This document shows, piece after piece, positions 1 through 64,000 of a stretch of DNA of 64,000 nucleotides (position 1 is its first letter; each line of letters opens with the position of its first letter). The stretch spans positions 1-64,000 of the forward strand of contig CP043652.1 in NCBI GenBank assembly GCA_014218215.1. The letters run 5' to 3'. Below the pieces are notes generated by a model that had not been told where the DNA came from, searched no databases, and was given only the letters and a program-made list of their open reading frames with translations. The position numbers were made by a program, and so were the translations under genes. This stretch comes from Geodermatophilaceae bacterium NBWT11. Lineage in GTDB: Bacteria; Actinomycetota; Actinomycetes; Mycobacteriales; Geodermatophilaceae.

Positions 1-891
1 ATGCACGCGTTCGGCTGGTCGTGGCTGGACGCCTGGGTGCGGGAGGGCCGGTTCCGGCCGGTGTTCCTGCCCGCCGGCGTGGTCACCGGGCGGTGGGCCA
101 GCCAGGGCGGGGGTGCGCTGAGCGCGCCGGTGCAGCTGCGGCCGGCTGCGGTCGCCGACGAGGGGTGGCGGTTCGTCGTCGCCGACGTCGCGCAGCTGGA
201 GCCCCGGGTGCTGGCCGGGATGAGCCGGGACGCCGCGATGGCCGAGGCGGCCCGGGCCCGCGACCTCTACCAGGGGATGGTCGACAGCGGCGCCGTCGAG
301 ACCCGGACCCAGGCCAAGCTGGGCATCCTCGGCGCGATGTACGGCGGCACCCGCGGCGAGTCCGGCGCGATGCTGCCCCGGCTGACCCGCCGCTACCCGG
401 CCGCCGTCGGGCTGGTCGAGCAGGCCGCCCGGGCCGGCGAGCGCGGCGAGGTGGTGTCGACGCTGCTGGGCCGCGGGTCGCCGCGGCCGGACCCGTGGTC
501 CCGCGGCGGCGCCGACGACCCGGCGGCCGGTCGGGCCGCCGACGCCCGGCGCCGGGCGTGGGGCCGGTTCACCCGCAACTTCGTCGTGCAGGGCACCGGT
601 GCGGAGTGGGCCTCGTGCTGGCTGGCCGACCTGCGCAACCGGCTGTGGCGCCTGGGCGACGGCGTGCTCACCGAGCGCCCGCACCTGGTCTTCTTCCTGC
701 ACGACGAGGTGGTCGTGCACACCCCGCGGGCGCTGGCCGACGAGGTGGCCGAGGCCGTCCGGGCCTCCGCCGTCGAGGCCGGGCGGCTGCTGTTCGGCAC
801 GTTCCCGGTGGACTTCCCGCTCGACGTGGCCGTCGTCCGCTCCTGGGCCGACGCGGACGCCCCACCCGACCTCGCGTCGGACGACGACTGA
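1..891 (+). CDS. Family A DNA polymerase (bifunctional 3'-5' exonuclease/polymerase type), C-terminal part
   Basis: This is the palm and fingers half of a DNA polymerase I-like enzyme; the open frame reaches base 1, so the N-terminal part lies outside the window. Motif A reads VADVAQLEPRVLAG (family DYSQIELRVLA), motif B is the R..K..ILGAMYGG stretch near residues 102-116, and motif C is FLHDEVV near 235-241. The first Asp and the His-Asp-Glu of the active site are kept, and Gln-Leu-Glu replaces Gln-Ile-Glu in motif A, which is tolerated. Actinobacterial proteins of this class are about 550-600 residues with an exonuclease-like N-terminus, so roughly half is missing here. The role is presumably auxiliary DNA synthesis. 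The gene ends 8 bp before the interrupted HNH gene, which runs the other way. Confidence 0.85.
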   Translation: MHAFGWSWLDAWVREGRFRPVFLPAGVVTGRWASQGGGALSAPVQLRPAAVADEGWRFVVADVAQLEPRVLAGMSRDAAMAEAARARDLYQGMVDSGAVETRTQAKLGILGAMYGGTRGESGAMLPRLTRRYPAAVGLVEQAARAGERGEVVSTLLGRGSPRPDPWSRGGADDPAAGRAADARRRAWGRFTRNFVVQGTGAEWASCWLADLRNRLWRLGDGVLTERPHLVFFLHDEVVVHTPRALADEVAEAVRASAVEAGRLLFGTFPVDFPLDVAVVRSWADADAPPDLASDDD

Positions 892-898
892 CCTCGCG

Positions 899-1258
899 TC
901 AGAACGGCGGCGGGTCGTCGTCCTGCCTCCGCGCCGTTGCGTCGTTCCGGCCGGCCGTGGCCAGGGCGGCGTCCAGCTCCGCCTCGATCTCGGCTGCCAG
1001 CCGGGCCCGCTCTGCCGCGGCGGCGCGGCGGTCGGCTCGTTCCTCCGGGGTGGGGCTCCGGTAGCACCGCGGCGTGCGGCCGAGGAGGTCCGTGACCACC
1101 TGCCGGGTGCAGGCCTCGGCGAGACAGCTGGGCCGGGTCGTGCGGGTGCGCCCGCCGGGTGGGGTGACGTGCAGGGTGCCGTCGGGGTCCATGCCGAACA
1201 CCCAGCCCGGCGCGTGGGTCTTGAGCCGGTGGTGCCGCCGGCACAGGCAGACCAGGTT
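899..1258 (-). pseudogene. 13E12/DUF222 HNH endonuclease, C-terminal fragment cut off by an integrated element
   Basis: This is the last 120 codons of the HNH gene whose first part lies at 6078-7487. The fragment holds the second half of the HNH motif (NLVCLCRRHHRLKTH) and the usual GW...D..G...V.PPGGRT tail. Joined to 6078 and upstream, the frame is continuous (470 + 120 codons, 589 residues) and reads T-N-L-V-C-L-C-R across the junction. It has no start of its own: an internal start at 1264 would add only two codons from the element. It is the natural 3' piece of a single disrupted gene. Confidence 0.9.
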
Positions 1259-1275
1259 GTTCACGTGTTCTTAGT
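1240..1275. other. Left attachment site (host HNH / element junction)
   Basis: Core CCAGGTT at 1252-1258. Bases to the left match the HNH coding sequence; bases to the right (GTTCACGTGTTC) belong to the element. The core together with the downstream TCACG is shared with the right end at the same spacing, separated by two mismatched bases, as expected for serine-integrase sites with limited identity. Confidence 0.8.
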
Positions 1276-1285
1276 ACGACTGCTC

Positions 1286-2683
1286 ATGACGACACCCAGG
1301 TCAGCCGCGGTCTACGCCCGGATCAGCAGCGACCAGGCCGGGGAAGGTCTTGGCGTGCAGCGCCAGGTCGAGGACTGCCTCAGGCTCGCGGAGGGTCTCG
1401 GCTGGACTGTGGGCGAGGAGTACGTGGACAACGACTTCTCCGCCTACTCCGGGAAGCCACGCCCGCGCTACCAGCAGATGCTCACCGACCTCGCCTCTGG
1501 CGACCGAGACGGTGTGCTGGTCTATCACCTGGACCGCCTGACCCGCCGGCCACGGGAGCTCGAGGAGTTCCTCGAAGTGATCGATGCGGCCAAGGTCCGG
1601 CACGTCAAGTTCGTCGCCGGCGACGCCGACCTCGGCTCAGGTGACGGACTGCTGGTAGCCCGGATCATGGGCGCTGTCGCGGCCGGTGAGAGCGCGGCCA
1701 AGAGCCGCCGAGTGAAGCGCAAGTTGATGCAGAACGCCGAGCTTGGCCTACCCCACGGCCGCTCGGTGCGCCCGTTCGGCTTCGAGCAGGATGCGATCAC
1801 GCACCGGCCCGATGAGGCTTCGGTGCTGCGCGAGCTGGCCCAGCGCTTCGTCGCCGGGGAGTCGCTGCGGTCCCTGTGTACGGACTTGGAAGAGCGTGGA
1901 GTCAAGACCGTGAAGGGCGCTCCCTGGCACACGCACAGCTTGCGCTACGTACTGTCCAACCCCCGCCTAGCCGGTCTGCGCTCCCACAACGGTCAGACGG
2001 TCGGCAAGGCTGTGTGGGAGCCGATCATCACCGAGGAGCTGCACCACCGGGTGTTGGCCCTCATCGCCTCACGCAAGATGTCTAGCCGACGCACCCCGCG
2101 CGCTTACCTGCTGTCGGGGATGCTCCGCTGCGGGAAGTGCGGTGGAACCCTCTTCTCTTCTCGCCGGCAGGACTCTCGCCGCTACGTCTGCCTGTCCGGC
2201 CCAGACCACAGAGGTTGCGGCGGGCTCACCGTGGTCGCGGCACCCTTGGAGCAGTTGATCACCGACTACGCACTGTTCCGGCTGGACAGCCCCGCCGTCG
2301 CCAATGCGATCGCTGGACGGAGCAGTGCCGATGAGGAGTCATCCCGGCTGGGCGAACAGCTCAGCCAGGAGCGGGAGCCGTTGGATTATCTCGCCGAGGA
2401 GTTCGGGGTCGCTCGAATCGACCGTCGCCATTGGGAGAAGGCCCGCCGACCGGTCGAAGGCCGTGTCAAAGACCTGGAGAAGCGACTGGGGAAGGTGACC
2501 CGGACCGACAGCCTCACGGGACTGGGCACCGGGGAGGCTCTGCGGGACCAGTGGGCCGGGCTCAACCTGTCCCGACAGTCGGCCATCCTTCGGACCCTGA
2601 TTGCCCACATCACGATCGCACCTGGGCAGCGGGGAGCCAGAGCCCTGGACCCCGACCGTGCGGAAGTGACCTGGCTCCTGTAG
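1286..2683 (+). CDS. int: Large serine recombinase (integrase of the element)
   Basis: A 465-residue site-specific recombinase expected to catalyse attP x attB integration and, with a directionality factor, excision. The N-terminal resolvase domain begins YARISSDQ, with Ser14 the likely nucleophile, followed by LDRLTRRPRELEEF. The recombinase domain holds LRYVLSNPRLAGLRSHNG, and a zinc ribbon (CGKCGG...YVC...GCGG) with a coiled-coil-rich C-terminus follows. The size is typical of large serine integrases. The start is the ATG only 28 bp inside the left end; there is no good ribosome-binding site in the host-derived sequence before it, so the native promoter probably lies at the other end of the element and joins the gene only in the circular form. 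No recombination directionality factor is recognisable in the element. Confidence 0.93.
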   Translation: MTTPRSAAVYARISSDQAGEGLGVQRQVEDCLRLAEGLGWTVGEEYVDNDFSAYSGKPRPRYQQMLTDLASGDRDGVLVYHLDRLTRRPRELEEFLEVIDAAKVRHVKFVAGDADLGSGDGLLVARIMGAVAAGESAAKSRRVKRKLMQNAELGLPHGRSVRPFGFEQDAITHRPDEASVLRELAQRFVAGESLRSLCTDLEERGVKTVKGAPWHTHSLRYVLSNPRLAGLRSHNGQTVGKAVWEPIITEELHHRVLALIASRKMSSRRTPRAYLLSGMLRCGKCGGTLFSSRRQDSRRYVCLSGPDHRGCGGLTVVAAPLEQLITDYALFRLDSPAVANAIAGRSSADEESSRLGEQLSQEREPLDYLAEEFGVARIDRRHWEKARRPVEGRVKDLEKRLGKVTRTDSLTGLGTGEALRDQWAGLNLSRQSAILRTLIAHITIAPGQRGARALDPDRAEVTWLL

Positions 2684-2702
2684 CTCCCCATCGCCGGCCG
2701 AT

Positions 2703-2724
2703 CGCTTCCCCCTGCGGGGGAGCG
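2703..2724. terminator. Hairpin between convergent int and rep
   Basis: CGCTTCCCCC / TGC / GGGGGAGCG forms a nine-pair stem with one bulged T between the stop codons of int (2683) and rep (2854). It is placed to act in both directions. The rest of 2684-2853 shows no gene. Confidence 0.5.
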
Positions 2725-2853
2725 CTCCCGGCCGCTCCGATGAGGACCCCAGCAGGACTACGACACGCGCCACCGCGGCCATGTCCTCGACGTGTAGCGG
2801 AACACCGGACCGGACGCACGACGCCGAGACCCGAACGGCCAACTCCTGCGGGC

Positions 2854-3594
2854 TCACGACCACGCCGCCCACACCGAGGGCGGCCCCTCCCATCCCAACG
2901 TCTCATCTGAGGTCCACAGGTCGGCCGGCTCACCCCCCATGAGCGCGACGGCCTGGGCGAGCACGTCGTCCAAGCTGCGGCCATGCAGACGAAGCGTCTC
3001 CGGTTGGAAGCCCTGCGCCACCTCATAACGGTGCAGCCCCGGGATGCGGCGAACGTCGAAGGCCTTGTGCACGTACTTGGACAGGTAGCGCGCTGCGACT
3101 CGTGCCTCATCTCGAGGCGTCGACCCGGCCGACAGCTGACCGAGCAGCTTGATGTGGACGAAGCCGTGACCCCAGGCCCGTTCGATCAGCGAGCGCGGCA
3201 CGAACCGGCCCACAGCGAAGTGCACGTGCTGCCCATGGTCGGTCTTGTGCCACTCCGGCACCCACACGTAAGGGAGCGGCTCACCGCCTAGCAGCTCACG
3301 CAGGGACCGGAAGAACTCGGCAACGTCGCGGCGCAACTGCATCGGATCGTGACAACCCGCACCCCGGTAAGTCAGGGTGCCCAGTCGGTTGAGCCGGTTG
3401 TGAGCGCAGTAGCGACGGACCATCCGGGCGGCACGTCGAGCGGCTTCCTTGCGGGACCGGTCAGGATCCCCGCCGCCGGCATACCGTTGCACCGGTACCG
3501 AGCAGCGGAACGAGCCGCCGACCTCACCAGCACCGGGGTAGAGCGTGACGAACCAGCCCGCGGGACTGGACACAGACAGCGGTGGGGCAACCAC
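2854..3594 (-). CDS. rep: HUH-endonuclease replication initiator (rolling-circle Rep)
   Basis: A 246-residue protein with the ordered Rep motifs: motif 1 LGTLTYRG (residues 71-78), motif 2 GQHVHFAV with the His-hydrophobic-His pair at 123 and 125, and motif 3 ARYLSKYV with catalytic Tyr170 and Lys173. This order and the single Tyr fit rolling-circle initiators of plasmids and phages, which nick an origin and covalently attach to the 5' end. The GTG start at 3594 is chosen because GGAGG lies five bases upstream; a TTG at 3612 is a poorer option. It presumably acts on the inverted-repeat block just upstream. A cysteine-histidine-rich region around residues 63-82 may bind metal or DNA. It suggests that the element replicates after excision. 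Confidence 0.82.
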   Translation of the reverse strand: MVAPPLSVSSPAGWFVTLYPGAGEVGGSFRCSVPVQRYAGGGDPDRSRKEAARRAARMVRRYCAHNRLNRLGTLTYRGAGCHDPMQLRRDVAEFFRSLRELLGGEPLPYVWVPEWHKTDHGQHVHFAVGRFVPRSLIERAWGHGFVHIKLLGQLSAGSTPRDEARVAARYLSKYVHKAFDVRRIPGLHRYEVAQGFQPETLRLHGRSLDDVLAQAVALMGGEPADLWTSDETLGWEGPPSVWAAWS

Positions 3595-3895
3595 GAGAGC
3601 CTCCGAGGGCAACCGATCAGCATGTGATCGGCCTCGGCGCCTACGCCCTCGGAACTGTGTGCTGCTCCAGCATCAGCAGCCTGCTGCCCACGCAACGCCT
3701 ATGACGACGGGGGTCCGCGGAGATTGAGTCCTTACCCCGGAACGTGAGAGCGTGGGCTACACGAACCGCTGACCGCGAACAGGCAGAAGCCTCGCCCGAC
3801 GCCAGGTCGACTGTCAAGAACCCCAGTGGATGACAGACAGGGAATGTCGCGGCGCCGCCGTCCTCCCACGGCGCAGTCTTCGGTCCGTCCTCCGC

Positions 3896-3934
3896 CGGTC
3901 AAGGGTCCGCTTCGCCGCTTCGCGCCCTTGACCG
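3896..3934. repeat. Inverted repeat 1 of the putative origin
   Basis: Perfect 10-bp arms CGGTCAAGGG (3896-3905) and CCCTTGACCG (3925-3934) around a 19-base loop that carries CGCTTCGC-like repeats. A long loop with a perfect stem is more like an origin or protein-binding structure than a simple terminator. Confidence 0.6.
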
Positions 3935-3970
3935 ACTCCCCCCAGACCTACATCGGCACCTATGAGGACA

Positions 3971-4001
3971 ACGCCTCCGTGTGGTCCCCCCACGGAGGCG
4001 T
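3971..4001. repeat. Inverted repeat 2 of the putative origin
   Basis: Perfect 11-bp arms ACGCCTCCGTG (3971-3981) and CACGGAGGCGT (3991-4001) with loop TGGTCCCCC. No T-run follows on either strand. Confidence 0.6.
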
Positions 4002-4049
4002 CAACTGCGCCGGACCAGGACCCCGAGTTACGTTGCTACTTCAAGTAAA

Positions 4050-4070
4050 GGCGCGGGCTTCGCCCGCGCC
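4050..4070. terminator. Inverted repeat 3, terminator-like hairpin below the cargo operon
   Basis: Perfect 9-bp arms GGCGCGGGC / GCCCGCGCC with triloop TTC, 60 bp beyond the stop codon of the HExxH gene. Reading in the direction of the cargo (minus strand), it is followed by CTTTACTTGAAGTAG, so it could end cargo transcription before it enters rep. It may equally be part of the origin. Confidence 0.45.
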
Positions 4071-4130
4071 GTCCCGCGACAAGTGGGACGATGGCGGCGC
4101 CAGGCGGCAGCTGCGCCCACCCTCTAGGAC

Positions 4131-4601
4131 TCATGCGCCGCCTGCATCCAATTCCTCTTTGTGCATGTGCAGGCGTAGAGCGGCGTCCCTCATCAAGTCC
4201 CTGATGTCGGAGTCCGGCAACTCCTTAGGGAAGCGCAGCGCAGCCTCTAGGCTCGTCAGAGCCTCGTCGAGGTGGCGGTGAACCCCCAACGGAAACTCGC
4301 TCTGGTTCTGCCAACGATGGAAATGCGAAATTTCGTGCGCGACCGCCGCCTGCATCGACAGAGCAGAATTGGCATTCGCCACCCCCGACCCAGGATATAT
4401 GTCGGCACCGAAGTAGACGATGCCCACCTCTTCTTCGTCTTCCTCCTCGACCAGAAAGCGAGTAGGGCCATCTGGGTCATGCTTGAAGGGCACGGAATTG
4501 TCAAGGCCCACAAAGGTTGCGCTCACTTGGCGGACCCTTGCCTCCGTGAGCGGTACTTGAGAGCGCCCGCCAAGTAGCGAGCCCTCGGCTCGATCGCCCA
4601 C
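4131..4601 (-). CDS. Small HExxH zincin-like protein, second cargo gene
   Basis: A 156-residue protein not assigned to a named family. Residues 86-97 read AAVAHEISHFHRW, a textbook HExxH zinc site (His89, Glu90, His93); Glu113 in LDEALTSLEA, 20 residues further on, is placed as a gluzincin third ligand. An acidic patch (EEEDEEE, 52-58) precedes a predicted strand VGIVYFGADI. No signal peptide or membrane segment is visible, so it acts in the cytoplasm. Its GTG start shares one base with the stop of the upstream gene (TAGTG), so the two are translationally coupled and probably work together. It could be a protease or a dead zinc-binding partner; the substrate is unknown. Base composition is unlike the host. 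Confidence 0.7.
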   Translation of the reverse strand: MGDRAEGSLLGGRSQVPLTEARVRQVSATFVGLDNSVPFKHDPDGPTRFLVEEEDEEEVGIVYFGADIYPGSGVANANSALSMQAAVAHEISHFHRWQNQSEFPLGVHRHLDEALTSLEAALRFPKELPDSDIRDLMRDAALRLHMHKEELDAGGA

Positions 4602-5863
4602 TAGTCCGCCAGTCCGACGGGACGCGGATCCTCATCATTGAGATACCGCCTTAGGGCCCGCCCGGCGCGAGCCCGCGCCCCGCCGGTATTGGTGACCGTG
4701 AGCGCGTGTGTGTCCGGATTCTCTTTGGTGATCCCAAGCTGAAGCCACAGAGGATTCCGCTTGCTCAAGAAGTCGCCCGTCCAGTCATCCTGGCCATAAA
4801 GCTGCTCAGGACTGAGCTTGCTTAGTCGATCTCTCCAAACCTGTCGTGCCCGTGTCGGGCCACGATTCGCAAGGTCGAGACTGTAGTCACGCATGAGTGC
4901 GGCGTAGCCGTGCATCATGACCGCAGCGGACGCCAGCGTATTTTCCCGATCACGTTGTGGAGTCTCGACTCTCAGCTCTCGCCTAACAACGGCGAGCATC
5001 TCTAAAAACTCGGCTGCGATCACCGCCAAGCCCTCAAGCTCGCTCTCCTCCATCTCGGAGGCGCCAGCGAACGTACGCATCAGTTCGCGAAGAGTTGAAA
5101 GGGTGAGGAAGTGTGGGGCCTTCTTGCTAAGCCGGTCAGTGGCCCGGTTCACCCCAGCGTCGAGCGCCGGGGAGCGCTCAAGTACTCGCTTGGCTAGCGT
5201 TGAAAGATCATCTTCAGTGGTGAGGTCGTACGCCTTCGACAGGGCGGTCGGCTTCGGCCGCTGATTCTTGTCGAAGAAGTAATTCCCTTCGTCTTCCTTG
5301 TCCAGAAAGTAGAGTTCCACCTTGAACTGCCGCCCGAGCTGAAAGCTCGGATAGCTTCCAGGGGAGTCGCGGTAGGCGCGCACCGCCTTGAGCAGGGCCT
5401 GGTGACGGTGATGTGAGTCCGGCAGAAAGATCTTGCCGGCGTACAAATAGAGTTCTCCGTCAGAGTCAGACCAGTAGGCCTCGAATGTGCCTGGCCGGAG
5501 GTTCCATACGAGCGGGTTGAGGAATAGACGATCGCTGTTCAGCAGCTTTGTGGTCATGTCATCTGCATTGGCAGCGTCAAAGATATAGAAGCGACTGTCC
5601 GGGTACCCGTCTGACAACGCGAGCTCGCGCGGCGTGTTCGCTGGTGCGGTCGGGTTGATACCTCGCTGCACCGACTGATCGGTCCAAAGCAGTCGACTCT
5701 CCGCCGCGTCTGCAAGCTCTTCCATGGTGAGGGTCGCCGTCACGAATGCGTCGGCATCGGTACCCGTCCATTGAACGCTCGATAGTGCTAAGCGCCCGCG
5801 ATACACGCTTCCATTCGCACTCCTTCTCGGGGCATCTGCGAAACCCTTGATTTTGACGTGCAC
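4601..5863 (-). CDS. DGQHR-domain (DndB-like) protein, first cargo gene
   Basis: A 420-residue protein whose layout matches the DGQHR/DndB superfamily, known from DNA phosphorothioation loci and many defence islands. PDSHHRHQAL at 148-157 sits where the family has DGQHR, with Asp149, His152 and Arg153 kept and Gly-Gln replaced by Ser-His. FFDKNQRPKPTALSKAYD near 196-213 matches the F.D.N...K family motif, and LTLSTLRELM (253-262) follows. The C-terminal third is helical and ends in a basic stretch. No dndACDE, dptFGH or pbe genes are nearby, so this is an orphan paired only with the HExxH protein. The start is a GTG after GGGGAGAA. The family assignment is by eye and moderately sure; a role in defence is inference from family and location. 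Confidence 0.65.
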   Translation of the reverse strand: MHVKIKGFADAPRRSANGSVYRGRLALSSVQWTGTDADAFVTATLTMEELADAAESRLLWTDQSVQRGINPTAPANTPRELALSDGYPDSRFYIFDAANADDMTTKLLNSDRLFLNPLVWNLRPGTFEAYWSDSDGELYLYAGKIFLPDSHHRHQALLKAVRAYRDSPGSYPSFQLGRQFKVELYFLDKEDEGNYFFDKNQRPKPTALSKAYDLTTEDDLSTLAKRVLERSPALDAGVNRATDRLSKKAPHFLTLSTLRELMRTFAGASEMEESELEGLAVIAAEFLEMLAVVRRELRVETPQRDRENTLASAAVMMHGYAALMRDYSLDLANRGPTRARQVWRDRLSKLSPEQLYGQDDWTGDFLSKRNPLWLQLGITKENPDTHALTVTNTGGARARAGRALRRYLNDEDPRPVGLAD

Positions 5864-6070
5864 TTCTCCCCTTCAGCGGTCGACCGTTCGATGTGCCAGA
5901 ATTGGCAGTGCTAGACCTTTCGTGCGGGGCTTACGTCCCACGCTTCCTCGCCTCGGCGTTTGCGCTACAGAACCAGTCTTTCACTGGGACCGGCATAACG
6001 ACGATGCCAAGGGCTTGGGAGTACGCGTGTCGCAGGGCGTCGTTCATGTGGGGGGTGTCTTGGTGACTTG
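5864..6070. promoter_or_regulatory. Right-end region of the element, probable promoter of the cargo operon
   Basis: The region between the cargo start and the right core must hold the leftward promoter of the DGQHR gene. In the circular form its rightward strand would also lie directly upstream of int. I see no clear -35/-10 pair. The plus-strand end of this stretch also encodes the out-of-place tail of the truncated HNH frame (down to 5931 on the minus strand). Confidence 0.35.
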
Positions 6071-7487
6071 CCAGGTTCGTCACGCACGTGGGGCCGCCGG
6101 CGGTGGGGTCGTCGTGATCGCGTGGGACGACGTGGTCGAGGTCGGTGTACTCGGCCGGTCGGGCACAGCCGGGGAACCGGCAGTGCCGGTCCCGGGCCTG
6201 CACGAAGCGGACCTGAGCGGCGCTGGGTTCGTACCCGTCGACCGCCGGTGGTGGCCCGAGTCCCCTACCGCGGCGGAGAGCGGCACGGGCCTCGGCCGAT
6301 GAGCTGATCGCGCGGAGCCTGCCGGAGCTGTCGACGACCTCGAACCACACGGCACCCCCACCGGTCGGGCTCGCGGGCGCGAGGGCGTCGAACCGGGCCA
6401 GCAGTTCTGCCACCGCGGCGGGGCCGACCGACAGCCTCCCGACCGCGCCGACCCCCGTGCCCGGGCCGGAGACGGCGTCCTCGCCCTGGTCCGTCATCGG
6501 GCCGCAGTCGTCCAGGTCGGCCAGGTCCACCCGCAGTCGCAGGTCCCAGCACGTCCGAGCCACCTCCTCGGGCAGCGTCTCCCACGGCCGGGTCAGCAGT
6601 TGCTTCAGCGCCTCCACCCGCAGCTGCCCGATCGGCCGGTGGTCACCGCCCCTGCGCATCACCGCGGCCAGGGCATCGACCACGCCCTGCATCGCTGCTG
6701 CATCCGCTGCGTCGAGCAGGTCCGCCCGGAGCCCCGCCAGTCCGTCACCGGCACCGACGGTGGTCACGTTCTGCTTCCGCCTACGACGCTCGGCTCGCCT
6801 GTCCGCCTCGGCCGGGTCGGCGGCGATGAGCGCTCCACCCACCCGGTCCGCCAGCGGGGTGGGCCCCACGCCCTCACCGATCCAGGCCAGCCCCTGCGCT
6901 GCCACCGCGTCCACGACGTCGTCGGGGAGTCCGCCCCCGGCGGACTGCTTCCGGTGCGCCAGGGCGTCGACGAGGACCTGACAGCGGCGGACGTCGATCT
7001 CCCCGTCCGCCAGTGCTCCCCACACCCGCGGCAGCTCCTCCACCAACACCCGCTGCTTGTCCACCAGCACCGAGGCGGACCCGATCCCGATGCCCAGCAC
7101 CACGGCGACCTCGTCGGCCACCCAGTCGTCCGGACGGTCGGGATCGGCCGGGTCGTCGGCCCGGGCACCGGGCAAGGACTGCTGCGCGGGCTGCAGCTCC
7201 GCCAGCCGGGAGATCGCGGCCGCCTGGAGGGCGTGCAGCTGGGCCTGGGCATCGGCGACGTCCCGCAGCACGGCGTGCACGCCGGCCCGGTCGGTGTCCT
7301 CGGTGACCAGGAGCTCCGCCAGCCGCGTGGGCCGGGAGGTGGCATCCGGGGGCAGCAGCCCGGCCGACACCTGCGCGATCCGCTCGGCCTCCTCCACCGC
7401 CGCCTGCGCCGCAGCCGAGGCGAACACCTCGACCCGGGCGATGCTGAGCGAGACGCCGAACCGGGTCCTCGCGACCAATCGAGCCAC
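5931..7487 (-). pseudogene. 13E12/DUF222 HNH endonuclease, N-terminal part, 3' end replaced by element sequence
   Basis: From the GTG at 7487 (AGGAGG eight bases upstream) the frame encodes the DUF222 domain and the start of the HNH motif, CRFPGC...YTDLDHVVPRDHDDPTAGGP (split here; residues up to about 470). At 6077 it crosses into the element and runs through 49 foreign codons to a stop at 5931. The truncated product lacks the RRHH half of the nuclease site, so it should be inactive. The other half is at 899-1258. Proteins of this 13E12 repeat family are multicopy in actinobacteria, and the M. tuberculosis prophage phiRv1 also uses a serine integrase to enter a 13E12 repeat, so the family is a recurring attachment site. 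Confidence 0.88.
6060..6090. other. Right attachment site (element / host HNH junction)
   Basis: Core CCAGGTT at 6071-6077, followed by CGTCACGCACGTGG, which on the minus strand codes for the HNH residues P-T-C-V-T. The element side reads GTGACTTG before the core. The reconstructed attP, GTGACTTG-core-GTTCAC, is an imperfect dyad (outer GTGA/TCAC and inner CC/GG), as is usual for serine-integrase sites. Confidence 0.8.
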
Positions 7488-7640
7488 GCTCGTCGCCTCC
7501 TGGAATGCTCGAACACCTGTACGAAGAGCACTGGACAGCGGGCGTGCGGGCAAGACAAAAGCGCAGCTCAGGGCGCTGAGATGTACCTTTGACGAGGCGT
7601 CGCGCAGGACGACCCAGTGGCACGCCCCTAGGATCCGCGG

Positions 7641-8825
7641 GTGCCCTCCGACCGGGTCCAGCAGCTGGTGGACGCCCTCGCCGAGCAGCTGCAGCGCTCC
7701 GTCGTGGTGGACGACCCCGACGTGCGGCTCCTGGCCACCAGCAGGCACTTCGGCGACGAGGACGACGTGCGGGTGCGCGCGGTCCTGCAGCGCGACGCGG
7801 GCAGTGCCGCGGTCGCGCACGTGCTGGGGGCCGGCGTGCGCACCTGGCCGCAACCGGCCTGGATCCCGGCCGAGCCGGCGATCGGCATGCACCCGCGCTG
7901 GTGCGTCCCGCTGCGGTGGCGCGGCGAGCTGCTCGGCCTGCTGATGGTCATCGACGCCGACGCCCGGCTGACCGTCGACGAGGTCGCGCTGATCGGCGCC
8001 GCCTCGGGCGAGGTCGCCGCCGTCCTGGTCGGTGACCGGCACGCCGCCGACGCCGCGACCGCCGCCCGGGACGCCGACGTGGCCGCGCTGCTGTCCCGGG
8101 TGGCCGAGGAGCGCACGCGGGGCCTCGCAGCGCTGGCCGGCACCGCCGGGACCCAGGTGCGGGCGGTGGTGCTCGCACTCCGCGACGTCGGGCCCGACGA
8201 CGGCGAGCACGCCCGGGCCGCCGTCCGCCGGGGTCTGGACGCGCTCGGCACCCGGGGCGGCACGGTGCTCGCCACCGTCACCGACGCCGGCGGCACCGGC
8301 CTGCTGGTCACCGCCGGCCCCACCGACGACGCCACCGTCGCGGGGCTCGCCGCTGCCGCGGTCGGGACCGTGGCCGAGGTCGCTGCCGGCCGGTTCACCT
8401 GCGTCGCGGGCACCGGCCCCGCGGTGGTCGGGCTCGACCGGGGCTGGGTGTCGCACCGGACGGCCGAGCTGGCGACCCGCGCCGTCCCCCGGCTGCAGCC
8501 CGGCCCGGTCGTCGACGGCACCGCCCTCGGAGTGCACGCCGTGCTCCTGCGGGTGCCCCCGGAGGACTGGGACGAGACCGCCCTGCCGGCCGAGCTCACC
8601 GCGCTGCGCGCCGGGGACCCGCAGGGCCGGCTCACCGCGACGCTGGCCGCCTGGCTGGACGCCGGCGGCAACGCCCCGGCCGCCGCCGACGCCCTGCACG
8701 TGCACCGCACGACCCTGCACTACCGGCTGGACCGGGTCCGCGAGCTCACCGGCGCCGACCTGGACGACGGCGCCACCCGGCTGCGCCTGCACCTGGGGCT
8801 GGCCGTCGCGGAGCTGCTCGGCTGA
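7641..8825 (+). CDS. PucR/CdaR-type transcriptional regulator
   Basis: A 394-residue regulator. The N-terminal half is GAF-like (residues 1-130, ending VALIGAASGEVAAVLVGD), the middle resembles the GGDEF-like sensor of the PucR family, and the C-terminus is the HTH_30 domain (AAWLDAGGNAPAAADALHVHRTTLHYRLDRV..., about 335-394). Such proteins control purine, sugar-diacid or aromatic catabolism. The GTG at 7641 has no clear Shine-Dalgarno sequence, so the mRNA may be leaderless. It is divergent from the broken HNH gene and lies just upstream of the hydrolase/SDR pair, which it may control. Confidence 0.8.
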   Translation: MPSDRVQQLVDALAEQLQRSVVVDDPDVRLLATSRHFGDEDDVRVRAVLQRDAGSAAVAHVLGAGVRTWPQPAWIPAEPAIGMHPRWCVPLRWRGELLGLLMVIDADARLTVDEVALIGAASGEVAAVLVGDRHAADAATAARDADVAALLSRVAEERTRGLAALAGTAGTQVRAVVLALRDVGPDDGEHARAAVRRGLDALGTRGGTVLATVTDAGGTGLLVTAGPTDDATVAGLAAAAVGTVAEVAAGRFTCVAGTGPAVVGLDRGWVSHRTAELATRAVPRLQPGPVVDGTALGVHAVLLRVPPEDWDETALPAELTALRAGDPQGRLTATLAAWLDAGGNAPAAADALHVHRTTLHYRLDRVRELTGADLDDGATRLRLHLGLAVAELLG

Positions 8826-8942
8826 CCTCCGACGCAGCGAGCAACCGGCCCGCCGGCTCTGCTCGCTGCGGCCGTGGTGGCCCGCGTCACACATCACCGA
8901 TGATCACCCGGTGGGTCGACGGCGACCCGGCAGGAGGCCCCG

Positions 8943-9800
8943 ATGAGCACGTTCACCACCACCGACGGCACCGACCTCGACGTCCGGGACACCGGCCCCA
9001 CGGACAGCGGCCGGACGCTGGTCCTGATGCACGGCTGGTCGCAGTCGCAGTCCACCTTCGACCGCGTCGTCCCCACCCTCGCCGCCCAGCACCGGGTGGT
9101 CACCTACGACCACCGCGGGCACGGCCGGTCCGGCAAGCCCGACCACGGCGCCCGGGTGGCCCGGCTGGCCGCCGACCTCGCCGAGCTGGTCGCGCACCTG
9201 GGGCTGACCTCCTACGACCTGGTCGGGCACTCGATGGGCGCCTCGGTCGCCTGGAGCCACATCGACACCCACGGCACCGGCGCCCTGGACTCCCTCGTGG
9301 TGATCGACCAGCCCAGCGCCTGCGTGGTGCTGCCCTGGATGACCCCGGAGGAGGGCGCCGCGGCCGGCGCGATCCTGGACTTCCCGAGCACCGAGGGCTT
9401 CGTCGGCGCGGTCGGCGCCGCCGACGCCACCGAGACCCGCCGGGCGTTCCTGGCCTCGATGCTGTCCGACGTGCTGCCCGAGGAGGACATGGCGTTCCTG
9501 TTCGGGGAGAACCTGCAGATGCCCGGACCGTGGGGTGCCCGGTTGCTGCTGGACCACGCCATGCAGGACTGGCGCGACGTGCTGCCGCGCATCGACGTCC
9601 CGACGCTCGTGGTGGCCGGAGAGGTCAGCCACGTGGCCCCGGCGTCGCAGCAGTGGACCGCCGAGCACGTCCCGGGTGCGCAGCTGCGCACGTTCAGCGC
9701 CGACGAGGGCGGGTCGCACTTCCCGTTCTACGAGGGACCGGAGCACTTCGCCCGGGTGCTGCTGGACTTCCTCGCGGGCACGCCCGGCCCCCGTGGCTGA
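8943..9800 (+). CDS. Alpha/beta-hydrolase
   Basis: A 285-residue soluble hydrolase of the alpha/beta fold. The oxyanion motif is HGW (residues 30-32), the nucleophile elbow is GHSMGAS with Ser97, and the likely catalytic His is in GGSHFPFYEGP near the C-terminus. The ATG follows AGGAGG at good spacing. Its stop overlaps the start of the SDR gene by 8 bp, so the two form an operon and may act on the same substrate, for example ester or lactone cleavage plus alcohol/ketone conversion. The substrate cannot be read from the sequence. Confidence 0.88.
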   Translation: MSTFTTTDGTDLDVRDTGPTDSGRTLVLMHGWSQSQSTFDRVVPTLAAQHRVVTYDHRGHGRSGKPDHGARVARLAADLAELVAHLGLTSYDLVGHSMGASVAWSHIDTHGTGALDSLVVIDQPSACVVLPWMTPEEGAAAGAILDFPSTEGFVGAVGAADATETRRAFLASMLSDVLPEEDMAFLFGENLQMPGPWGARLLLDHAMQDWRDVLPRIDVPTLVVAGEVSHVAPASQQWTAEHVPGAQLRTFSADEGGSHFPFYEGPEHFARVLLDFLAGTPGPRG

Positions 9801-10596
9801 CCCCCGGCTGGCCAGGAAGGTCGCGATCGTCTTCGGCGGTGGGCTGAACACCGGCGGTCCGGACGGCGTCACCAGCATCGGCGCGGCCACCGCCACCACG
9901 TTCGCCCGGCACGGCGCGCAGGTCGTCGTCGTCGACCGGGACGAGGCGGCCGCCCAGCGCACCGTCGACGCCGTCCGGACCGAGGGCGGGACGGCGCTGG
10001 CCCTCGTCGCCGACGTCACCGACGCCGACCAGGTGCAGGACGCCGTCGCCGCGGTCATCGACGAGTTCGGGCAGCTGGACGTCGTCCAGAACACCGTGGG
10101 CGCGACCCGGCTCGGCGGGGTGGACGAGCTGACCCTGGACGACTGGCACCGCACCCTCGCGTTGAACCTGGACAGCGTCTTCCTGTCCGCGCAGGCGACG
10201 CTGCCGCACCTGCTCGACCGCGGCGGGTCGATCGTCAACGTGTCCTCGACGGCGTCGATCCGCTGGACCGGCTACCCCTACCCCAGCTACGCGGCGGCGA
10301 AGGCCGGGGTGAACCAGCTGACCCGCAGCCTGGCCCTGCAGCACGCCGACCGCGGGGTCCGGGTCAACGCCGTGCTGGCGGGGCTGATCGACACCCCGCT
10401 GGTCTACCAACAGCTGGCCGGGGGCTCCTCGGTCGCGGAGATCCGCGCCGAGCGGGACGCACACAGCCCGACCGGGCGGATGGGCACCGCCCAGGACGTC
10501 GCCGACGCCGCGCTGTTCCTGGCTTCGGACGAGTCCCGCTACGTCACCGGCGTGCTCCTGCCGGTGGACGGCGGGCTGTCGGTGCGGGCGGTCTGA
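9793..10596 (+). CDS. Short-chain dehydrogenase/reductase
   Basis: A 267-residue classical SDR. The nucleotide-binding loop is unusual: instead of TGxxxGIG it reads GGGLNTGGPDGVTSIG (about 15-30), a longer insertion between the glycines. The rest is standard: DVT (about 75-77), NLDSVFL, catalytic Ser in NVSSTAS, YAAAK with Tyr and Lys four apart, and the C-terminal PVDGG. The GTG start lies inside the 3' end of the hydrolase gene. It uses NAD(P)H; the substrate is unknown. Confidence 0.85.
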   Translation: MADPRLARKVAIVFGGGLNTGGPDGVTSIGAATATTFARHGAQVVVVDRDEAAAQRTVDAVRTEGGTALALVADVTDADQVQDAVAAVIDEFGQLDVVQNTVGATRLGGVDELTLDDWHRTLALNLDSVFLSAQATLPHLLDRGGSIVNVSSTASIRWTGYPYPSYAAAKAGVNQLTRSLALQHADRGVRVNAVLAGLIDTPLVYQQLAGGSSVAEIRAERDAHSPTGRMGTAQDVADAALFLASDESRYVTGVLLPVDGGLSVRAV

Positions 10597-10618
10597 GGCT
10601 CGACACCAGGGTGGGCCG

Positions 10619-10665
10619 TGGTGTGGGGGGTCGAGCCGCGGTAGACCGCGGACCACCCCACACCA
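10619..10665. terminator. Two-tier hairpin between convergent genes
   Basis: Outer arms TGGTGTGGGG (10619-10628) and CCCCACACCA (10656-10665), with inner arms CCGCGG / CCGCGG around TAGA. It lies between the SDR stop and the gamma-glutamylcyclotransferase-like stop, so it probably serves both. Confidence 0.55.
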
Positions 10666-10672
10666 GGGCGGC

Positions 10673-11263
10673 TCAGGGTGCCGGGACGAGGAGGGCGGCG
10701 ACGTCGGCGCGGGCCCACGTCGAGGCAACCGCGAGGTGGTCGACCACCGCGGCCGCCGGCCAGCCGGCCTCGACCAGCCCGGCGGCCAGCACGCGCAGGT
10801 AGGCCGCGGACGGCGGGGCGGGGGGCGGCGGTTCCGGGCAGGTCAGCGTGAGCACGGGGACGCCGTCCCGGTCCCCGAGCCGCACCACCGTCTCGTACCG
10901 GCCGGGGCCCAGGTGGTGCCGCCCGACCGGGACCGCGTCGAGGGCGACGGTCCCGGGCTCGGCGTGCATCTCCTGCGCGGCGACGTCGGCGAACTGCCCG
11001 GCCGTGACCAACCAGGCCCGGGCCGGCGCGGTGCCCGGCGCGACGTCGTCCAGGAAGGCCATCCCGCCGCCCCACACCGTCGACGTCCCGCCGAAGACCA
11101 GCCGGCCCGGCACCCGCAGCGCCGTCGAGGCCCGCGGCGGGGCGGTGTCCCGGCAACCCGGGTACGTGCGCGCTCCGCCGGCGGGCCGACCGCCGCGCAG
11201 GTAGCAGTCGAACCGGGAGGCGAGGGTGTTCGAGCCGTAGGCGGCGTACCAGACCGGCGTCAC
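10673..11263 (-). CDS. Gamma-glutamylcyclotransferase-like protein
   Basis: A 196-residue protein beginning WYAAYGSNTLASRF; the YGSN loop near the N-terminus is the hallmark of the GGCT/AIG2 fold, which forms 5-oxoproline from gamma-glutamyl compounds. A WGGGMAFLD segment follows. The catalytic Glu is not obvious, so the reaction is unproven. The GTG start overlaps the upstream VOC gene's stop (GTGA), indicating coupled translation. The C-terminal third is Ala/Val-rich and helical. Confidence 0.65.
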   Translation of the reverse strand: MTPVWYAAYGSNTLASRFDCYLRGGRPAGGARTYPGCRDTAPPRASTALRVPGRLVFGGTSTVWGGGMAFLDDVAPGTAPARAWLVTAGQFADVAAQEMHAEPGTVALDAVPVGRHHLGPGRYETVVRLGDRDGVPVLTLTCPEPPPPAPPSAAYLRVLAAGLVEAGWPAAAVVDHLAVASTWARADVAALLVPAP

Positions 11264-11652
11264 CGCTGGTCGCGGCGCAGCGGGTGGTCGGCCGGGATCT
11301 CCACCAGAACCACCGGGACGCCGTCGGGGTCTGCCAGCCAGCACTCGACCAGGCCCCACGGCTCCTGCACCGGGGCGCGGGTGACCACCCCCAGCGGGGC
11401 CAGCCGCTCGTGCTCGGCGCGCACGTCGCGGACCTGCAGCCACAGCGCCAGCCCGGTGGGCGGGGTGGCCGAGGAGCCGGAGACCTCCAGCAGTCCCCCG
11501 CCGCCGGTCAGGTAGACCACGCCCCGGTGCCCGGGCGGGCCGAACTCGCGGTACACCGCCAGGCCCAGCACGTCGCGGTAGAACCCGTGCGACCGCGCGG
11601 GATCGGTCGGGCGCAGCAGCAGCCGGCTGGTGAGGACCTCCACGACGGCCAT
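11260..11652 (-). CDS. VOC/glyoxalase-family protein
   Basis: A 130-residue single VOC domain with the paired beta-alpha-beta modules: SRLLLRPTDPARSHGFYRDVLGL at the start, HRGVVYLTGGGGLLEVSG in the middle and WGLVECWLADPDGVPVVLVE at the end. Members include dioxygenases, glyoxalases and resistance proteins; the metal ligands (Glu/His positions) are only partly clear. Two ATGs (11655, 11652) are possible. The start overlaps head-to-head with the divergent DUF1349 gene. It is coupled by GTGA to the GGCT-like gene downstream. Confidence 0.75.
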   Translation of the reverse strand: MAVVEVLTSRLLLRPTDPARSHGFYRDVLGLAVYREFGPPGHRGVVYLTGGGGLLEVSGSSATPPTGLALWLQVRDVRAEHERLAPLGVVTRAPVQEPWGLVECWLADPDGVPVVLVEIPADHPLRRDQR

Positions 11653-11653
11653 C

Positions 11654-12244
11654 ATGGCCCGTGTGATCGACCCCGACCTCCTCGCCGCAGCCGCCTGGAC
11701 CACCCCGCCCGCAGCCACCGAGCACACCGACGACGGGCTGCGGGTGACCGCCGTCGAGGGCAGCGACGCCTGGCGGCACACCTCCTACGGCTTCGTGCAC
11801 GACGACGCGCACGCCCTGCTCGCCCCCTTCGGCGCCCGGGACGCCCTCGAGGTGGCGTTCCGGCTCGACTACACCGAGCAGTTCGACCAGGCCGGGCTCG
11901 TGCTGCGCGCCGGGCCCGAGGAGTGGGTGAAGGCCGGGGTCGAGGTGTCCGACGGCGTGCCGCAGGTGGGCGCCGTGGTCACCCACGGCACCTCGGACTG
12001 GTCGGTCTCCCCGGTGCCGGACTGGGCGGGTCGGACGGTCACCGTGCGGGCCAGCCGGGACGGCGACGCGGTCACGCTGCGGGCCCGGGTGGACGACGAG
12101 CCGTTCCAGCTGGTCCGGGTCGCCCACGTCGACCCCGGGCTGGAGCTGCGGGCCGGCCCGTACTGCTGCGCCCCCACGCGCGCCGGGCTGACCGTGCTGG
12201 TCACCGGCTGGCGGCGGTGCGCCCCGGACGACGCCCTGCACTGA
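11654..12244 (+). CDS. DUF1349 family protein
   Basis: A 196-residue protein of the DUF1349 family (jelly-roll, concanavalin-like fold, related to yeast Ygr066c-type proteins), recognised by the YTEQFDQAGLVLRAGPEEWVKAG core and DWSVSPVPDW. The function is unknown. The ATG at 11654 overlaps the divergent VOC start codon; a GTG at 11663 (VIDPDLL) is a plausible alternative and would remove the overlap. The stop lies 1 bp from the stop of the ABC permease on the other strand. Confidence 0.75.
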   Translation: MARVIDPDLLAAAAWTTPPAATEHTDDGLRVTAVEGSDAWRHTSYGFVHDDAHALLAPFGARDALEVAFRLDYTEQFDQAGLVLRAGPEEWVKAGVEVSDGVPQVGAVVTHGTSDWSVSPVPDWAGRTVTVRASRDGDAVTLRARVDDEPFQLVRVAHVDPGLELRAGPYCCAPTRAGLTVLVTGWRRCAPDDALH

Positions 12245-12245
12245 C

Positions 12246-14846
12246 TCACCCCTCGCGGAGCACCTCGGCCAGCGTCACCCGTCGGCGGGCCCGTGCCTCA
12301 CCCACCACGAGCGCCACCACGGCCAGCACCGGGGGGACGACGAGGGCGAGCACCGTCCAGGGCACGACGAGGGCCGGGTCGGCATCCTGACCGGTGACCA
12401 GCCGCAGCCCCAGCGGGCCGGTGACCAGGGCGGTCACCAGGGCCCCGAGCGCCACGCCGGGGACGACGGTGGCCAGCACCCCGGGCAACAGCTCCAGCAG
12501 CGAGACCGCCCGGGCCTGCCGCTCCCCCAGCCCCAGGGTGCGCAGCACGCCGGAGGTGGACCGTCGTCGGCGGACCCCCGCGCTGCCGGACAGCAGCACC
12601 ACCACCACGGTCAGCGCGAGCAGCACCCCGGCGACGCCGAGGACGAGACCGGCGAGCCCACGGGTCAGCGGGGCCTGCTGCACCTCGGCCAGCCGGTCGG
12701 CGCGCAGCACGACGTCGGCCCCGGGCGCGGCCGCGGCGACCTCGGCGGCAGCCTGCGCCGCGCCCGGCCCGGTCAGCCAGAGCGTGTTGGGCACCGCGAG
12801 GTCGGCGGGCACCGCGGCCGAGGACAGCAGGACCGTCGTCGGCCCGGCCGGGAGGTTGCCGACGACGGTGAACGACACCGACGTCCCGTCCTGCAGCACC
12901 GAGCCGGTCGCCCCGGTGAGGTCGGGGGTGACCAGGGCCAGCACGGTGTCCCCCGCCAGGTCGCCCAGGCCCTCGACGTCGGGCAACGGCGTGCTGTCGA
13001 CGAGCTCGCCGTAGGCGGCGGGGTCGACGACCACGAGCCGGGTGCGGTCGCTGCCCGACGGGGTGGACAGCTGCACGCCCTCGGTGACCCGGGCCGGCAC
13101 GGCGAGCCCGGCACCGGCGACGGGGAGCTCGGGGAGCGAGCCGGCGGTGACCGTGGCGTCGGCTCCGACGGCGGTCCAGGAGGCCTCGACCTGACCGGCC
13201 GACGCCGTCGCGCCCAGCGCCAGCACGACGGTGACCAGCGCGGTGACGGCGGTCAGCGCGAGGGGTCCCAGGACCGCGGTGGACCGGGCACCGGCCGCGG
13301 CCAGCAGCGGCACCGCTCCGCGCGAGCGCACCGCGCCCCGCAGCAGCAGCCCGGCGACCGCGGGCTGCACCCGGGCCACGAGCACCGACCCGGCGAGCAC
13401 GGCCACCGCGGGCGCGGCGACGGTCAGTGCCCCGCCGGACAGCCCGCGGGCCCGCAGCGCGGCGACGGCGCCGACGGCCAGCAGCACCAGGGCCCCGTCG
13501 ACGGCCACCCGGCGGAGCAGCCGCTCGCGGTGCGCCCGGGTCCGGCCGCGGCGGTCCAGCGGCACCCGGCGTCCTCCGGTGGCGAGGTCGGCGGCCCGGA
13601 CGCCGAGCACCGGCAGGGCCAGCAGCCCGGCCAGCGCGACCGGCACCACCCCGGCCAGGGCCGCCCCGACCGGCACCGGACCGGGTGCGAGCAGGGTGCC
13701 GACCAGGAGGCCGAGCCCCAGGCCGAGCGCGGTGAGCACGGCCGACTCGGCCAGGAGTGCGACCCCCGGCCCGGGCAGCGACCCGCCGCGGGCCCGGGTG
13801 CCGGCGAGCACGCCGGCCCGGCGGGAGACGAGCACGGTGGCGCCGAGCAGCAGCACCAGGGCGGTCGCCAGCCCCACCGCGGTGACCAGCACGGCGGCCT
13901 GGGCGCGGGCGGCGGCCAGCCGGTCGGTGGCCGCCAGGAGCACCGCGTCGAGTCGGCTGTCCACGCGGGGCACCGGCGAGATGCCCAGCACCACGGGGGC
14001 GGCGCGCAGCGCGGTGACGGCGGCCGCGACCCGCTCGGCGCCGTCGGCTGCGACCCCGGCCGGGCGGGCGGCCAGCGTGAGGGTGCGGATCAGGTCGCCC
14101 TCGCCGACCGCCAGCCGGGCGTCGGGCAGCGACGTGTCCGACAGCAACGCGGCCACGTCGGTCTGCCGGGCCCCGCCCGCACCCCGGGTGCTGGGCGCGA
14201 GCAGGTCCGGCGTCGTCGTCCAGGCCCGGTCGTCCGGGTCCGCGGCGGCGAAGACCCCGGTGACCAGCACGTCGACCAGCGACCCGTTCGGCGCCCGCCC
14301 GGCCAACCGGTCGCCCACCCCGACGCCGAGGGCCGCCGCGACCGGGGCGGAGAGCCCGGCCTGCACCTCCTCGCCCGCTGCGGCCGCGGGGGCCGTGCCC
14401 GCGGTCCAGGTCGGTGCGGGGTCGGCGAGCCAGTCCAGCCGCAGCGTCGTCGGGCCCAGTGCCACGGCGACCGGGGCCGGCAGTTCCAGCGTGAGCTGCC
14501 GGGTGCGCACGGTCGCCACCGGGGCGGCCACCGCGGCGGCGAGCCCGGCCGGCAGGGCGCCGGGCACGTCGGCGGCCAGGGCCCGGGTCTCGGCGGCGGA
14601 GTCGTCCTGCCGGGCGGTCGGGGACTCCAGGTCGGCGGTGAACGGGACGGTGAGGACGGTGTCGGCCGCCGTGCCCGCGTCCACGACCGCGCTGCGGACG
14701 GCGTCGTCGGCGGTGGCCGCGACCGCCGACGGCACGAGGACCGCCAGCACCGCGGCCAGCGCGAGGACGACGACCGACAGCAGCCACGGCCCCGGCGCCG
14801 CGGCGACCCGGGCCCGGGTGCCCACCCACGGGACACCCCACCTCAC
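12246..14846 (-). CDS. FtsX-like ABC transporter permease (second permease)
   Basis: An 866-residue membrane protein with an N-terminal membrane segment (about 17-37), a large extracytoplasmic domain, several central segments (AAVLVTAVGLATALVLLLGA and after), a second periplasmic domain, and the last FtsX block near the C-terminus (RTLGLGERQARAVSLLELLPG). The two-FtsX layout with large soluble domains is that of MacB/LolC-type mechanotransmission exporters. It is the last of four coupled genes; its GTG overlaps the previous stop as GTGA. The substrate (lipid, lipoprotein or peptide) is unknown. Confidence 0.85.
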   Translation of the reverse strand: MRWGVPWVGTRARVAAAPGPWLLSVVVLALAAVLAVLVPSAVAATADDAVRSAVVDAGTAADTVLTVPFTADLESPTARQDDSAAETRALAADVPGALPAGLAAAVAAPVATVRTRQLTLELPAPVAVALGPTTLRLDWLADPAPTWTAGTAPAAAAGEEVQAGLSAPVAAALGVGVGDRLAGRAPNGSLVDVLVTGVFAAADPDDRAWTTTPDLLAPSTRGAGGARQTDVAALLSDTSLPDARLAVGEGDLIRTLTLAARPAGVAADGAERVAAAVTALRAAPVVLGISPVPRVDSRLDAVLLAATDRLAAARAQAAVLVTAVGLATALVLLLGATVLVSRRAGVLAGTRARGGSLPGPGVALLAESAVLTALGLGLGLLVGTLLAPGPVPVGAALAGVVPVALAGLLALPVLGVRAADLATGGRRVPLDRRGRTRAHRERLLRRVAVDGALVLLAVGAVAALRARGLSGGALTVAAPAVAVLAGSVLVARVQPAVAGLLLRGAVRSRGAVPLLAAAGARSTAVLGPLALTAVTALVTVVLALGATASAGQVEASWTAVGADATVTAGSLPELPVAGAGLAVPARVTEGVQLSTPSGSDRTRLVVVDPAAYGELVDSTPLPDVEGLGDLAGDTVLALVTPDLTGATGSVLQDGTSVSFTVVGNLPAGPTTVLLSSAAVPADLAVPNTLWLTGPGAAQAAAEVAAAAPGADVVLRADRLAEVQQAPLTRGLAGLVLGVAGVLLALTVVVVLLSGSAGVRRRRSTSGVLRTLGLGERQARAVSLLELLPGVLATVVPGVALGALVTALVTGPLGLRLVTGQDADPALVVPWTVLALVVPPVLAVVALVVGEARARRRVTLAEVLREG

Positions 14847-17800
14847 GGGGCGCCCTCCCGCAGCGCGCCGGCGACGTCCACCCGCAGCAGCGCCCGGACG
14901 GCGGGCAGCACCACCGCGATGCCCACGACCGCGAGGCCGGCCACCAGGAGAGCCCACGGCACCCAGGGCAGCGCGACGGTGGGCTCCGGGACGGCCGCAC
15001 CGGTCAGCGCCGGGCCCACCAGCGCCGTCCCGGCGACCCCGACGACCGCGCCGAGGAGGACGGCGAGCACGGTGCCCACCGCGTGCTGCAGGAGCAGGAC
15101 CGCCCGCACGGTGCGCCGCGGCACCCCGGTGCCGAGCAGCCGGGCCACCTCGGAGCGGCGGCCGCTGCGCACCGCGGCGGCCTGCAGCACCGTGCCGGTC
15201 ACGCCCAGCGCGACCGCTCCGGCGGCGAGCAGGCCGAGGGCGGTGGGCAGCCCGACCTGCAGCGGACCGGTGCGCAGCTGGTCGGTCAGGGCGGCGCGGG
15301 ACTGTGCGCCGGGCAGGTCGGTGGTCGTCGGGTGCCCGACCCACCACGCCTGGGTGAGCGGGGCCAGGTCGCCGGTGGCCAGCACGGCCCGGGCCAGGGC
15401 CTCGACGTCGGTGAGCACGGCCGGACCGCCGGGCACCGAGGGCACGTCGGGCACGACCCCGGCCACCTGCGCCTGCACCGGGGCGTCGCCGACGGTCAGC
15501 CCGACCCGGTCGCCGGCCGCCGCCCCCAGGTCCGCGGCGAGCCCCGCGGACAGCACCACCGGCAGCAGCGCGGGGGCCGGGTCGGCGGCCAGCACCACCC
15601 GGGCGTCGCCGGACGTGAGGCCCTGGGGGAACACCCGGCCGGTCAGCTGGAGCCCGTCGTCGGCCAGCTGCGGGTCGGTGATCGTGCCGTCCTCGCCGGG
15701 CGCGGTCGCCGTCCAGTCCGGTGCCGCCCCGGGCAGCGTGACGTCCAGGGTCAGCGGGGCGGTGGACTCCTCGTCGGCCACCGGCCCGTCCAGCGACAGG
15801 TCCAGGACCACGCCGACCACCGAGCGACCCGCCGGCACGCTCACCCCGGCCTCGTGCGGGGCGCCGTCCAGCGGCACCTCCGCACCCTCGAGGGTGCTGC
15901 GCGCGCCGGTGGGGTCGGCCAGCACCAGGGTCGGGGTGGCGGTCACCGACGCCCCGCGCACCGTGCCGGCGACGCTCACGGCGCCGGGCCCGGGGATGCC
16001 GCGGGCGGGGCTCGGCACCAGGCCGGCGGTCACCGACGACCAGTCGTCGCCGTCCGGCAGCCGGCCACGGAGCACCTCGCCGGCGTGTGCGGTGTCCACC
16101 GCGACCAGCCGCGGCACCGCGCCGTCGTCCCCGGTGCCGAGCACGCTGCCCAGCGACACCGGTTGCTCGGTGACCGGGGAGACGGTGCCCCCGGTCGCGG
16201 CGAGCACCGCGTCGCCGTCCACGCCGGGGACGGCGGGCACGGCCAGGTCGCTGCCCACCCGCAGGTCGGCCTGGTCGGCCTGGGACACCCGCCAGGTGGC
16301 GTCCACCCCGGTGGCCGCGACGGCCGCCGCGGTGGCCAGCACCAGCAGCGCCGCCGCCCCGGACGCGAGCGGGCGCCGGGCGAGGTCACCGGCCACCAGC
16401 ACCGGGACCAGGGACCGGCCGCGGACCGCGCGGCGGTCGGCGGCCCCGGCCAGCAACGGCGGCACCCGCAGCAGCAGCGCGGCACCGGCGAGCAGCACCA
16501 GCGCCGGGGCCACGACCAGCAGCGGGTCGGCACCGGTCGCGCCGCCCAGCCCGAGGACGGCGACCACGGCCAGTCCCACCAGCAGCAGGTCCGTGCCCGA
16601 CCGGGCCACCGGCCCCCGCCCGGCCGACCGTCCTCCCGCGGGCACGCGGGTGGCGGCCACGGCCAGGCCGACCGCGAGCAGCACCGCGACCACGAGCACC
16701 GGCAGGAGCAGCCCGGCCGGCAGCAGCGGGCCGGCGTCGGAGCCGGGCAGCCGGTCGGCGAGCAGCAGCCGGGTGACCAGCACCGCGAGCGGGACGGCGA
16801 CCAGGGCCCCGAGCGCGACCAACACCACGGCCTCCGGCAGTGCCCGGGTCACGAGCTGACGGCGGGTGGCCCCCCGGGTGCCGAGCAGGGCGGTCTCCCC
16901 GAGGCGGCGGTCGCCGAGCACCCGGGCGGCGGTGCCCAGCGCGGCCACGGTGAGCAGCCCGACGACCAGCCCGACCGCGAGCACGGCCCCCCGGGTGTCG
17001 GCCTGCCGGTCCGCGGTCCCGGCCAGCGTGGTGGCCAGCGGGGCACCCACCCGGCTGGTCGCGTCGGTCGTCGCCCGCACCGCCTGGGTGAGCCCGGCCA
17101 GCCCGGCGGCCACCCGGTCGACCGCGGCGGGCGCCGCCGCGGCCACGTCGGGGGCGGCGAGCAGGCTCACCCGTTCCACCCCCGCGCCGGCGGCGAGCAG
17201 GGCCGCCGGATCGACCAGGAAGGGGCCGGCGGCGGGCACCCGGATCCGGCTGAACACCCCGAACTCCAGGTCCCGGACGCTGCCGGCACCGTCCAGCCGG
17301 TCGCGGTCCCACCCGCCGTCGGCCCGTGGCTCGACCAGCCCGACGAGGACGACGGTGACCGGCGCGGTGTCGCCGGCGTCGTCCAGGCCGGTGCTCGGTT
17401 CCAGGGTCACGGTGTCGCCCAGGGCCAGCCCGAGCGCCTGGGCGGCGGCGACGGGCAGCACCGCCGGCCAGGGCGCGCCGTCGGTGGGGGCCCCGGCCCA
17501 GCTGCCCGCGACCAGGTCGGCCCGGTCGGTCAGGTCGTCGACCCCGGCCAGCCAGCCCAGCCGGCGGGGGTCGGCGCCGGGGGGCAGGTCGCGCAACGTC
17601 GAGGTGACCCAGGTCGAGGTGCGCGGCGGCACCGGGGCCAGCGCACCGGTGAGCGCGTCGCCCGCCGCGGAGACGTCGGGCAGCGGGTCGGCGGTCAGGT
17701 CGGTCAGCACGACCTCGACGGCCAGCTCGTCGGCCGGTGCCTGCGCCAGGCTCGACTGCCGGGCCCGGTCGGCGCCCCCGGTGAGCAGCAGCGCGCAGCT

Positions 17801-17881
17801 GCCCAGCACCGTCAGCCCGGCGACCAGGACGACGAGCACCACGACCAGCAGCCGCGCCTGGACCCGGCTGCGGGCGATCAC
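14843..17881 (-). CDS. FtsX-like ABC transporter permease (first permease)
   Basis: A 1,012-residue permease with an N-terminal membrane anchor (LLVVVLVVLVAGLTVLGSCA), a large extracytoplasmic domain, a cluster of membrane segments with the FtsX motif LLGTRGATRRQLVTRALPEA, a second soluble domain, and a C-terminal FtsX block ending VDVAGALREGAP. It is larger than typical LolC/E proteins. Coupled by GTGA on both sides, it forms a transporter with the other permease and the two ATPases, probably as a heterodimer. Confidence 0.85.
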   Translation of the reverse strand: MIARSRVQARLLVVVLVVLVAGLTVLGSCALLLTGGADRARQSSLAQAPADELAVEVVLTDLTADPLPDVSAAGDALTGALAPVPPRTSTWVTSTLRDLPPGADPRRLGWLAGVDDLTDRADLVAGSWAGAPTDGAPWPAVLPVAAAQALGLALGDTVTLEPSTGLDDAGDTAPVTVVLVGLVEPRADGGWDRDRLDGAGSVRDLEFGVFSRIRVPAAGPFLVDPAALLAAGAGVERVSLLAAPDVAAAAPAAVDRVAAGLAGLTQAVRATTDATSRVGAPLATTLAGTADRQADTRGAVLAVGLVVGLLTVAALGTAARVLGDRRLGETALLGTRGATRRQLVTRALPEAVVLVALGALVAVPLAVLVTRLLLADRLPGSDAGPLLPAGLLLPVLVVAVLLAVGLAVAATRVPAGGRSAGRGPVARSGTDLLLVGLAVVAVLGLGGATGADPLLVVAPALVLLAGAALLLRVPPLLAGAADRRAVRGRSLVPVLVAGDLARRPLASGAAALLVLATAAAVAATGVDATWRVSQADQADLRVGSDLAVPAVPGVDGDAVLAATGGTVSPVTEQPVSLGSVLGTGDDGAVPRLVAVDTAHAGEVLRGRLPDGDDWSSVTAGLVPSPARGIPGPGAVSVAGTVRGASVTATPTLVLADPTGARSTLEGAEVPLDGAPHEAGVSVPAGRSVVGVVLDLSLDGPVADEESTAPLTLDVTLPGAAPDWTATAPGEDGTITDPQLADDGLQLTGRVFPQGLTSGDARVVLAADPAPALLPVVLSAGLAADLGAAAGDRVGLTVGDAPVQAQVAGVVPDVPSVPGGPAVLTDVEALARAVLATGDLAPLTQAWWVGHPTTTDLPGAQSRAALTDQLRTGPLQVGLPTALGLLAAGAVALGVTGTVLQAAAVRSGRRSEVARLLGTGVPRRTVRAVLLLQHAVGTVLAVLLGAVVGVAGTALVGPALTGAAVPEPTVALPWVPWALLVAGLAVVGIAVVLPAVRALLRVDVAGALREGAP

Positions 17882-18558
17882 CCGCCGACCAGTCGGCCGT
17901 CGACCACCTGCACGGCCCGGTCGGCCAGCGCGATCATCACCGGGTCGTGCGTGGAGACCAGCGCGGTGACGCCCTCGGCCTCCACGATGCCGCGCACCAG
18001 CGCCATCACGGCCAGCCCGGTCTCCCGGTCCAGCTGCCCGGTGGGTTCGTCGGCCACCAGCAGCCGGGGCGACCCGGCCAGCGCCCGGGCCAGGGCCACC
18101 CGCTGCTGCTGGCCGCCGGAGAGCTCGTCGGGCCGCTGGGTGGCGTGCGGGGTGAGCCCGACCAGGTCCAGCAGCCGGGCCACCCGCTGCTCCCGCTCCG
18201 CCGCGGGCAGCCGGCGCAGCCGCAGCGGGACGCCGACGTTCTCCGCCGCGGTCAGCACCGGGACCAGCCCGAAGGTCTGGAACACCGAGGAGACGACGTC
18301 GCGGCGCAGCGTCACCAGTCCGTCGTCGTCCAGGGCCCCGACGTCGGTGCCGGCGACGGTCACGGTGCCGGCGTCGGGCCGGTCCAGCCCGCCGACCAGG
18401 TTCAGCAGCGTCGTCTTGCCCGACCCCGACCGGCCCACCAGCGCCACCAGCTCGCCGGGCGCGATCTGCAGGGACACCCCGCGCAGCGCGTGCACGGCCG
18501 TCGCCCCGTGCCCGAAGGAGCGGTGCACGTCGACCAGCTCGACCATCGGGTCGCTCAC
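17878..18558 (-). CDS. ABC transporter ATP-binding protein (LolD/MacB type)
   Basis: A 226-residue ATPase: Walker A GRSGSGKTT (42-50), Q-loop VFQTFGLVPV, signature LSGGQQQR, Walker B LLVADEPTG and switch His in STHDP. This is the canonical ATPase of FtsX-type exporters. Its GTG start overlaps the stop of the other ATPase (GTGA). All residues needed for ATP hydrolysis are present. Confidence 0.93.
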   Translation of the reverse strand: MSDPMVELVDVHRSFGHGATAVHALRGVSLQIAPGELVALVGRSGSGKTTLLNLVGGLDRPDAGTVTVAGTDVGALDDDGLVTLRRDVVSSVFQTFGLVPVLTAAENVGVPLRLRRLPAAEREQRVARLLDLVGLTPHATQRPDELSGGQQQRVALARALAGSPRLLVADEPTGQLDRETGLAVMALVRGIVEAEGVTALVSTHDPVMIALADRAVQVVDGRLVGG

Positions 18559-19427
18559 GCGCCACCGTCGCGGTGCACGGCCACGTGGTCGGCCTCCAGG
18601 GTCAGCCGCACCCGTCGGGTGAGGTCCAGCGCCGTCCGGTACTCCGCGGGCAGCTGCATCCGCCCCGCCCGGTCCAGCACGGCGAACTCCTCGGCGACGG
18701 TGTCCTCGCCCTGGGTGCGTCGGAGGACCTCGCTGGCGGTGCGGCCGTCCCGGATGGCGACGGTGCGCTCGACCTGGTCGCTCACCGTCGGGTCGTGGGT
18801 GACGACCACGACCGTCGTCCCCAGGTCGCGGTTGACCGTGCGCAGCGCCTCGTAGACCTGCTGCGAGCTGGTGGTGTCCAGCTCGCCGGTGGGCTCGTCG
18901 GCCAGCAGCAGCGCCGGGGCGTTGGCGAGCCCGACGGCGATGGCCACCCGCTGCTGCTCACCGCCCGAGCAGGCGGCCGGACGACGGTCGGCGACGTGCG
19001 CCACGCCGACCAGCTCCAGCAGCTCGGCGGCCCGGGCTGCCCGGGTGCCCTTCGGTGTGCCGGCCAGGGCCAGCGGCAGGACGACGTTCTCCGTGGCGGT
19101 GAGGTACGGCACCAGGTTGCGCGCGGTCTGCTGCCAGACGAAGCCGACCACCTCGCGGCGGTAGGCCACCCGGTCGCGGCGGCTGAGTCCGGTCAGGTCC
19201 CACGGGCCCACGGTGACCCGGCCGGCGGTGGGGGCGTCGATGCCCGCCAGCACCGCGAGCAGCGTGGACTTGCCCGAACCGGAGGCACCGACGACGGCGA
19301 GCACCTCGCCGGGGTCGACCACCAGGTCCAGCCCCTGCAGCGCCTGCACCTCGACCGAGCCGGTGCGGTGGATGCGGACCAGGGACTCGCAGACGACGAG
19401 GGGCTCCCCCGCCAGCACCGCCGTCAT
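18555..19427 (-). CDS. ABC transporter ATP-binding protein with AbrB-like C-terminal extension
   Basis: A 290-residue ATPase, first gene of the operon. Walker A is GASGSGKST (48-56), the signature is CSGGEQQR (153-160, Cys in place of Leu), Walker B is LLLADEP (173-179) and the switch is THDP (210-213). Residues 248-288 (FAVLDRAGRMQLPAEYRTAL...) look like a SpoVT/AbrB swapped-hairpin domain, which usually binds DNA or antitoxin partners; here it may regulate or dimerise the ATPase. The ATG at 19427 is preferred because GGGAG lies a few bases upstream of it. Confidence 0.88.
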   Translation of the reverse strand: MTAVLAGEPLVVCESLVRIHRTGSVEVQALQGLDLVVDPGEVLAVVGASGSGKSTLLAVLAGIDAPTAGRVTVGPWDLTGLSRRDRVAYRREVVGFVWQQTARNLVPYLTATENVVLPLALAGTPKGTRAARAAELLELVGVAHVADRRPAACSGGEQQRVAIAVGLANAPALLLADEPTGELDTTSSQQVYEALRTVNRDLGTTVVVVTHDPTVSDQVERTVAIRDGRTASEVLRRTQGEDTVAEEFAVLDRAGRMQLPAEYRTALDLTRRVRLTLEADHVAVHRDGGA

Positions 19428-19667
19428 CACGCTCCCGTCCGGGTGCGACCCGCACCGGGCGGGGATGTTAGCGCGCTCACACCACCGGTCGTTGCGTCGC
19501 GCACCCGTACCGGTCCCAGCCGTCCCACCCGCACCAGGTCCGCCCGGGGCCCGGTGCGCCTCCCCCGGCGGCTCGGCCGTCGTCCCTAGCGTCGGCGGCG
19601 AACCCGCAGGACCGGCCGACGACGCCCGGCTCCGCACGTCCGAGCCCCGCCTGATCCGGAGAACGAC

Positions 19668-19943
19668 ATGATCCGTCTGAAGAAGTCCCCCGCCGACGTC
19701 GCCGTCACCTTCGCCCTCGAGGAGCAGGCCGTGCCCGGCCCGGTCTCCGTCGTCGGTGACTTCAACGGCTGGACCCCCGGCACCCACGTGCTGAAGAAGC
19801 GCAGCAACGGCACCCGCAGCGTCGTGGTCAAGCTGCCCGCCGGCGAGCCGGTGCGCTTCCGCTACCTGGCCGACGGCGGCCTGTGGTTCGACGACCCGCA
19901 GGCCCACGCGCACGACACCCAGGGCTCGCTGCTCCACCTCTGA
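19668..19943 (+). CDS. Small stand-alone CBM48 (glycogen-binding/isoamylase N-like) protein
   Basis: A 91-residue protein that is nothing but an early-set, CBM48/AMPK-beta-like domain: VSVVGDFNGWTPGTHVLKKRSNGTRS and FRYLADGGLWFDDP are the classic motifs. Stand-alone copies occur in many actinobacteria with no known partner; binding to glycogen or alpha-glucan is likely. No catalytic domain is attached. The start ATG is supported by GGAGA nine bases upstream. Confidence 0.82.
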   Translation: MIRLKKSPADVAVTFALEEQAVPGPVSVVGDFNGWTPGTHVLKKRSNGTRSVVVKLPAGEPVRFRYLADGGLWFDDPQAHAHDTQGSLLHL

Positions 19944-20098
19944 GGGTCCCGCCCGTCGCCGGACAGCCCCCGGACCAGCACGTTCCGCAGTCGCCGCGCG
20001 CGACGGTCCCGTTCCGGCGGCGCGGCACCCGCCGTTCCCGGAACCCCACCCGAGACTCCAGGGGCCTGGAAGTCGGGGGCGGTCGGACGGGGGACGAC

Positions 20099-20230
20099 GT
20101 GACGGACGTGCTGTGGACGGTGCTGGGCACCGGTGCGCTGGCAGGAGTCGTGCTGGGGTACGAGCTCGGGCAGATCCGGGGCGCCCGGCGGGCGGCGCGG
20201 AACAGCTACCGGTCGGTGCGCGGACGCTAG
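20099..20230 (+). CDS. Small single-pass membrane protein (hypothetical)
   Basis: A possible 43-residue protein: one membrane segment (VLWTVLGTGALAGVVLGYELG) followed by a basic tail (RGARRAARNSYRSVRGR), consistent with an inside C-terminus. The frame extends upstream without a clear start; the GTG at 20099 follows CGGGGGACGAC. It has no recognisable family. Confidence 0.4.
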   Translation: MTDVLWTVLGTGALAGVVLGYELGQIRGARRAARNSYRSVRGR

Positions 20231-20255
20231 GCACCTGCTGGCAGGCTCGACCGTC

Positions 20256-20486
20256 GTGATCACCCTCGCCTCGACCGTGACCGCCGCCGCCGCGCAGACC
20301 GCCGGCTTCGTCCTCGGCGCGGTGGTCTTCGTGGCCGTCGCGGTCGTGATGATCGTGGGCGGGCTGCGGATCCGCCGCCGGGGCACCGCCGGCGCCCAGG
20401 TGGGCGGCATCGTGCTCGTCGTCCTGGGTGCGCTCCTGGTCCTGGGGGCGCTGGCGAACCTGGCCGGCGGGACGACCGCCCCCTGA
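20256..20486 (+). CDS. Small two-pass membrane protein (hypothetical)
   Basis: A 76-residue protein with two hydrophobic helices (GFVLGAVVFVAVAVVMIVGGL and VGGIVLVVLGALLVLGALANLAG) joined by a basic loop (RIRRRGTAGAQ). The loop should face the cytoplasm. No family is assigned. A perfect palindromic terminator follows the stop. Confidence 0.55.
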   Translation: MITLASTVTAAAAQTAGFVLGAVVFVAVAVVMIVGGLRIRRRGTAGAQVGGIVLVVLGALLVLGALANLAGGTTAP

Positions 20487-20493
20487 GACACGA

Positions 20494-20529
20494 CAGAGCC
20501 CCCGCGACCGGCCGGTCGCGGGGGCTCTG
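20494..20529. terminator. Perfect 36-bp palindromic terminator
   Basis: CAGAGCCCCCGCGACCGG and its exact complement sit back to back (18-bp arms, no spacer) between convergent genes. Flanking ACGA/TCGT extends the pairing after a small bulge. It should stop transcription from both sides. Confidence 0.8.
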
Positions 20530-20546
20530 CTGTCGTGCCGGAGCCG

Positions 20547-21773
20547 TCAGGCAGCGGCCTTCAGCTCGGCGGTCTGCCGCTGCCACTCGCGGTGCGCCTC
20601 GCGACGGACCTTGGGGCCACCGGTGGTCAGCTTGTAGAGCTTGGCGACCTGCACCGGGGCGTTCTTCGGCGTCGTCGCGGCCATCCAGCCGTTGGGCAGG
20701 GAGAGCCGGAAGACCTTGTGCCAGGCGCTCGCGACCTGCTTGGGCAGCGAGGCCGTGTGGTACCGCAGGCCGTACTCGTCGAAGATCGCGCGGACCTTCG
20801 GGGCGATCTCGGCGTACCGGTTGCTCGGCAGGTCGGGGAACAGGTGGTGCTCGACCTGGTGGCTCAGGTTCCCGGTCATGACGTGCATGGCCTTGGAGCC
20901 GGAGATGTTCGCCGAGCCCAGCATCTGACGCAGGTACCACTCACCGCGGGTCTCGCCCTCGATGGAGGTCTTCTCGTAGGTCTCGACGCCCTCGGGGAAG
21001 TGCCCGCACATGATCACCGAGTGCGACCACAGGTTGCGCACCAGGTTGGCGACGAAGTTCGCGGCCAGGGTCGGCACGAAGCTGGGGCCCGACAGCGCCG
21101 GGTGCACCAGGTAGTCCTTGGTGGCCTGCTTGCGGATCTTGTTCAGCACGGCCTTGCCGCGGGCCCGGAAGGCCGGGTCCTTGCGGCGCTCCTCGGTGGC
21201 CAGGTTCTTGCCCAGCTCGAGGTCGTAGGCCGCGATCCCGTACTCGAAGAAGCAGGCGTTGACGAAGTTCCACAGCGGCTGCAGCAGGTAGAGCGGGACC
21301 CACTTCTGGTCCTCGTCGACCCGCATGATCCCGTAGCCGAGGTCGTTGTCCTTGCCGATCACGTTGGTGTACGTGTGGTGCAGCTCGTTGTGCGAGTGCT
21401 TCCACTGCTCGGCCGGGCTGGCCATGTCCCACTCCCACGTCGTGGAGTGGATCTTCGGGTCGCGCATCCAGTCCCACTGCCCGTGCAGGATGTTGTGCCC
21501 GATCTCCATGTTCTCGAGGATCTTGGCGACCGAGAGGCCCGCCGTCCCCACGACCCAGGCCGGCGGGAACTTCGACACCAGCAGCACCGCGCGGCTGGCG
21601 ATCTCGATCTTGCGCTGGACGTCGATCACCTTGCGGATGTAGGCGGCGTCGTCGGCACCGCGGCTGTCCACGATCTCCTGGCGGATGGCGTCCAGTCGAC
21701 GGCCGATGTCCTCGACGTCGGTGGCCGACAGCGCGGCGATCGGGTTCTCGGACTTCTTCTGCAGTGCGGTCAC
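20547..21773 (-). CDS. Membrane fatty-acid (acyl-CoA) desaturase, DesA3-like
   Basis: A 408-residue di-iron desaturase with all three histidine boxes: GHNILH (92-97), HSHNELHH (126-133) and HQVEHH (305-310). Two hydrophobic stretches, SRAVLLVSKFPPAWVVGTAGL and ACFFEYGIAAYDL, could span the membrane. The family introduces a cis double bond in stearoyl- or palmitoyl-CoA using electrons from a flavo-iron-sulfur reductase, which is the gene immediately upstream in the same operon (43-bp gap), as in M. tuberculosis DesA3/Rv3230c. The GTG start has GAGGAG upstream. Confidence 0.93.
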   Translation of the reverse strand: MTALQKKSENPIAALSATDVEDIGRRLDAIRQEIVDSRGADDAAYIRKVIDVQRKIEIASRAVLLVSKFPPAWVVGTAGLSVAKILENMEIGHNILHGQWDWMRDPKIHSTTWEWDMASPAEQWKHSHNELHHTYTNVIGKDNDLGYGIMRVDEDQKWVPLYLLQPLWNFVNACFFEYGIAAYDLELGKNLATEERRKDPAFRARGKAVLNKIRKQATKDYLVHPALSGPSFVPTLAANFVANLVRNLWSHSVIMCGHFPEGVETYEKTSIEGETRGEWYLRQMLGSANISGSKAMHVMTGNLSHQVEHHLFPDLPSNRYAEIAPKVRAIFDEYGLRYHTASLPKQVASAWHKVFRLSLPNGWMAATTPKNAPVQVAKLYKLTTGGPKVRREAHREWQRQTAELKAAA

Positions 21774-21816
21774 GGGGTTCTCCTCGCGATGGGGTCGAGC
21801 GGGGGGTCGAGCAGGG

Positions 21817-22923
21817 TCAGTGGTCGATGTCGCAGGCGCCCGCGGCGGCGCTGATGCAGGTCTGCACCAGCACGCCGTCCCCGGGCGCGGCGACGGTGAG
21901 CTCGCCGGTGCGCAGGTCGCGGACGGCGCCCTCGCGCAGCGGGAGCACGCAGCCGTAGCAGATGCCCATCCGGCAGCCGCTGGGCATGAGGACGCCGGCG
22001 TCCTCCGCGGCGTCCAGGATCGGGGTGGCGCCGTCGGCCTGGACGACGGAGCCGGTGCGGCCGAAGGTGACCGTGCCGCCCTCGCCGGTGACCAGCACCC
22101 GTGGGCGGAAGCGCTCGGTGTGCAGCCGGTCGGCGGCGCCCTCGGCGGCCCAGTGCTCCTCGAGCGCCTCGAGCATCCCGACCGGGCCGCAGGCCCAGGT
22201 GGTGCGCTCGGTCAGGTCGGGCACGAGCTCGGCGAGGTCGGCGGGCTTGAGCAGCCCGTCGACCTCGGTGTGCCGCTCGACGAGCCGGATCGACCCGGCC
22301 GCGGCCAGGGCGCGCAGCTCGGCGCCGAACACGACGTCGGCGGCGGTGGGTGCCGAGTGCACGACGACGACGTCGACGAGCTCGGTGAGGTGGTTGCGCA
22401 GCATGCCCATCACGGGGGTGATGCCCGAGCCGGCGGTGACGAACAGCGCCTTGGCGGGCCGGTCCTCCGGCAGCACGAACTCACCCGTGGCCTGGTCGAG
22501 CTGGACCACGGTGCCCGGCTGGAGCCGGCGCACGAGGTGGTTGCTGACCACGCCGTCCGGGATGGCCTTGACCGTGACGGTGATGCAGCCGTCGGTGCGG
22601 GTGCGGTCGGAGGTGACCGAGTACGCCCGCCACTGCCGGACGCCGTCGACGTCCACGCCGAGCCGGACGTACTGGCCGGGGACGTGCTCGCGCCACCCGC
22701 GGCCGGGCTGGATCACCAGCGTCGCGGCGTCGGCGGTCTCCGGACGCACCTCGACGACCCGGCCGCGCAGGTCGGCGCCCGAGCGGAGCGGGGCGAACAC
22801 GTCGAGGTAGTCGGTGGGCAGCAGCGGGGTGGTCGCCGCCTCCACGAGGCCCAGGACGCGGTCGCGCACCCGGTCACGCAGGCCGGGACGGGTCCCGGTC
22901 GGTCGCGGCTCGGTGGTGGTCAT
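21817..22923 (-). CDS. Ferredoxin reductase / 2Fe-2S flavoprotein partner of the desaturase
   Basis: A 368-residue oxidoreductase: FAD domain with RAYSVTSD, NAD(P) domain with FVTAGSGITPVMGML, and a C-terminal plant-type 2Fe-2S domain with cysteines in PSGCRMGICYGC and VQTC. It passes electrons from NADPH to the desaturase (as Rv3230c does for DesA3). ATG 22923 is taken as start; longer starts at 22968 or 22992 would overlap the divergent regulator's leader. It is likely controlled by that divergent PucR-like gene. Confidence 0.9.
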   Translation of the reverse strand: MTTTEPRPTGTRPGLRDRVRDRVLGLVEAATTPLLPTDYLDVFAPLRSGADLRGRVVEVRPETADAATLVIQPGRGWREHVPGQYVRLGVDVDGVRQWRAYSVTSDRTRTDGCITVTVKAIPDGVVSNHLVRRLQPGTVVQLDQATGEFVLPEDRPAKALFVTAGSGITPVMGMLRNHLTELVDVVVVHSAPTAADVVFGAELRALAAAGSIRLVERHTEVDGLLKPADLAELVPDLTERTTWACGPVGMLEALEEHWAAEGAADRLHTERFRPRVLVTGEGGTVTFGRTGSVVQADGATPILDAAEDAGVLMPSGCRMGICYGCVLPLREGAVRDLRTGELTVAAPGDGVLVQTCISAAAGACDIDH

Positions 22924-23038
22924 GGCCTGAGTCTGGTCGTTCGCACGGGCGAACTCCTGTGCCACCATGGTGAATCGGGACGGGTTTTTCACACCCGGCG
23001 AACAACGATCCCGGGAACTCCCCGGTCAGGAGGGTCCC

Positions 23039-24214
23039 GTGACGTTCGACGGCACCGTCAGGGAGGACCCCGCGTCCTCGGGCCTGCCCGTCGCGGTCGC
23101 CGCGGCCATCCGGGCCGACCTGCCCGGGGTCGCCGAGGCCACCGTGTCCGCGATCGTCGCCGAGGTCCCCGACTACGACGCGGCCTACTCCGACGGCATG
23201 GGCGCGGTGATCGAGAACGCCGTCCAGCTGGCGCTCGGCGGGTTCCTGGAGCTGGCCACCACCGGGGTCGAGGACGCTGCGAGCACCCCGATCCAGCCCG
23301 CTCTGGACGGCGCCTACGCGCTGGGCCGGGGTGAGGCCCGCGGCGGCCGCTCGATGGACGCGCTGCTCGGCGCCTACCGCGTCGGGGCCCGGGTGGCCTG
23401 GCGCGGGCTGGCCGCCAGCGCGGTCGCGCACGGGCTCACGGTGCAGCAGCTGGCCCGCTTCGCCGAGCTGGTCTTCGCCTACATCGACGCGCTGTCAGCC
23501 TCCAGCGTGGCCGGGCACGCCGACGAGCGGAACGCCAGCGGCCGGGTGCGCCAGCGCGTGCTGGAGCGCCTCGGGCTCCGGCTGCTCGCCGGCGGCACGG
23601 TCGAGGAGCTGACCGGCGCCGCCGAGCGGGCCGACTGGGACCCCCCGCGCACGCTGACCGCCGTGCTGCTGCCGGCCACCCGGGTGCGTGGCACCCTGGC
23701 GATGCTCGACCCGCGCACCCTCATGCCCAGCCTGGACGAGGTCGCCGTCCTGCTGGTGCCCGACGCCGAGGGCCCGGCCCGGGCAGCGCTGGTGCACGCG
23801 CTGCACGGCCGGGAGGCGCTGCTCGGCCCGGCCCGGCCGTGGTGGGACGTCGCCGGCTCGCACGCCCGCGCCTCCCGGGTGGCCGAGCTGCAGCTGCCCC
23901 GCCCCGACGCCGCCCCGCTGGACACCGAGGCGGTGCTGCCCGAGCTCGTGCTGCGCGCCGACGAGGCAGCCCTGGCCGACCTGCGCGCGCAGGTGCTCCA
24001 GCCGTTGGCCGACCTGCCCGAGGGCACCCGCGACAAGCTCACCGAGACCCTGCGCGCCTGGCTGCTGCACCACGGTCGCCGCGAGGCCGTCGCCGCCGAG
24101 CTGTTCGTGCACCCGCAGACCGTCCGCTACCGCATGGGCCAGCTCCGCGACCTCTTCGGCGACCAACTCGAGGACCCCCGCGCCGTCCTCTCCCTGACCC
24201 TCGCGCTGGCCTGA
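23039..24214 (+). CDS. PucR-like helix-turn-helix regulator
   Basis: A 391-residue regulator: an N-terminal RsbRD-like helical domain (LPGVAEATVSAIVAEVPDY..., about 25-160), a GGDEF-like middle, and a C-terminal PucR HTH (LRAWLLHHGRREAVAAELFVHPQTVRYRMGQLRDLFG). It is divergent from the desaturase/reductase operon, a layout that in related actinobacteria suggests control of desaturation. The GTG at 23039 has AGGAGGG four bases upstream and is preferred over an ATG at 22967. Confidence 0.82.
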   Translation: MTFDGTVREDPASSGLPVAVAAAIRADLPGVAEATVSAIVAEVPDYDAAYSDGMGAVIENAVQLALGGFLELATTGVEDAASTPIQPALDGAYALGRGEARGGRSMDALLGAYRVGARVAWRGLAASAVAHGLTVQQLARFAELVFAYIDALSASSVAGHADERNASGRVRQRVLERLGLRLLAGGTVEELTGAAERADWDPPRTLTAVLLPATRVRGTLAMLDPRTLMPSLDEVAVLLVPDAEGPARAALVHALHGREALLGPARPWWDVAGSHARASRVAELQLPRPDAAPLDTEAVLPELVLRADEAALADLRAQVLQPLADLPEGTRDKLTETLRAWLLHHGRREAVAAELFVHPQTVRYRMGQLRDLFGDQLEDPRAVLSLTLALA

Positions 24215-24266
24215 CCCCACCTGTCGGTCCCGGGATTCCGGAACAGCAACGGCTCAACTCAAGCGG

Positions 24267-24357
24267 GTGAGCTGGGGAAACTCCCCTTCACGGAGACCCG
24301 GGAGTCCCGATGTGAGCGACGGCGCACCAGGCGTCGGCAGCCGGACGGATCCGGCTG
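24267..24357 (+). promoter_or_regulatory. Structured 5' leader of the TasA-like/SipW operon
   Basis: Successive hairpins precede the tasA-like ATG: GTGA-gct-GGGGA / aac / TCCCC-tt-CAC (24267-24291), weak CGACG/CGTCG arms (24317-24336) and a perfect CAGCCGGA / CGGA / TCCGGCTG stem (24338-24357). Density and spacing suggest a regulated leader, but it matches no riboswitch class that I can recognise. Confidence 0.4.
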
Positions 24358-24381
24358 GGCCCACGATCACGGGAGACCCGC

Positions 24382-25020
24382 ATGTCCAGCACCGACCGTC
24401 CAGCCGCAGCGCCCGCGTCGTCCCGACGGCCCGGGCGCCGCGCCGCGCACCTGGCCACGGCAGGGGCGCTGACCCTGGCGGTCGCGGCGTCCGGCGGGCT
24501 GGTCTGGCAGTCCAGCAATGCCGCCTACTCCGCCCGCACCGCCAACCCGACCACCAGCTGGGCCACCGGCACCGTCGTCCTGACCGACGACGACACCGGC
24601 AGCGCCCTGTTCGCCGTCGGCGACGTGAAGCCCGGCCAGGACGGCTCCCGGTGCATCACGGTGACCTCCACCGGGTCGCTGCCCAGCGACGTGCGGCTCT
24701 ACGGCCTGGGCCTGCACAGCACCAACGGACTGGGCGACCACCTGGGCCTGCGCATCAGCATCGGCCAGGGCGGTGGGTTCGCCGACTGCACGGGCTTCAC
24801 CGAGACCGACGTCGTCTACGACGGACCGCTGTCCTCCTTCACCACCTCCAGCTACTCCGCCGGGCGCTCCCTGTGGCGGACCTCGGGCACACCGGCCGGG
24901 TCGGCGCAGGGCGAGCAGCGCACGTACCGGTTCTCCTACGTCCTCGATGCCGCCACCCCGGACTCCACCCAGGGCTCCGTCGCCTCGGTCGAGTTCGTCT
25001 GGGAGGCCCAGAACGACTGA
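24382..25020 (+). CDS. TasA/camelysin (CalY)-like secreted protein
   Basis: A 212-residue secreted protein. The signal region (LATAGALTLAVAASGGLVWQ, about 24-43) ends in SSNAAYSA, the cleavage context typical of SipW substrates. The mature part starts ARTANPTTSWATGTVVLTDDDTG and has the beta-sandwich pattern of TasA/CalY proteins, with KPGQDGSRCITVTSTGSL as the characteristic strand pair. In Bacillus such proteins form matrix fibres. Two cysteines (in SRCITV and ADCTGF) could pair. It is followed 43 bp downstream by a SipW-type peptidase, its likely processing enzyme. Confidence 0.78.
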   Translation: MSSTDRPAAAPASSRRPGRRAAHLATAGALTLAVAASGGLVWQSSNAAYSARTANPTTSWATGTVVLTDDDTGSALFAVGDVKPGQDGSRCITVTSTGSLPSDVRLYGLGLHSTNGLGDHLGLRISIGQGGGFADCTGFTETDVVYDGPLSSFTTSSYSAGRSLWRTSGTPAGSAQGEQRTYRFSYVLDAATPDSTQGSVASVEFVWEAQND

Positions 25021-25063
25021 CCGGCCCCCGTACCGACCCGACCCGACCCGACCAGGAGGACAC

Positions 25064-26485
25064 GTGACCGACCCCCGCGACGTCGACGACCCGCGCCCCC
25101 CGGGGTCGGGACCCGTCGCGGGCTGGCGGCAGGGCTGGACGGCGCTGCTGCTGACCTCCCTCGCCCGGTCGGTCCTGGCCGCCGTGGTCGTGCTGGTGGC
25201 CTGGTCGGTGGTCCCGGTCCCGTTCGGCGCGCAGAGCCACGTCGTGCTGACCGGCTCCATGGCCCCGCGACTGCAGGTCGGGGACGTGGTCGTCTCCAGG
25301 GACGTGCCCGTCCCCACCCTGGCGGTCGGTGACGTCGTCGTCGCCGCCGACCCCGACCGGCCCGGCGGCGTGCGCGTGCACCGCCTGGCCGGGTGGGAGG
25401 ACGGCCGACTGCGGCTGCGGGGGGACGCCAACCCCGCCCCGGACTCCTCCCTGGTGTCCCCCGCGGACGTGGTGGGGGTCGGCGTCCTCCGGGTCCCGTG
25501 GATCGGGGCACCGCGGGTGTGGGTCTCCACCGGCGACTGGGTTCCGTTGACCGCCACCGGCGTGGGCCTGGTGAGCCTGTTGGCGGCGAGCAGCGTCTTC
25601 CGGCCGCCGGGGGCGAGCCTCCCTGCCCGCGCCGGCTCGCACCGGGCGCCGGTGCGGCTGACCCGGCGTGGGCGGCGCGTGCGCGCCGCGACGGTGCTCG
25701 GCCTGCTGGTCGGTGTCACCGTCACCACCCACCACGCCGCCTCCGCCGCCTACGCCTCCACCGCCGGCGGCGGCCTCTCGACCCTGGCCAGCGCCCAGCA
25801 CTTCCGGTGCGCCGCCGCGGTCGCCGACGCCGGTGCCGGCCGCTACTACCCGCTGCAGGAGACCGACGGACCCACCGCGGTGAACCTGGGCACCGACCCC
25901 GACGCCGACGCCACCTTCCATGGCGGGGTCGCCCTGGGCTCGCCCGGACCCGACTGCCTGGGTGCCGACCGGGCGGTGACCCTGGACGGCTCCTCCGGCT
26001 GGATCGGCACGGCCAGTCCCGTGAGCAACCCGACCGTCTTCAGCATCGGCGTCTGGTTCCGGACCACCGTGGCCGGCGGCAAGATCATGGGCTTCGGGAC
26101 CAGCGCGAACGCCACCTCCGGTCAGTACGACCGGCACGTCTACATGTCCGACGACGGGCGGCTGACCTTCGGCGTCTACAACGGGGCCATCCAGACGATC
26201 ACCACCCCGGGCTCCTACGCCGACGGCGCGTGGCACCTCGCCGTGGGCACGCTGGGGCCGGCCGGCCTGGGCTTCTACGTCGACGGCGCGCGGATCGGCC
26301 TGCGGCCGGAGGTGACCACCGCCGAGCAGATCACCGGCTTCTGGCGGCTGGGGTTCGACACGCTGGGGGGATGGCCGGGGGCACCGGGCAACTCCTACTT
26401 CACCGGCTCGCTGGCCCACGCCGCGGTGTACCCCACCCAGCTCGGCCCCGACGAGGTGCGCGAGCTGTACGTCACCGGCGCCTGA
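25064..26485 (+). CDS. SipW-type signal peptidase I fused to a LamG domain
   Basis: A 473-residue fusion. Residues 27-50 form a membrane helix; VLTGSMAPRLQVGDVV carries the catalytic Ser65, VRVHRL has His106 instead of the usual Lys (the SipW/ER-type Ser-His pair), and RGDANPAPD (120-127) is the third conserved box. After a second membrane segment (about 162-178) and a basic linker comes another signal-like helix (VLGLLVGVTVTT) ending HAASAAYAST, closely like the TasA-type cleavage context. Residues 245-473 form a LamG/concanavalin-like domain (GVWFRTT, FYVDGARI). The protein may therefore carry its own substrate. AGGAGGA precedes the GTG. Confidence 0.82.
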   Translation: MTDPRDVDDPRPPGSGPVAGWRQGWTALLLTSLARSVLAAVVVLVAWSVVPVPFGAQSHVVLTGSMAPRLQVGDVVVSRDVPVPTLAVGDVVVAADPDRPGGVRVHRLAGWEDGRLRLRGDANPAPDSSLVSPADVVGVGVLRVPWIGAPRVWVSTGDWVPLTATGVGLVSLLAASSVFRPPGASLPARAGSHRAPVRLTRRGRRVRAATVLGLLVGVTVTTHHAASAAYASTAGGGLSTLASAQHFRCAAAVADAGAGRYYPLQETDGPTAVNLGTDPDADATFHGGVALGSPGPDCLGADRAVTLDGSSGWIGTASPVSNPTVFSIGVWFRTTVAGGKIMGFGTSANATSGQYDRHVYMSDDGRLTFGVYNGAIQTITTPGSYADGAWHLAVGTLGPAGLGFYVDGARIGLRPEVTTAEQITGFWRLGFDTLGGWPGAPGNSYFTGSLAHAAVYPTQLGPDEVRELYVTGA

Positions 26486-26500
26486 GTCGGGCCCGGGGCC

Positions 26501-28069
26501 TCACGGGGTCTCGGGCCTGCGGGCGACGAGGAGGACGTGGGTGTCGGGCCAGTCGAGCTGCTCGCCGCTGACGGGGTCGAGGAGCTGGGCGACCGGTGCG
26601 AAGACGTTCTCCACCAGCCAGTCGTTGCGCCAGGCGCCCGAGCGGGGGTCGACCTCGAGGCCGGCGGCGGTGACCAGCGCGGTCCAGCCGGCGCCGTCCA
26701 GGGCGCAGAACTGCTCGTGGGTCTCGGACAGCCAGTTGTCGGTGTAGCTGACCTTGGAGAGGAACTCCATCGCGTCGGCCAGCCGGAGCAGGACGTCGTC
26801 CCCGTCGGTGCTGAACGCGAACGGCACCCCGGCGTGCCGGCGGAAGTCGACGGCGAACTGGTCGAACCGGGCCCGGGTGCTCAGGCCCTCCAGGTGTCCG
26901 GCGACGTCGGCCAGCGCGGTCAGGTCGACGGGGTCGGCGGCGGCGCCGTCGTCGGTGCGCAGCCGCAGACGCACCTGCCGGTCACCCTCGGCCGGGCCGC
27001 AGACGTCGGAGTTGATCCACACCCCGCCGGGCGCGGTGTGCGCGGCGATCTCCCGGGCCAGGGCGTGCAGGGCGGCCACTCCTCCGCCGTAGCTGAGGAT
27101 CTCGTGGGTCAGCGCGAAGGTCGTCGTGGTGTCCACGGTGGCCGGCGGGAAGACCGACCCGTTGAGCACGTTGGCCTGCACGAAGAACGTGTTCGGGTTC
27201 GCCGCGAAGGCGCCCTGGGCCTTGCGGTGCTCGCACTCGTCGAACAGGTGCCGGGCCACCTCGACGCCGAACAGGTCCGACTCGTGCAGCGTGGGCTCGG
27301 CCGCGGCGAGCTCGAGCATGGCGCCGGTGGCGCAGCCGATGTCGACGATCCGGCCGGGCTGCACCCACGGCCTGGCCTGGGCCCACTTGCGCTCTGCGGC
27401 GGACTCGAACGCCGCGATGTAGGAGCGGTACTCCCGGGTGGCGGTCAGCCCGCCCTCGGAGCCGACCACCGGGTCGGAGCAGATGACGGCGGTGGACTCG
27501 GCGAGGCCGTACCGGTCGAACACCGACACCGTGGCCGGGTGGGCCAGCTCCCGCCAGGTGGGGTCGCCGGCGACCAGCAGCTCGAGCACGTCCCACGGGC
27601 GGGCCGGGTCGGCGTCGTCCCCGGCCTCGACGGGCACCACCCGGTAGCCCAGCTCCCGGTACATCGCGGTGACCGCGGCGGTCGAGCAGGCGACGACGGT
27701 GTCGGCCGGGCTGGGGGCACGGCGTCCGATCGTCTCGTGGGCGACGGTCTTGACCGTCAGCTCGGCGAACCGCGGTGTGGGTTCGACGTCCACGACGCCG
27801 ATGACGACGCCCTCGATCCCCTCCGTCAGCGCGAACCGCTCGATCGCGGCCTCCCGCCGGTGGAAGGGCACCGGGTTGCGCCGGGTGCCGCGGTGGTTGG
27901 CCGAGGTGACGGCCCAGACGACGGCGGCGTCCTCGGCCAGCACCACCGGCTCGCCCTCGGTGTCGCGGGTGTGCCCGGCCAGGACCGCCCGCAGGTAGTG
28001 GGCCTGAAAGCGGGTGAGCACGTGGTGCCGGCCGGGGAACAGGACGGTGCGCAGGGGGCTGTCGACCAC
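26501..28069 (-). CDS. Nucleotidyltransferase-like domain fused to a SAM-dependent methyltransferase
   Basis: A 522-residue two-part protein. Residues 1-190 resemble NMN/cytidylyltransferases: VLFPGRHHVLTRFQAHYL in place of GRFQPxHxGH, then SANHRGTRRNPVPFHRREAAIERF in place of the NPFT...R motif. The second half has the class I methyltransferase SAM site VDIGCATGAML and HEILSYGG. The combined function is unknown; modification of a nucleotide or cofactor is possible. The gene lies 19 bp below the reactivase B gene on the same strand and may be read with the diol dehydratase operon. GTG 28069 is the chosen start but lacks a strong ribosome-binding site. Confidence 0.65.
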   Translation of the reverse strand: MVDSPLRTVLFPGRHHVLTRFQAHYLRAVLAGHTRDTEGEPVVLAEDAAVVWAVTSANHRGTRRNPVPFHRREAAIERFALTEGIEGVVIGVVDVEPTPRFAELTVKTVAHETIGRRAPSPADTVVACSTAAVTAMYRELGYRVVPVEAGDDADPARPWDVLELLVAGDPTWRELAHPATVSVFDRYGLAESTAVICSDPVVGSEGGLTATREYRSYIAAFESAAERKWAQARPWVQPGRIVDIGCATGAMLELAAAEPTLHESDLFGVEVARHLFDECEHRKAQGAFAANPNTFFVQANVLNGSVFPPATVDTTTTFALTHEILSYGGGVAALHALAREIAAHTAPGGVWINSDVCGPAEGDRQVRLRLRTDDGAAADPVDLTALADVAGHLEGLSTRARFDQFAVDFRRHAGVPFAFSTDGDDVLLRLADAMEFLSKVSYTDNWLSETHEQFCALDGAGWTALVTAAGLEVDPRSGAWRNDWLVENVFAPVAQLLDPVSGEQLDWPDTHVLLVARRPETP

Positions 28070-28088
28070 GCGGCCATCCTGCCGGAGC

Positions 28089-28430
28089 TCAGACCAGCGG
28101 CAGGCCGGTGACGACGCGGGCGGCCACACGGCCGGCACGGCGCCCGTCGGCCGGGTCGTCGCCGGCGACCTCCAGGGCGGGCCGGTCCACCGGGAGCTGG
28201 GCGTGGTGCACGGCGACCGCGGAGCCGGACACCCCGACGCCGACCGACAGCCGGGAGGCCTGCGCCGCGGCGGCTGCCAGTACGACCGCGTCGGCGCCGG
28301 CGACGGCCACGACCCGCAGCGGGACGCCCTCCTCCTCGGCGCCGGCGGCGACCTCCCGGAGCACCGCGGGGTCGGCGTCCGGCCCGTGGTGCAGCACCAG
28401 CGCCGGCTTCTCGACCGGCTCGTCCCTCAC
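28089..28430 (-). CDS. Diol/glycerol dehydratase reactivase small subunit
   Basis: A 113-residue protein of the DdrB/PduH family: KPALVLHHGPDADPAVLREVAAGAEEEGVPLRVV and the closing RAGRVAARVVTGLPLV are typical. With the large reactivase subunit it exchanges damaged cobalamin out of the dehydratase. Its GTG overlaps the large subunit stop (GTGA). Confidence 0.88.
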   Translation of the reverse strand: MRDEPVEKPALVLHHGPDADPAVLREVAAGAEEEGVPLRVVAVAGADAVVLAAAAAQASRLSVGVGVSGSAVAVHHAQLPVDRPALEVAGDDPADGRRAGRVAARVVTGLPLV

Positions 28431-30264
28431 CGACCGCGCACCGCGAACGCCGCGACCAGACCGGTGGCCACCGCGTTGCGTGGTCCCTGGTCGCCGAGCA
28501 CGTTGCCGGTGCCGCAGACCACGCCGTGCCCGGCGAGGGCCTCGGCGATCTGGTCGGGGATCTCGAAGTCCAGCGCCGAGCCGCCCAGCAGGACGACGAA
28601 GTCCAGCGCCCGCAGCTCCCCGCCCGGGGCCACCTGGCGCAGCGCCCGCAGCGTGTTCACCACGAACACCCGCCGCTTGGCCTCCCGGCGCACCCGGCGC
28701 ACGTGGTCCAGGCCGTACCGGGTGCCGATCGGCACCGGGCCCTCGGCGGTCAGCACGACCACCCGGGCGAAGACGTGCGGGGGCAGCGGCTCGTCGAAGA
28801 ACTGCACGGTGCCGTCCTCGTGCCGGACGTGGAAGAAGCTCTCCACCTTGGCCAGCGGCCAGCGCTTGACCAGCTCGGCGACCTCCCGGTCGTCCAACGC
28901 CAGCTCGGAGTCGATCAGCTTGGTGACCAGCTCGCCGGCGCCGGCCACGTGCACCGCGGTCGAGGTGCCGTCGGCGGTGAGCAGTGCCGCGTCGGTCGAC
29001 CCCCCGCCCAGGTCGACGACGACGACCGGCGCCTGCACGCCCGGGGTGGTCAGCGCCCCGAGCGCGGCCATCTCGCCCTCCACGCCGCCGATCTCGGTGG
29101 TGGTCGTCAGCGAGGTGGCGACCCGGTCGGCGACGGCCTGCATCCGGCTGCGGCTGGTGCGCACCATGGCGGCCAGCCCGACGGCGTTCTCCAACGCGAT
29201 CTCCCCGGCCAGCCCGCCGCGCACCTCGGCCGGGACGAAGGTGTCCACCGCCAGCACGTCCCGGATCGCGATGTCGCCGGGGTCCGCGCCCCCGAGGGTG
29301 TCGGCCATGGTGTCGCGCACCGCGGCGAGCATCCCGCCCACGTGGGTGCCGGGTTCGCCGTGCGCGTCCTCCAGCGGCTGCACCCGGGCCAGCGCGGCCA
29401 TGATCGCCTCGGCACCGGCGTCCACGTCGACCTTCACCGTGCGCCCGGCCCCGCGCAGCTCCAGCACCCCGACCGGGATCCGCCGGTCGGTGACGTCCCC
29501 GGCCGGCGTGCGGACGACCACCGCCGACCGGTTGCCGGTGAGCGCCCGCGCCACGGGTGAGACCTGCCGGGTCTGGTCGGGGTCCAGGTCGAACACGGTC
29601 GCGATGCCGTAGGTGTTGGACAGCGTGCGGATGGTCCGGCCGGGCCGGCGACCTCGACCGCGGCACGCATCCCGAGGGGCACCTTCTCCACCGCGGACAC
29701 CTCGTCGACGACGGGGACCTCCTCCCGCAACCGGTTGGTGACCAGCACGGCGTCGTCCCCGGCGAGCACGGCGGCCACCACCGGCACCCCCCGGGCGACC
29801 GCGCCGTTCAGCGCGGCCGCGACGTCGTCGAAGTCCCACCCGGGCGGGACGACGACGACCGCCGGCTCGTCGACCGGGTGCTCACCCAGGTCGGCAACCG
29901 ACACCGTCACACCGACGCCGAGCCCGACGCCGCCGGGGGTGGCCGGGTTGTGCCCGATCATCGTGGACTCGGTGATGACCGTCTCGGTGATGGTCTCCAT
30001 CGCCAGCCCGCTGATCACCGGGGTGGCCTCGTTGAGCAGCACGACGTCGAGCTCCTCGGCCCGCCGTCCGACGTCGGCAAGGGCCCGGCGCACCGCCGTG
30101 AGGGCACCCTCAGTCGAGGCCGGGGTGCCCTTCACGCCGGTGGTCCGGGTCAGCGCGGTGCCCAGCCAGCGCACGTCGCCGTCGGCACCCAGCACCGCCA
30201 GGCACGCCTCGGTGGTGCTGTTGCCGATGTCGACGCCGACGACCAGGCGGTCGCCGCCGCTCAC
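28427..30264 (-). pseudogene. Diol/glycerol dehydratase reactivase large subunit, interrupted by a -1 frameshift
   Basis: This is the DdrA/PduG-like ATPase-fold subunit. From GTG 30264 the frame encodes VVGVDIGNSTTEACLA through KVPLGMRAAVEVAGP; near 29640-29645 it slips, and the rest (TIRTLSNTYGIATVFDLDPDQ... to GPRNAVATGLVAAF) continues one frame over to 28427. The span of 1,838 bp is one short of a multiple of three. One extra G in the CCCGG tract of the minus strand would restore V-A-G-P-G-R-T-I-R and a 612-residue protein, the family's usual size. Both halves are otherwise intact, so this is either a very recent mutation or an assembly/sequencing deletion. Confidence 0.85.
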
Positions 30265-30845
30265 CCCGCGGCGCGCTCGATGGTGGCCTCCAGCTCCACC
30301 GGGCCGGCCCCGTCCCGGATGCACTCGAACTCCTTCAGGTGCAGCAGCGCGGCCTTGGCCTGCCAGCGCGGGCGGGCCATCTGGTCGTTGCGGGTGGGCA
30401 CCGGCTGCGGGGACTCCCCCTTGGCGTACTGCGCGGCGTTGGAGCCGATCGCCCGGAACACCTCGGCGTCCAGCAGCGGGGACTGCGGGAAGAGCTCCAG
30501 GTTGGACAGCCGGGCCAGGTCCTTCTGGTGGATCATCGTCGTCCCGCGGGACAGCAGGCCCACCGAGATGCCCGACCCGGACAGCTTGGCCGCGACGTGC
30601 GAGATGGCCGCGAGGTCGGCGGTCGCCCACACCCGCACGATCCGCACCCCGACGCCCTGCTCCTCGATGCCGGCCATCAGCTGCCGGAGCACCTCGGCGT
30701 GCGGGACGCCGACGATCGTCTGGGTGAAGGTGTCCCCGAAGGCCGGGGAGACCGCGACGACCACCTCGTCGGGCCGGGTGCCGCGGCGGGCGGGGCCGGT
30801 CTCGGTCAGGGTGAGCGTGCGCTGCGGGGTCTCGAGCGATGTCAC
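30261..30845 (-). CDS. Diol/glycerol dehydratase medium subunit
   Basis: A 194-residue beta subunit: EVVVAVSPAFGDTFTQTIVGVPHAEVLRQLMAGIEEQG and SGSGISVGLLSRGTTMIHQKDL are strongly conserved and shape the cobalamin site. GTG 30845 starts 2 bp after the large subunit stop; the stop overlaps the reactivase start as GTGA. It lacks an N-terminal extension of the type that targets Pdu enzymes to microcompartments. Confidence 0.93.
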   Translation of the reverse strand: MTSLETPQRTLTLTETGPARRGTRPDEVVVAVSPAFGDTFTQTIVGVPHAEVLRQLMAGIEEQGVGVRIVRVWATADLAAISHVAAKLSGSGISVGLLSRGTTMIHQKDLARLSNLELFPQSPLLDAEVFRAIGSNAAQYAKGESPQPVPTRNDQMARPRWQAKAALLHLKEFECIRDGAGPVELEATIERAAG

Positions 30846-30847
30846 GG

Positions 30848-32560
30848 TCAGCGCACCTCGGTCTCGGGGTTGGTCGCGGAGGTGACGTGCCGCAGCTGCT
30901 TGAGCTGCTCCCACCGTTCACCCTCCAGCCGGTAGCCGGTGCCCGGGCCGGCGTAGTCGTTGGCGTCGTTGATCGCCGACAGCGGCACGAAGTCCGCGGT
31001 GAGGATCGCCGAGGTCTGCAGCAGGTCCCCCGACACCCGCTGGCGGAGCACCGACAGCAGGTTCTCCGCGACGTCGTGGAAGCCCGAGGCCTCCAGCGCG
31101 CGCACCAGGTCCAGCCCGGTGATGCCCCGGTCCATCACGGCCTGGGCGCCGGTGAGGTCGGCCAGCACGTCGCGGAACGGGTAGTCGTTGGAGCTGTTGG
31201 CGTAGGTCGCCGCCTCCACCTCGGCGTCGGTGATCGCCGGGAGGTCGAGCTGGGCGAACAGCGCCTGCAGCGCCCGGGCCGCCTTCGCCCGCACGGCGAG
31301 GATCTCCGGCTCCCGCACGTGCCGCAGCCCGCCGTCGACCTGGAGGTCGCGCTGGATGGTGTTCCAGTCGTCGTAGTCGTCGGTGTCGAAGTTCGAGCCG
31401 GCGAACATGTTGTCCTGGTTGGGGACGGCGGAGTACCCCGAGCAGACGAAGTCGGTGCCCGGCAGCAGCTGCGGGAGCATCCGCGCCGTGCGGCGCATCG
31501 CCGAGTGGGAGAACGACTGGTCGTTCCCCGACGCGCACTCCAGGTCCATCATCGAGGCGACCAGGTTCTCCGCGGCCACCGCCCGGATCCCGCCGGGCAC
31601 CGCCCCCGGTACGCCGATGCAGCTGATCGAGCCGTTCTGCAGCCCCTGAACCCCGGCGCCCTTGGCCATCAGGATGCAGCGGATCTCCAGGTACAGCATC
31701 GAGCGGCCCTCGGCGTTGCCCATCTGCACCTCGGACCCGGTGCCCGAGGTGAAGCGCATCTTGATGCCGCGGGAGGCGTAGGCCGAGGCCAGGAACGTCT
31801 TGGACCAGGGGGTGTCGTCGCCGTCGACGAACACCGACTCGGTGCCGTAGATGGAGATCGTCTCGGCGTAGGCGGTGATGCCGCGCATGCCCAGGTCGAG
31901 CTCGGTGGCCTCCTCCAGCGCGCACTGGGTGAGCACGCCGCCGCGGCCGACCTGCCCGCCGACCTGCAGCGCGATCGCCACCAGCGGGGCGTAGCGGACG
32001 ACACCGAGCGTCGTCTCCAGCTCGGCGAAGCCGCGCAGCGCGCCCTCGGCGGCGTCCACGGCGACCTGCAGCGGGTTGTCCCGGGCGCTGGTGGAGTGCG
32101 CCTGGTTCGCCGGCGTGCGGCGGGCCCGCATCTTCTGCATCGCCTGCATGATCTCCACGACGTTCATCAGCTTGACGACGTCGAGGACCTTGGCCGGGGT
32201 GAGCCCGCGGGTCACGGCGAGGACGTCGGAGCGGCTGACGCCGGGGTCGATGAGCATCCGGGCGATCTGGCCCGAGTCCAGCGCCACCGAGGCCTCGGTG
32301 GTCGCCACGTCGAGGGCGTGGTCGGCGATGAAGCTGTCCATGAAGTCGAAGTCGGCGCGCTCCCGGCCGTCCATCTCCACCACCCGGCCGCCCTCGACCC
32401 GCACGCTGGGCTGCGGGTCGAAGTCGCTCTCCATCGCGACCAGGCCCTTCTCGGGCCACTCCTCGACGAACCCGTCGAGGTTGACCGGGCGCTCCTCGAG
32501 CACCTCGGTGCGCAGCGAGTGTCGGGTGTCGGTGGCCTTCAGCGGCTGGACGGCGGTCAT
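30848..32560 (-). CDS. B12-dependent diol/glycerol dehydratase large subunit
   Basis: The 570-residue alpha subunit forms the TIM-barrel active site that converts 1,2-propanediol to propanal or glycerol to 3-hydroxypropanal through an adenosylcobalamin radical. Long blocks match PduC/DhaB: KMRARRTPANQAHSTSA, VLTQCALEEATELDLGMRG, SIYGTESVFVDGDDTPWSKT, GAGVQGLQNGSISCIG, PGTDFVCSGYSAVPNQDNM and LRQRVSGDLLQTSA. The length is close to PduC. Substrate choice cannot be read by eye. It is coupled to the small subunit gene by ATGA. Confidence 0.96.
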   Translation of the reverse strand: MTAVQPLKATDTRHSLRTEVLEERPVNLDGFVEEWPEKGLVAMESDFDPQPSVRVEGGRVVEMDGRERADFDFMDSFIADHALDVATTEASVALDSGQIARMLIDPGVSRSDVLAVTRGLTPAKVLDVVKLMNVVEIMQAMQKMRARRTPANQAHSTSARDNPLQVAVDAAEGALRGFAELETTLGVVRYAPLVAIALQVGGQVGRGGVLTQCALEEATELDLGMRGITAYAETISIYGTESVFVDGDDTPWSKTFLASAYASRGIKMRFTSGTGSEVQMGNAEGRSMLYLEIRCILMAKGAGVQGLQNGSISCIGVPGAVPGGIRAVAAENLVASMMDLECASGNDQSFSHSAMRRTARMLPQLLPGTDFVCSGYSAVPNQDNMFAGSNFDTDDYDDWNTIQRDLQVDGGLRHVREPEILAVRAKAARALQALFAQLDLPAITDAEVEAATYANSSNDYPFRDVLADLTGAQAVMDRGITGLDLVRALEASGFHDVAENLLSVLRQRVSGDLLQTSAILTADFVPLSAINDANDYAGPGTGYRLEGERWEQLKQLRHVTSATNPETEVR

Positions 32561-33045
32561 GCGCGGGTCTCCTCGTCGGTCGCGACGGCGGGGGTGAGCG
32601 CGCCGTCCTGGGCTTGCTCGGCGTCGTCCTCGGCCAGCAGCCGGCGGCGGCCGTAGACCTCGGCGGCCTCCCGCACCAGGGCGGCGTTCACCGGGGCCGC
32701 GTAGGTGGTCTCCAGCCGGTCGGCCATGGCCAGCAGCTGGGCCTCGGTGGAGGCCCGCGGGCGCAGCGCGTTGTACATCGTGAGCACCTCGGCGTCGGGG
32801 ATCGCGGTCATCTCCGCGGCCCGCCGGAAGTTCGCGGCCAGCTGAGGGCGGCCGGCGGACTCGGCGAGCTGGGCCTGCAGCTCGAGGGTCTCCGGGGCGA
32901 TCCGCAGGTCCTCGGCGGTCAGCTCGCCGGAGACGACGGCGTCCATCGTCAGCGCGGTGACCGGCTTGCCGGTGGGGGTCTTCAGCAGCTCGGGGCGGTT
33001 GACCGACAGCGGGTAGTCGGCGGCGGTGAGGGGTGCGGCGGTCAT
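32557..33045 (-). CDS. Diol/glycerol dehydratase small subunit
   Basis: The 162-residue gamma subunit and first gene of the operon. YPLSVNRPELLKTPTGKPV and the long helix LAESAGRPQLAANFRRAAEMTAIPDAEVLTMYNALRPR match the family. Subunit order small-large-medium differs from the large-medium-small order of Klebsiella and Salmonella operons. The C-terminal 30 residues are an acidic extension. Confidence 0.92.
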   Translation of the reverse strand: MTAAPLTAADYPLSVNRPELLKTPTGKPVTALTMDAVVSGELTAEDLRIAPETLELQAQLAESAGRPQLAANFRRAAEMTAIPDAEVLTMYNALRPRASTEAQLLAMADRLETTYAAPVNAALVREAAEVYGRRRLLAEDDAEQAQDGALTPAVATDEETRA

Positions 33046-33099
33046 CGGTCGGTGCTCACGGGGACGCTCCTGGGGATCGGCGGACCGGGCTCGCGCGCA

Positions 33100-33115
33100 G
33101 TGTGACCGCTGACAC
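33100..33115. promoter_or_regulatory. Candidate operator between the dehydratase operon and the HbpS-like gene
   Basis: GTGTGACCGCTGACAC is an imperfect 16-bp dyad with GTGT/ACAC ends, centred in the 127-bp divergent interval. A similar-length site for the nearby GAF regulator is plausible. It is based only on symmetry and position. Confidence 0.3.
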
Positions 33116-33172
33116 GTTGCACGTTCGTTGCCCGGGCGTGGGGGCTGGCGGACGCCGTCCGGAGGGGGTGTG

Positions 33173-33590
33173 ATGCCCGCCATGAGCGCTTCCCTGACCC
33201 ATGCCGCCGCCCGCGCCGTGCTCGACGCCGGCATCGCCGAGGCCGACGCGATCGGCCAGCCGATGAACATCGCCGTCGTCGACGACGGCGGCCACCTGGT
33301 CGCCTTCGCCCGGATGGACGGCGCGATCAAGGCCAGCATCGACATCTCCACCCGCAAGGCCGTGACCTCGGTGCTGATGAACGCACCGACCGGGGCGCTG
33401 ACCCCCGCTGGTGCAGCCCGGCGCCGAGCTGTTCGGCCTGGGCGCGAGCTCCGGCGGGCTGGTCACCTTCGGCGGCGGCATCCCGCTCTCCCGGGACGGC
33501 GCCTGCGTCGGTGCCGTCGGCGTCAGTGCGGGCTCGGTGGAGCAGGACACCCGCGTCGCCGAGGCCGCCGTCGCCGCCCTCCCCGCCTGA
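33173..33590 (+). pseudogene. HbpS/GlcG-like (PduO C-terminal domain) protein with a +1 frameshift
   Basis: DUF336 family: LTHAAARAVLDAGIAEADAIG, MNIAVVDDGGHLVAFARMDGA and IKASIDISTRKAVT are typical; after the slip the other frame gives LVQPGAELFGLGASSGGLVTFGGG and DGACVGAVGVSAGS, also typical. The slip is in the ACCCCCGC tract near 33401-33406; removing one C restores a 138-residue protein of normal size. The domain binds haem or cobalamin and forms the C-terminus of PduO, which fits its place next to the dehydratase. The ATG at 33173 follows GGAGG by seven bases. Confidence 0.82.
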
Positions 33591-33685
33591 GGACCCGGCG
33601 GGGCCTTGTCGCGGGTGGGCGGGGAGTCGATGATCACGGGACGGCGTCCAACGGTGGGCGGCGGCGAGCCGGCCGGAGGTGGGAC

Positions 33686-35194
33686 GTGAGCCCACGGCCC
33701 GAGCGCACCGTGCAGCCCGACGACGACCCCGTCGCCCACGCGAAGGTGCTGGACGGCGTCTTCGACCGCGTGCTGTCCGACGACCCGCGCGGGCCCCGGC
33801 CGCGGCCGGTGGTGTCGGCGTCCTGGCAACGCAGCCTGGCCGCGCACGTCGACCCCGAGCACCGCACCCCGCCGGTGGTCTTCGACCGGGCCCAGCTCGA
33901 CGCCGCCCGCGAGGCCCACCCGCTGGCCGAGGTGCTGCCGCTGCTGCGCAGCACGCTGGCGAGCATCGCCGACGAGGCCATGCACGTGATGCTGGTGACC
34001 GACGGGTCGGGCAACGTGCTGTGGCGCGACGGGGCGGCGAAGCTGCTGGTGACCGCCGACAGCGTGGGGCTCTTCCCGGGCACCAACTGGAGCGAGCAGG
34101 CCATCGGCACCAACGCGATGGGCACGGCGCTGGCCGTCGGGCGCCCCGTGCAGATCCACTCCGCCGAGCACCTGGTGCGCACCTACCACTCGTGGACCTG
34201 TGTCGCCGCCCCCGTGCACGACCCGGACACCGGCGCCGTGCTGGGCGCGGTCGACGTCAGCGGCCCGCTGCACACCGTGCACCCCGCCCTGGTGCAGCTG
34301 GTCACCGCCACCGCGCAGCTCGCCGAGCACCACCTGCGCGTCCGGATGGCGATCGCCGACGAGCGGCTGCGGATGGAGAACATGGCGCACCTGACCCGGC
34401 TGGGCCCGGCGGCCGGGGCGCTGGTCACCCGCACCGGCCGGTTGCTGGCCGGACAGCCCTACGGCTGGTGGCCCGAGCGGGTGCCGATCGAGGACGGCCG
34501 GCTCGCCGACCGGCTGCTGCTCGACGACGGCTCCGAGGTCGTGGTCGAGCAGCTGGAGGAGGGTTGGCTGCTGCGCTCGCCGGTCACCCGGCGCCGCACC
34601 CCCACCCCGCCGGACACCCCCGCGCTCACCCTGCGGTTCCTGGGCGACGGCCCGCCGCGGGCCACCCTGGACGGACGCCCGCTGGCTCTGACGCTGCGCC
34701 CGGCCGAGGTGCTCACCGCGCTGGTCGTGCACCCCGACGGGCTCACCGGCGGCCAGCTGGCGCAGCTGCTCTACGGCGACGAGGGCAACCAGACCACCGT
34801 GCGCGGCGAGGTGCACCGGCTGCGCGCGCTGATCGGCGCCGACCTGCTGCTCACCCGGCCCTACCGGGTGTCCGCGGCGGTCGACAGCGACGTGGTCACC
34901 GCGCGGCGGGCGCTGGCCGGGGGCCGGATCGCCGACGCGCTGGCCGCCTCCCCCGGGCTGCTGCTCCCCCGCTCGGAGGCCCCGCTGGTCCGCGAGCTGC
35001 GCGACGAGCTCGCCGCGGGCCTGCGCCGGGCCGTGCTGGAGACCGACGACGCCGACCTGCTGCACCGCCTCGCCGGCTGCCCGGTCGGCGCCGAGGACCT
35101 CGCCGTGCACGAGCGGCTGCTGGAGCTGCTCCCGGCCGGTGACCCCCGCCGGCCCGCGGTCGCCGTCCGCCGGGACCGGTTGCAGCAGCCCTGA
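33686..35194 (+). CDS. GAF-domain regulator with winged-helix output (AcoR-like N-terminus)
   Basis: A 502-residue regulator. Residues 1-190 match the sensor part of acetoin/glycerol-type activators (VVSASWQRSLAAHVDPE, FPGTNWSEQAIGTNAMGTAL, VHDPDTGAVLGAVDVSGPLH). It has no AAA+ domain; instead a winged helix of the OmpR type follows (LTLRPAEVLTALVVHPDGLTGGQLAQLLYGDEGNQTTVRGEVHRLRALIG, split around residue 355) and a helical tail. GGAGGT lies five bases before the GTG. Lying beside the dehydratase genes, it probably senses their substrate or product. Confidence 0.8.
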   Translation: MSPRPERTVQPDDDPVAHAKVLDGVFDRVLSDDPRGPRPRPVVSASWQRSLAAHVDPEHRTPPVVFDRAQLDAAREAHPLAEVLPLLRSTLASIADEAMHVMLVTDGSGNVLWRDGAAKLLVTADSVGLFPGTNWSEQAIGTNAMGTALAVGRPVQIHSAEHLVRTYHSWTCVAAPVHDPDTGAVLGAVDVSGPLHTVHPALVQLVTATAQLAEHHLRVRMAIADERLRMENMAHLTRLGPAAGALVTRTGRLLAGQPYGWWPERVPIEDGRLADRLLLDDGSEVVVEQLEEGWLLRSPVTRRRTPTPPDTPALTLRFLGDGPPRATLDGRPLALTLRPAEVLTALVVHPDGLTGGQLAQLLYGDEGNQTTVRGEVHRLRALIGADLLLTRPYRVSAAVDSDVVTARRALAGGRIADALAASPGLLLPRSEAPLVRELRDELAAGLRRAVLETDDADLLHRLAGCPVGAEDLAVHERLLELLPAGDPRRPAVAVRRDRLQQP

Positions 35195-35218
35195 CCACCC
35201 GGTGCGACGATCGCCGTC

Positions 35219-36430
35219 GTGCCACCACCTGTCCGGGGGGACCTCCCCCGGGAGGTCCGGGTCCTCGCCGTCGTCGCGTTCGTCGTCGCCCTCGGGTTCG
35301 GCATCGTTGCCCCGGCCATCCCCCTCTACGCCCGCTCGTTCGGGGTGGGGACGACGGCGGTCGGGCTGGCGATCAGCTCGTTCGCCTTCTTCCGGTTCGT
35401 CTCGGCGTTCGGCGGCGGTGCGCTGGTCGAGCGGTTCGGCGAGCGGCTGGTGCTGGCCGTCGGGCTGGGGATCGTCGCGCTGGCCACCGGCGCCGCGGGT
35501 CTGGCGCCGTCCTTCGGCTGGTTCCTGGTGCTCCGCTCGGCCGGTGGGGTGGGCAGCGCGATGTTCACCGTCGCTGCGCTGTCCCTGCTGCTGCGGGTGG
35601 CCCCGGCCCAGCACCGCGGGCGGGCGGCCTCGACGTTCCAGGGCGGCTTCATCCTCGGCGGCATCGCCGGGCCGGCCGCCGGTGGGCTGCTCGCCGAGCT
35701 GTCGCCGCGGCTGCCGTTCTTCCTCTACGCGGCGTTCCTGCTGGTGGCCGGTGCGGTCGCGATGGTGCTGCTGCGGACCCCGCGGACCGCCGTGGTGGTC
35801 GACGTCCCCGACGGGCCCGTACCGGAGCCGCTGAGCCTGGCCGCGGCGTTCCGCACCCGGGCCTACGTCGCCGCGCTGGTGGCCAACCTCGGGGTCGGCT
35901 GGATGCTCTTCGGCGTCCGCAACTCCCTGGTGCCGCTCTACGTCACCGAGGAGCTCGGCCGCACCGTCGCCTGGGCCGGTGCCGGGCTGCTGGTCGGGTC
36001 GCTCGCGCAGGCGCTGGGCCTGCTGCGGTCGGGGCGGCTGGTCGACGGCTGGGGGCGACGTCCCTCGCTGGTGACCGGTGCCGCGCTGGCCACCGGCTCC
36101 GTGGCGCTGCTGGCCGGACCGCCCTCGACCGTGGTCTTCCTGGTCTCGATGGCGGTGTTCGGGCTGTCCGCCTCGCTGCTGGCCAGCACCCCGGCGGCAC
36201 TCGTGGGTGACGTCAGCCCGGCGCGCGGCGGTCGGGTGGTCGCGGTGTTCCAGATGGCCTCGGACCTCGGCGGCATCCTCGGTCCGCTTGCCGCCGGCTG
36301 GCTCACCGACCGGTTCTCCTTCCAGGTCGCGTTCGGCGTCACCGCGCTGGTGCTGGCCGCCGGGCTGGTGGCCGCGCTGCGGCTGCCCCGGGTCAGTCGC
36401 GGCCCGGGACCCGCAGGCCGTACTGGCTGA
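35219..36430 (+). CDS. Major facilitator superfamily transporter
   Basis: A 403-residue MFS protein with about twelve membrane helices (first VLAVVAFVVALGFGIVAPAIPLYA). The loop 2-3 motif is GGGALVERFGERLVL and its second-half repeat is GRLVDGWGRRPSLV. It resembles drug-efflux or metabolite transporters; the substrate is unknown. It starts 24 bp after the GAF regulator and probably shares its transcript. Its 3' end overlaps the convergent Fis-type regulator by 38 bp. Confidence 0.85.
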   Translation: MPPPVRGDLPREVRVLAVVAFVVALGFGIVAPAIPLYARSFGVGTTAVGLAISSFAFFRFVSAFGGGALVERFGERLVLAVGLGIVALATGAAGLAPSFGWFLVLRSAGGVGSAMFTVAALSLLLRVAPAQHRGRAASTFQGGFILGGIAGPAAGGLLAELSPRLPFFLYAAFLLVAGAVAMVLLRTPRTAVVVDVPDGPVPEPLSLAAAFRTRAYVAALVANLGVGWMLFGVRNSLVPLYVTEELGRTVAWAGAGLLVGSLAQALGLLRSGRLVDGWGRRPSLVTGAALATGSVALLAGPPSTVVFLVSMAVFGLSASLLASTPAALVGDVSPARGGRVVAVFQMASDLGGILGPLAAGWLTDRFSFQVAFGVTALVLAAGLVAALRLPRVSRGPGPAGRTG

Positions 36431-37838
36431 TCTTGCGGTAGAGCGTGGCCCGGGAGAGCCCGAGCTCCCCGGCCGCGCCGACCACGGTGGCCCCGGGCAC
36501 GGTCAGGCACCGCAGGATCTCGTCGCGCTCGAGCTGCTCGAGACGGGTGAGCGAGCGGGACCCGGAGCTGAGCACCTCGGGGGGCAGGTGGCCCACGTCG
36601 ACCACGTCGGTGCGCGAGGAGGCCTCCCGCACGACCTGGCGCAGCTCCCGGACGTTCTCCGGCCAGCTGTGCGCCGCCAGGGCCTTGAGCGCCCGCGGGG
36701 TGAACCCGACGTCGCGGTGCCGGTGCTCGCGGGCGAAGGAGCGGGCCAGCGGTTCGACGTCCTCGGGCCGGTGCCGCAGTGCCGGCACCTCGACGACCGC
36801 GTCCACCAGGGCGGCCAGCGGCTGCGGGATCGCGGCGAAGTCCGGGGCGGTGAGCACCAGGGGTCGGCCCGGTCCGGGCACCCCGCCGAGCGCCGCGACG
36901 AGCTGGTCGGCCGCCCAGGCGGGCAGCGCATCGGCCCCGGCGACCACCACGCAGGTGTCCCGGGCGCCCAGTTCCGGCGCCCACAGCGCGAGCCAGCCGT
37001 CCACGTCCTCGGCCCCGGGGGGCCGGGCCACCAGCACCCGCTCCCGACGACGGCGGGCGTCGCGGGCGAGCGCGGCGACGGCGGACTTGCCGGCCCCCGG
37101 CTCCCCCACCACCCCCAGCAGCCGACCGGCACGCACCGCGTCGCGGGCCGCGGCCACCGCCGTCGTCCAGGACCGTGAGCCGCACGGGTCGCCGCCGGCG
37201 AGCCGGTCGGAGACCACGTGGAAGACCTCACCGCGGGGCAGCGGGCGCACCGGGTGACCACCGGCGCGCACGTTCATCAGCGCCGCGGTGTTGCCCGCCG
37301 CCGACTGCGCCAGGGCCAGCAGCAGGTCCGAGGACGCATCCGACCAGGTGGTCATGTTGATGCTGCCGACCAGGTCGCCGCTGCGCGGGTCGAGCACCGG
37401 CACCGCCGCACAGGTGTAGGCCCGCAGCGGCGCCACGAAGTGCTCCCCGGACCGCACCAGCGCCGGGACCCGGTCGGCCAGCGCCAGACCCAGGCCGTTG
37501 GTGCCCGCGGTCTGCTCGTTGAAGTAGAAGCCCGGCGCCAGGTGCACCCGGTCCAGCGAGCGGTTCATGTCGTGGTCGACCGACCAGCGGGCCAGCACGA
37601 GGCCCTCGTGGTCGGTGATCATCAGCCCGACCGGCTCCTGGCCGAGCGTCCCGTGCAGCTGACCGAGCACCTCGGCACCGCACTCGTAGAACAACGAGTC
37701 GGTCGCCAGCGCGCCGGTGAACACCGGCGCGACACCCTCGGGAGACACCCCGTAGCGCTCGCTGCGGGCCCACGACGCCCGCACGCGGGGGCGGGCCACC
37801 GGGGCGGGAACACCCCGTCCACCTGCGGTGTCGACCAT
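36393..37838 (-). CDS. Fis-type activator with GAF sensor and degenerate AAA+ domain
   Basis: A 481-residue protein of the acetoin-activator class. The GAF sensor spans about 45-200 (FNEQTAGTNGLGLALADRVPAL), Walker A is GEPGAGKSAVA, PENVRELRQVV marks the C-terminal helical part of the AAA+ fold, and the Fis helix-turn-helix is GAAGELGLSRATLYRKISQYG. The GAFTGA loop that contacts sigma-54 is missing, as is common in actinobacteria, which lack sigma-54. It is divergent from the amidohydrolase operon and has GGAGG upstream of ATG 37838. As best I recall, regulators of this kind (MimR) control propane-monooxygenase operons in mycobacteria. Confidence 0.85.
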   Translation of the reverse strand: MVDTAGGRGVPAPVARPRVRASWARSERYGVSPEGVAPVFTGALATDSLFYECGAEVLGQLHGTLGQEPVGLMITDHEGLVLARWSVDHDMNRSLDRVHLAPGFYFNEQTAGTNGLGLALADRVPALVRSGEHFVAPLRAYTCAAVPVLDPRSGDLVGSINMTTWSDASSDLLLALAQSAAGNTAALMNVRAGGHPVRPLPRGEVFHVVSDRLAGGDPCGSRSWTTAVAAARDAVRAGRLLGVVGEPGAGKSAVAALARDARRRRERVLVARPPGAEDVDGWLALWAPELGARDTCVVVAGADALPAWAADQLVAALGGVPGPGRPLVLTAPDFAAIPQPLAALVDAVVEVPALRHRPEDVEPLARSFAREHRHRDVGFTPRALKALAAHSWPENVRELRQVVREASSRTDVVDVGHLPPEVLSSGSRSLTRLEQLERDEILRCLTVPGATVVGAAGELGLSRATLYRKISQYGLRVPGRD

Positions 37839-37910
37839 GACGCCTCCTCGGACGCGGCGGTGCGTCGGGTCCACCGTAGGTCGGCAGGACGCCGGGTGGC
37901 GAGAGGGCGG

Positions 37911-37925
37911 GTCTCAAAGTGAGAC
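37911..37925. promoter_or_regulatory. Perfect inverted repeat, candidate operator of the amidohydrolase operon
   Basis: GTCTCA-AAG-TGAGAC, six-base arms, lies in the 183-bp interval between the divergent Fis-type regulator and the amidohydrolase. It is the only perfect dyad there and is about 96 bp upstream of the operon start, a fitting place for an activator site. Confidence 0.5.
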
Positions 37926-38021
37926 ACGTGCGCACCCCGCCACGGCACGGGCACCCCTAGCGTCGGCCGGGAGTGATCCAGCTCCCAACGGAGGGACCTG
38001 GGCCTGGTTCGAGGAGGAACC

Positions 38022-39071
38022 GTGTACAGCAAGGACGGCACCGACTACTTCGTGGTCGACGCACACATCGCCCTCTGGGACGCCCGCGAGGAGAACCAGC
38101 GCAACATCCACGGCAAGCAGTTCATCGACTGCTTCTACGACTACCACCGCAACCTGTCGCCGAAGTCGGAGGTGTGGAGCTACGACGAGTACCTCTACCA
38201 GGGCGGCGAGCGGCTGATGCGCGACGTGTTCGTCGACGGCATCGTCGACCACGCGGTGTTCCAGCCGGCCCGGCTCGGCGAGTTCTACCGCAACGGGTTC
38301 GGCCAGACCGAGGAGGCCTTCGCGCTCACCCAGGCCCACCCGGACAAGCTGACCTACAACCACTGGTTCGACCCGCGGGACGGCGAGAACGGCCTGGACC
38401 GGCTGCGCGCCGACGCCGAGCGGTTCGACCTCAAGGGCGTGAAGCTCTACACCGCGGACTGGCACGGCGAGAGCCGCGGCTGGAAGCTCGACGACCCGAT
38501 GGCCTACAGGTACTTCGAGCTGTGCCGCGAACTGGGCATCAGGAACATCCACGTGCACAAGGGCCCGACCATCCGCCCGCTGGACCGCGACGCCTTCGAC
38601 GTCGCCGACGTCGACCACGTGGCCACCGACTTCACCGACCTGAACTTCATCGTCGAGCACGTCGGCCTGCCGCGGCTCGAGGACTTCTGCTGGATCGCCA
38701 CCCAGGAGCCCAACGTCTACGGCGGCCTCGCCGTGGCCATGCCGTTCATCCACTCCCGGCCGCGGTACTTCGCCCAGATCCTCGGCGAGCTCCTGTACTG
38801 GATCGGGGAGGACCGGATCCTGTTCTCCAGCGACTACGCCATCTGGACCCCGAAGTGGCTGGTGGAGGCGTTCGTGGACTTCCAGATCCCCGCGGACCTC
38901 ACCGAGTACGCGCCGATCACCACCGACCAGAAGAAGAAGATCCTGGGCCTCAACGCCGCCGAGCTCTACGACATCCCGGTGCCCGCCGAGCTCCAGGTCG
39001 CCGAGGCCGACGCCACCGCCACCGGGCCGCGCGACCCCGAGGCGGCCGACAAGAACCTGGCGATGGCCTGA
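38022..39071 (+). CDS. Amidohydrolase-family protein (propane-operon type)
   Basis: A 349-residue member of the amidohydrolase-2 fold: VVDAHIALWDAREEN at the start (a weakened metal motif, with Asp-Ala-His but no second His), FDLKGVKLYTADWHGESRGWKL, GIRNIHVHKGPTI, NFIVEHVGLPR and ILFSSDYAIW with the last metal Asp. Close relatives sit after soluble di-iron monooxygenase genes in propane/acetone-oxidising actinobacteria, where their role is unclear (maturation or chaperone function has been suggested). The GTG follows GAGGAGGA. Confidence 0.85.
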   Translation: MYSKDGTDYFVVDAHIALWDAREENQRNIHGKQFIDCFYDYHRNLSPKSEVWSYDEYLYQGGERLMRDVFVDGIVDHAVFQPARLGEFYRNGFGQTEEAFALTQAHPDKLTYNHWFDPRDGENGLDRLRADAERFDLKGVKLYTADWHGESRGWKLDDPMAYRYFELCRELGIRNIHVHKGPTIRPLDRDAFDVADVDHVATDFTDLNFIVEHVGLPRLEDFCWIATQEPNVYGGLAVAMPFIHSRPRYFAQILGELLYWIGEDRILFSSDYAIWTPKWLVEAFVDFQIPADLTEYAPITTDQKKKILGLNAAELYDIPVPAELQVAEADATATGPRDPEAADKNLAMA

Positions 39072-39820
39072 TGACGGCGGTCCTGCCTCGGCTGACCGAG
39101 GCCGACGTCCGGACGGCGCTGGACACCGTCATCGACCCGGAGCTCGACGAGGCGGTGACCGACCTGGGGTTCGTCCGGTCGATCGAGGTCCGGGGAGCCG
39201 ACGTCGAGGTGCACCTCCGGCTGCCCACGTCGTTCTGCGCCCCGAACTTCGCCTGGCTGATGGTGTCCGACGCCCGGGACGCGCTGCTCGCCGTCCCGGG
39301 CGTGGGGCGGGTCGTGGTGGAGCTCGACGACCACCACGACTCCGACCTGATCAACGCAGGGCTCGCCGCGAACGCCGGCTACCGGGGCACGTTCGGCCAC
39401 GAGGCCGAGCTCTCCCTGGACGAGCTGCGGGCCACCTTCCAGCGCAAGGCGCACACCGCGGCGATGGAGCGGGCCCTCACCGCCTGGCTGCGGGCCGACC
39501 CCGCCCGCACCGAGCAGCAGGTCGGCGAGCTGGTGCTCGGCGACCTGACCGGGGACACCGGCTCGCTGCTGTCGCGGCGGGCCGCCCTCGGGCTGCCGGT
39601 CGACCCGTCGTCCCCGGTGCTGCTGGCCCCGGACGGCTCGCGGCCCGACCCGGGGTCGGTGGCGATCACGCTGCGCAAGGCCCGCTCGGTGCGCATCTCC
39701 GTCGACGGCAACGCGCACTTCTGCCGCGGCCTGCTCACCACGCGCTACCCGGGGTCGGACGCCGACCAGGTGTTCCGGCCCTCCATCGACTCCGCACTCC
39801 CCCTGGAGGTCCTGTCATGA
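39071..39820 (+). CDS. DUF59/MIP18-type iron-sulfur assembly-like protein
   Basis: A 249-residue protein. Residues 8-95 form the DUF59 domain (VRTALDTVIDPELDEAVTDLGFVRSIEV, with PTSFCAPNFAWLM carrying the conserved Cys). The remaining 150 residues, ending GNAHFCRGLLTTRYPGSDADQVFRP, are an extension with little outside similarity. The family helps insert iron-sulfur or di-iron centres (as with PaaD). It shares one base with the amidohydrolase stop (TGATG) and overlaps the dehydrogenase start (ATGA). Confidence 0.82.
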   Translation: MTAVLPRLTEADVRTALDTVIDPELDEAVTDLGFVRSIEVRGADVEVHLRLPTSFCAPNFAWLMVSDARDALLAVPGVGRVVVELDDHHDSDLINAGLAANAGYRGTFGHEAELSLDELRATFQRKAHTAAMERALTAWLRADPARTEQQVGELVLGDLTGDTGSLLSRRAALGLPVDPSSPVLLAPDGSRPDPGSVAITLRKARSVRISVDGNAHFCRGLLTTRYPGSDADQVFRPSIDSALPLEVLS

Positions 39821-40842
39821 AGGCAGTCCGCGTCACCGGCTACCACCAGAAGATGGAGCTCACCGACGTCCCGAAGCCCGAGGTGACCGGCCCGCACGAC
39901 GTCGTCGTGCGGATCGGCGGGGCCGGCGTGTGCCGCACCGACCTGCACATCCTCGAGGGCCAGTGGGCCGAGAAGTCCCAGGTCACGCTGCCGTACACGA
40001 TCGGCCACGAGAACGCCGGCTGGGTCGACGCGGTCGGCGACGCCGTCACCAACGTCGCGGTCGCGGACAAGGTGATCCTGCACCCGCTGGTCACCTGCGG
40101 GCTGTGCCGCGCCTGCCGCTTCGGCGACGACGTGCACTGCGAGGCCAACCAGTTCCCCGGCATCGACTCCGACGGTGGCTACGCCGAGTACCTGAAGACC
40201 ACGGCGCGCAGCTGCGTGAAGATCGACGACTCGCTGGAGCCGGCCGACGTCGCCGCGCTGGCCGATGCCGGCCTGACGGCCTACCACGCGGTGGCCAAGG
40301 CGGCCCGCCGCCTGCACCCCGGTGACCGGCTGGTGATGATCGGCTCCGGCGGGCTGGGCCACATCGGCATCCAGGTGGCCAAGGCCCTCACCCCGGCCGA
40401 GCTGATCGTCATCGACCGCAACCCCGACGCGCTGAAGCTGGCCGAGTCGATCGGGGCCGACCACGGGGTGCTGGCCGACGGCACCCAGGTGGAGCAGGTC
40501 CTCGCGCTCACCGGCGGCAACGGCGCCGAGGTGGTCGTGGACTTCGTCGGGGAGAACGGCTCGACGAAGGAGGGCATCGCGATGACCCGCCGCGGTGGGG
40601 ACTACTCGATCGTCGGCTACGGCGAGAACATCGACGTCCCGACCATCGACCTGGTCTCCACCGAGGTCAACGTCATCGGCAACCTGGTCGGCTCCTACAA
40701 CGACCTGGTCGAGCTCATGGCCCTGGCCGCGGCCGGCCGGGTCACGCTGCACACCCAGAAGTACGCCCTGGACGACTTCCAGACCGCGGTCGACGACCTC
40801 GACGGCGGGCGCGTCCGCGGCCGGGCGATCCTCGTCCCGTAG
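39817..40842 (+). CDS. Zinc-dependent alcohol dehydrogenase
   Basis: A 341-residue MDR-family enzyme. Catalytic zinc ligands are in GVCRTDLH (about Cys39) and GHENAG; four structural-zinc cysteines lie in CGLCRACRFGDDVHC; the cofactor site is GSGGLGHIGIQ and VIDRNPD favours NAD. In propane operons the equivalent enzyme oxidises 2-propanol to acetone; here oxidation of an alcohol made elsewhere, or interconversion of dehydratase products, is equally possible. Confidence 0.93.
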   Translation: MKAVRVTGYHQKMELTDVPKPEVTGPHDVVVRIGGAGVCRTDLHILEGQWAEKSQVTLPYTIGHENAGWVDAVGDAVTNVAVADKVILHPLVTCGLCRACRFGDDVHCEANQFPGIDSDGGYAEYLKTTARSCVKIDDSLEPADVAALADAGLTAYHAVAKAARRLHPGDRLVMIGSGGLGHIGIQVAKALTPAELIVIDRNPDALKLAESIGADHGVLADGTQVEQVLALTGGNGAEVVVDFVGENGSTKEGIAMTRRGGDYSIVGYGENIDVPTIDLVSTEVNVIGNLVGSYNDLVELMALAAAGRVTLHTQKYALDDFQTAVDDLDGGRVRGRAILVP

Positions 40843-40857
40843 CCGGGCCGCAGACTC

Positions 40858-40911
40858 ACGCCGTCCAGGCACGCTGCCGCCCTGCAGGGGCACAGCAGGC
40901 CTGGACGGCGT
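40858..40911. terminator. Inverted repeat between convergent dehydrogenase and LLM genes
   Basis: Perfect 13-bp arms ACGCCGTCCAGGC (40858-40870) and GCCTGGACGGCGT (40899-40911) with a 28-base loop, 16 bp after the dehydrogenase stop and 16 bp before the convergent gene's stop. It serves both directions. Confidence 0.65.
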
Positions 40912-40926
40912 CGGTCTGTGCGGGGC

Positions 40927-41955
40927 TCAGCCCTTCTCGACGAGCGGGACGACCTCGGTGCCCAGCAGCTCGATGCCGCGCAGCAGGTCGGCGTGGGCCA
41001 GGCGGGGGTTGGTCATCTGCATGGAGATCCGGTCGATGCCGCCGACCTGCTCCGAGACCCGCTTGATCTTGTCCGCGATCGACTGCGGGTCGCCCATGAA
41101 GAAGGCGCCGTCGGGGCCGGCGGTGGCGTCGAACTGGGCCCGGCTGGGCTGCCGGAAGCCGCGCTCGCGGCTGATCTTGGTGAACATCTCGTGCCAGCCC
41201 GGGTAGATGGTGTCCGCGGCGGCCTGGGTGCTCTCGGCGACGTAGCCGAACACGTGCAGGCCGACCTGGAGCTTCTCCGGGGCGTGCCCGGCCTGGGCGC
41301 CGGCGCGACGGTAGAGGTCGATGAGCGGGGCGAACTGGCGGGGCTCGCCGCCGATGATGGCGACCATCAGCGGGAGGCCGAGCATGCCGGCGCGGGCGAA
41401 GGACTCCGGGCTGCCGCCGACGCCGACCCAGATGGGCAGCTCGGCCTGGGCGGGCCGGGGGTAGACGCCCTGCCCGTTCAGTGCCGGGCGGTGCCGGCCG
41501 GACCAGGTGACCTTCTCCGAGTCACGGATCTTCAGCAGCAGGTCCAGCTTCTCGGTGAACAGCGAGTCGTAGTCGCTGAGCGGGAGGCCGAAGAGCGGGA
41601 AGGCCTCGGTGAAGGAACCGCGGCCCACGACGAGGTCGGTCCGGCCCTTGCTGATCAGGTCCAGGGTGGCGAACTGCTGGAACACCCGCACGGGGTCGGC
41701 GGCCGAGAGCACGGTGACCGCGCTGCCCAGCCGGATCCGCTCGGTGCGGGCGGCGGCCGCGGCCAGGATGATCGCCGGCGCGGAGTCGTAGTACTCGGGC
41801 CGGTGGTGCTCACCGATGCCGAAGGAGTACAGCCCGACCTGGTCGGCCAGGGCGATCTCCTCCAGCAGGTCCGACATCCGCTGCTCGGCGCCGATCTCCT
41901 GACCGGTGGTCGGGTCGGTGACTGCTGCCACGAAGCTGTCGACGCCGATGTGCAC
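40927..41955 (-). CDS. LLM-class (luciferase-like) flavin-dependent oxidoreductase
   Basis: A 342-residue TIM-barrel oxidoreductase: LADQVGLYSFGIGEHHRPEYY, LGSAVTVLSAADPVRVFQQFATLD and GRTDLVVGRGSFTEAFPLFG are the FMN-type signature blocks. It is closest in pattern to alkanal monooxygenase-like proteins; FMN or F420 use cannot be settled by eye. GTG 41955 has GGAGG six bases upstream and is preferred over a longer start at 41985. Confidence 0.88.
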   Translation of the reverse strand: MHIGVDSFVAAVTDPTTGQEIGAEQRMSDLLEEIALADQVGLYSFGIGEHHRPEYYDSAPAIILAAAAARTERIRLGSAVTVLSAADPVRVFQQFATLDLISKGRTDLVVGRGSFTEAFPLFGLPLSDYDSLFTEKLDLLLKIRDSEKVTWSGRHRPALNGQGVYPRPAQAELPIWVGVGGSPESFARAGMLGLPLMVAIIGGEPRQFAPLIDLYRRAGAQAGHAPEKLQVGLHVFGYVAESTQAAADTIYPGWHEMFTKISRERGFRQPSRAQFDATAGPDGAFFMGDPQSIADKIKRVSEQVGGIDRISMQMTNPRLAHADLLRGIELLGTEVVPLVEKG

Positions 41956-42084
41956 GGGGTCCCTCCAGAGGGGTCGGTGGGCCACCGGGTCCCGGTGACG
42001 CCTGCAGTGTAGTCAAGCGTTCAACTGTCGAGCCTGTTCCCCGGGCCTCGACGACGGCGGGCCGGGTGGTCCAGTGTCGACGAC

Positions 42085-43380
42085 GTGACCCCCACCCACG
42101 CCGACACCGCCGTCGTCGTCGACCCGCAGACCTACGTGACCGGCCCGCCGCTGGCCGCCCTCGCCCGGCTCCGCGACACCTCACCCGCGGTGTGGGTCGA
42201 CGAGCCCGACGGCCCCGGGTTCTGGCTGGTGCTCCGGCACACCGACGTGCAGCGGGTGCTGAAGGACCCGGCCACCTTCTCCTCCTGGCTGGGCGCCACC
42301 CAGGTGCGCGACGCCGCCGACCTGCCCCTCGCCCGGCGGATGATGCTGAACACCGACCCGCCCGACCACGCCCGGCTGCGCCGGCTGCTCACGACGAGCT
42401 TCACCCCGCGGGCGGTCGCCGCGCTCACCGCCGCGATCGAGGCCAGCGCGGCCGGCCTGGTCGACCGGGTGCTGGCCGGTCCCGACGTCGTCGACGTCGC
42501 CCGGGACGTCGCCGCGGACCTGCCGCTGCTCACCCTGGCCGAGGTGCTGGGCGTGCCGGCGCAGGACCGCTGGCTCATGTACGACTGGTCCAACCGGGTG
42601 ATCGGCTGGCAGGACCCCGACTACGCGGTCTCCGCGCGCTTCGACGGCAGCGGGGGCACCGACCTCGCCCGGCAGGCGGTGGCGTTGCGCCCGCACCCGG
42701 GCCCCGACGGCGCGATGCCCGACCCGCGGACCGCCGAGGGGATGCCCGACCTCTACGGCTACGCCCGGCTGCTGGCCGAGCACAAGCGCGCCCACCCGGG
42801 GGACGACGTCATGAGCGTGCTGCTCGCCCAGGTCGACGAGGGCGGGGCCATCAGCGACGCGGAGTTCGAGTCGATGTTCTGGTTGTTCGCCGTCGCCGGG
42901 AACGAGACGCTGCGCAACGGGCTGCCCGGTGGGCTCATCGCCCTGCTGGAGCACCCGACCGCGATGGCCGAACTGCGCGCGGACCCGTCGCTGCTGCCCG
43001 GGGCGGTCGAGGAGATGCTGCGGTGGTGGACCCCGGTGATGGTCTTCCGCCGGACCGCGACCACCGACGTCGAGCTGGCCGGGGTGCCGGTGCGGGCCGG
43101 GGACAAGGTGGTCGTGTCCTTCACCTCGGCCAACCGCGACCCGGCGGTGTTCGCCGACCCCGACGCCTTCGACGTCCGCCGCTCCCCCAACCCGCACCTC
43201 ACGTTCGGGCACGGTCCGCACTTCTGTCTGGGTGCGCAGCTGGCCCGGGTGCAGATGCGGGCGCTGTTCGGCCAGCTGCTCTCCCGGACGACGTCGCTGG
43301 AGCCCGCCGGCGAGCCGGCGCTGCTGCGGTCGAGCTTCCAGCGCGGGGTGAAGCGGCTCCCCGTGCGCTGGACCGCCTGA
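42085..43380 (+). CDS. Cytochrome P450
   Basis: A 431-residue soluble bacterial P450. The I-helix oxygen motif is AGNET (271-275), ExxR is Glu310-Arg313, and the haem loop is FGHGPHFCLG with Cys381. MMLNTDPPDHARLRRLL is the C-helix block of actinobacterial P450s of the CYP124/125/142-like or linalool-hydroxylase type. No ferredoxin or reductase gene is adjacent, so electrons come from elsewhere. The substrate is unknown. Confidence 0.94.
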   Translation: MTPTHADTAVVVDPQTYVTGPPLAALARLRDTSPAVWVDEPDGPGFWLVLRHTDVQRVLKDPATFSSWLGATQVRDAADLPLARRMMLNTDPPDHARLRRLLTTSFTPRAVAALTAAIEASAAGLVDRVLAGPDVVDVARDVAADLPLLTLAEVLGVPAQDRWLMYDWSNRVIGWQDPDYAVSARFDGSGGTDLARQAVALRPHPGPDGAMPDPRTAEGMPDLYGYARLLAEHKRAHPGDDVMSVLLAQVDEGGAISDAEFESMFWLFAVAGNETLRNGLPGGLIALLEHPTAMAELRADPSLLPGAVEEMLRWWTPVMVFRRTATTDVELAGVPVRAGDKVVVSFTSANRDPAVFADPDAFDVRRSPNPHLTFGHGPHFCLGAQLARVQMRALFGQLLSRTTSLEPAGEPALLRSSFQRGVKRLPVRWTA

Positions 43381-43386
43381 CACGCA

Positions 43387-43424
43387 GCAGGGGCGCCACC
43401 CCGACGTGCGGGTGGCGCCCCTGC
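43387..43424. terminator. Strong bidirectional terminator
   Basis: Perfect 15-bp arms GCAGGGGCGCCACCC and GGGTGGCGCCCCTGC with an 8-base loop, directly after the P450 stop and 16 bp before the convergent lipoprotein gene's stop. Confidence 0.8.
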
Positions 43425-43440
43425 GGGCCGTGCGGGTGGG

Positions 43441-44145
43441 TCAGGAGGTGGCGACCGTGAGGGTCGCGACGCCGATGACCAGGTTCGCCGGGATCGCGGT
43501 GACCCCGAACGTGGTGTTCAGCAGCTGAGCGGCCTCGGCCGACAGCTCGACGGTGGTGCCGGTGAGCACCGCGTTGCCCTCGGCGTCCGTGGTGACCGGC
43601 TCCAGGGTGGTGCCGTTGAGGTCGAACAGCGGGGCGGAGGGGACGGCGAGCTCACCGTTGACGCTCACGTCGCCGAACAGCCGGGCCGGCTTGCCCGGGT
43701 CGACCACGAAGTTGGACAGCTCGACCGTGGTGGCGCCGGCGGTCAGCGACAGGCCGGAGCCCTGGTGGAAGATCACGCCCTGGACGAAGGGCCGGTAGCC
43801 GGAGTCCTTGTCGTAGAGGGTCACGGTGCCGCCGGTGATCGGGAAGTCCACGGCGCCGTCGGCCAGCGTCGCGGTGCCGGTCACGCCGGGGGTTACGCCC
43901 AGGCCGGTGAGGGCGTCGAGGAAGCCCTGGTCGAGGGCGACCGAGGTGTCGCCGCCGGAGATCGCGGGGACGACGGCCGCCGGGTCGGGGTTGCTGACCG
44001 AGGAGGCGGTCGAGGAGACCGAGCTGCTGCTCGAGGCCGACGCGGTGCTGTCGGTGCCGGAGCTGCAGGCGGCCATGCCGAGTGCGGCGCTCAGGGCGAT
44101 GGCGGCGACGGTGGTGCGCTTGAATGCTGCGTTCTTGAGGTTCAC
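43441..44145 (-). CDS. Predicted lipoprotein of unknown function
   Basis: A 234-residue exported protein. The signal peptide (FKRTTVAAIALSAALGMAAC) ends in a lipobox with Cys27, followed by a Ser/Thr-rich linker. The rest is a beta-rich domain with strands GTVTLYDKDSGYRPFVQGVIFHQGSGL and repeated TTVELS units. No enzyme motif is visible. GGGAG precedes the GTG by seven bases. Confidence 0.75.
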   Translation of the reverse strand: MNLKNAAFKRTTVAAIALSAALGMAACSSGTDSTASASSSSSVSSTASSVSNPDPAAVVPAISGGDTSVALDQGFLDALTGLGVTPGVTGTATLADGAVDFPITGGTVTLYDKDSGYRPFVQGVIFHQGSGLSLTAGATTVELSNFVVDPGKPARLFGDVSVNGELAVPSAPLFDLNGTTLEPVTTDAEGNAVLTGTTVELSAEAAQLLNTTFGVTAIPANLVIGVATLTVATS

Positions 44146-44423
44146 GGTGGCTCCCAGGTCGAGTGGTCCCCGGTGTGGGAACAGCAGGACTTCGGGGCCG
44201 TGGTCGCGTCCGGATGGGTGATGAAGGGAACCCATCCGTACTGGTACCTGGGCACGAACGTGCAGGTCACAGCTGTGCGTGCGGTGTGCGATCCGAGGTT
44301 CCGGGACCCCCCGTCCCGTCGCGTCCTGTTCACCCGTGCCCCACCTGTGCGTCGCCCGTGCCTCCCCGGGAACCCGCAGGGTCGGGTGTCAGCAGCCGCA
44401 TGCGACCCGGGGAGACCACCGGC

Positions 44424-46142
44424 ATGACGCACGACCACGCGCACCCGCACACCCACCCGCACACCCACGACCACACCCACGCCGAGGGGTCGTGGCGTGA
44501 CCCGGAGGCCGACGACCGGCTGTCGGTCTCCCGCCGGGCCTTCCTGGCCGGGGCCGCCGTCGTCGCCGGTGCCGCCGCCGGGCTGGGTGGCGCGGTGGCC
44601 GGAGCGGGCCCCGCGCAGGCGACCCCGCCGCGGCCGGGACCAGGGGGCCGTCCTACCCCGGTCAACCCGTGGCGCGGCAACGCCCGCTTCCTGGCCGGGG
44701 ACCACCACGTCCACACCCAGTTCTCCCCCGACGCCCAGTACGAGGTGGAGACCCAGGTGTCCAAGGCCGCCGAGTACGGCCTGGACTGGGTGGTGGTCAC
44801 CGACCACGGCAGCGTCGCCCACCAGAAGTTCTCCATCGACCAGGTGACGCCCCGCATCGAGGCCTCCCGCCAGGCGCACCGCGACGTGCTGGTCTACCAG
44901 GGCCTGGAGTGGAACATCCCCGGTGCCGAGCACGCGACGGTGTTCCTGCCCCCGGGGCGGAACACCGTGGACATCCTCCGGGCCTTCGAGCTGGCCTACG
45001 ACGGCAGCATCCTGCAGAGCACCGGCCGGGTCACTCGTGCCACGTCCGGGGACGGCGAGCCGTTCGCCGTCCAGGCACTGCAGTACCTGGACCAGCAGGT
45101 GCTCGCCCGGCGCACCGAGATCGCGCTCATGTTCGCCAACCACCCGGCCCGGCGGGGCATCGACAGCCCGCACGAGATCCGCGCCTGGCGGGACGCCGCC
45201 CCGTCGGTCGCGGTGGGCATGGAGGGCGCGCCGGGCCACCAGGCCGCCGGCATCCCCACCGCGGCCGGCGGCCCGGGCAAGGGCCGCGGCTTCTACGAGG
45301 CCTCCCCCGGCGAGGACTCCTTCCCCGGCTACGCCCCCACCGCGACCGAGAACCCCTACCGCACCTACGGCGGCTTCGACTGGATGACGGCGAAGGTCGG
45401 CGGGCTGTGGGACTCCCTGCTCGCCGAGGGCAAGCCGTGGTGGGTGACCTCGACCAGTGACTCCCACCAGGTCTGGCAGGACACCCGGGTGCCCGGCAGC
45501 TCGGACTACGCGACCACCGGCACCCGGGGCACCCCGGTCGACACCGGGCGCCCGATCAGCACCTACGGCGACTTCTGGCCCGGGCAGTACAGCTCGACGC
45601 TGGTGGTCGCCCAGCGGCCCGCCTACCTCGACGTGATGCGGGGGCTGCAGTCCGGCCAGGTGGTGGCCGTGCACGGCCGGCTCATCGAGGGCCTGGACGT
45701 GCGGGTCCGGGCCACCCGTGGGGACGGCGACGCCCGCGGGGTGACCCTGGGCGGTCGCACGTGGGTGCGCCGCGGCGGCTCGGTGACCGTGGACGTGGTC
45801 GTCGACCGGGCCGCCGGCCCGAACGCCTCGGGCCAGGTGCCGCAGCTGGCCACGGTCGACCTCATCAGCGGGCCCGTCACCGGCGCCGCCGCCGACCGGG
45901 ACACGCTGTCGGCGCCGCAGACGACGGTCGTGGAGACCTGGGACGTCCAGGCCCGCCGCGGGAAGGTGCGGCTCTCGCACACCTTCTCGAACGTCCAGCA
46001 GGGCTTCTACCTGCGGCTGCGCGGCAGCGACGGCAACCAGCTCGACGCGGCCGGCAACCCGGTGATGGACGTGGCCGGCAACGAGGACCCGTTCGCCGAC
46101 CTGTGGTTCTACGCCAACCCGGTGTTCGTGGACGTGCTGTGA
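44424..46142 (+). CDS. Tat-exported PHP-domain phosphoesterase-like protein with His-rich N-terminus
   Basis: A 572-residue protein. Residues 2-20 are almost half histidine (HDHAHPHTHPHTHDHTH), a metal-binding tract ahead of the twin-arginine signal SRRAFLAGAAVVAGAAAG. The PHP domain follows: DHHVHTQFS (His-x-His), VVVTDHGS, YQGLEWNI, FANHPAR and SDSHQVW supply the usual metal ligands. The C-terminal 150 residues form a beta domain. Likely an exported phosphoesterase or metallohydrolase; the histidine tract may collect zinc or manganese in transit. Confidence 0.83.
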   Translation: MTHDHAHPHTHPHTHDHTHAEGSWRDPEADDRLSVSRRAFLAGAAVVAGAAAGLGGAVAGAGPAQATPPRPGPGGRPTPVNPWRGNARFLAGDHHVHTQFSPDAQYEVETQVSKAAEYGLDWVVVTDHGSVAHQKFSIDQVTPRIEASRQAHRDVLVYQGLEWNIPGAEHATVFLPPGRNTVDILRAFELAYDGSILQSTGRVTRATSGDGEPFAVQALQYLDQQVLARRTEIALMFANHPARRGIDSPHEIRAWRDAAPSVAVGMEGAPGHQAAGIPTAAGGPGKGRGFYEASPGEDSFPGYAPTATENPYRTYGGFDWMTAKVGGLWDSLLAEGKPWWVTSTSDSHQVWQDTRVPGSSDYATTGTRGTPVDTGRPISTYGDFWPGQYSSTLVVAQRPAYLDVMRGLQSGQVVAVHGRLIEGLDVRVRATRGDGDARGVTLGGRTWVRRGGSVTVDVVVDRAAGPNASGQVPQLATVDLISGPVTGAAADRDTLSAPQTTVVETWDVQARRGKVRLSHTFSNVQQGFYLRLRGSDGNQLDAAGNPVMDVAGNEDPFADLWFYANPVFVDVL

Positions 46143-46663
46143 GCCAGGGCTGGTGGGTCGGCGTCCCCGCGCCCGGGACGACCGGCGACGCCCACCTGCT
46201 GGCCACCCTGGACCGCGCGCTGGCCGGCACCGGCCGGCGCGCGGTGCAGGTCCTCACCCACGTCGACCGCAGCGCCCCGGTGGCCCGCACCACGGCGAGC
46301 TGGCAGCTGTCCCCCGGCGCGGCCGACCACCGGGACGACGGCCTGCCGGCCCGGCTGGCCGACGCCCTGGGCGGGCCGGTGGCGACCCGCTCCGAGGCCC
46401 CGTCCGACGGCCGGGTGGTCCGCTCCCCCGGTCCCTCGTTCACCGGGCCCGTCCCGGTCGCCGACCTCGTGGAGGCGGGACTGGTGGTGGTCGGCATCGG
46501 CGCCCCGGTCGGCGAGGACGACCTGGTGGACACCCTGGACGGCCACCTCCGCCCCGAGCGCACCCCGGACGGCGACCGGCTGCTCGTCGAGCCGGCCGGG
46601 CCCGGTCGCTGGCGACCGGCCGAGATCAGCGACCCGCACCAGTGCTGCGGCGGCGTGCACTGA
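46139..46663 (+). CDS. Hypothetical protein coupled to the PHP gene
   Basis: A 174-residue protein with no recognised family, coupled to the PHP gene by GTGA. It reads as a compact alpha/beta fold (WWVGVPAPGTTGDAHLLATLDRALAGTG, VEAGLVVVGIGAPV) and ends PHQCCGGVH, a Cys-Cys-Gly-Gly-x-His tail that could bind metal. No signal peptide is present. Confidence 0.6.
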   Translation: MSQGWWVGVPAPGTTGDAHLLATLDRALAGTGRRAVQVLTHVDRSAPVARTTASWQLSPGAADHRDDGLPARLADALGGPVATRSEAPSDGRVVRSPGPSFTGPVPVADLVEAGLVVVGIGAPVGEDDLVDTLDGHLRPERTPDGDRLLVEPAGPGRWRPAEISDPHQCCGGVH

Positions 46664-46671
46664 CCCGTCCC

Positions 46672-47898
46672 TCAGACGAACCGCACGACCGCCCGGCCCA
46701 CCAGCCCGACACCGACCACCCCGAGCCCGGCGAGGACCGAGGCCGCGGGCAGCGAGACCGCCAGCACCAGGCAGGCCGCGAACCCGAGCCCGGGCACCCA
46801 CCGGGCCGGCCGGGAGCCGCGCGGCAGGGTCCAGGCCGCGGCGTTGGCGACCGCGTAGTAGAGCAGGACCCCGAACGACGAGGCCCCGATGACGGTGGTC
46901 AGGTCACCGACCAGCACCAGGGCACCGACCGCGACCGCCAGCACCACCTGCGCGACGACCGGGGTGCCGCGACGCGGGTCGACCCGGGCCAGCGGGGAGG
47001 GCAGGTCGTGCTCGCGGGCCATCGCCAACGCGGTGCGGGTGACCCCGGCGACGAGTCCGAGCAGCGCCCCGCAGGCCGCCGTGACCGCACCGGCGGTGGC
47101 CACCCAGGCCAGCGCGGGCACCGGGCCGGACCGGACGGCGTCGGCCAGCGGGGCCACCGACCCGGCGAGCCCGGCCGGGCCCAGCACCACCAGGACGACG
47201 ACCCCGACGACGGCGTAGACCACCACCGCCAGGCCCAGGGCCGCCGACACCGCCCGGGGAATCGTGCGCTGCGGGTCGCGCACCTCCTCGGCGAGCGTGG
47301 CGATCCGGGCGTACCCGGCGAAGGCGAAGAAGAGCAGGCCGGCCGCGGTCAGCACCCCGTTCGGCCCGCCGACGGTGGCCGTCGCCGGGGCCGCACCCGC
47401 GGGCAGGGCGGAGAGGACCACGGCGGCCAGGGCCGTGAGCGTGAGGGCCAACAGGACCCGGGTGACCCGGGCGGTGCGGGTGATGCCGGCGGCGTCCACC
47501 GCGACCAGCAGCAGCACGGCCCCCAGGGCGACGAAGCGAGCCTGGTCCGGCCAGAGGTAGGCCCCCACGGTCAGCGCCATCGCCGCGCAGGACGCGGTCT
47601 TGCCCACGACGAACGCCCAGCCGGCCAGGAACCCCGACCACGGGCCCAGGCGGTCGCGGCCGAACGCGTAGGCGCCGCCCGAGACCGGCAGGTGCACCGC
47701 CAGGGCGGCGGTGCTGGTCGCGTTGCACCAGGCGACGACGGCGGCCACGGCGAGACCGGCCAGCAGCCACCAGCCGGCGACGGCCGCCGCGGGTGCCCAG
47801 ACCACGAAGACCCCGGCGCCGAGCATCGAGCCCAGTCCGATGGCCACGGCGTCCCGGGTGGTCAGCCGGCGCTGCAGACGTCCGGGTTCCTCGGTCAC
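46672..47898 (-). CDS. APC-family amino acid/polyamine permease
   Basis: A 408-residue transporter of about twelve helices. The first helix has AIGLGSMLGAGVFVVWAPAA, the APC GxG motif; LPVSGGAYAFGRDRLGPWSGFLAGW and FFAFAGYARIATLAEEVRDPQRTIPRAV are family blocks. The substrate is probably a cationic or neutral amino acid. Its stop lies 8 bp from the convergent hypothetical gene. Confidence 0.9.
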   Translation of the reverse strand: MTEEPGRLQRRLTTRDAVAIGLGSMLGAGVFVVWAPAAAVAGWWLLAGLAVAAVVAWCNATSTAALAVHLPVSGGAYAFGRDRLGPWSGFLAGWAFVVGKTASCAAMALTVGAYLWPDQARFVALGAVLLLVAVDAAGITRTARVTRVLLALTLTALAAVVLSALPAGAAPATATVGGPNGVLTAAGLLFFAFAGYARIATLAEEVRDPQRTIPRAVSAALGLAVVVYAVVGVVVLVVLGPAGLAGSVAPLADAVRSGPVPALAWVATAGAVTAACGALLGLVAGVTRTALAMAREHDLPSPLARVDPRRGTPVVAQVVLAVAVGALVLVGDLTTVIGASSFGVLLYYAVANAAAWTLPRGSRPARWVPGLGFAACLVLAVSLPAASVLAGLGVVGVGLVGRAVVRFV

Positions 47899-48028
47899 CC
47901 GCTGATGATCGCCTGCCCGGTGGCGCTCCCGGCCACGGGTCGCCGTCCGACACCCGTCGTCCACCTTCAGGTCACCGGGCAGTTGAACGGGACACCACCG
48001 TTCCGCTCGCGGGCGGTACGTTCGGCCC

Positions 48029-48856
48029 GTGCGGGGGCTGCGACGGGTCACGGGTGTGCTGGCGGGTGCCGCCGCGCTCGCCCTGGTGCCCGGCACCGCC
48101 ACGGCCGCTCCGGGCGACGGCGCGGACCTGGGGTTCGACGTGTCCTACCCGCAGTGCGACACCCCGCTGCCCGCCGGCCACGGCTTCGGCATCGTCGGGG
48201 TCAACGGCGGCGTGGCGACCACGATCAACCCGTGCCTGGCCGACCAGCTGCGCTGGGCCCAGCGCGCCTCCGGCGACGTCGCCGAGCACCCCGGGCTGCA
48301 GGTCTACGTCAACACCGCCAACCCCGGCCAGTTCGAGGACGAGATCTCCACCTGGCCGCGCAGCGGCACCAGTCCGTACGGGGAGTGCGCCGGGGACGTC
48401 GACCTGGCCTGCTCCTACGTCTACGGCCAGACCCGGGCCTCGGTCGACATCCACGGGTTCCTGCTGCCCACCGCGGCCCAGGCCGGGGTCCCCGTCGTCC
48501 CGGCCGACCTGGTCTGGTGGCTCGACGTCGAGACGATGAACACCTGGCAGTCCGGCTCGGCCGCGGCCCTCGCCGCCAACCGCGCGACGCTGGAGGGGAT
48601 GGCCGACTACCTCGGCTCCACCGGCGCCGAGGTGGGGCTCTACTCGACCGGCCAGCAGTGGCAGCAGATCGTCGGCCTGGTCCCGCCGTCCAGCCCGCTG
48701 TACGAGCTGGACAGCTGGCTGGCCGGCGCGCAGAGCCGCACCGAGGCCGCCGTGCACTGCGGGGACGCCCCGCTCACGGCCGGCGGCGACGTCGTGCTCA
48801 GCCAGTACGTGGTCGAGCGCGACGGCCGCCTGCTGGACCACGACCTGCCCTGCTGA
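48029..48856 (+). CDS. Secreted glycoside-hydrolase-like (DUF1906/GH25-like) protein
   Basis: A 275-residue secreted protein. Signal peptide GVLAGAAALALVPGTATA (about 8-25), then LGFDVSYPQCDTPLPAGHGFGIVGVNGG, WWLDVETMNTWQ and AEVGLYSTGQQWQQIVG, the TIM-barrel pattern of DUF1906 and lysozyme-like GH25 proteins with acidic residues in DVE. It probably acts on cell wall or is a catalytically weak relative. Six cysteines may form disulphides. Confidence 0.75.
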   Translation: MRGLRRVTGVLAGAAALALVPGTATAAPGDGADLGFDVSYPQCDTPLPAGHGFGIVGVNGGVATTINPCLADQLRWAQRASGDVAEHPGLQVYVNTANPGQFEDEISTWPRSGTSPYGECAGDVDLACSYVYGQTRASVDIHGFLLPTAAQAGVPVVPADLVWWLDVETMNTWQSGSAAALAANRATLEGMADYLGSTGAEVGLYSTGQQWQQIVGLVPPSSPLYELDSWLAGAQSRTEAAVHCGDAPLTAGGDVVLSQYVVERDGRLLDHDLPC

Positions 48857-48885
48857 CCCGACCCCGACGGGCCGGGTCAGCAGGG
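48848..48885. terminator. Terminator overlapping the DUF1906-like stop codon
   Basis: Perfect 13-bp arms CCCTGCTGACCCG (48848-48860) and CGGGTCAGCAGGG (48873-48885), 12-base loop. The left arm contains the TGA stop. It lies between convergent genes. Confidence 0.75.
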
Positions 48886-48890
48886 GGTGC

Positions 48891-50345
48891 TCACGCGCCG
48901 AGCAGTTCCTTCTCGACCGCGGCGCCGATGCCCGGGTCGATCGCGCGCCAGTACTCCACGATCCGGGGCTTCATCGCCGCGGTGACCGCCGCGTCGGAGG
49001 CGTGCCCGACGATGTTGGCCACCAGGTGCTCGCGGTCGGTGTCGTCCATGACCTCCCGCACGAGGGTGCCGGCCTGGGTGGTGTCGTCGTCCTCGGCGTG
49101 CAGCGTCGCCGCGGCCCGCATGATCTCCCCCGACACGTGCCAGCCCGGCTCGGCGTAGGCCGGGTCGGCCTGGGGGCCACCGAAGCTGTTGGGTGCGTAG
49201 ACGGGGTCCGACGGGTTGCTGTAGCGCATCGCGCCGTCCTTGTTGTAGCTGTTCACCGGGGAGACCGGGGCGTTCACCGGCAGCTGCAGGTAGTTGGCGC
49301 CGATCCGGTAGCGGTGCGCGTCGGGGTAGCTGAACAGCCGGCCGATGAGCATCCTGTCCGGCGACGGGCCGATCCCGGGCACCAGGTTCGAGGGCTCGAA
49401 GGAGGACTGCTCGATCTGGGCGAAGTAGTTCTCCGGGTTGCGGTCCAGGGTCATCGTGCCGACCTCGATCAGCGGGTAGTCCTTCTGCGAGACCGTCTTC
49501 GTGACGTCGAAGGGGTTCACCTTGTAGCCGACGGCGTCCTCGAACGGCATGGCCTGCACGTACGCCGTCCAGGTGGGGAATTCCCCGGCCTTGATCGCGT
49601 CGGCCAGATCGCGGCGGTGGAAGTCGCCGTCCTCACCGGCCATCGCGGCCGCCTCGTCGTCGGAGAAGGTCTCGACGCCCTGGTCGGTCTTGAAGTGGTA
49701 CTTGACCCAGTGCTTCTCCCCCGCGGCGTTCTCCCAGAGGAACGTGTGGCTGCCGTAGCCGTTCATGTGCCGCAGCGTCCGCGGGATGCCCCGGTCGCTC
49801 ATCAGGATCGTCACCTGGTGGCTGGACTCCGGGGACAACGTCCAGAAGTCCCACTGCATGTTGTTGTCGCGCAGCCCGGTGTCGGCGCGGCGCTTCTGCG
49901 AGCGGATGAAGTCCTGGAACTTCGAGGGGTCGCGGACGAAGAAGACCGGGGTGTTGTTGCCGACCAGGTCGTAGTTGCCCTCCTGCGTGTAGAACTTCAG
50001 CGAGAAGCCGCGGGGGTCGCGCACGGTGTCGGGGAAGCCCTGCTCGCCGGCCACGGTGGAGAACCGGGCCAGCATCGGGGTCTCGCGGCCCGGCTGCAGG
50101 AAGTGCGCCTTCGTGAGGTGGCTGACGTCGCCGGTCACCCGGAACGTGCCGAACGCGCCGGCGCCCTTGGCGTGCACCACGCGCTCGGGCACCCGCTCAC
50201 GGTTGAACTGGGCCATCTTCTGGATCAGGTAGTGGTCGGACAGCAGGATCGGGCCGTCGGCGCCGGCGGTGAGCGAGTGCTCGTCGCTGGCGGCCGGGAT
50301 GCCGGCGTCGTCGGTGGTCACCCGGGTCTGGGGCGAGGCGGTCAT
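48891..50345 (-). CDS. katA: Monofunctional haem catalase
   Basis: A 484-residue small-subunit (clade 3-like) catalase that breaks down hydrogen peroxide. The distal His58 is in [12 protein letters not shown], Asn131 in GNNTPVFF, and the proximal-side block is [16 protein letters not shown] with the haem-ligand Tyr. All catalytic residues are present. It starts at ATG 50345 (MTASPQTRV); an upstream GTG is possible. It is divergent from the Gfo/Idh gene with an 80-bp interval. Confidence 0.95.
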
Positions 50346-50425
50346 GGGGTGGGGGTTGCCAGCGGCCCTGATCGACAAACCGCCCCTGGCACACCCACAG
50401 CCGGGTGACAGGCGATGATCGCCTC

Positions 50426-51463
50426 ATGGACGACTCCTCCGCCCCGGTCCGGTTCGGCCTCGTCGGCTACGGCTTCGGCGGGCGGTTCTTCCACGCCCCG
50501 CTGCTGGCCGCCGCCCCGGGCGTCGACTTCCTGGGCGTGGTGACCACCTCGCCCGAACGCCGCGCACAGGCCACCGCCGAGCACCCGGGGACGACGACGT
50601 TCGACTCCCTGGAGGCGCTGCGCGACGCCGGCGCCGAGGCCGTGGCGATCTCCACCCCGGCCGACACGCACAGCCCGCTGACCGACCGGGCGCTGGACCT
50701 CGGCCTGGCCGTCGTCTGCGACAAGCCGTTCGCCCTGGACCCGACGGCCGCGCTGACGTCGGTGGAGCGGGCCGAGGCGGCCGGCCTGCCCCTGTCGCCC
50801 TACCAGAACCGCCGGTGGGACTCCGACTTCCTGACCGTGCAGCGCCTGGTCGCCGACGGCGCCCTCGGCGAGCTGCGCTCGTTCGAGTCGCGCTTCGAGC
50901 GGCTGGCGCCGGAGAACGGACCGGGCGCGGCCGGTGGCGGCACACTGCTGGACTTCGGCAGCCACCTGGTCGACCAGGCCCTGGTGCTGCTCGGGCCGGT
51001 GTCCACCGTCTCCGCGCACTGGTCGGTGCGCGACTCGGGGCTGGACGACGACGTGCTGGTGGTGCTGGAGCACACCGGTGGCGCCCGGTCGGTGCTGGGC
51101 GGGAGCTGGCGGCAGGGCGCCCCCGGCCCGCGCTTCCGGGTCACCGGCTCGACCGGCAGCTACGTCGTCGGCGGGATCGACGGGCAGGAGGACCACCTGG
51201 TCGCCGGCCGCTCGCCGGCCACGCTCGGCGAGGAGTGGGGCGAGGAGCCGGAGTCGGCCTGGGGCGCGGTGTACCGCGGCAGCCCGGACGGGGAACCGGT
51301 GCGCACCGAGCGCGGCCGGTGGGACGTGTTCTACCCGGCGTTCGCCGACGCCGTCCGCGGCCGGGGTCCGGTGCCCGTGCCCGCCCGGGACGCCGTCGCC
51401 ACCGCCGTGGTGCTCGACGCCGCCCGGCGCAGCGCCACCGAGGGCACCGTGGTGTCGCTGTGA
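50426..51463 (+). CDS. Gfo/Idh/MocA-family oxidoreductase
   Basis: A 345-residue NAD(P)-dependent sugar or inositol oxidoreductase. The Rossmann motif is GLVGYGFGGRFFHAPLL (10-26), VVCDKPFAL gives the conserved CDKP/EKP motif with the catalytic Lys, and GGGTLLDFGSHLVDQAL carries the catalytic Asp/His. It is coupled to the deaminase gene by GTGA. Confidence 0.9.
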   Translation: MDDSSAPVRFGLVGYGFGGRFFHAPLLAAAPGVDFLGVVTTSPERRAQATAEHPGTTTFDSLEALRDAGAEAVAISTPADTHSPLTDRALDLGLAVVCDKPFALDPTAALTSVERAEAAGLPLSPYQNRRWDSDFLTVQRLVADGALGELRSFESRFERLAPENGPGAAGGGTLLDFGSHLVDQALVLLGPVSTVSAHWSVRDSGLDDDVLVVLEHTGGARSVLGGSWRQGAPGPRFRVTGSTGSYVVGGIDGQEDHLVAGRSPATLGEEWGEEPESAWGAVYRGSPDGEPVRTERGRWDVFYPAFADAVRGRGPVPVPARDAVATAVVLDAARRSATEGTVVSL

Positions 51464-51942
51464 GCCTCACCGACGTCGACCGCGCGCACCTGGCGCGCTG
51501 CGTGGAGCTGGCCACCGAGGCCCTGGAGGCCGGGGACGAGCCGTTCGGCTCGCTGCTGGTGGCCGCCGACGGCACCGTGCTCGCCGAGGACCGCAACCGG
51601 ATCGCCGGCGGTGACGCCACCCGGCACCCGGAGTTCGAGCTGGCCCGCTGGGCGGCGGAGCACGTGGCCCCCGCGGACCGTCCGGGTGCCACCGTCTACA
51701 CCTCCGGCGAGCACTGCCCGATGTGCTCGGCGGCGCACGCCTGGGTGGGCCTGGGCCGCATCGTCTACGCCAGCTCCTCAGCCCAGCTGGCGCAGTGGCT
51801 CGGCGAGCTGGGCGTCCCGCCCGGTCCGGTGGCCACCCTGCCCGTCACCGCGGTGGCACCGGGCATCCCGGTCGACGGCCCCGACGAGGAGCTCGCCGCC
51901 CGGGTCCGCGAGCTCCACGCCCGCCTGCACGCCCCCCGTTGA
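51460..51942 (+). CDS. Nucleoside/guanine-type deaminase
   Basis: A 160-residue zinc deaminase of the CMP/dCMP superfamily: HPEFEL supplies the zinc His and catalytic Glu, and SGEHCPMCSAAH the two zinc cysteines. EPFGSLLVAADGTVLAEDRNR is the nucleoside-binding start. It lacks the tRNA adenosine deaminase TadA context, so guanine or a similar base is a likelier substrate. It overlaps the oxidoreductase gene. Confidence 0.87.
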   Translation: MSLTDVDRAHLARCVELATEALEAGDEPFGSLLVAADGTVLAEDRNRIAGGDATRHPEFELARWAAEHVAPADRPGATVYTSGEHCPMCSAAHAWVGLGRIVYASSSAQLAQWLGELGVPPGPVATLPVTAVAPGIPVDGPDEELAARVRELHARLHAPR

Positions 51943-51951
51943 CGAGTCGGG

Positions 51952-52179
51952 TCAGATGGGCTCGACCTGGTCGGCCTGCGGGCCGCGCTCGGCGGGGGTG
52001 GCGGTGAACTGCACCCGCTGGCCCTCCTCGAGGTCGCGGTAGCCGCCGCGGTCGGCGATCGCGGAGAAGTGCACGAACACGTCGGCGCTGCCGTCGTCGG
52101 GGGCGATGAAGCCGAACCCCTTCTCCGCGTGGAACCACTTCACGGTGCCCTCGCTGCCGCCCTCCAGCGGGGTGGGCAC
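51952..52179 (-). CDS. Single cold-shock-domain protein
   Basis: A 75-residue [23 protein letters not shown] (RNP1) and DVFVHFSAI (RNP2), a normal RNA chaperone. Its GTG start lies 39 bp inside the 3' end of the four-domain cold-shock gene in another frame, with a reading frame open upstream. It may be a separate coupled gene or, if a frameshift occurred in the linker, the fifth domain of the larger protein. Confidence 0.72.
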
Positions 52180-53384
52180 CGACCGGGCCGCGCTGCGGTT
52201 CTGCTCACGCGGGTGGACCGGCCGGGGTCGCGGCGCATCTCCCGGCGGGCCGGGTCGCGCCGCGGGGGCGGACCGGCGGAGTCCAGCGGGCGGACGACGT
52301 CGGCCTGCGGGCCCCGGTCGCCGAGGCTGGCCGCGAACTCGACGCGCTGGCCCTCGGCCAGGTCGCCGTAGCCGCCGTCGTCCTCGATGGCCGAGAAGTG
52401 CACGAACACGTCGCGGCTGCCGTCGTCGGGCTCGACGAAGCCGAAGCCCTTGTCGGCGTTGAAGAACCGCACGGTGCCCTGGGCGAGGCCCGAGCCGCCG
52501 CCGTACCCGCCGGCGTTCTGCCGCCCCTGGTCCCGGCCCTGCGAGCGGCCACCGCCACCGCCGGAGAGCGGCTGGACGTGCGTGGCCTGCATCCCGCGGT
52601 CGCCCTGGGCGGCCTCGAACTCCACCCGCTGGCCCTCCTCGAGGGAGCGGTAGCCGCCGTCGTCGGCGATCGCGGAGAAGTGCACGAAGACGTCGTCCCC
52701 GCCGTCGTCGGGCTGGAGGAAGCCGAAGCCCTTCTCGCCGTTGAAGAACCGGACCGTGGCCTGCGGCAGGCCGGAGCCGGCCGCGGACGGGGCGTCGTAC
52801 CCGCCCTGGTCGTAGCCGCCGCCACCACCGGCGAGGGGCTCGACGTGGGTGGCCTGCAGCCCGCGGTCGCCCTGGGCGGCCTCGAAGAGCACCCGCTGGC
52901 CCTCCTCGAGGGAGCGGTAGCCACCGTCGTCGGCGATGGCCGAGAAGTGCACGAAGACGTCGTCCCCGCCGTCGTCGGGGGTGATGAAGCCGAACCCCTT
53001 CTCGGAGTTGAAGAACTGCACCGTGCCCTCGGCGCCGCCCCCGGAGGACCGGGGTGCGCGGGCGGGCTCGCGGCGGGGGGCCTCGCGGCGGGGCGCGCGC
53101 TCCTCGCGGCGGTCCTCCCGCCGGTCGTCCCGGCGGGGCTCGCGGGACTGCGAGCGGTCGACCTGCACCGGCGGGCCGCCCAGCGGGGACACCCGGTCGG
53201 CCTGGAGGCCGCGCTGGCCGGGGCTGGCGTCGTACTCGACGCGCGCGCCCTCGTCCAGGCTGCGGAAGCCACCGGACTCCTCGATCGCCGAGAAGTGAAC
53301 GAAGACGTCCTCACCGCCGTCGTCGGGTCCGATGAAACCGAACCCCTTCTCGGCGTTGAACCACTTCACGAAGCCCTGCGGCAT
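52140..53384 (-). CDS. Four-domain cold-shock protein
   Basis: A 414-residue protein with four complete cold-shock domains at about 1-68, 119-186, 211-277 and 308-375. Each has RNP1 (EKGFGF or DKGFGF) and RNP2 (DVFVHFSAI). Linker 1 is a basic, Arg-rich tract ([18 protein letters not shown]); linkers 2 and 3 are Gly/Tyr/Gln-rich. Bacterial cold-shock proteins are normally single domains; tandem arrays are known from eukaryotic UNR/CSDE1. It probably binds long single-stranded RNA with high avidity. ATG 53384 is preferred (GGAG six bases upstream). The Arg-rich tail after residue 376 looks like linker sequence read in the wrong frame. Confidence 0.85.
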
Positions 53385-53494
53385 GCCCTGCTCCTGCACT
53401 CATCGAGATCACGTCCTGCAGGGCACAGCCTCCCATCCCCGGCGCCCGCGTGGGTCCGGCGGGCCGCAGGACCCACCCCGGCGGGGCACCCGGC

Positions 53495-54604
53495 CTAGGA
53501 GCCCGGCCGCCGCTGGGGGTCGGGCTGCGGGGCGTCGAGCTCGGGCGGGTGCACCGGGCGGGGGGCGAGGACCAGGCAGAGCGCCCCGATCGCGGCCAGC
53601 AGCCACAGGCTGACGAACCGGTAGACGACGACGGCGGGCACCGCCTGGCTGGCGGGCAGGCCCGCGGCGACGAGCGCCGAGGCCAGCGCCGCCTCGACGA
53701 CGCCGATGCCACCGGGGGTGAGCCGGGTGGAGGACACCAGCGCGCCCGCGGCCCAGGCCAGCACGACGCCGGGCCACGGGAGGGAGGCGCCGACCGCCAG
53801 CACGGCCAGCCCCAGGCACAGCGCGTCGAGCACCCAGTTCGCCAGCGCGTAGGCGGCGGCACCGGTGGCCTTGGCCGCACCGATCCGGATGGAGCCCAGC
53901 GAGGTGAGCACGTCGTCCACGGCGGGACCGACGACCGAGGGCCGCAGCGCACGCCACCAGCGGGCGAACGGCTTGAGCAGGTGCTGCGCCAACCGGACCA
54001 CCAGGTGCTTGGCCTCGGTGCTGCGGGTGACGGCCAGCAGCACCAGCACCGGGACGACGACGGCGACCGAGGCCAGCGAGGCGATGGCGGCACCGACGGT
54101 CGACCCGGTGGCCGCGGAGCTGATCGCCACCACCGCGGCCAGGCTGACCGTCGAGCAGACCCCGGAGACGGCCAGGGTCCAGCTGACCAGCGCGGTGCTG
54201 TTGCCCAGGTCGCGCAGGCGTCGGAAGGAGTAGGCGACGCTGGCGGCCGAGCCGGCCAGCGGGAGGCCGACGGCGATGGCGTTGCCGCCGTAGACGGTGA
54301 CCGTCAGGCTGCCGTGCGGGCCGAAGCCCCCGCCGGCGCGCAGCAGCAGCCGCTGCTGGGCGACCAGGGCCTGCATGGAGACCAGCTGCACGGCCACGGC
54401 GAGCAGCGCCCAGCGCCACTCGACGCCGGCCAGCGTGGCGAACCAGCCGACGACCGACTGCCAGAAGACGACGACGCAGACCAGGGTCCCCACGGCCAGG
54501 AGCCCGATGGACACCGGACGACGCCACCGCGCCACCGCGCCGGGACGGCCGGGGACGACGGGGGCCGTGGAGCCCGCCGCGCCGGTGTCCGGTCCGCTGG
54601 TCAT
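53495..54604 (-). CDS. Lysylphosphatidylglycerol synthase TM-region/flippase-like membrane protein (UPF0104)
   Basis: A 369-residue multi-pass protein of the YbhN/UPF0104 family: about eight helices with family blocks VYGGNAIAVGLPLAGSAASVAYSFRRL and STRLTPGGIGVVEAALASALVAAG. Members move lipids across the membrane or form the membrane part of LPG synthases; no synthase domain is attached here. An acidic/Pro-rich tail follows. Confidence 0.85.
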   Translation of the reverse strand: MTSGPDTGAAGSTAPVVPGRPGAVARWRRPVSIGLLAVGTLVCVVVFWQSVVGWFATLAGVEWRWALLAVAVQLVSMQALVAQQRLLLRAGGGFGPHGSLTVTVYGGNAIAVGLPLAGSAASVAYSFRRLRDLGNSTALVSWTLAVSGVCSTVSLAAVVAISSAATGSTVGAAIASLASVAVVVPVLVLLAVTRSTEAKHLVVRLAQHLLKPFARWWRALRPSVVGPAVDDVLTSLGSIRIGAAKATGAAAYALANWVLDALCLGLAVLAVGASLPWPGVVLAWAAGALVSSTRLTPGGIGVVEAALASALVAAGLPASQAVPAVVVYRFVSLWLLAAIGALCLVLAPRPVHPPELDAPQPDPQRRPGS

Positions 54605-54722
54605 CGGGCATGACCGTAGCGAGCCGCGGCCCCCCGGTCGTCGCCCCCACGGGGGATGCCGGCTCCGACCGGGGGATGACGCACGGTCGGTCCGCCCGGG
54701 CGCCACCCGGCAGACTGGGGCG

Positions 54723-55142
54723 GTGCCGCTGGACGGGGAGTACGCGCCGAGCACCGTGCCGTGGGTGCGGGCGGAGGTCGAGCAGATCGAGGCCACGGGC
54801 ACCGCGGTCGACGGGCGCGCGGTGGTCCTGCTGACCCACCGGGGCGCGCGGACCGGCCTGGTGCGCAAGACCCCGCTGATGCGGGTGGAGCTCGGCGGCG
54901 TCTACGCGGCGGTCGCCTCGACCCGCGGCGGCGACGCCCACCCGCACTGGTACGCCAACGTGCTGGCCCACCCCGAGGTCGAGCTGCGCGACGGCGACAC
55001 CCGCCTGGACCTGCGGGCCCGGGAGGTCACCGGGGCCGAACGGGCCCGCTGGTGGTCGCTGGCGTGCAGCACGTTCGGCTCCTACGTGACCTACCAGAGC
55101 CGGACCCGCCGACGGATCCCGGTCGTGCTGCTGGAGCCCTGA
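54723..55142 (+). CDS. DUF385 deazaflavin (F420)-dependent nitroreductase-family protein
   Basis: A 139-residue split-barrel protein with TGLVRKTPLMRVELGG and the NVLAHPEVELRDG loop of the Ddn/FDOR-A group, which binds F420. This supports an F420-making actinomycete. The GTG at 54723 has no strong ribosome-binding site. Confidence 0.85.
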   Translation: MPLDGEYAPSTVPWVRAEVEQIEATGTAVDGRAVVLLTHRGARTGLVRKTPLMRVELGGVYAAVASTRGGDAHPHWYANVLAHPEVELRDGDTRLDLRAREVTGAERARWWSLACSTFGSYVTYQSRTRRRIPVVLLEP

Positions 55143-55201
55143 CCAGGCGGGCGACACGCCAACGGACCGGAGTGTCGGTGGCACGCCGTAGCGTGAGGCC
55201 C

Positions 55202-56887
55202 ATGAGCCGCACGCACCCCGAGTTGAAGACGCCCCCGGCCCTCCCGGAGGGAGGTCTGCGAGTCGTCGCCCTGGGTGGCCTCGGCGAGATCGGCCGCAAC
55301 ATGACCGTCTTCGAGTTCGACGGCCGCCTGCTGATCGTCGACTGCGGGGTGCTGTTCCCCGAGGAGCACCAGCCCGGCGTCGACGTCATCCTCCCCGACT
55401 TCACCTCCATCCGGGACCGGATGGACGACATCGAGGCGATCGTGCTCACGCACGGGCACGAGGACCACATCGGTGGCGTGCCCTACCTGCTGCGCGAGCG
55501 CCGTGACATCCCGCTGGTCGGCTCCAAGCTGACCCTGGCCTTCATCAAGGCCAAGCTCGAGGAGCACCGGATCAAGCCGGTCACCCGCGAGGTCGCCGAG
55601 GGCGACACGCTGGACTTCGGGCCGTTCTCCACCGAGTTCCTCGCGGTGAACCACTCCATCCCCGACGCCCTGGCCGTCGCCATCCGCACCGCCGCCGGCC
55701 TCGTGCTGCACACCGGCGACTTCAAGATGGACCAGTTCCCCCTCGACCGCCGCATCACCGACCTGCGCGGGTTCGCCCGGCTCGGCGAGGAGGGCGTCGA
55801 CCTGTTCATGACCGACTCCACCAACGCCGAGGTGCCCGGGTTCACCCTCAGCGAGGGCGATCTGGTGCCGGCCATCGAGCGGGTGTTCCGCACCGCCCCC
55901 AAGCGGGTCATCGTGTCCAGCTTCGCCAGCCACGTGCACCGCATCCAGCAGGTGCTCAACGCCGCCCACGCGCACGGCCGCAAGGTCGCCTTCGTCGGCC
56001 GCTCGATGGTCCGCAACATGGGCATCGCGCGCGAGCTGGGCTACCTCGACGTGCCCAAGGGCCTCGTGGTCGACCTCAAGCAGATGGACAAGCTGCCCGC
56101 CGACCAGGTGTGCGTCATCTGCACCGGGTCGCAGGGCGAGCCGATGGCCGCGCTGAGCCGGATGGCCAACCGCGACCACGTCATCCGCATCTCCGAGGGC
56201 GACACCGTGCTGCTGGCCAGCTCGCTCATCCCCGGCAACGAGAACGCGATCTACCGGATCATCAACGAGCTGACCCGCTGGGGCGCCGACGTCGTCCACA
56301 AGGGCAACGCCAAGGTGCACGTGTCCGGGCACGCCAGCGCCGGCGAGCTCGTCTACTGCTACAACATCGTCAAGCCGCGCAACGTGATGCCGGTGCACGG
56401 CGAGTGGCGGCACCTCAAGGCCAACGGCGAGCTGGCGATCAAGACCGGCGTGCACCCCCGCGGGGTCGTGCTGGCCGAGGACGGCAACGTCGTCGACCTG
56501 GTCGACGGCCGGGTCCGGATCACCGGCAAGGTCAGCGCCGGCAACGTCTACGTCGACGGCGCCACCGTGGGCGGGGCGACCGAGGCCTCGCTGAAGGACC
56601 GGCGCAACCTCGCCGAGGAGGGCGTCATCACCGTCGTCGCCATCGTCGACGCCGACACCGGCCTGCTCGCCGAGACCCCGGACTTCCTCGCCCGCGGCTT
56701 CGTGCACGACGAGACGACCTTCGAGTCCGTGGTGCCGCTGATCGAGAAGGCGCTGGCCAAGGCCGCCGAGGAGGGCGTGGGCGGTGCGCTGCAGCTCGAG
56801 CAGCTCATCACCCGGGCCGTCGCCGGCTGGGCGAACCGCAACGGTCGCCGCAGCCCGATGATCATCCCGGTGGTCATCGACGCCTGA
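55202..56887 (+). CDS. rnj: Ribonuclease J
   Basis: A 561-residue metallo-beta-lactamase/beta-CASP ribonuclease with exo- and endonuclease activity in mRNA decay and rRNA maturation. The metal site HGHEDH is at 84-89, GDFKMD supplies another ligand, TDSTNAEVPG and SSFASHVHRIQQ are beta-CASP blocks, and the C-terminal domain ends PMIIPVVIDA. It is complete and typical. Confidence 0.96.
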   Translation: MSRTHPELKTPPALPEGGLRVVALGGLGEIGRNMTVFEFDGRLLIVDCGVLFPEEHQPGVDVILPDFTSIRDRMDDIEAIVLTHGHEDHIGGVPYLLRERRDIPLVGSKLTLAFIKAKLEEHRIKPVTREVAEGDTLDFGPFSTEFLAVNHSIPDALAVAIRTAAGLVLHTGDFKMDQFPLDRRITDLRGFARLGEEGVDLFMTDSTNAEVPGFTLSEGDLVPAIERVFRTAPKRVIVSSFASHVHRIQQVLNAAHAHGRKVAFVGRSMVRNMGIARELGYLDVPKGLVVDLKQMDKLPADQVCVICTGSQGEPMAALSRMANRDHVIRISEGDTVLLASSLIPGNENAIYRIINELTRWGADVVHKGNAKVHVSGHASAGELVYCYNIVKPRNVMPVHGEWRHLKANGELAIKTGVHPRGVVLAEDGNVVDLVDGRVRITGKVSAGNVYVDGATVGGATEASLKDRRNLAEEGVITVVAIVDADTGLLAETPDFLARGFVHDETTFESVVPLIEKALAKAAEEGVGGALQLEQLITRAVAGWANRNGRRSPMIIPVVIDA

Positions 56888-56898
56888 GGCACCCGCGC

Positions 56899-56930
56899 AA
56901 CGGCCCCGTCGCTCTCGCGACGGGGCCGTT
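56899..56930. terminator. Strong hairpin after RNase J
   Basis: Perfect 14-bp arms AACGGCCCCGTCGC / TCTC / GCGACGGGGCCGTT, 11 bp after the stop. The right arm ends on the stop codon of the convergent small gene. Confidence 0.8.
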
Positions 56931-57223
56931 CAGCGTGCGGGGGTGTACCAGGCGTCGAGCAGCTGCTGGCGGGCCGACGCGGGCAGCGCGCCCCAACGCA
57001 GCAGGGCGGCGCGCGCGGGCAGCTGACTGGCCGCGGCGAGCCGGCCCAGCTCGCGCACCCGGTGCGCGGTCGGACCGACCGGGGTGCGGGCACCGACCAC
57101 GCGCATCGCGGCGATCGTGGTGCACAGGGACTCGTACGCCGCCGTGATCGCGGCCTGGTGCGCGGGGTCGAACCAGTGCGGGCTCCGCCCGGTGGTCACG
57201 ACAGAAGCTGCCGGAGCGCTCAT
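56930..57223 (-). CDS. Small hypothetical protein
   Basis: A 97-residue protein with no known family: SPHWFDPAHQAAITAAYESLCTTIAAMRVVG and a second helical half (LPARAALLRWGALPASARQQLLDAWY). All-helical and soluble. ATG 57223 is preferred over the longer GTG at 57262. Confidence 0.6.
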   Translation of the reverse strand: MSAPAASVVTTGRSPHWFDPAHQAAITAAYESLCTTIAAMRVVGARTPVGPTAHRVRELGRLAAASQLPARAALLRWGALPASARQQLLDAWYTPAR

Positions 57224-57302
57224 GCGGATCTCATCGGCAGTCCACAGGGGAATCGTGACCACCCCGTGACCCCGTTCGGCTACAGGCCTCCGCCCGCGCC
57301 CC

Positions 57303-57376
57303 CGGTGATCATGGGCTCGTTGCCGGTGGACACGCTGCCGTCGGCGTGTCCACTGGCACGCAGCCCATGATCACCG
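57303..57376. repeat. Nested inverted repeat upstream of the ECF sigma gene
   Basis: Outer perfect arms CGGTGATCATGGGCT (57303-57317) and AGCCCATGATCACCG (57362-57376) enclose a second perfect pair GTGGACACGC (57326-57335) / GCGTGTCCAC (57344-57353). The structure lies 77 bp before the sigma factor start. It could be a cruciform, a structured leader or a small mobile repeat. Confidence 0.6.
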
Positions 57377-57452
57377 TCATGGGGTGACTGGTGAACGGCG
57401 GAGGCGGCACAGCCGTAGACACACCGCAGGGACACCGGGCGGAAGGGGCGTG

Positions 57453-57998
57453 ATGGGACGGCTGGGCAGGTCGGCGACGCCCCGCGACGTCGAGCGCTTC
57501 GACGCCCGGGAGGCCTACGCCGCGCACGGGGCCGAGCTGTACCGGTTTGCACTGCGCCAGCTCGGTGACGGCGGGGCCGCCCAGGACGTCGTCCAGGAGG
57601 TGTTCCTGCGGGCCTGGCGCGCGGCGGACTCCTACGACCCCCAGCTGGCGAGCCTGCGGACCTGGCTCTTCGCGATCGCCCGCAACGTGGTGGTCGACGA
57701 GACGCGGCGGTTCGCCGTCCGCCCGTGGCAGGGCCAGCTCAGCGACACCGCCGGTGCCGACGTCCCGGCCGGCGGGGTGCTCGACGAGCAGCTCGTGGAC
57801 GCCTGGGTGGTCGAGGAGGCGTTGCGCCGACTCGGCCCGGACCACCGGACCGCGATCGTGCAGACCCACCTGCGCGGCCGGCCGCACGGCGAGGTGGCTG
57901 CCGAGCTCGGCATCCCGGTGGGCACACTGCGCAGCCGGGTGTTCTACGGACTGAAGGCACTGCGGCTGGCGATGGAGGAGATGGGGGTGGAACCGTGA
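57453..57998 (+). CDS. ECF-family RNA polymerase sigma factor
   Basis: A 181-residue ECF sigma: region 2 is YRFALRQLGDGGAAQDVVQEVFLRAW...LRTWLFAIARNVVVDE, and region 4 is RRLGPDHRTAIVQTHLRGRPHGEVAAELGIPVGTLRSRVFYGLKAL (split around residue 160). SigK/L-like in pattern. The ATG follows GGAAGGGG. Its stop overlaps the anti-sigma gene (GTGA). Confidence 0.92.
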   Translation: MGRLGRSATPRDVERFDAREAYAAHGAELYRFALRQLGDGGAAQDVVQEVFLRAWRAADSYDPQLASLRTWLFAIARNVVVDETRRFAVRPWQGQLSDTAGADVPAGGVLDEQLVDAWVVEEALRRLGPDHRTAIVQTHLRGRPHGEVAAELGIPVGTLRSRVFYGLKALRLAMEEMGVEP

Positions 57999-58651
57999 GC
58001 ACGCACCGGGAACAGCGCGAGGCGCTCGGGGGGTACGCCCTCGGGCACGGGGACGACGCCGAACGGGCCGCCGTCCGGGCGCACCTGGACGGGTGCGCGG
58101 CCTGCCGCGCGGAGCTGGCCGCCCTCACCCCGCTGCGCGCCCGGCTCGCCGGGGTCGACCCCGATCGGCTCGACGACGCCCCCGCTCCCCCGCCCGGGCT
58201 CGGTGACGCCGTGCTGGCCCGGATCGCCGCCGAGCAGGCCACCGCGCCCGTCCCGCTGCACCGCCGTCGGTGGGCACCCGCCGTGGCCGCGGTCGGGATC
58301 GCCGCGGCCGGGGTGGTCGTGGGCTGGGTCGCCCGCCCGGTGCCCGACCCGCTGCCGCTGGAGGCCGTCGCGGTGCAGGTCGCCGATGCCGACGTCGAGG
58401 CCACCGCCGACGTCGTCCCGCACACCTGGGGCATGGAGGTCCAGCTGTCCGGTGAGGGCTTCACCGCCGGGGAGGTGTACCGGGTGCAGGTCACCGAGGT
58501 CGACGGAGACTCGGTGCCCGCCGGGGAGTTCCTCGGCATCGGCCCCGGCCAGCTGGACTGCAACCTCAACAGCTCGGTGCTGCGGGAGGACGCGACCGGG
58601 TTCGAGGTGCTCGACAGCACCGGCACCGTCGTCCTCGCGTCGGACTTCTGA
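57995..58651 (+). CDS. Zinc-finger anti-sigma factor
   Basis: A 218-residue single-pass protein. The N-terminal ZAS motif RAHLDGCAACRAEL has the HxxxCxxC ligands, a membrane helix (WAPAVAAVGIAAAGVVVGWVA, about 91-111) follows, and the outer domain is a beta sandwich with WGMEVQLSGEGFTAGEVYRVQV. It should hold the upstream sigma factor inactive until an envelope signal arrives. Confidence 0.9.
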   Translation: MSTHREQREALGGYALGHGDDAERAAVRAHLDGCAACRAELAALTPLRARLAGVDPDRLDDAPAPPPGLGDAVLARIAAEQATAPVPLHRRRWAPAVAAVGIAAAGVVVGWVARPVPDPLPLEAVAVQVADADVEATADVVPHTWGMEVQLSGEGFTAGEVYRVQVTEVDGDSVPAGEFLGIGPGQLDCNLNSSVLREDATGFEVLDSTGTVVLASDF

Positions 58652-58728
58652 CCCGGCTGGGTGAACGCGGGTGCCCCCGCCCCCGTAGTCCCCGGTGACC
58701 GCCACCACCGAGCACCGGGAGTCCTGCC

Positions 58729-59448
58729 GTGACCCGCACCCGCACCGCCCTGCTCCGCACCTCCGTCGTCGTCGGTGCCGCCGGCGCCCTCGCGCTGACC
58801 GCCGTCGGCCCCGCCGCCGCCGAGACCGAGGTGCCCCGCCCGGCCTCCTTCACCAGCGCCTTCACCGCGATGGCCACCCCCGACATGGTGATCAACAACG
58901 ACGGGGTGGCCACGCCCGGCGAGCCCGGCGCCTCCGGCACGTTCACGTACATGATCAACTCCGACACCGAGGTGATCTGCTACGACATCAGCCTCACCGG
59001 GGTGACCCCGCCCTACCAGTCGCCGGCCAAGACCGCGACGCACATCCACCAGGGCGACGCCGGCCAGGCCGGGCCGCCGCGGATCGCGTTCCCGAACCCC
59101 GAGGACGACGGCTCCGGCACCCTCACCAGCTCCGGCTGCCTGCAGGGCCCCTTCACCACGGGCGTGGTCGCGAACGGCGCGGACACCGGTGAGGGCTTCA
59201 CCCTCGACCAGATCGAGGCCGACCCCTCGGCGTTCTTCACCGACACGCACACCGCGGCCTTCGCGGCCGGGGCGGTGCGCGGCCAGCTGACCGCCATCCC
59301 GGTCGGCGGGGTCGAGACCGGCGCCGGTGGCACTTCCGTCCTGGCCGACGACGGGTCCACGGGGACCGTCGTCGGCCTGGTCGGCGGCTCCGCGCTCCTC
59401 GCCGCCGGCGGGGCGCTCCTGCTCCGTCGCCGCACCGCCCAGCAGTGA
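58729..59448 (+). CDS. Secreted CHRD-domain protein with C-terminal membrane anchor
   Basis: A 239-residue exported protein: signal peptide (VVVGAAGALALTAVGPAAA), a CHRD domain (GTFTYMINSDTEVICYDISL, ATHIHQGDAGQAGPPRIAF, AGAVRGQL) and a C-terminal helix (TVVGLVGGSALLAAGGALLL) plus RRR. That tail is sorting-signal-like, but the motif before it (VLADDGSTG) is not a canonical LPxTG. A sortase gene follows immediately (GTGA overlap), so it may be its substrate. Confidence 0.8.
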   Translation: MTRTRTALLRTSVVVGAAGALALTAVGPAAAETEVPRPASFTSAFTAMATPDMVINNDGVATPGEPGASGTFTYMINSDTEVICYDISLTGVTPPYQSPAKTATHIHQGDAGQAGPPRIAFPNPEDDGSGTLTSSGCLQGPFTTGVVANGADTGEGFTLDQIEADPSAFFTDTHTAAFAAGAVRGQLTAIPVGGVETGAGGTSVLADDGSTGTVVGLVGGSALLAAGGALLLRRRTAQQ

Positions 59449-60059
59449 CCTCCCGCGGGCTCCGCGGCGCCGCGCTCGGACTCGGCGCCGCGCTGGTGCT
59501 GACCGGGTGCGCGGGCGCCGTGGAGCCCGCGGCGGCACCGCCCCCCGCGGCACCGGCGACGACACCGGCGACGCCGGCCCCCCCACCGCCCACGTCGTCC
59601 CTCGACCCGTCGCAGGTGCCCGAGCCCACCGCGCTGTCCATCCCGGCGCTGGGCGTCACCCGGGACCTGATCGACCTGGGCATCGCCGCCGACGGCACCG
59701 CCGAGGTGCCGGCCGACTTCGACGACGCCGGCTGGTTCACCCCCGGCGGTCGCCCCGGGGCGCGTGGTCCGACGGTGCTGATGGGCCACGTGGACTCCAC
59801 CGCCGGGCCCGCGGTGTTCTACGAGCTGCGCGACCTGCAGCCCGGGGACACCGTCGAGCTCACCGTCGCCGACGGGACGGTCGCCGTCTACGCGGTCACC
59901 GGCACCGAGCAGGTCGCCAAGGACACCTTCCCGACCGAGGCGGTCTTCGGCGCGACCGCCCAGGACGTCGTCCGGCTGATCACCTGCACCGGCGACTTCG
60001 ACGGCGGCGCCCGCAGCTACACCGACAACCTGGTGGTGACCGCCGAACGGGTGGGGTGA
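59445..60059 (+). CDS. Class F sortase
   Basis: A 204-residue sortase with LMGHVDS (catalytic His), VRLITCTGDF (Cys) and the Arg in ARSYTDNLVV. The N-terminus, LGAALVLTGCAGAVEP, reads as a lipobox, so it may be lipid-anchored instead of held by a helix, and is followed by a Pro/Ala-rich spacer. It probably anchors the CHRD protein upstream. Confidence 0.87.
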   Translation: MTSRGLRGAALGLGAALVLTGCAGAVEPAAAPPPAAPATTPATPAPPPPTSSLDPSQVPEPTALSIPALGVTRDLIDLGIAADGTAEVPADFDDAGWFTPGGRPGARGPTVLMGHVDSTAGPAVFYELRDLQPGDTVELTVADGTVAVYAVTGTEQVAKDTFPTEAVFGATAQDVVRLITCTGDFDGGARSYTDNLVVTAERVG

Positions 60060-60099
60060 TCGGCGGTACGGTCCGCGCAGCCGACCCCAGGAGGTCACC

Positions 60100-60678
60100 G
60101 TGCCCGCGTTCCTCGCCGAGCCACCCGACACCCCGGCCGCCCGCGCCCTCTACGCCGAGGACACCGCCGAGCACGGCCACGTGCTGGGTCTGAGCCGGGT
60201 GTGGGCGCACCGCCCCGAGCTGCAGACCGCGCTCTTCGACCTGCTCGGCCTCGCCGGAGCGGGCCTGACGCTGCGCCAGCGGGGGCTCCTGGTCACCGCG
60301 GCGGCCGCCGCCCGCGAGGACGGGTACTGCGCACTGGCCTGGGGCGACCGGCTGGCGACGGCCGCCGGGGAGGACGTCGCCGTCGCCGCGCTCACCGGCG
60401 ACGACGGGCCCCTCACCCCGGGCGACCGGGCCCTGGTCCGGTTCGCAGCCCAGGCCGCCCGCGACCCCAACGGCACCACCCGGGACGACGTCGACGCGCT
60501 GCGGGCCGTCGGGTTCGACGACGCCACCGTGCTGTCGCTGACGGTCTTCCTCGGCCTGCGGATCGCGTTCGCCACGGTCAACGGGGCGCTCGGGGCGGCA
60601 CCGGACACCGAGCTCGCCGCCTCCGTCCCACCCGCCGTCCGTGCGGCTGCCGCGTTCGGGCGGCCCGTCGGGAGCTGA
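60100..60678 (+). CDS. AhpD/carboxymuconolactone decarboxylase-like protein
   Basis: A 192-residue all-helical protein of the AhpD-like peroxidase-related group: LTLRQRGLLVTAAAAAREDGYCALAWG and the repeat TPGDRALVRFAAQAARDPNGTTRDDVDALRAVGFDDATVLSLTVFLGL (split near 125). The AhpD CxxC is reduced to one Cys (YCALAWG), so classic disulphide reductase chemistry is unlikely. AGGAGG precedes the GTG. Confidence 0.78.
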   Translation: MPAFLAEPPDTPAARALYAEDTAEHGHVLGLSRVWAHRPELQTALFDLLGLAGAGLTLRQRGLLVTAAAAAREDGYCALAWGDRLATAAGEDVAVAALTGDDGPLTPGDRALVRFAAQAARDPNGTTRDDVDALRAVGFDDATVLSLTVFLGLRIAFATVNGALGAAPDTELAASVPPAVRAAAAFGRPVGS

Positions 60679-60687
60679 CCGGCGCGT

Positions 60688-61557
60688 GTGACAGGGTCAC
60701 CGGTCGTGGTGAACGTCCTGTCGATCCAGTCCCACGTGGCCTACGGGCACGTCGGCAACTCCTCCGCGGTCTTCCCGCTGCAGCGTCTCGGGCACGAGGT
60801 GTGGCCCGTGCACACCGTCCAGTTCTCCAACCACACCGGTTACGGCGCCTGGACCGGCCGGGTCTTCGACGGCCAGGCCGTCGAGGAGGTCGTGGACGGC
60901 ATCGACGCCCGCGGCGTGCTGGGCAGCTGCGACGCGGTGCTGTCGGGCTACCTGGGCTCGGCCGACATCGGGCACGCCGTCGTCGGCACCGTGGCCCGGG
61001 TGCGCGCGGCCAACCCGGCCGCCGTCTACTGCTGCGACCCGGTGATCGGTGACGTCGGCCGCGGGGTGTTCGTCCGGCCGGGCATCGCCGAGTTCATGCG
61101 CGACACCGCGGTGCCCGCCGCCGACGTGGTCACCCCCAACCACTACGAGCTGGACCTGCTCACCGGTCGGAGGACGACGACCCTGGACCAGGTGCGCGAC
61201 GCCGTCGCCGCCCTGCAGGCCACCGGTCCGCGGGTCGTGCTGACCACCAGCCTGGACGTCGAGGACACCCCGGACGACGCGGTCGACCTGCTGGCCAGCG
61301 AGGGCGGCCGGCACTGGCGGGTGCGCACCCCGAAGCTGGACGTGTCGGTCAACGGCGCCGGCGACGCGATCGCCGCGCTGTTCCTGGCGCACTGGTTGTC
61401 CACCGGCTCGGCCGGCGAGGCGCTGGGCCGGGCCGCGGCCTCGGTGTTCGGCCTGCTGCGGACGACCGCCGAGGCGGGGAGCCGGGAGATCCTCCTGGTC
61501 GCCGCGCAGGAGGAGTTCGTCTCCCCCACCCGCACCTTCGCCGTCGACGAGGTCTGA
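60688..61557 (+). CDS. pdxY: Pyridoxal kinase
   Basis: A 289-residue ribokinase-fold kinase that phosphorylates pyridoxal in vitamin B6 salvage. [66 protein letters not shown] and [16 protein letters not shown] (catalytic Asp) are diagnostic. The start is uncertain between GTG 60688 and GTG 60706. Confidence 0.94.
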
Positions 61558-61569
61558 GCGGGCCGGGTC

Positions 61570-61842
61570 TCAGCCCGCTGCGGCCGCGCAGACACCGCAC
61601 GCGGCCGCGGTGGCCTGGAACGGCTCGCTGCCGGCGATCACGATCGCCCCGCACACGGCGACCTCGGGCTCACCGGACAACTCGTCGGTCGCCCGGTGCA
61701 CCTCGACGGCGTGCACCAGCCCGGGGTGCGCACCCCGCAGCCGCGGCGGCCAGCAGGCGGGGCAGGCCGAGGCGACCAGCTCCGGTCGCAGGAAGGCCCT
61801 GGTGGCGGGGGCGGACGGGGGGCGGGTCAGTGCGGTGGTCAC
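61570..61842 (-). CDS. Small cysteine-containing hypothetical protein
   Basis: A 90-residue protein with SACPACWPP near the middle and CGVCAAAAG at the end, i.e. two CxxC pairs that could form a zinc knuckle. No family is recognised. It is convergent with pdxY. Confidence 0.5.
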   Translation of the reverse strand: MTTALTRPPSAPATRAFLRPELVASACPACWPPRLRGAHPGLVHAVEVHRATDELSGEPEVAVCGAIVIAGSEPFQATAAACGVCAAAAG

Positions 61843-61936
61843 GCGTCGACCCTGCCCCGGGACGCCTCGCCACGGCGGGCGTCCTGACGGGTCCCTGACG
61901 GTGCTGCCGGCCGTCCTGACGGTGCCCTGACGGCCG

Positions 61937-62380
61937 TCAGTCCGGACTGCGCTGGAAGAGCCGGGACAGCACGATCTCGGTCTGCGTGCCGGTGACGTCG
62001 GGCAGCACCCGGATCCGCTGGATGACCTCCTCCAGGTGTCGGACGTCGCGGGCCTGCACGTGCACCACCGCGTCGGCGACGCCGGAGACGGTCCAGGCGC
62101 TGACCACCTCGGTGATCGCGGTGTAGTCCGCGGTCAGCCGGTCCGGGGACACCACCCCGGAGTAGGACACCTCCACGTAGGCCTCGGTCGACCAGCCCAG
62201 CGCGGCCGGGTCGACGATCGCGGCGAACCCGGAGATCGCCCCCGAGGCGACGAGCCGGTCCACGCGGCGCTTGGTGGCCGGGGCGCTCAACCCGACCTCG
62301 GCGCCGATCTCGGCGAAGGTCGCCCGGCCGTCCCGGCGGAGGAAGGCCACGATGCCGCGGTCGATGTCGTCGACGTCCAC
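61937..62380 (-). CDS. Lrp/AsnC-family transcriptional regulator
   Basis: A 147-residue regulator: winged helix-turn-helix DVDDIDRGIVAFLRRDGRATFAEIGAEVGLSAPATKRRVDRL (split at residue 25) and the RAM ligand domain TEAYVEVSYSG to VSRLFQRSPD-type end. It is divergent from the DDAH-like gene and likely controls it in response to arginine-type amino acids. GTG 62380 fits the family start; GTG 62410 would add ten residues. Confidence 0.88.
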   Translation of the reverse strand: MDVDDIDRGIVAFLRRDGRATFAEIGAEVGLSAPATKRRVDRLVASGAISGFAAIVDPAALGWSTEAYVEVSYSGVVSPDRLTADYTAITEVVSAWTVSGVADAVVHVQARDVRHLEEVIQRIRVLPDVTGTQTEIVLSRLFQRSPD

Positions 62381-62512
62381 CGGCAGACCGTTGCACAGAA
62401 GGGCCCGCACACGCAACGGATCGCCACCAGGACGCAGGTGTCGCACATCGACTGCGCGAGGCGCAGCCGGGAGCATGGACGTCACCACCCGCACCACCCC
62501 AGGAGCCACCCG

Positions 62513-63382
62513 ATGTCCGCACCCACGCTGCAGACCGCCCCCACAGCGACCACGCTGCGCACCGCGCGCACCCGGCACTACGCGATGTGCCCGCCCACCC
62601 ACTTCGACGTCGTCTACGCGATCAACCCGTGGATGCACCCGGGCACCCCGGTGGACGTGGACCGGGCACTGTCCCAGTGGGCCGGACTGGTCGCGGTGTT
62701 CGAGTCCCTGGGGCACCGGGTCGACGTGCTCCCGCCGGCCCCGGGCCTGCCGGACATGGTGTTCGCGGCCAACGGGGCCACCGTGGTCGACGGCCGGGCG
62801 CTGGGTGCCTCGTTCGCGCACGCCGAGCGGCGGGCCGAGGCCGACCTGCACGCCGGGTTCCTGACCGGCCTGGGCATCGAGGTGCACCGCCCGCAGCACG
62901 TCAACGAGGGCGAGGGCGACTTCGCGGTCGCCGGGGACTGGCTGCTCGCCGGCACCGGCTTCCGCACCTCGACCGCCGCGCACGCCGAGGCCCAGGAGCT
63001 CTTCGGCCGGCCGGTGGTCACCCTGCACCTGGTCGACCCGCGCTTCTACCACCTGGACACCTGCCTGACCGTGCTCGACGACCTGCACGGCCAGGCCACG
63101 GTCGCCTGGTACCCGCCGGCGTTCTCCGCGGGCAGCCAGGCCGTCGTCCGCACGCTGTTCCCCGACGCGGTCGAGGCCACCGAGGCCGACGCGCTGGCCT
63201 TCGGGCTCAACGCGGTCTCCGACGGGCGCCACGTCGTGCTGCCCCAGCAGGCCCGCCAGCTCGCTGCCGACCTGGCCGCCCGCGGCTTCGAGCCGATCGG
63301 GGTGGACCTGTCCGAGCTGCTGGCCGCCGGGGGCAGCGTCAAGTGCTGCACCCAGGAGCTGCGGGCCCGCCGGTCGGGCTGA
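62513..63382 (+). CDS. ddaH: Dimethylarginine dimethylaminohydrolase-like amidinohydrolase
   Basis: A 289-residue pentein-fold enzyme: MVFAANGATVVDG (substrate Asp/Asn region), GEGDFAVAGDWLLAGTGFRT, DPRFYHLDTCLTVL with the catalytic His, and SVKCCTQELR with the nucleophile at Cys278 or 279. It would hydrolyse methylated arginine to citrulline. It is usually beside rocD in actinobacteria; here rocD is absent from the window. AGGAG lies seven bases before the ATG. Confidence 0.88.
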   Translation: MSAPTLQTAPTATTLRTARTRHYAMCPPTHFDVVYAINPWMHPGTPVDVDRALSQWAGLVAVFESLGHRVDVLPPAPGLPDMVFAANGATVVDGRALGASFAHAERRAEADLHAGFLTGLGIEVHRPQHVNEGEGDFAVAGDWLLAGTGFRTSTAAHAEAQELFGRPVVTLHLVDPRFYHLDTCLTVLDDLHGQATVAWYPPAFSAGSQAVVRTLFPDAVEATEADALAFGLNAVSDGRHVVLPQQARQLAADLAARGFEPIGVDLSELLAAGGSVKCCTQELRARRSG

Positions 63383-63395
63383 GACGCTGGGCTGC

Positions 63396-63746
63396 ATGAG
63401 CGCACCGAGTGGCATCGACCCGACCGTCCCGCCGAGCGGCCCGGGCTGCGTGGAGTGCGAGGCCAGCGGCTCCTGGTGGTTCCACCTGCGCCGCTGCGCG
63501 CAGTGCGGGCACGTCGGCTGCTGCGACAGCTCGCTGGGCAAGCACACCACCGCGCACGCCGAGGAGACCGGGCACCCGGTCATGCAGAGCTACGAGCCCG
63601 GTGAGGACTGGTTCTTCGACTACCGCACCCAGGACTCCGTCGCCGGGCCCGAGCTCGCCGCACCGACCAGCCACCCCGCCGACCAGCCCACCCCCGGACC
63701 GGCCGGCCGGGTGCCCGCGGACTGGGTCCAGCAGCTCGGCGGCTGA
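63396..63746 (+). CDS. UBP-type zinc-finger protein
   Basis: A 116-residue protein with a zf-UBP domain: CVECEASGSWWFHLRRCAQCGHVGCCDSSLGKHTTAHAEETGHPVMQSYEPGEDW (split around residue 43) holds the ordered Cys/His ligands. In eukaryotes this fold binds the free ubiquitin C-terminus; in actinobacteria the partner is unknown. It lies 13 bp after the DDAH-like gene. Confidence 0.88.
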   Translation: MSAPSGIDPTVPPSGPGCVECEASGSWWFHLRRCAQCGHVGCCDSSLGKHTTAHAEETGHPVMQSYEPGEDWFFDYRTQDSVAGPELAAPTSHPADQPTPGPAGRVPADWVQQLGG

Positions 63747-63748
63747 GC

Positions 63749-64000
63749 TCAGTCGGGGACGACGTGCACCGCGGCCTCCTCCGCCGAGGCCCCGGCGCCG
63801 TCGATCCCCCCGTCCTGCGCGCTGCCGTCCTCCCCGGCCAGCAGGCGCCCGGCCCGCCGGTCGCCGACCTGGTCGTCGCGCAGCTCGCCGTCGGTGTCGG
63901 TGGAGTCGCCCAGCCCGTCGTCCCCGTCGTCCCCCGGGCCGTCGGGCAGCTCGCGGGCCAGGCGTCCGGCCAGCGGTTCCCCGGCCGACTCCTCCTCCCC
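63749..64000 (-). CDS. DUF5709 protein, C-terminal part (gene continues past the window)
   Basis: The frame is open from 64000 to the TGA at 63749 (83 codons). It reads GEEESAGEPLAGRLARELPDGPG..., DSTDTDGELRDDQVGDRRAGRLLAG and closes DGGIDGAGASAEEAAVHVVPD, the highly acidic, conserved tail of DUF5709 proteins of actinobacteria. The function is unknown. The start lies outside the window. Confidence 0.8.
   Translation of the reverse strand, partial: GEEESAGEPLAGRLARELPDGPGDDGDDGLGDSTDTDGELRDDQVGDRRAGRLLAGEDGSAQDGGIDGAGASAEEAAVHVVPD

Follow-up and report, generated by a model that had tools for sequence, protein, structure and literature searches.

Closest described systems

The role of DndB-like proteins is disputed, and the portions of PMC10853773 and PMC12704722 that bear on it present them variously as a repressor, a nucleotide destroyer, a nuclease or a switch; one DndB-like protein binds both ATP and GTP (PMC12704722, same portion). 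In the SspE/GmrSD proteins (DUF262, DGQQR), a ParB-like NTP box acts as an effector-licensing switch, and in SspE the nuclease is licensed by GTP hydrolysis, for which the arginine of DGQQR is required, as set out in an excerpt of PMC13251355. Among proteases, the anti-phage zincin Lit, which is encoded on a mobile element (a defective prophage), cleaves EF-Tu upon T4 infection, according to an excerpt of PMC3506569. DpdB, belonging to 7-deazaguanine DNA modification, is also a DGQHR-domain protein. XRE-ImmA/IrrE (M78) pairs on mobile elements combine a regulator with a small HExxH peptidase, a layout like that of the gene pair considered here.

The pair lies in a window, meaning the whole stretch of 64,000 nucleotides that was analysed, and encodes a 420-aa protein and a 156-aa HExxH protein. 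With DndB (PF14072/TIGR03233), the 420-aa protein shares the superfamily and the position of the NTP box, but it falls far under the DndB equivalog cut-off, carries DSHHR instead of DGQHR and has an HExxH partner. Unlike in a dnd operon, no dnd genes were noticed by eye among the ORFs of window positions 1-14000; for these ORFs, the earlier note's remark that dnd/pbe partners are missing is borne out, and the whole genome holds one PF14072 match. In contrast to DpdB systems, visual reading of ORFs next to the pairs revealed no dpd genes, and the S. meliloti copy has two relatives on plasmids (24-26% identity), which lie near genes annotated tgt or dpdA. The effector of SspE/GmrSD is a fused HNH nuclease, whereas the HExxH protein is separate here. 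No Pfam match links Lit with the HExxH protein, and we know of no NTPase partner of Lit. Compared to XRE-ImmA/IrrE pairs, the HExxH protein gives no M78 match, and the putative regulator is DndB-like rather than an HTH repressor. A literature search for a DndB-like protein paired with an HExxH protein returned no description among the matches listed, and the pair, as had been supposed, appears to be undescribed in the literature searched.

Gene pair and carrier element

The gene coordinates, strand and TAGTG junction that had been read earlier from the window sequence are all correct, base 4601 being common to both genes, and the GC contents of the pair (0.593 and 0.603, against 0.744 in the window) agree with the earlier observation that it is AT-richer than the host. 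The terminator-like hairpin listed in Table 1 fits a two-gene operon but is weak taken singly, with three such sites seen in the stretch against 1.8 expected. No sigma-70-like promoter was found in 2650-6120, no inverted-repeat operator in 5864-6075 and no Rfam match in 1000-8000, and a comparison of three loci gave no obvious conserved upstream block. The hairpins between Rep and the pair could, as a guess, be a possible replication origin.

Table 1. Features of the element carrying the pair and of its insertion site (window coordinates).
Feature	Position	Strand	Details
Host DUF222-HNH gene, 3' part	899..1251	(-)	From relatives' alignment; singly without Pfam match
Core repeat AACCTGG, element end	1252..1258		
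Large serine integrase (Resolvase + Recombinase + zinc ribbon)	1286..2683	(+)	Pfam; ATG position
HUH rolling-circle-type Rep (REP_ORF2-G2P)	2854..3612	(-)	PF23343 E 4.3e-15; phrog_3419 E 6.1e-19
Hairpins between Rep and pair	3896..4001		Arms: perfect 10-nt 3896-3905/3925-3934; 14-nt 3971-3984/3988-4001
Terminator-like hairpin	4050..4070	(-)	~60 bases past the HExxH stop
HExxH protein gene	4131..4601	(-)	156 aa, GTG start
DndB/DGQHR-superfamily gene	4601..5863	(-)	420 aa, GTG start
Core repeat AACCTGG, other element end	6071..6077		
Host DUF222-HNH gene, 5' part (open frame)	6078..7613	(-)	PF02720 E 5.4e-10 on 5934-7613; relatives' alignment

As the earlier note had it, the pair sits as sole cargo in a mobile element, which measures 4.8 kb: between its AACCTGG ends lie the integrase, the Rep and the pair, and the DNA flanking the repeats represents two halves of one split DUF222-HNH gene. 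The halves join end to end, with an overlap of 7-16 bases, in five of six stretches from genus relatives (L040, L041, L042, L044 and L045, not L043), and the uninterrupted sequence of the insertion site is shown for L040, L041 and L042; the relatives' uninterrupted sites may be paralogous because there are several such HNH gene copies per genome. In a Rhodoglobus MAG, the pair is carried by a different element of 5.1 kb, located in tRNA-Phe. A Rep gene is also present on the L002 element, where its best Pfam match is PF20199 RepSA versus PF23343 in the window, and no Rep was found beside the pair among the selected ORFs scanned in L001, L005 and L009. Since the carriers have different integrases and Rep proteins, the pair is not bound to the switch of any one element.

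The DndB-superfamily protein

The 420-aa protein belongs to the DndB/DGQHR superfamily, its PF14072 match reaching 48.2 bits against a Pfam cut-off of 29.1 (E 1.1e-12) and covering profile positions 45-320 of 338. The assignment as a DGQHR protein made earlier stands at this family level but not at the level of the motif: the pentapeptide is DSHHR (residues 149-153, within LPDSHHRHQA at 147-156), and the score for TIGR03187, the DGQHR domain, is 30.3 bits, below the cut-off of 58.85 (E 3.4e-7). DSHHR replaces DGQHR in all eight pair members, which form one clade, and its arginine, R153, is invariant in the alignments. A second conserved block, FFDKNQRPKPTA, is located at residues 196-207. The PADLOC DndB profile matches with an E of 8.7e-5. 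An identity as DndB proper was rejected, with the TIGR03233 equivalog scoring 25.4 bits against a cut-off of 328 and the neighbours unfitting, as was DpdB, for which both scores and neighbours do not fit. Neither DUF262 nor HNH matched at E <= 1, and Pfam gives DndB only.

The AlphaFold2 model has a mean pLDDT of 83.0 and a modest pTM of 0.52, and the conserved-block residues 199-209 have pLDDT values below 50. In a Foldseek search of the PDB with this model, no match was obtained at E <= 0.001; the first two ranks were ParB structures with weak E values (0.012 and 0.08), the second of them CDP-bound, and SspE appeared at ranks 5 and 8 with insignificant E values. The model thereby lends weak support to a ParB-like fold.

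The HExxH protein

An HExxH motif, which had been ascribed to the small protein before, is present as HEISH at residues 89-93, and E113 in DEALTS is the candidate third ligand. No family in Pfam, NCBIfam, PADLOC or PHROGs is matched over its cut-off, and solved structures give no meaningful match by sequence. All eight pair members have HExxH followed by Glu 20 residues beyond the last His. HExxH with a downstream Glu is the signature of gluzincins (clan MA(E)), and a spacing of 20 is that of thermolysin. The 156-aa protein can be said, from its sequence, to carry a gluzincin motif and a putative zinc site. The seven full-length members share H89, E90, H93, D112, E113 and A114 without exception, and together with the constant spacing this is as expected for a retained active site. 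Position 117 is S in seven of the eight members, where gluzincins carry D, and the S. meliloti member reads DEALTD.

Relationships to two peptidase-like families were also considered. Peptidase_M78 (PF06114, ImmA/IrrE) gave no match in six HExxH members at E <= 10, as far as the HMMER filters allow, and DUF2268 (PF10026) reached 13 bits against a cut-off of 23.6, over the HExxH stretch only and in one of the six members; with neither cut-off reached, both identities were rejected. Profile-profile comparison of the HExxH family gave probabilities of 7.3% with M78 and 9.9% with DUF2268, again over the HExxH stretch only, and is of little power because M78 and DUF2268 miss each other too (5.6%). 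The set for the M78 comparison was 14 loci minus L056, L059 and L061, in which no HExxH ORF was picked.

Conservation, distribution and neighbouring genes

A lack of conserved co-occurrence outside the window element, set beforehand as an outcome that would refute a coupled module, was not borne out: both genes are present, adjacent and in the same order in all eight loci found, which span three phyla and different mobile elements. The two genes overlap or nearly touch, and the partner gene is intact in seven loci and split in one. In a mirror-tree comparison, the two proteins show correlated divergence (r=0.905 over seven loci), and only the observed order among 5040 permutations reaches this value. 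The genes are constrained at the protein level, third codon positions holding most of the differences in nine of nine pairwise comparisons (0.61-0.68, versus 0.18-0.41 at positions 1 and 2). The adjoining of both genes in seven relatives from other genomes and these third-position differences indicate that the pair is not due to chance.

The module is very rare. It was found in 1/396, 1/397, 1/60 and 1/299 close-relative genomes, each time the seed genome itself; three of these four surveys scored no more than a few top candidates from each genome, and one used E <= 1e-20, so that the true frequency may be higher. The HExxH protein occurs in 2 of 265 Bradyrhizobium genomes, both with the large gene as well, and PF14072 in 6 of 296 genomes of the phylum, including the window's own. 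Beside other PF14072 genes, no HExxH ORF was found in six stretches from five genomes, using a greedily built ORF list (minimum length 60 aa) that can hide small genes; on L019, the DndB gene itself is absent from that list. The distant relative L051 showed no HExxH ORF either, and L053 and L054 were read from annotation tables only. Neither pair protein has a match in 50,697 phage records, nor did the viral contigs scanned with the pair alignments give one. A phage origin of the pair was rejected on these grounds; the result fits host defence and is silent on function.

Defence-type neighbours accompany the pair at four loci (L009, L001, L005 and L025/L052), as judged from selected ORFs and with no background rate. 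The S. meliloti pair is near SIR2 (666 bits) and HerA (963 bits), and the Agromyces pair near DUF4062 (PDC-S60, 74.7 bits) and an NB-ARC protein, which, like two of its neighbours, has no PADLOC match. The B. manausense pair has MTase_II (162 bits) as a neighbour, and in an Actinomycetes MAG an AbiTii protein ends 21 bases before the ORF of the pair's first gene. No clear defence genes were seen at L002 and L004, where the scanned neighbours are mobile-element or helicase genes; the RecD-like protein of L004 matches PADLOC candidate profiles (PDC-S68 at 129 bits, and others), which is read as generic helicase similarity. The window element has no defence-type genes, and L006 is too short for its neighbours to be judged.

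Proposed function and alternatives

The best explanation, which we put forward tentatively, is a compact conflict module that moves horizontally and most probably acts against phages, composed of a nucleotide switch and a zinc-peptidase effector. Mobility and the defence-type neighbours at the four loci are the basis for inferring an anti-phage role. The 420-aa protein would act as a holder or sensor, being a nucleotide-binding switch of ParB/DndB type, and the 156-aa protein would be a cytosolic gluzincin-like zinc peptidase. In the resting cell, a single coupled message would yield both proteins, which would form a complex in which the peptidase is off. The trigger could be altered or foreign DNA, or a shift in NTP level upon infection; by changing the state of the nucleotide at the DSHHR box, it would release or switch on the peptidase, whose target would be a host or phage protein and whose cut would halt phage growth. 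With rather less assurance, a ParB/DndB-type switch may directly gate a stand-alone zinc protease, giving a two-protein immune system with a new effector family in which a change in NTP or DNA state brought about by infection is converted into a proteolytic cut. The clade is separate from phosphorothioation genes, and every locus found pairs it with one small unclassified HExxH protein. As a minimal system of two proteins, the pair allows a direct test of what a DGQHR-type box does. A defensive role, if borne out, would extend a superfamily known chiefly from work on repression and nuclease licensing by a branch with protease effectors, and would bring in a new family of zincin-like proteins as well.

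A regulator with its own protease, for which ImmR-ImmA of mobile elements is a parallel, is unlikely. Here the DSHHR protein would be an NTP-dependent DNA-binding regulator or effector, and its cleavage by the peptidase would flip the module or element into another state. Portions of PMC12704722 and PMC10853773 describe DndB as a repressor that depends on ATP, and the one-to-one pairing and correlated divergence would suit an enzyme with its substrate, but the six HExxH members searched gave no M78 match, the carriers differ in integrase and Rep, and the region upstream of the pair (5864-6075) has no inverted-repeat operator.

Slightly less likely still is addiction, in which a peptidase toxin and a DSHHR antitoxin would stabilise small integrative elements with no phage role. 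Overlapping or near-touching genes and carriage on two unrelated small elements are in keeping with such a system. Against it, a protein of 420 aa exceeds the usual size of an antitoxin, and genes of defence type are found near four copies, those of S. meliloti, Agromyces, B. manausense and the Actinomycetes MAG. A pair could serve both addiction and defence.

A non-peptidase role for the HExxH protein, in which it would partner the switch as a zincin-like scaffold without activity or as another kind of metal enzyme, appears improbable. The protein's lack of a family and of a solved-structure match, the S at position 117 and a profile comparison aligning only the surroundings of HExxH would all agree with a protein other than a peptidase, but the invariant residues and constant spacing speak against it, and the profile comparison carries little weight. 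The least probable reading, a replication or partition helper serving the plasmid phase of the element, may draw on the weak ParB-like fold matches and on the Rep genes of the window and L002 elements, but we know of no protease acting as a partition partner, the scanned ORFs beside three other copies include no Rep, and the two Reps differ in their best Pfam match.

The gene pair and its element in the window

The genes of the 420-aa DndB-superfamily protein (the large protein) and of the 156-aa HExxH protein have base 4601 in common, which confirms the shared TAGTG junction reported in an earlier note. As that note had also claimed, both genes are richer in AT than the host DNA, with GC of 0.593 and 0.603 compared to 0.744 for the window, and they form the sole cargo of a mobile element. 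This minimal element of ~4.8 kb (GC 0.644) is bounded by two copies of its 7-bp core AACCTGG and holds an integrase, a Rep, and the two cargo genes. On either side lie the parts of a single interrupted DUF222-HNH gene. In five of six stretches from genus relatives (L040, L041, L042, L044, and L045) the alignments of these parts join end to end, overlapping by 7-16 bases, and in L043 they do not; the uninterrupted site is displayed for L040, L041, and L042. Because DUF222-HNH genes are multicopy, these uninterrupted sites of the relatives may be paralogous. The DNA that separates the Rep gene from the pair contains strong hairpins, possibly the replication origin of the element.

Coordinates of features in the window and, where a locus is named, elsewhere
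Feature	Position	Strand	Remark
AACCTGG, two copies	1252-1258 and 6071-6077		bound the element
Serine integrase	1286-2683	+	part of ~4.8-kb element
HUH Rep, G2P-type	2854-3612	-	PF23343, E 4.3e-15
Hairpins	3896-4001
HExxH gene (156 aa)	4131-4601	-	HEISH at residues 89-93
Large gene (420 aa)	4601-5863	-	PF14072 over cut-off
49-base direct repeats, Rhodoglobus MAG	L002:6504-6552 and 11650-11698		98% identical
FRG, HerA, and SIR2 genes, S. meliloti	L009:17394-20844
Split HExxH gene with transposase-like ORF, B. manausense	L026:9852-10871 and L025:2040-3554		at both contig ends
Distant DndB-type protein	L051:4689-5816		DSQSR
Repeated protein start, Agromyces	L001:9830-10033 and 14844-17206		truncated; intact

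Distribution and layout of the pair

Loci were sought by pattern in a single genome of each bacterial and archaeal species, and a plasmid collection was also searched. The species scan gave six further loci, in Agromyces (69%), a Rhodoglobus MAG (66%), two Bradyrhizobium (57 and 56%), an Actinomycetes MAG (56%), and a Dehalococcoidia MAG (57%), and the plasmid collection gave one more, on psymA of Sinorhizobium meliloti (57%). Judged by their names, with the kinship of the window itself taken from the searches, the loci fall in three phyla. In 8/8 loci, window included, the HExxH coding sequence lies directly downstream of the large gene, so that the co-occurrence beyond the window's element, which the earlier note had set as a check, is conserved. 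According to the ORF coordinates (with a chosen start in the Actinomycetes MAG), five loci show an overlap of 1-8 bases between the two genes, and three a gap of 1-4 bases. The HExxH gene of B. manausense retains its first ~35 positions, the rest being on another contig. Each of the two contigs ends in an identical ORF that by eye resembles a transposase, and the gene appears to be split by, or broken at, this ORF. In the whole-genome search, the HExxH profile match of the Actinomycetes MAG contains one TAG; the ORF itself ends at 156 aa, and therefore the profile probably extends beyond the gene's own stop codon.

The Rhodoglobus pair has a Rep of the RepSA type on one side and a tyrosine integrase on the other, with small minus-strand ORFs before the latter, in a ~5.1-kb element whose second direct repeat falls in tRNA-Phe. 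The presence of the pair on two unlike chassis speaks for cargo and against a part in the replication of one particular element.

None of the other eight genomes of the genus (completeness 73% in one case) yielded the large protein. In surveys for close relatives, only the seed genome itself was retrieved in a set of 60 relatives (1/60), in the phylum at E <= 1e-20 (1/396), and in a survey of the order of the Bradyrhizobium locus L004 (1/397). The Agromyces family survey gave 2/299, namely the seed and a distant DndB-type protein at E 1.3e-15 (L051), which lies near a methylase-like ORF and beside which no HExxH ORF was seen. One genome of the window's phylum (G031; L021 and L022) has three DndB-type proteins within ~22 kb, with the motifs DGQQR, DGQQR, and DGQHR.

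The pairwise distances of the two proteins correlate across seven loci (r=0.905), and among 5040 relabellings only the observed one reaches this value. This shows that the two genes have moved and diverged together, the correlation being no proof of contact. Constraint is seen in 9/9 comparisons, in which codon position 3 holds most of the differences.

Family and fold of the large protein

The DGQHR/DndB-like label of the earlier note holds at family level. The large protein passes the cut-off of PF14072, the Pfam DndB family (48.2 vs 29.1 bits); its pentapeptide, however, is DSHHR, and TIGR03187 (DGQHR) matches only weakly, at 30.3 bits, below its cut-off of 58.85. Weak matches were also obtained to TIGR03233 DndB (25.4 bits, cut-off 328) and PADLOC DndB (19.7 bits). 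DSHHR is present in 8/8 large proteins of the pair loci; among the other DndB-type proteins compared, nine with a recognisable motif have DGQHR or DGQQR, and the tenth, L051, has DSQSR. A maximum-likelihood tree of 18 sequences places the eight pair members in one clade (support 96/99), the deeper joins being unsafe owing to long branches.

The AlphaFold2 model, built from a 7-row alignment, has a mean pLDDT of 83.0 and a pTM of 0.52, with pLDDT <50 at residues 199-209, part of the second conserved block. A Foldseek search of the PDB gave no match at E 0.001 or better; Caulobacter ParB ranked first (E 0.012, prob 0.92), ParB with CDP second (E 0.08, prob 0.51), and SspE fifth and eighth (E 1.1 and 1.5). 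The model thus weakly suggests a ParB-like fold. A sequence-profile search of the PDB returned unrelated proteins only, the best being a TFIID subunit (E 0.0066).

The HExxH protein

For the window's HExxH protein, no NCBIfam, PADLOC, or PHROGs family was matched at E <= 1, and its Pfam match, DUF2268, scored 13 bits, below the cut-off of 23.6. Across six members, three Pfam families each matched one member (E 0.075-0.12) and NCBIfam gave nothing at E <= 10; the S. meliloti protein had no Pfam match. Searched by sequence, the best match of the HExxH protein among solved structures was at E 0.39. As the family falls under every curated cut-off in the libraries used, there is room for further novelty. 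In 8/8 proteins, one a partial piece, the Glu of DEA(L/M)T lies exactly 20 residues past the second His. Thermolysin has an equal His-to-Glu spacing, with a motif of the NExxxD type. The S. meliloti protein reads HELSH...DEALTD, and its final D is S in the other seven.

Neighbouring genes

Neighbour ORFs were picked by eye, 19 being scanned against Pfam and 10 against PADLOC. On psymA of S. meliloti T073, FRG, HerA (963 bits), and SIR2 (666 bits) genes lie 5.6-9.1 kb downstream, the latter two being near full-length PADLOC matches, and three tyrosine recombinases stand between them and the pair. The plasmid table gives one feature for this entire record. Agromyces has a DUF4062 protein (PDC-S60, 74.7 bits) ~250 bases downstream, and an NB-ARC protein which, like two further proteins, had no PADLOC match. 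B. manausense carries an N6-methylase-type ORF (MTase_II, 162 bits). In the Actinomycetes MAG, the neighbours include an IS3-type transposase and an AbiTii protein (PF18864, 32.7 bits, cut-off 27.6), which ends 21 bases ahead of the longest ORF of the large gene. L004 has a RecD-like helicase with matches (best 129 bits) to several PADLOC profiles that contain helicases, and a protein with a weak, below-cut-off integrase match (E 0.0021). With ORFs chosen by eye, these defence-type neighbours at several loci are suggestive and not an enrichment. The Agromyces locus also has two similar protein starts, one truncated and one intact (MPDxFNEAGSxSFxEFLSRYLA, by eye Clp-like), at a distance of ~5 kb from each other, as the insertion of an element would leave them.

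Possible roles of the pair

The best explanation of the pair is a sensor with a proteolytic effector, in which a putative NTP-binding switch would be the sensor and the constantly paired putative protease the effector. This reading draws on the pairing, the mobility of the cassette, and the defence genes nearby at several loci, and we hold it tentatively, at somewhat under an even chance; the data show the gene pairing, the motifs, the mobility, and the constraint, and each biochemical step is inferred. The pair could instead be a protease regulating its own partner, which is unlikely, or an addiction pair, which is slightly less likely again. That the HExxH protein is a scaffold or a non-protease zincin is improbable. 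A helper of the element is the least probable role.

The pair is real and conserved, and 'undescribed', as the earlier note put it, still applies: no DndB-type protein paired with a metallopeptidase was found among the matches listed from the open-licence literature, or in passages of PMC4619093, PMC12839542, PMC5786514, PMC4507180, and the five papers cited below. Each of its components is a member of a known superfamily or similar to one, and sensor-effector logic is already known. In the passages of these five, a DndB-like protein is reported to bind ATP/GTP (PMC12704722), DndB is proposed either to restrict nucleotides or to serve as a nuclease (PMC10853773), a DGQQR GTPase licenses a nuclease (PMC13251355), and the zincin Lit cleaves EF-Tu in T4 infection (PMC3506569). 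Mycobacterial clade-associated genes, as excerpted from PMC9248903, include a DGQHR protein, a DpnIIA methylase, and two resolvases.
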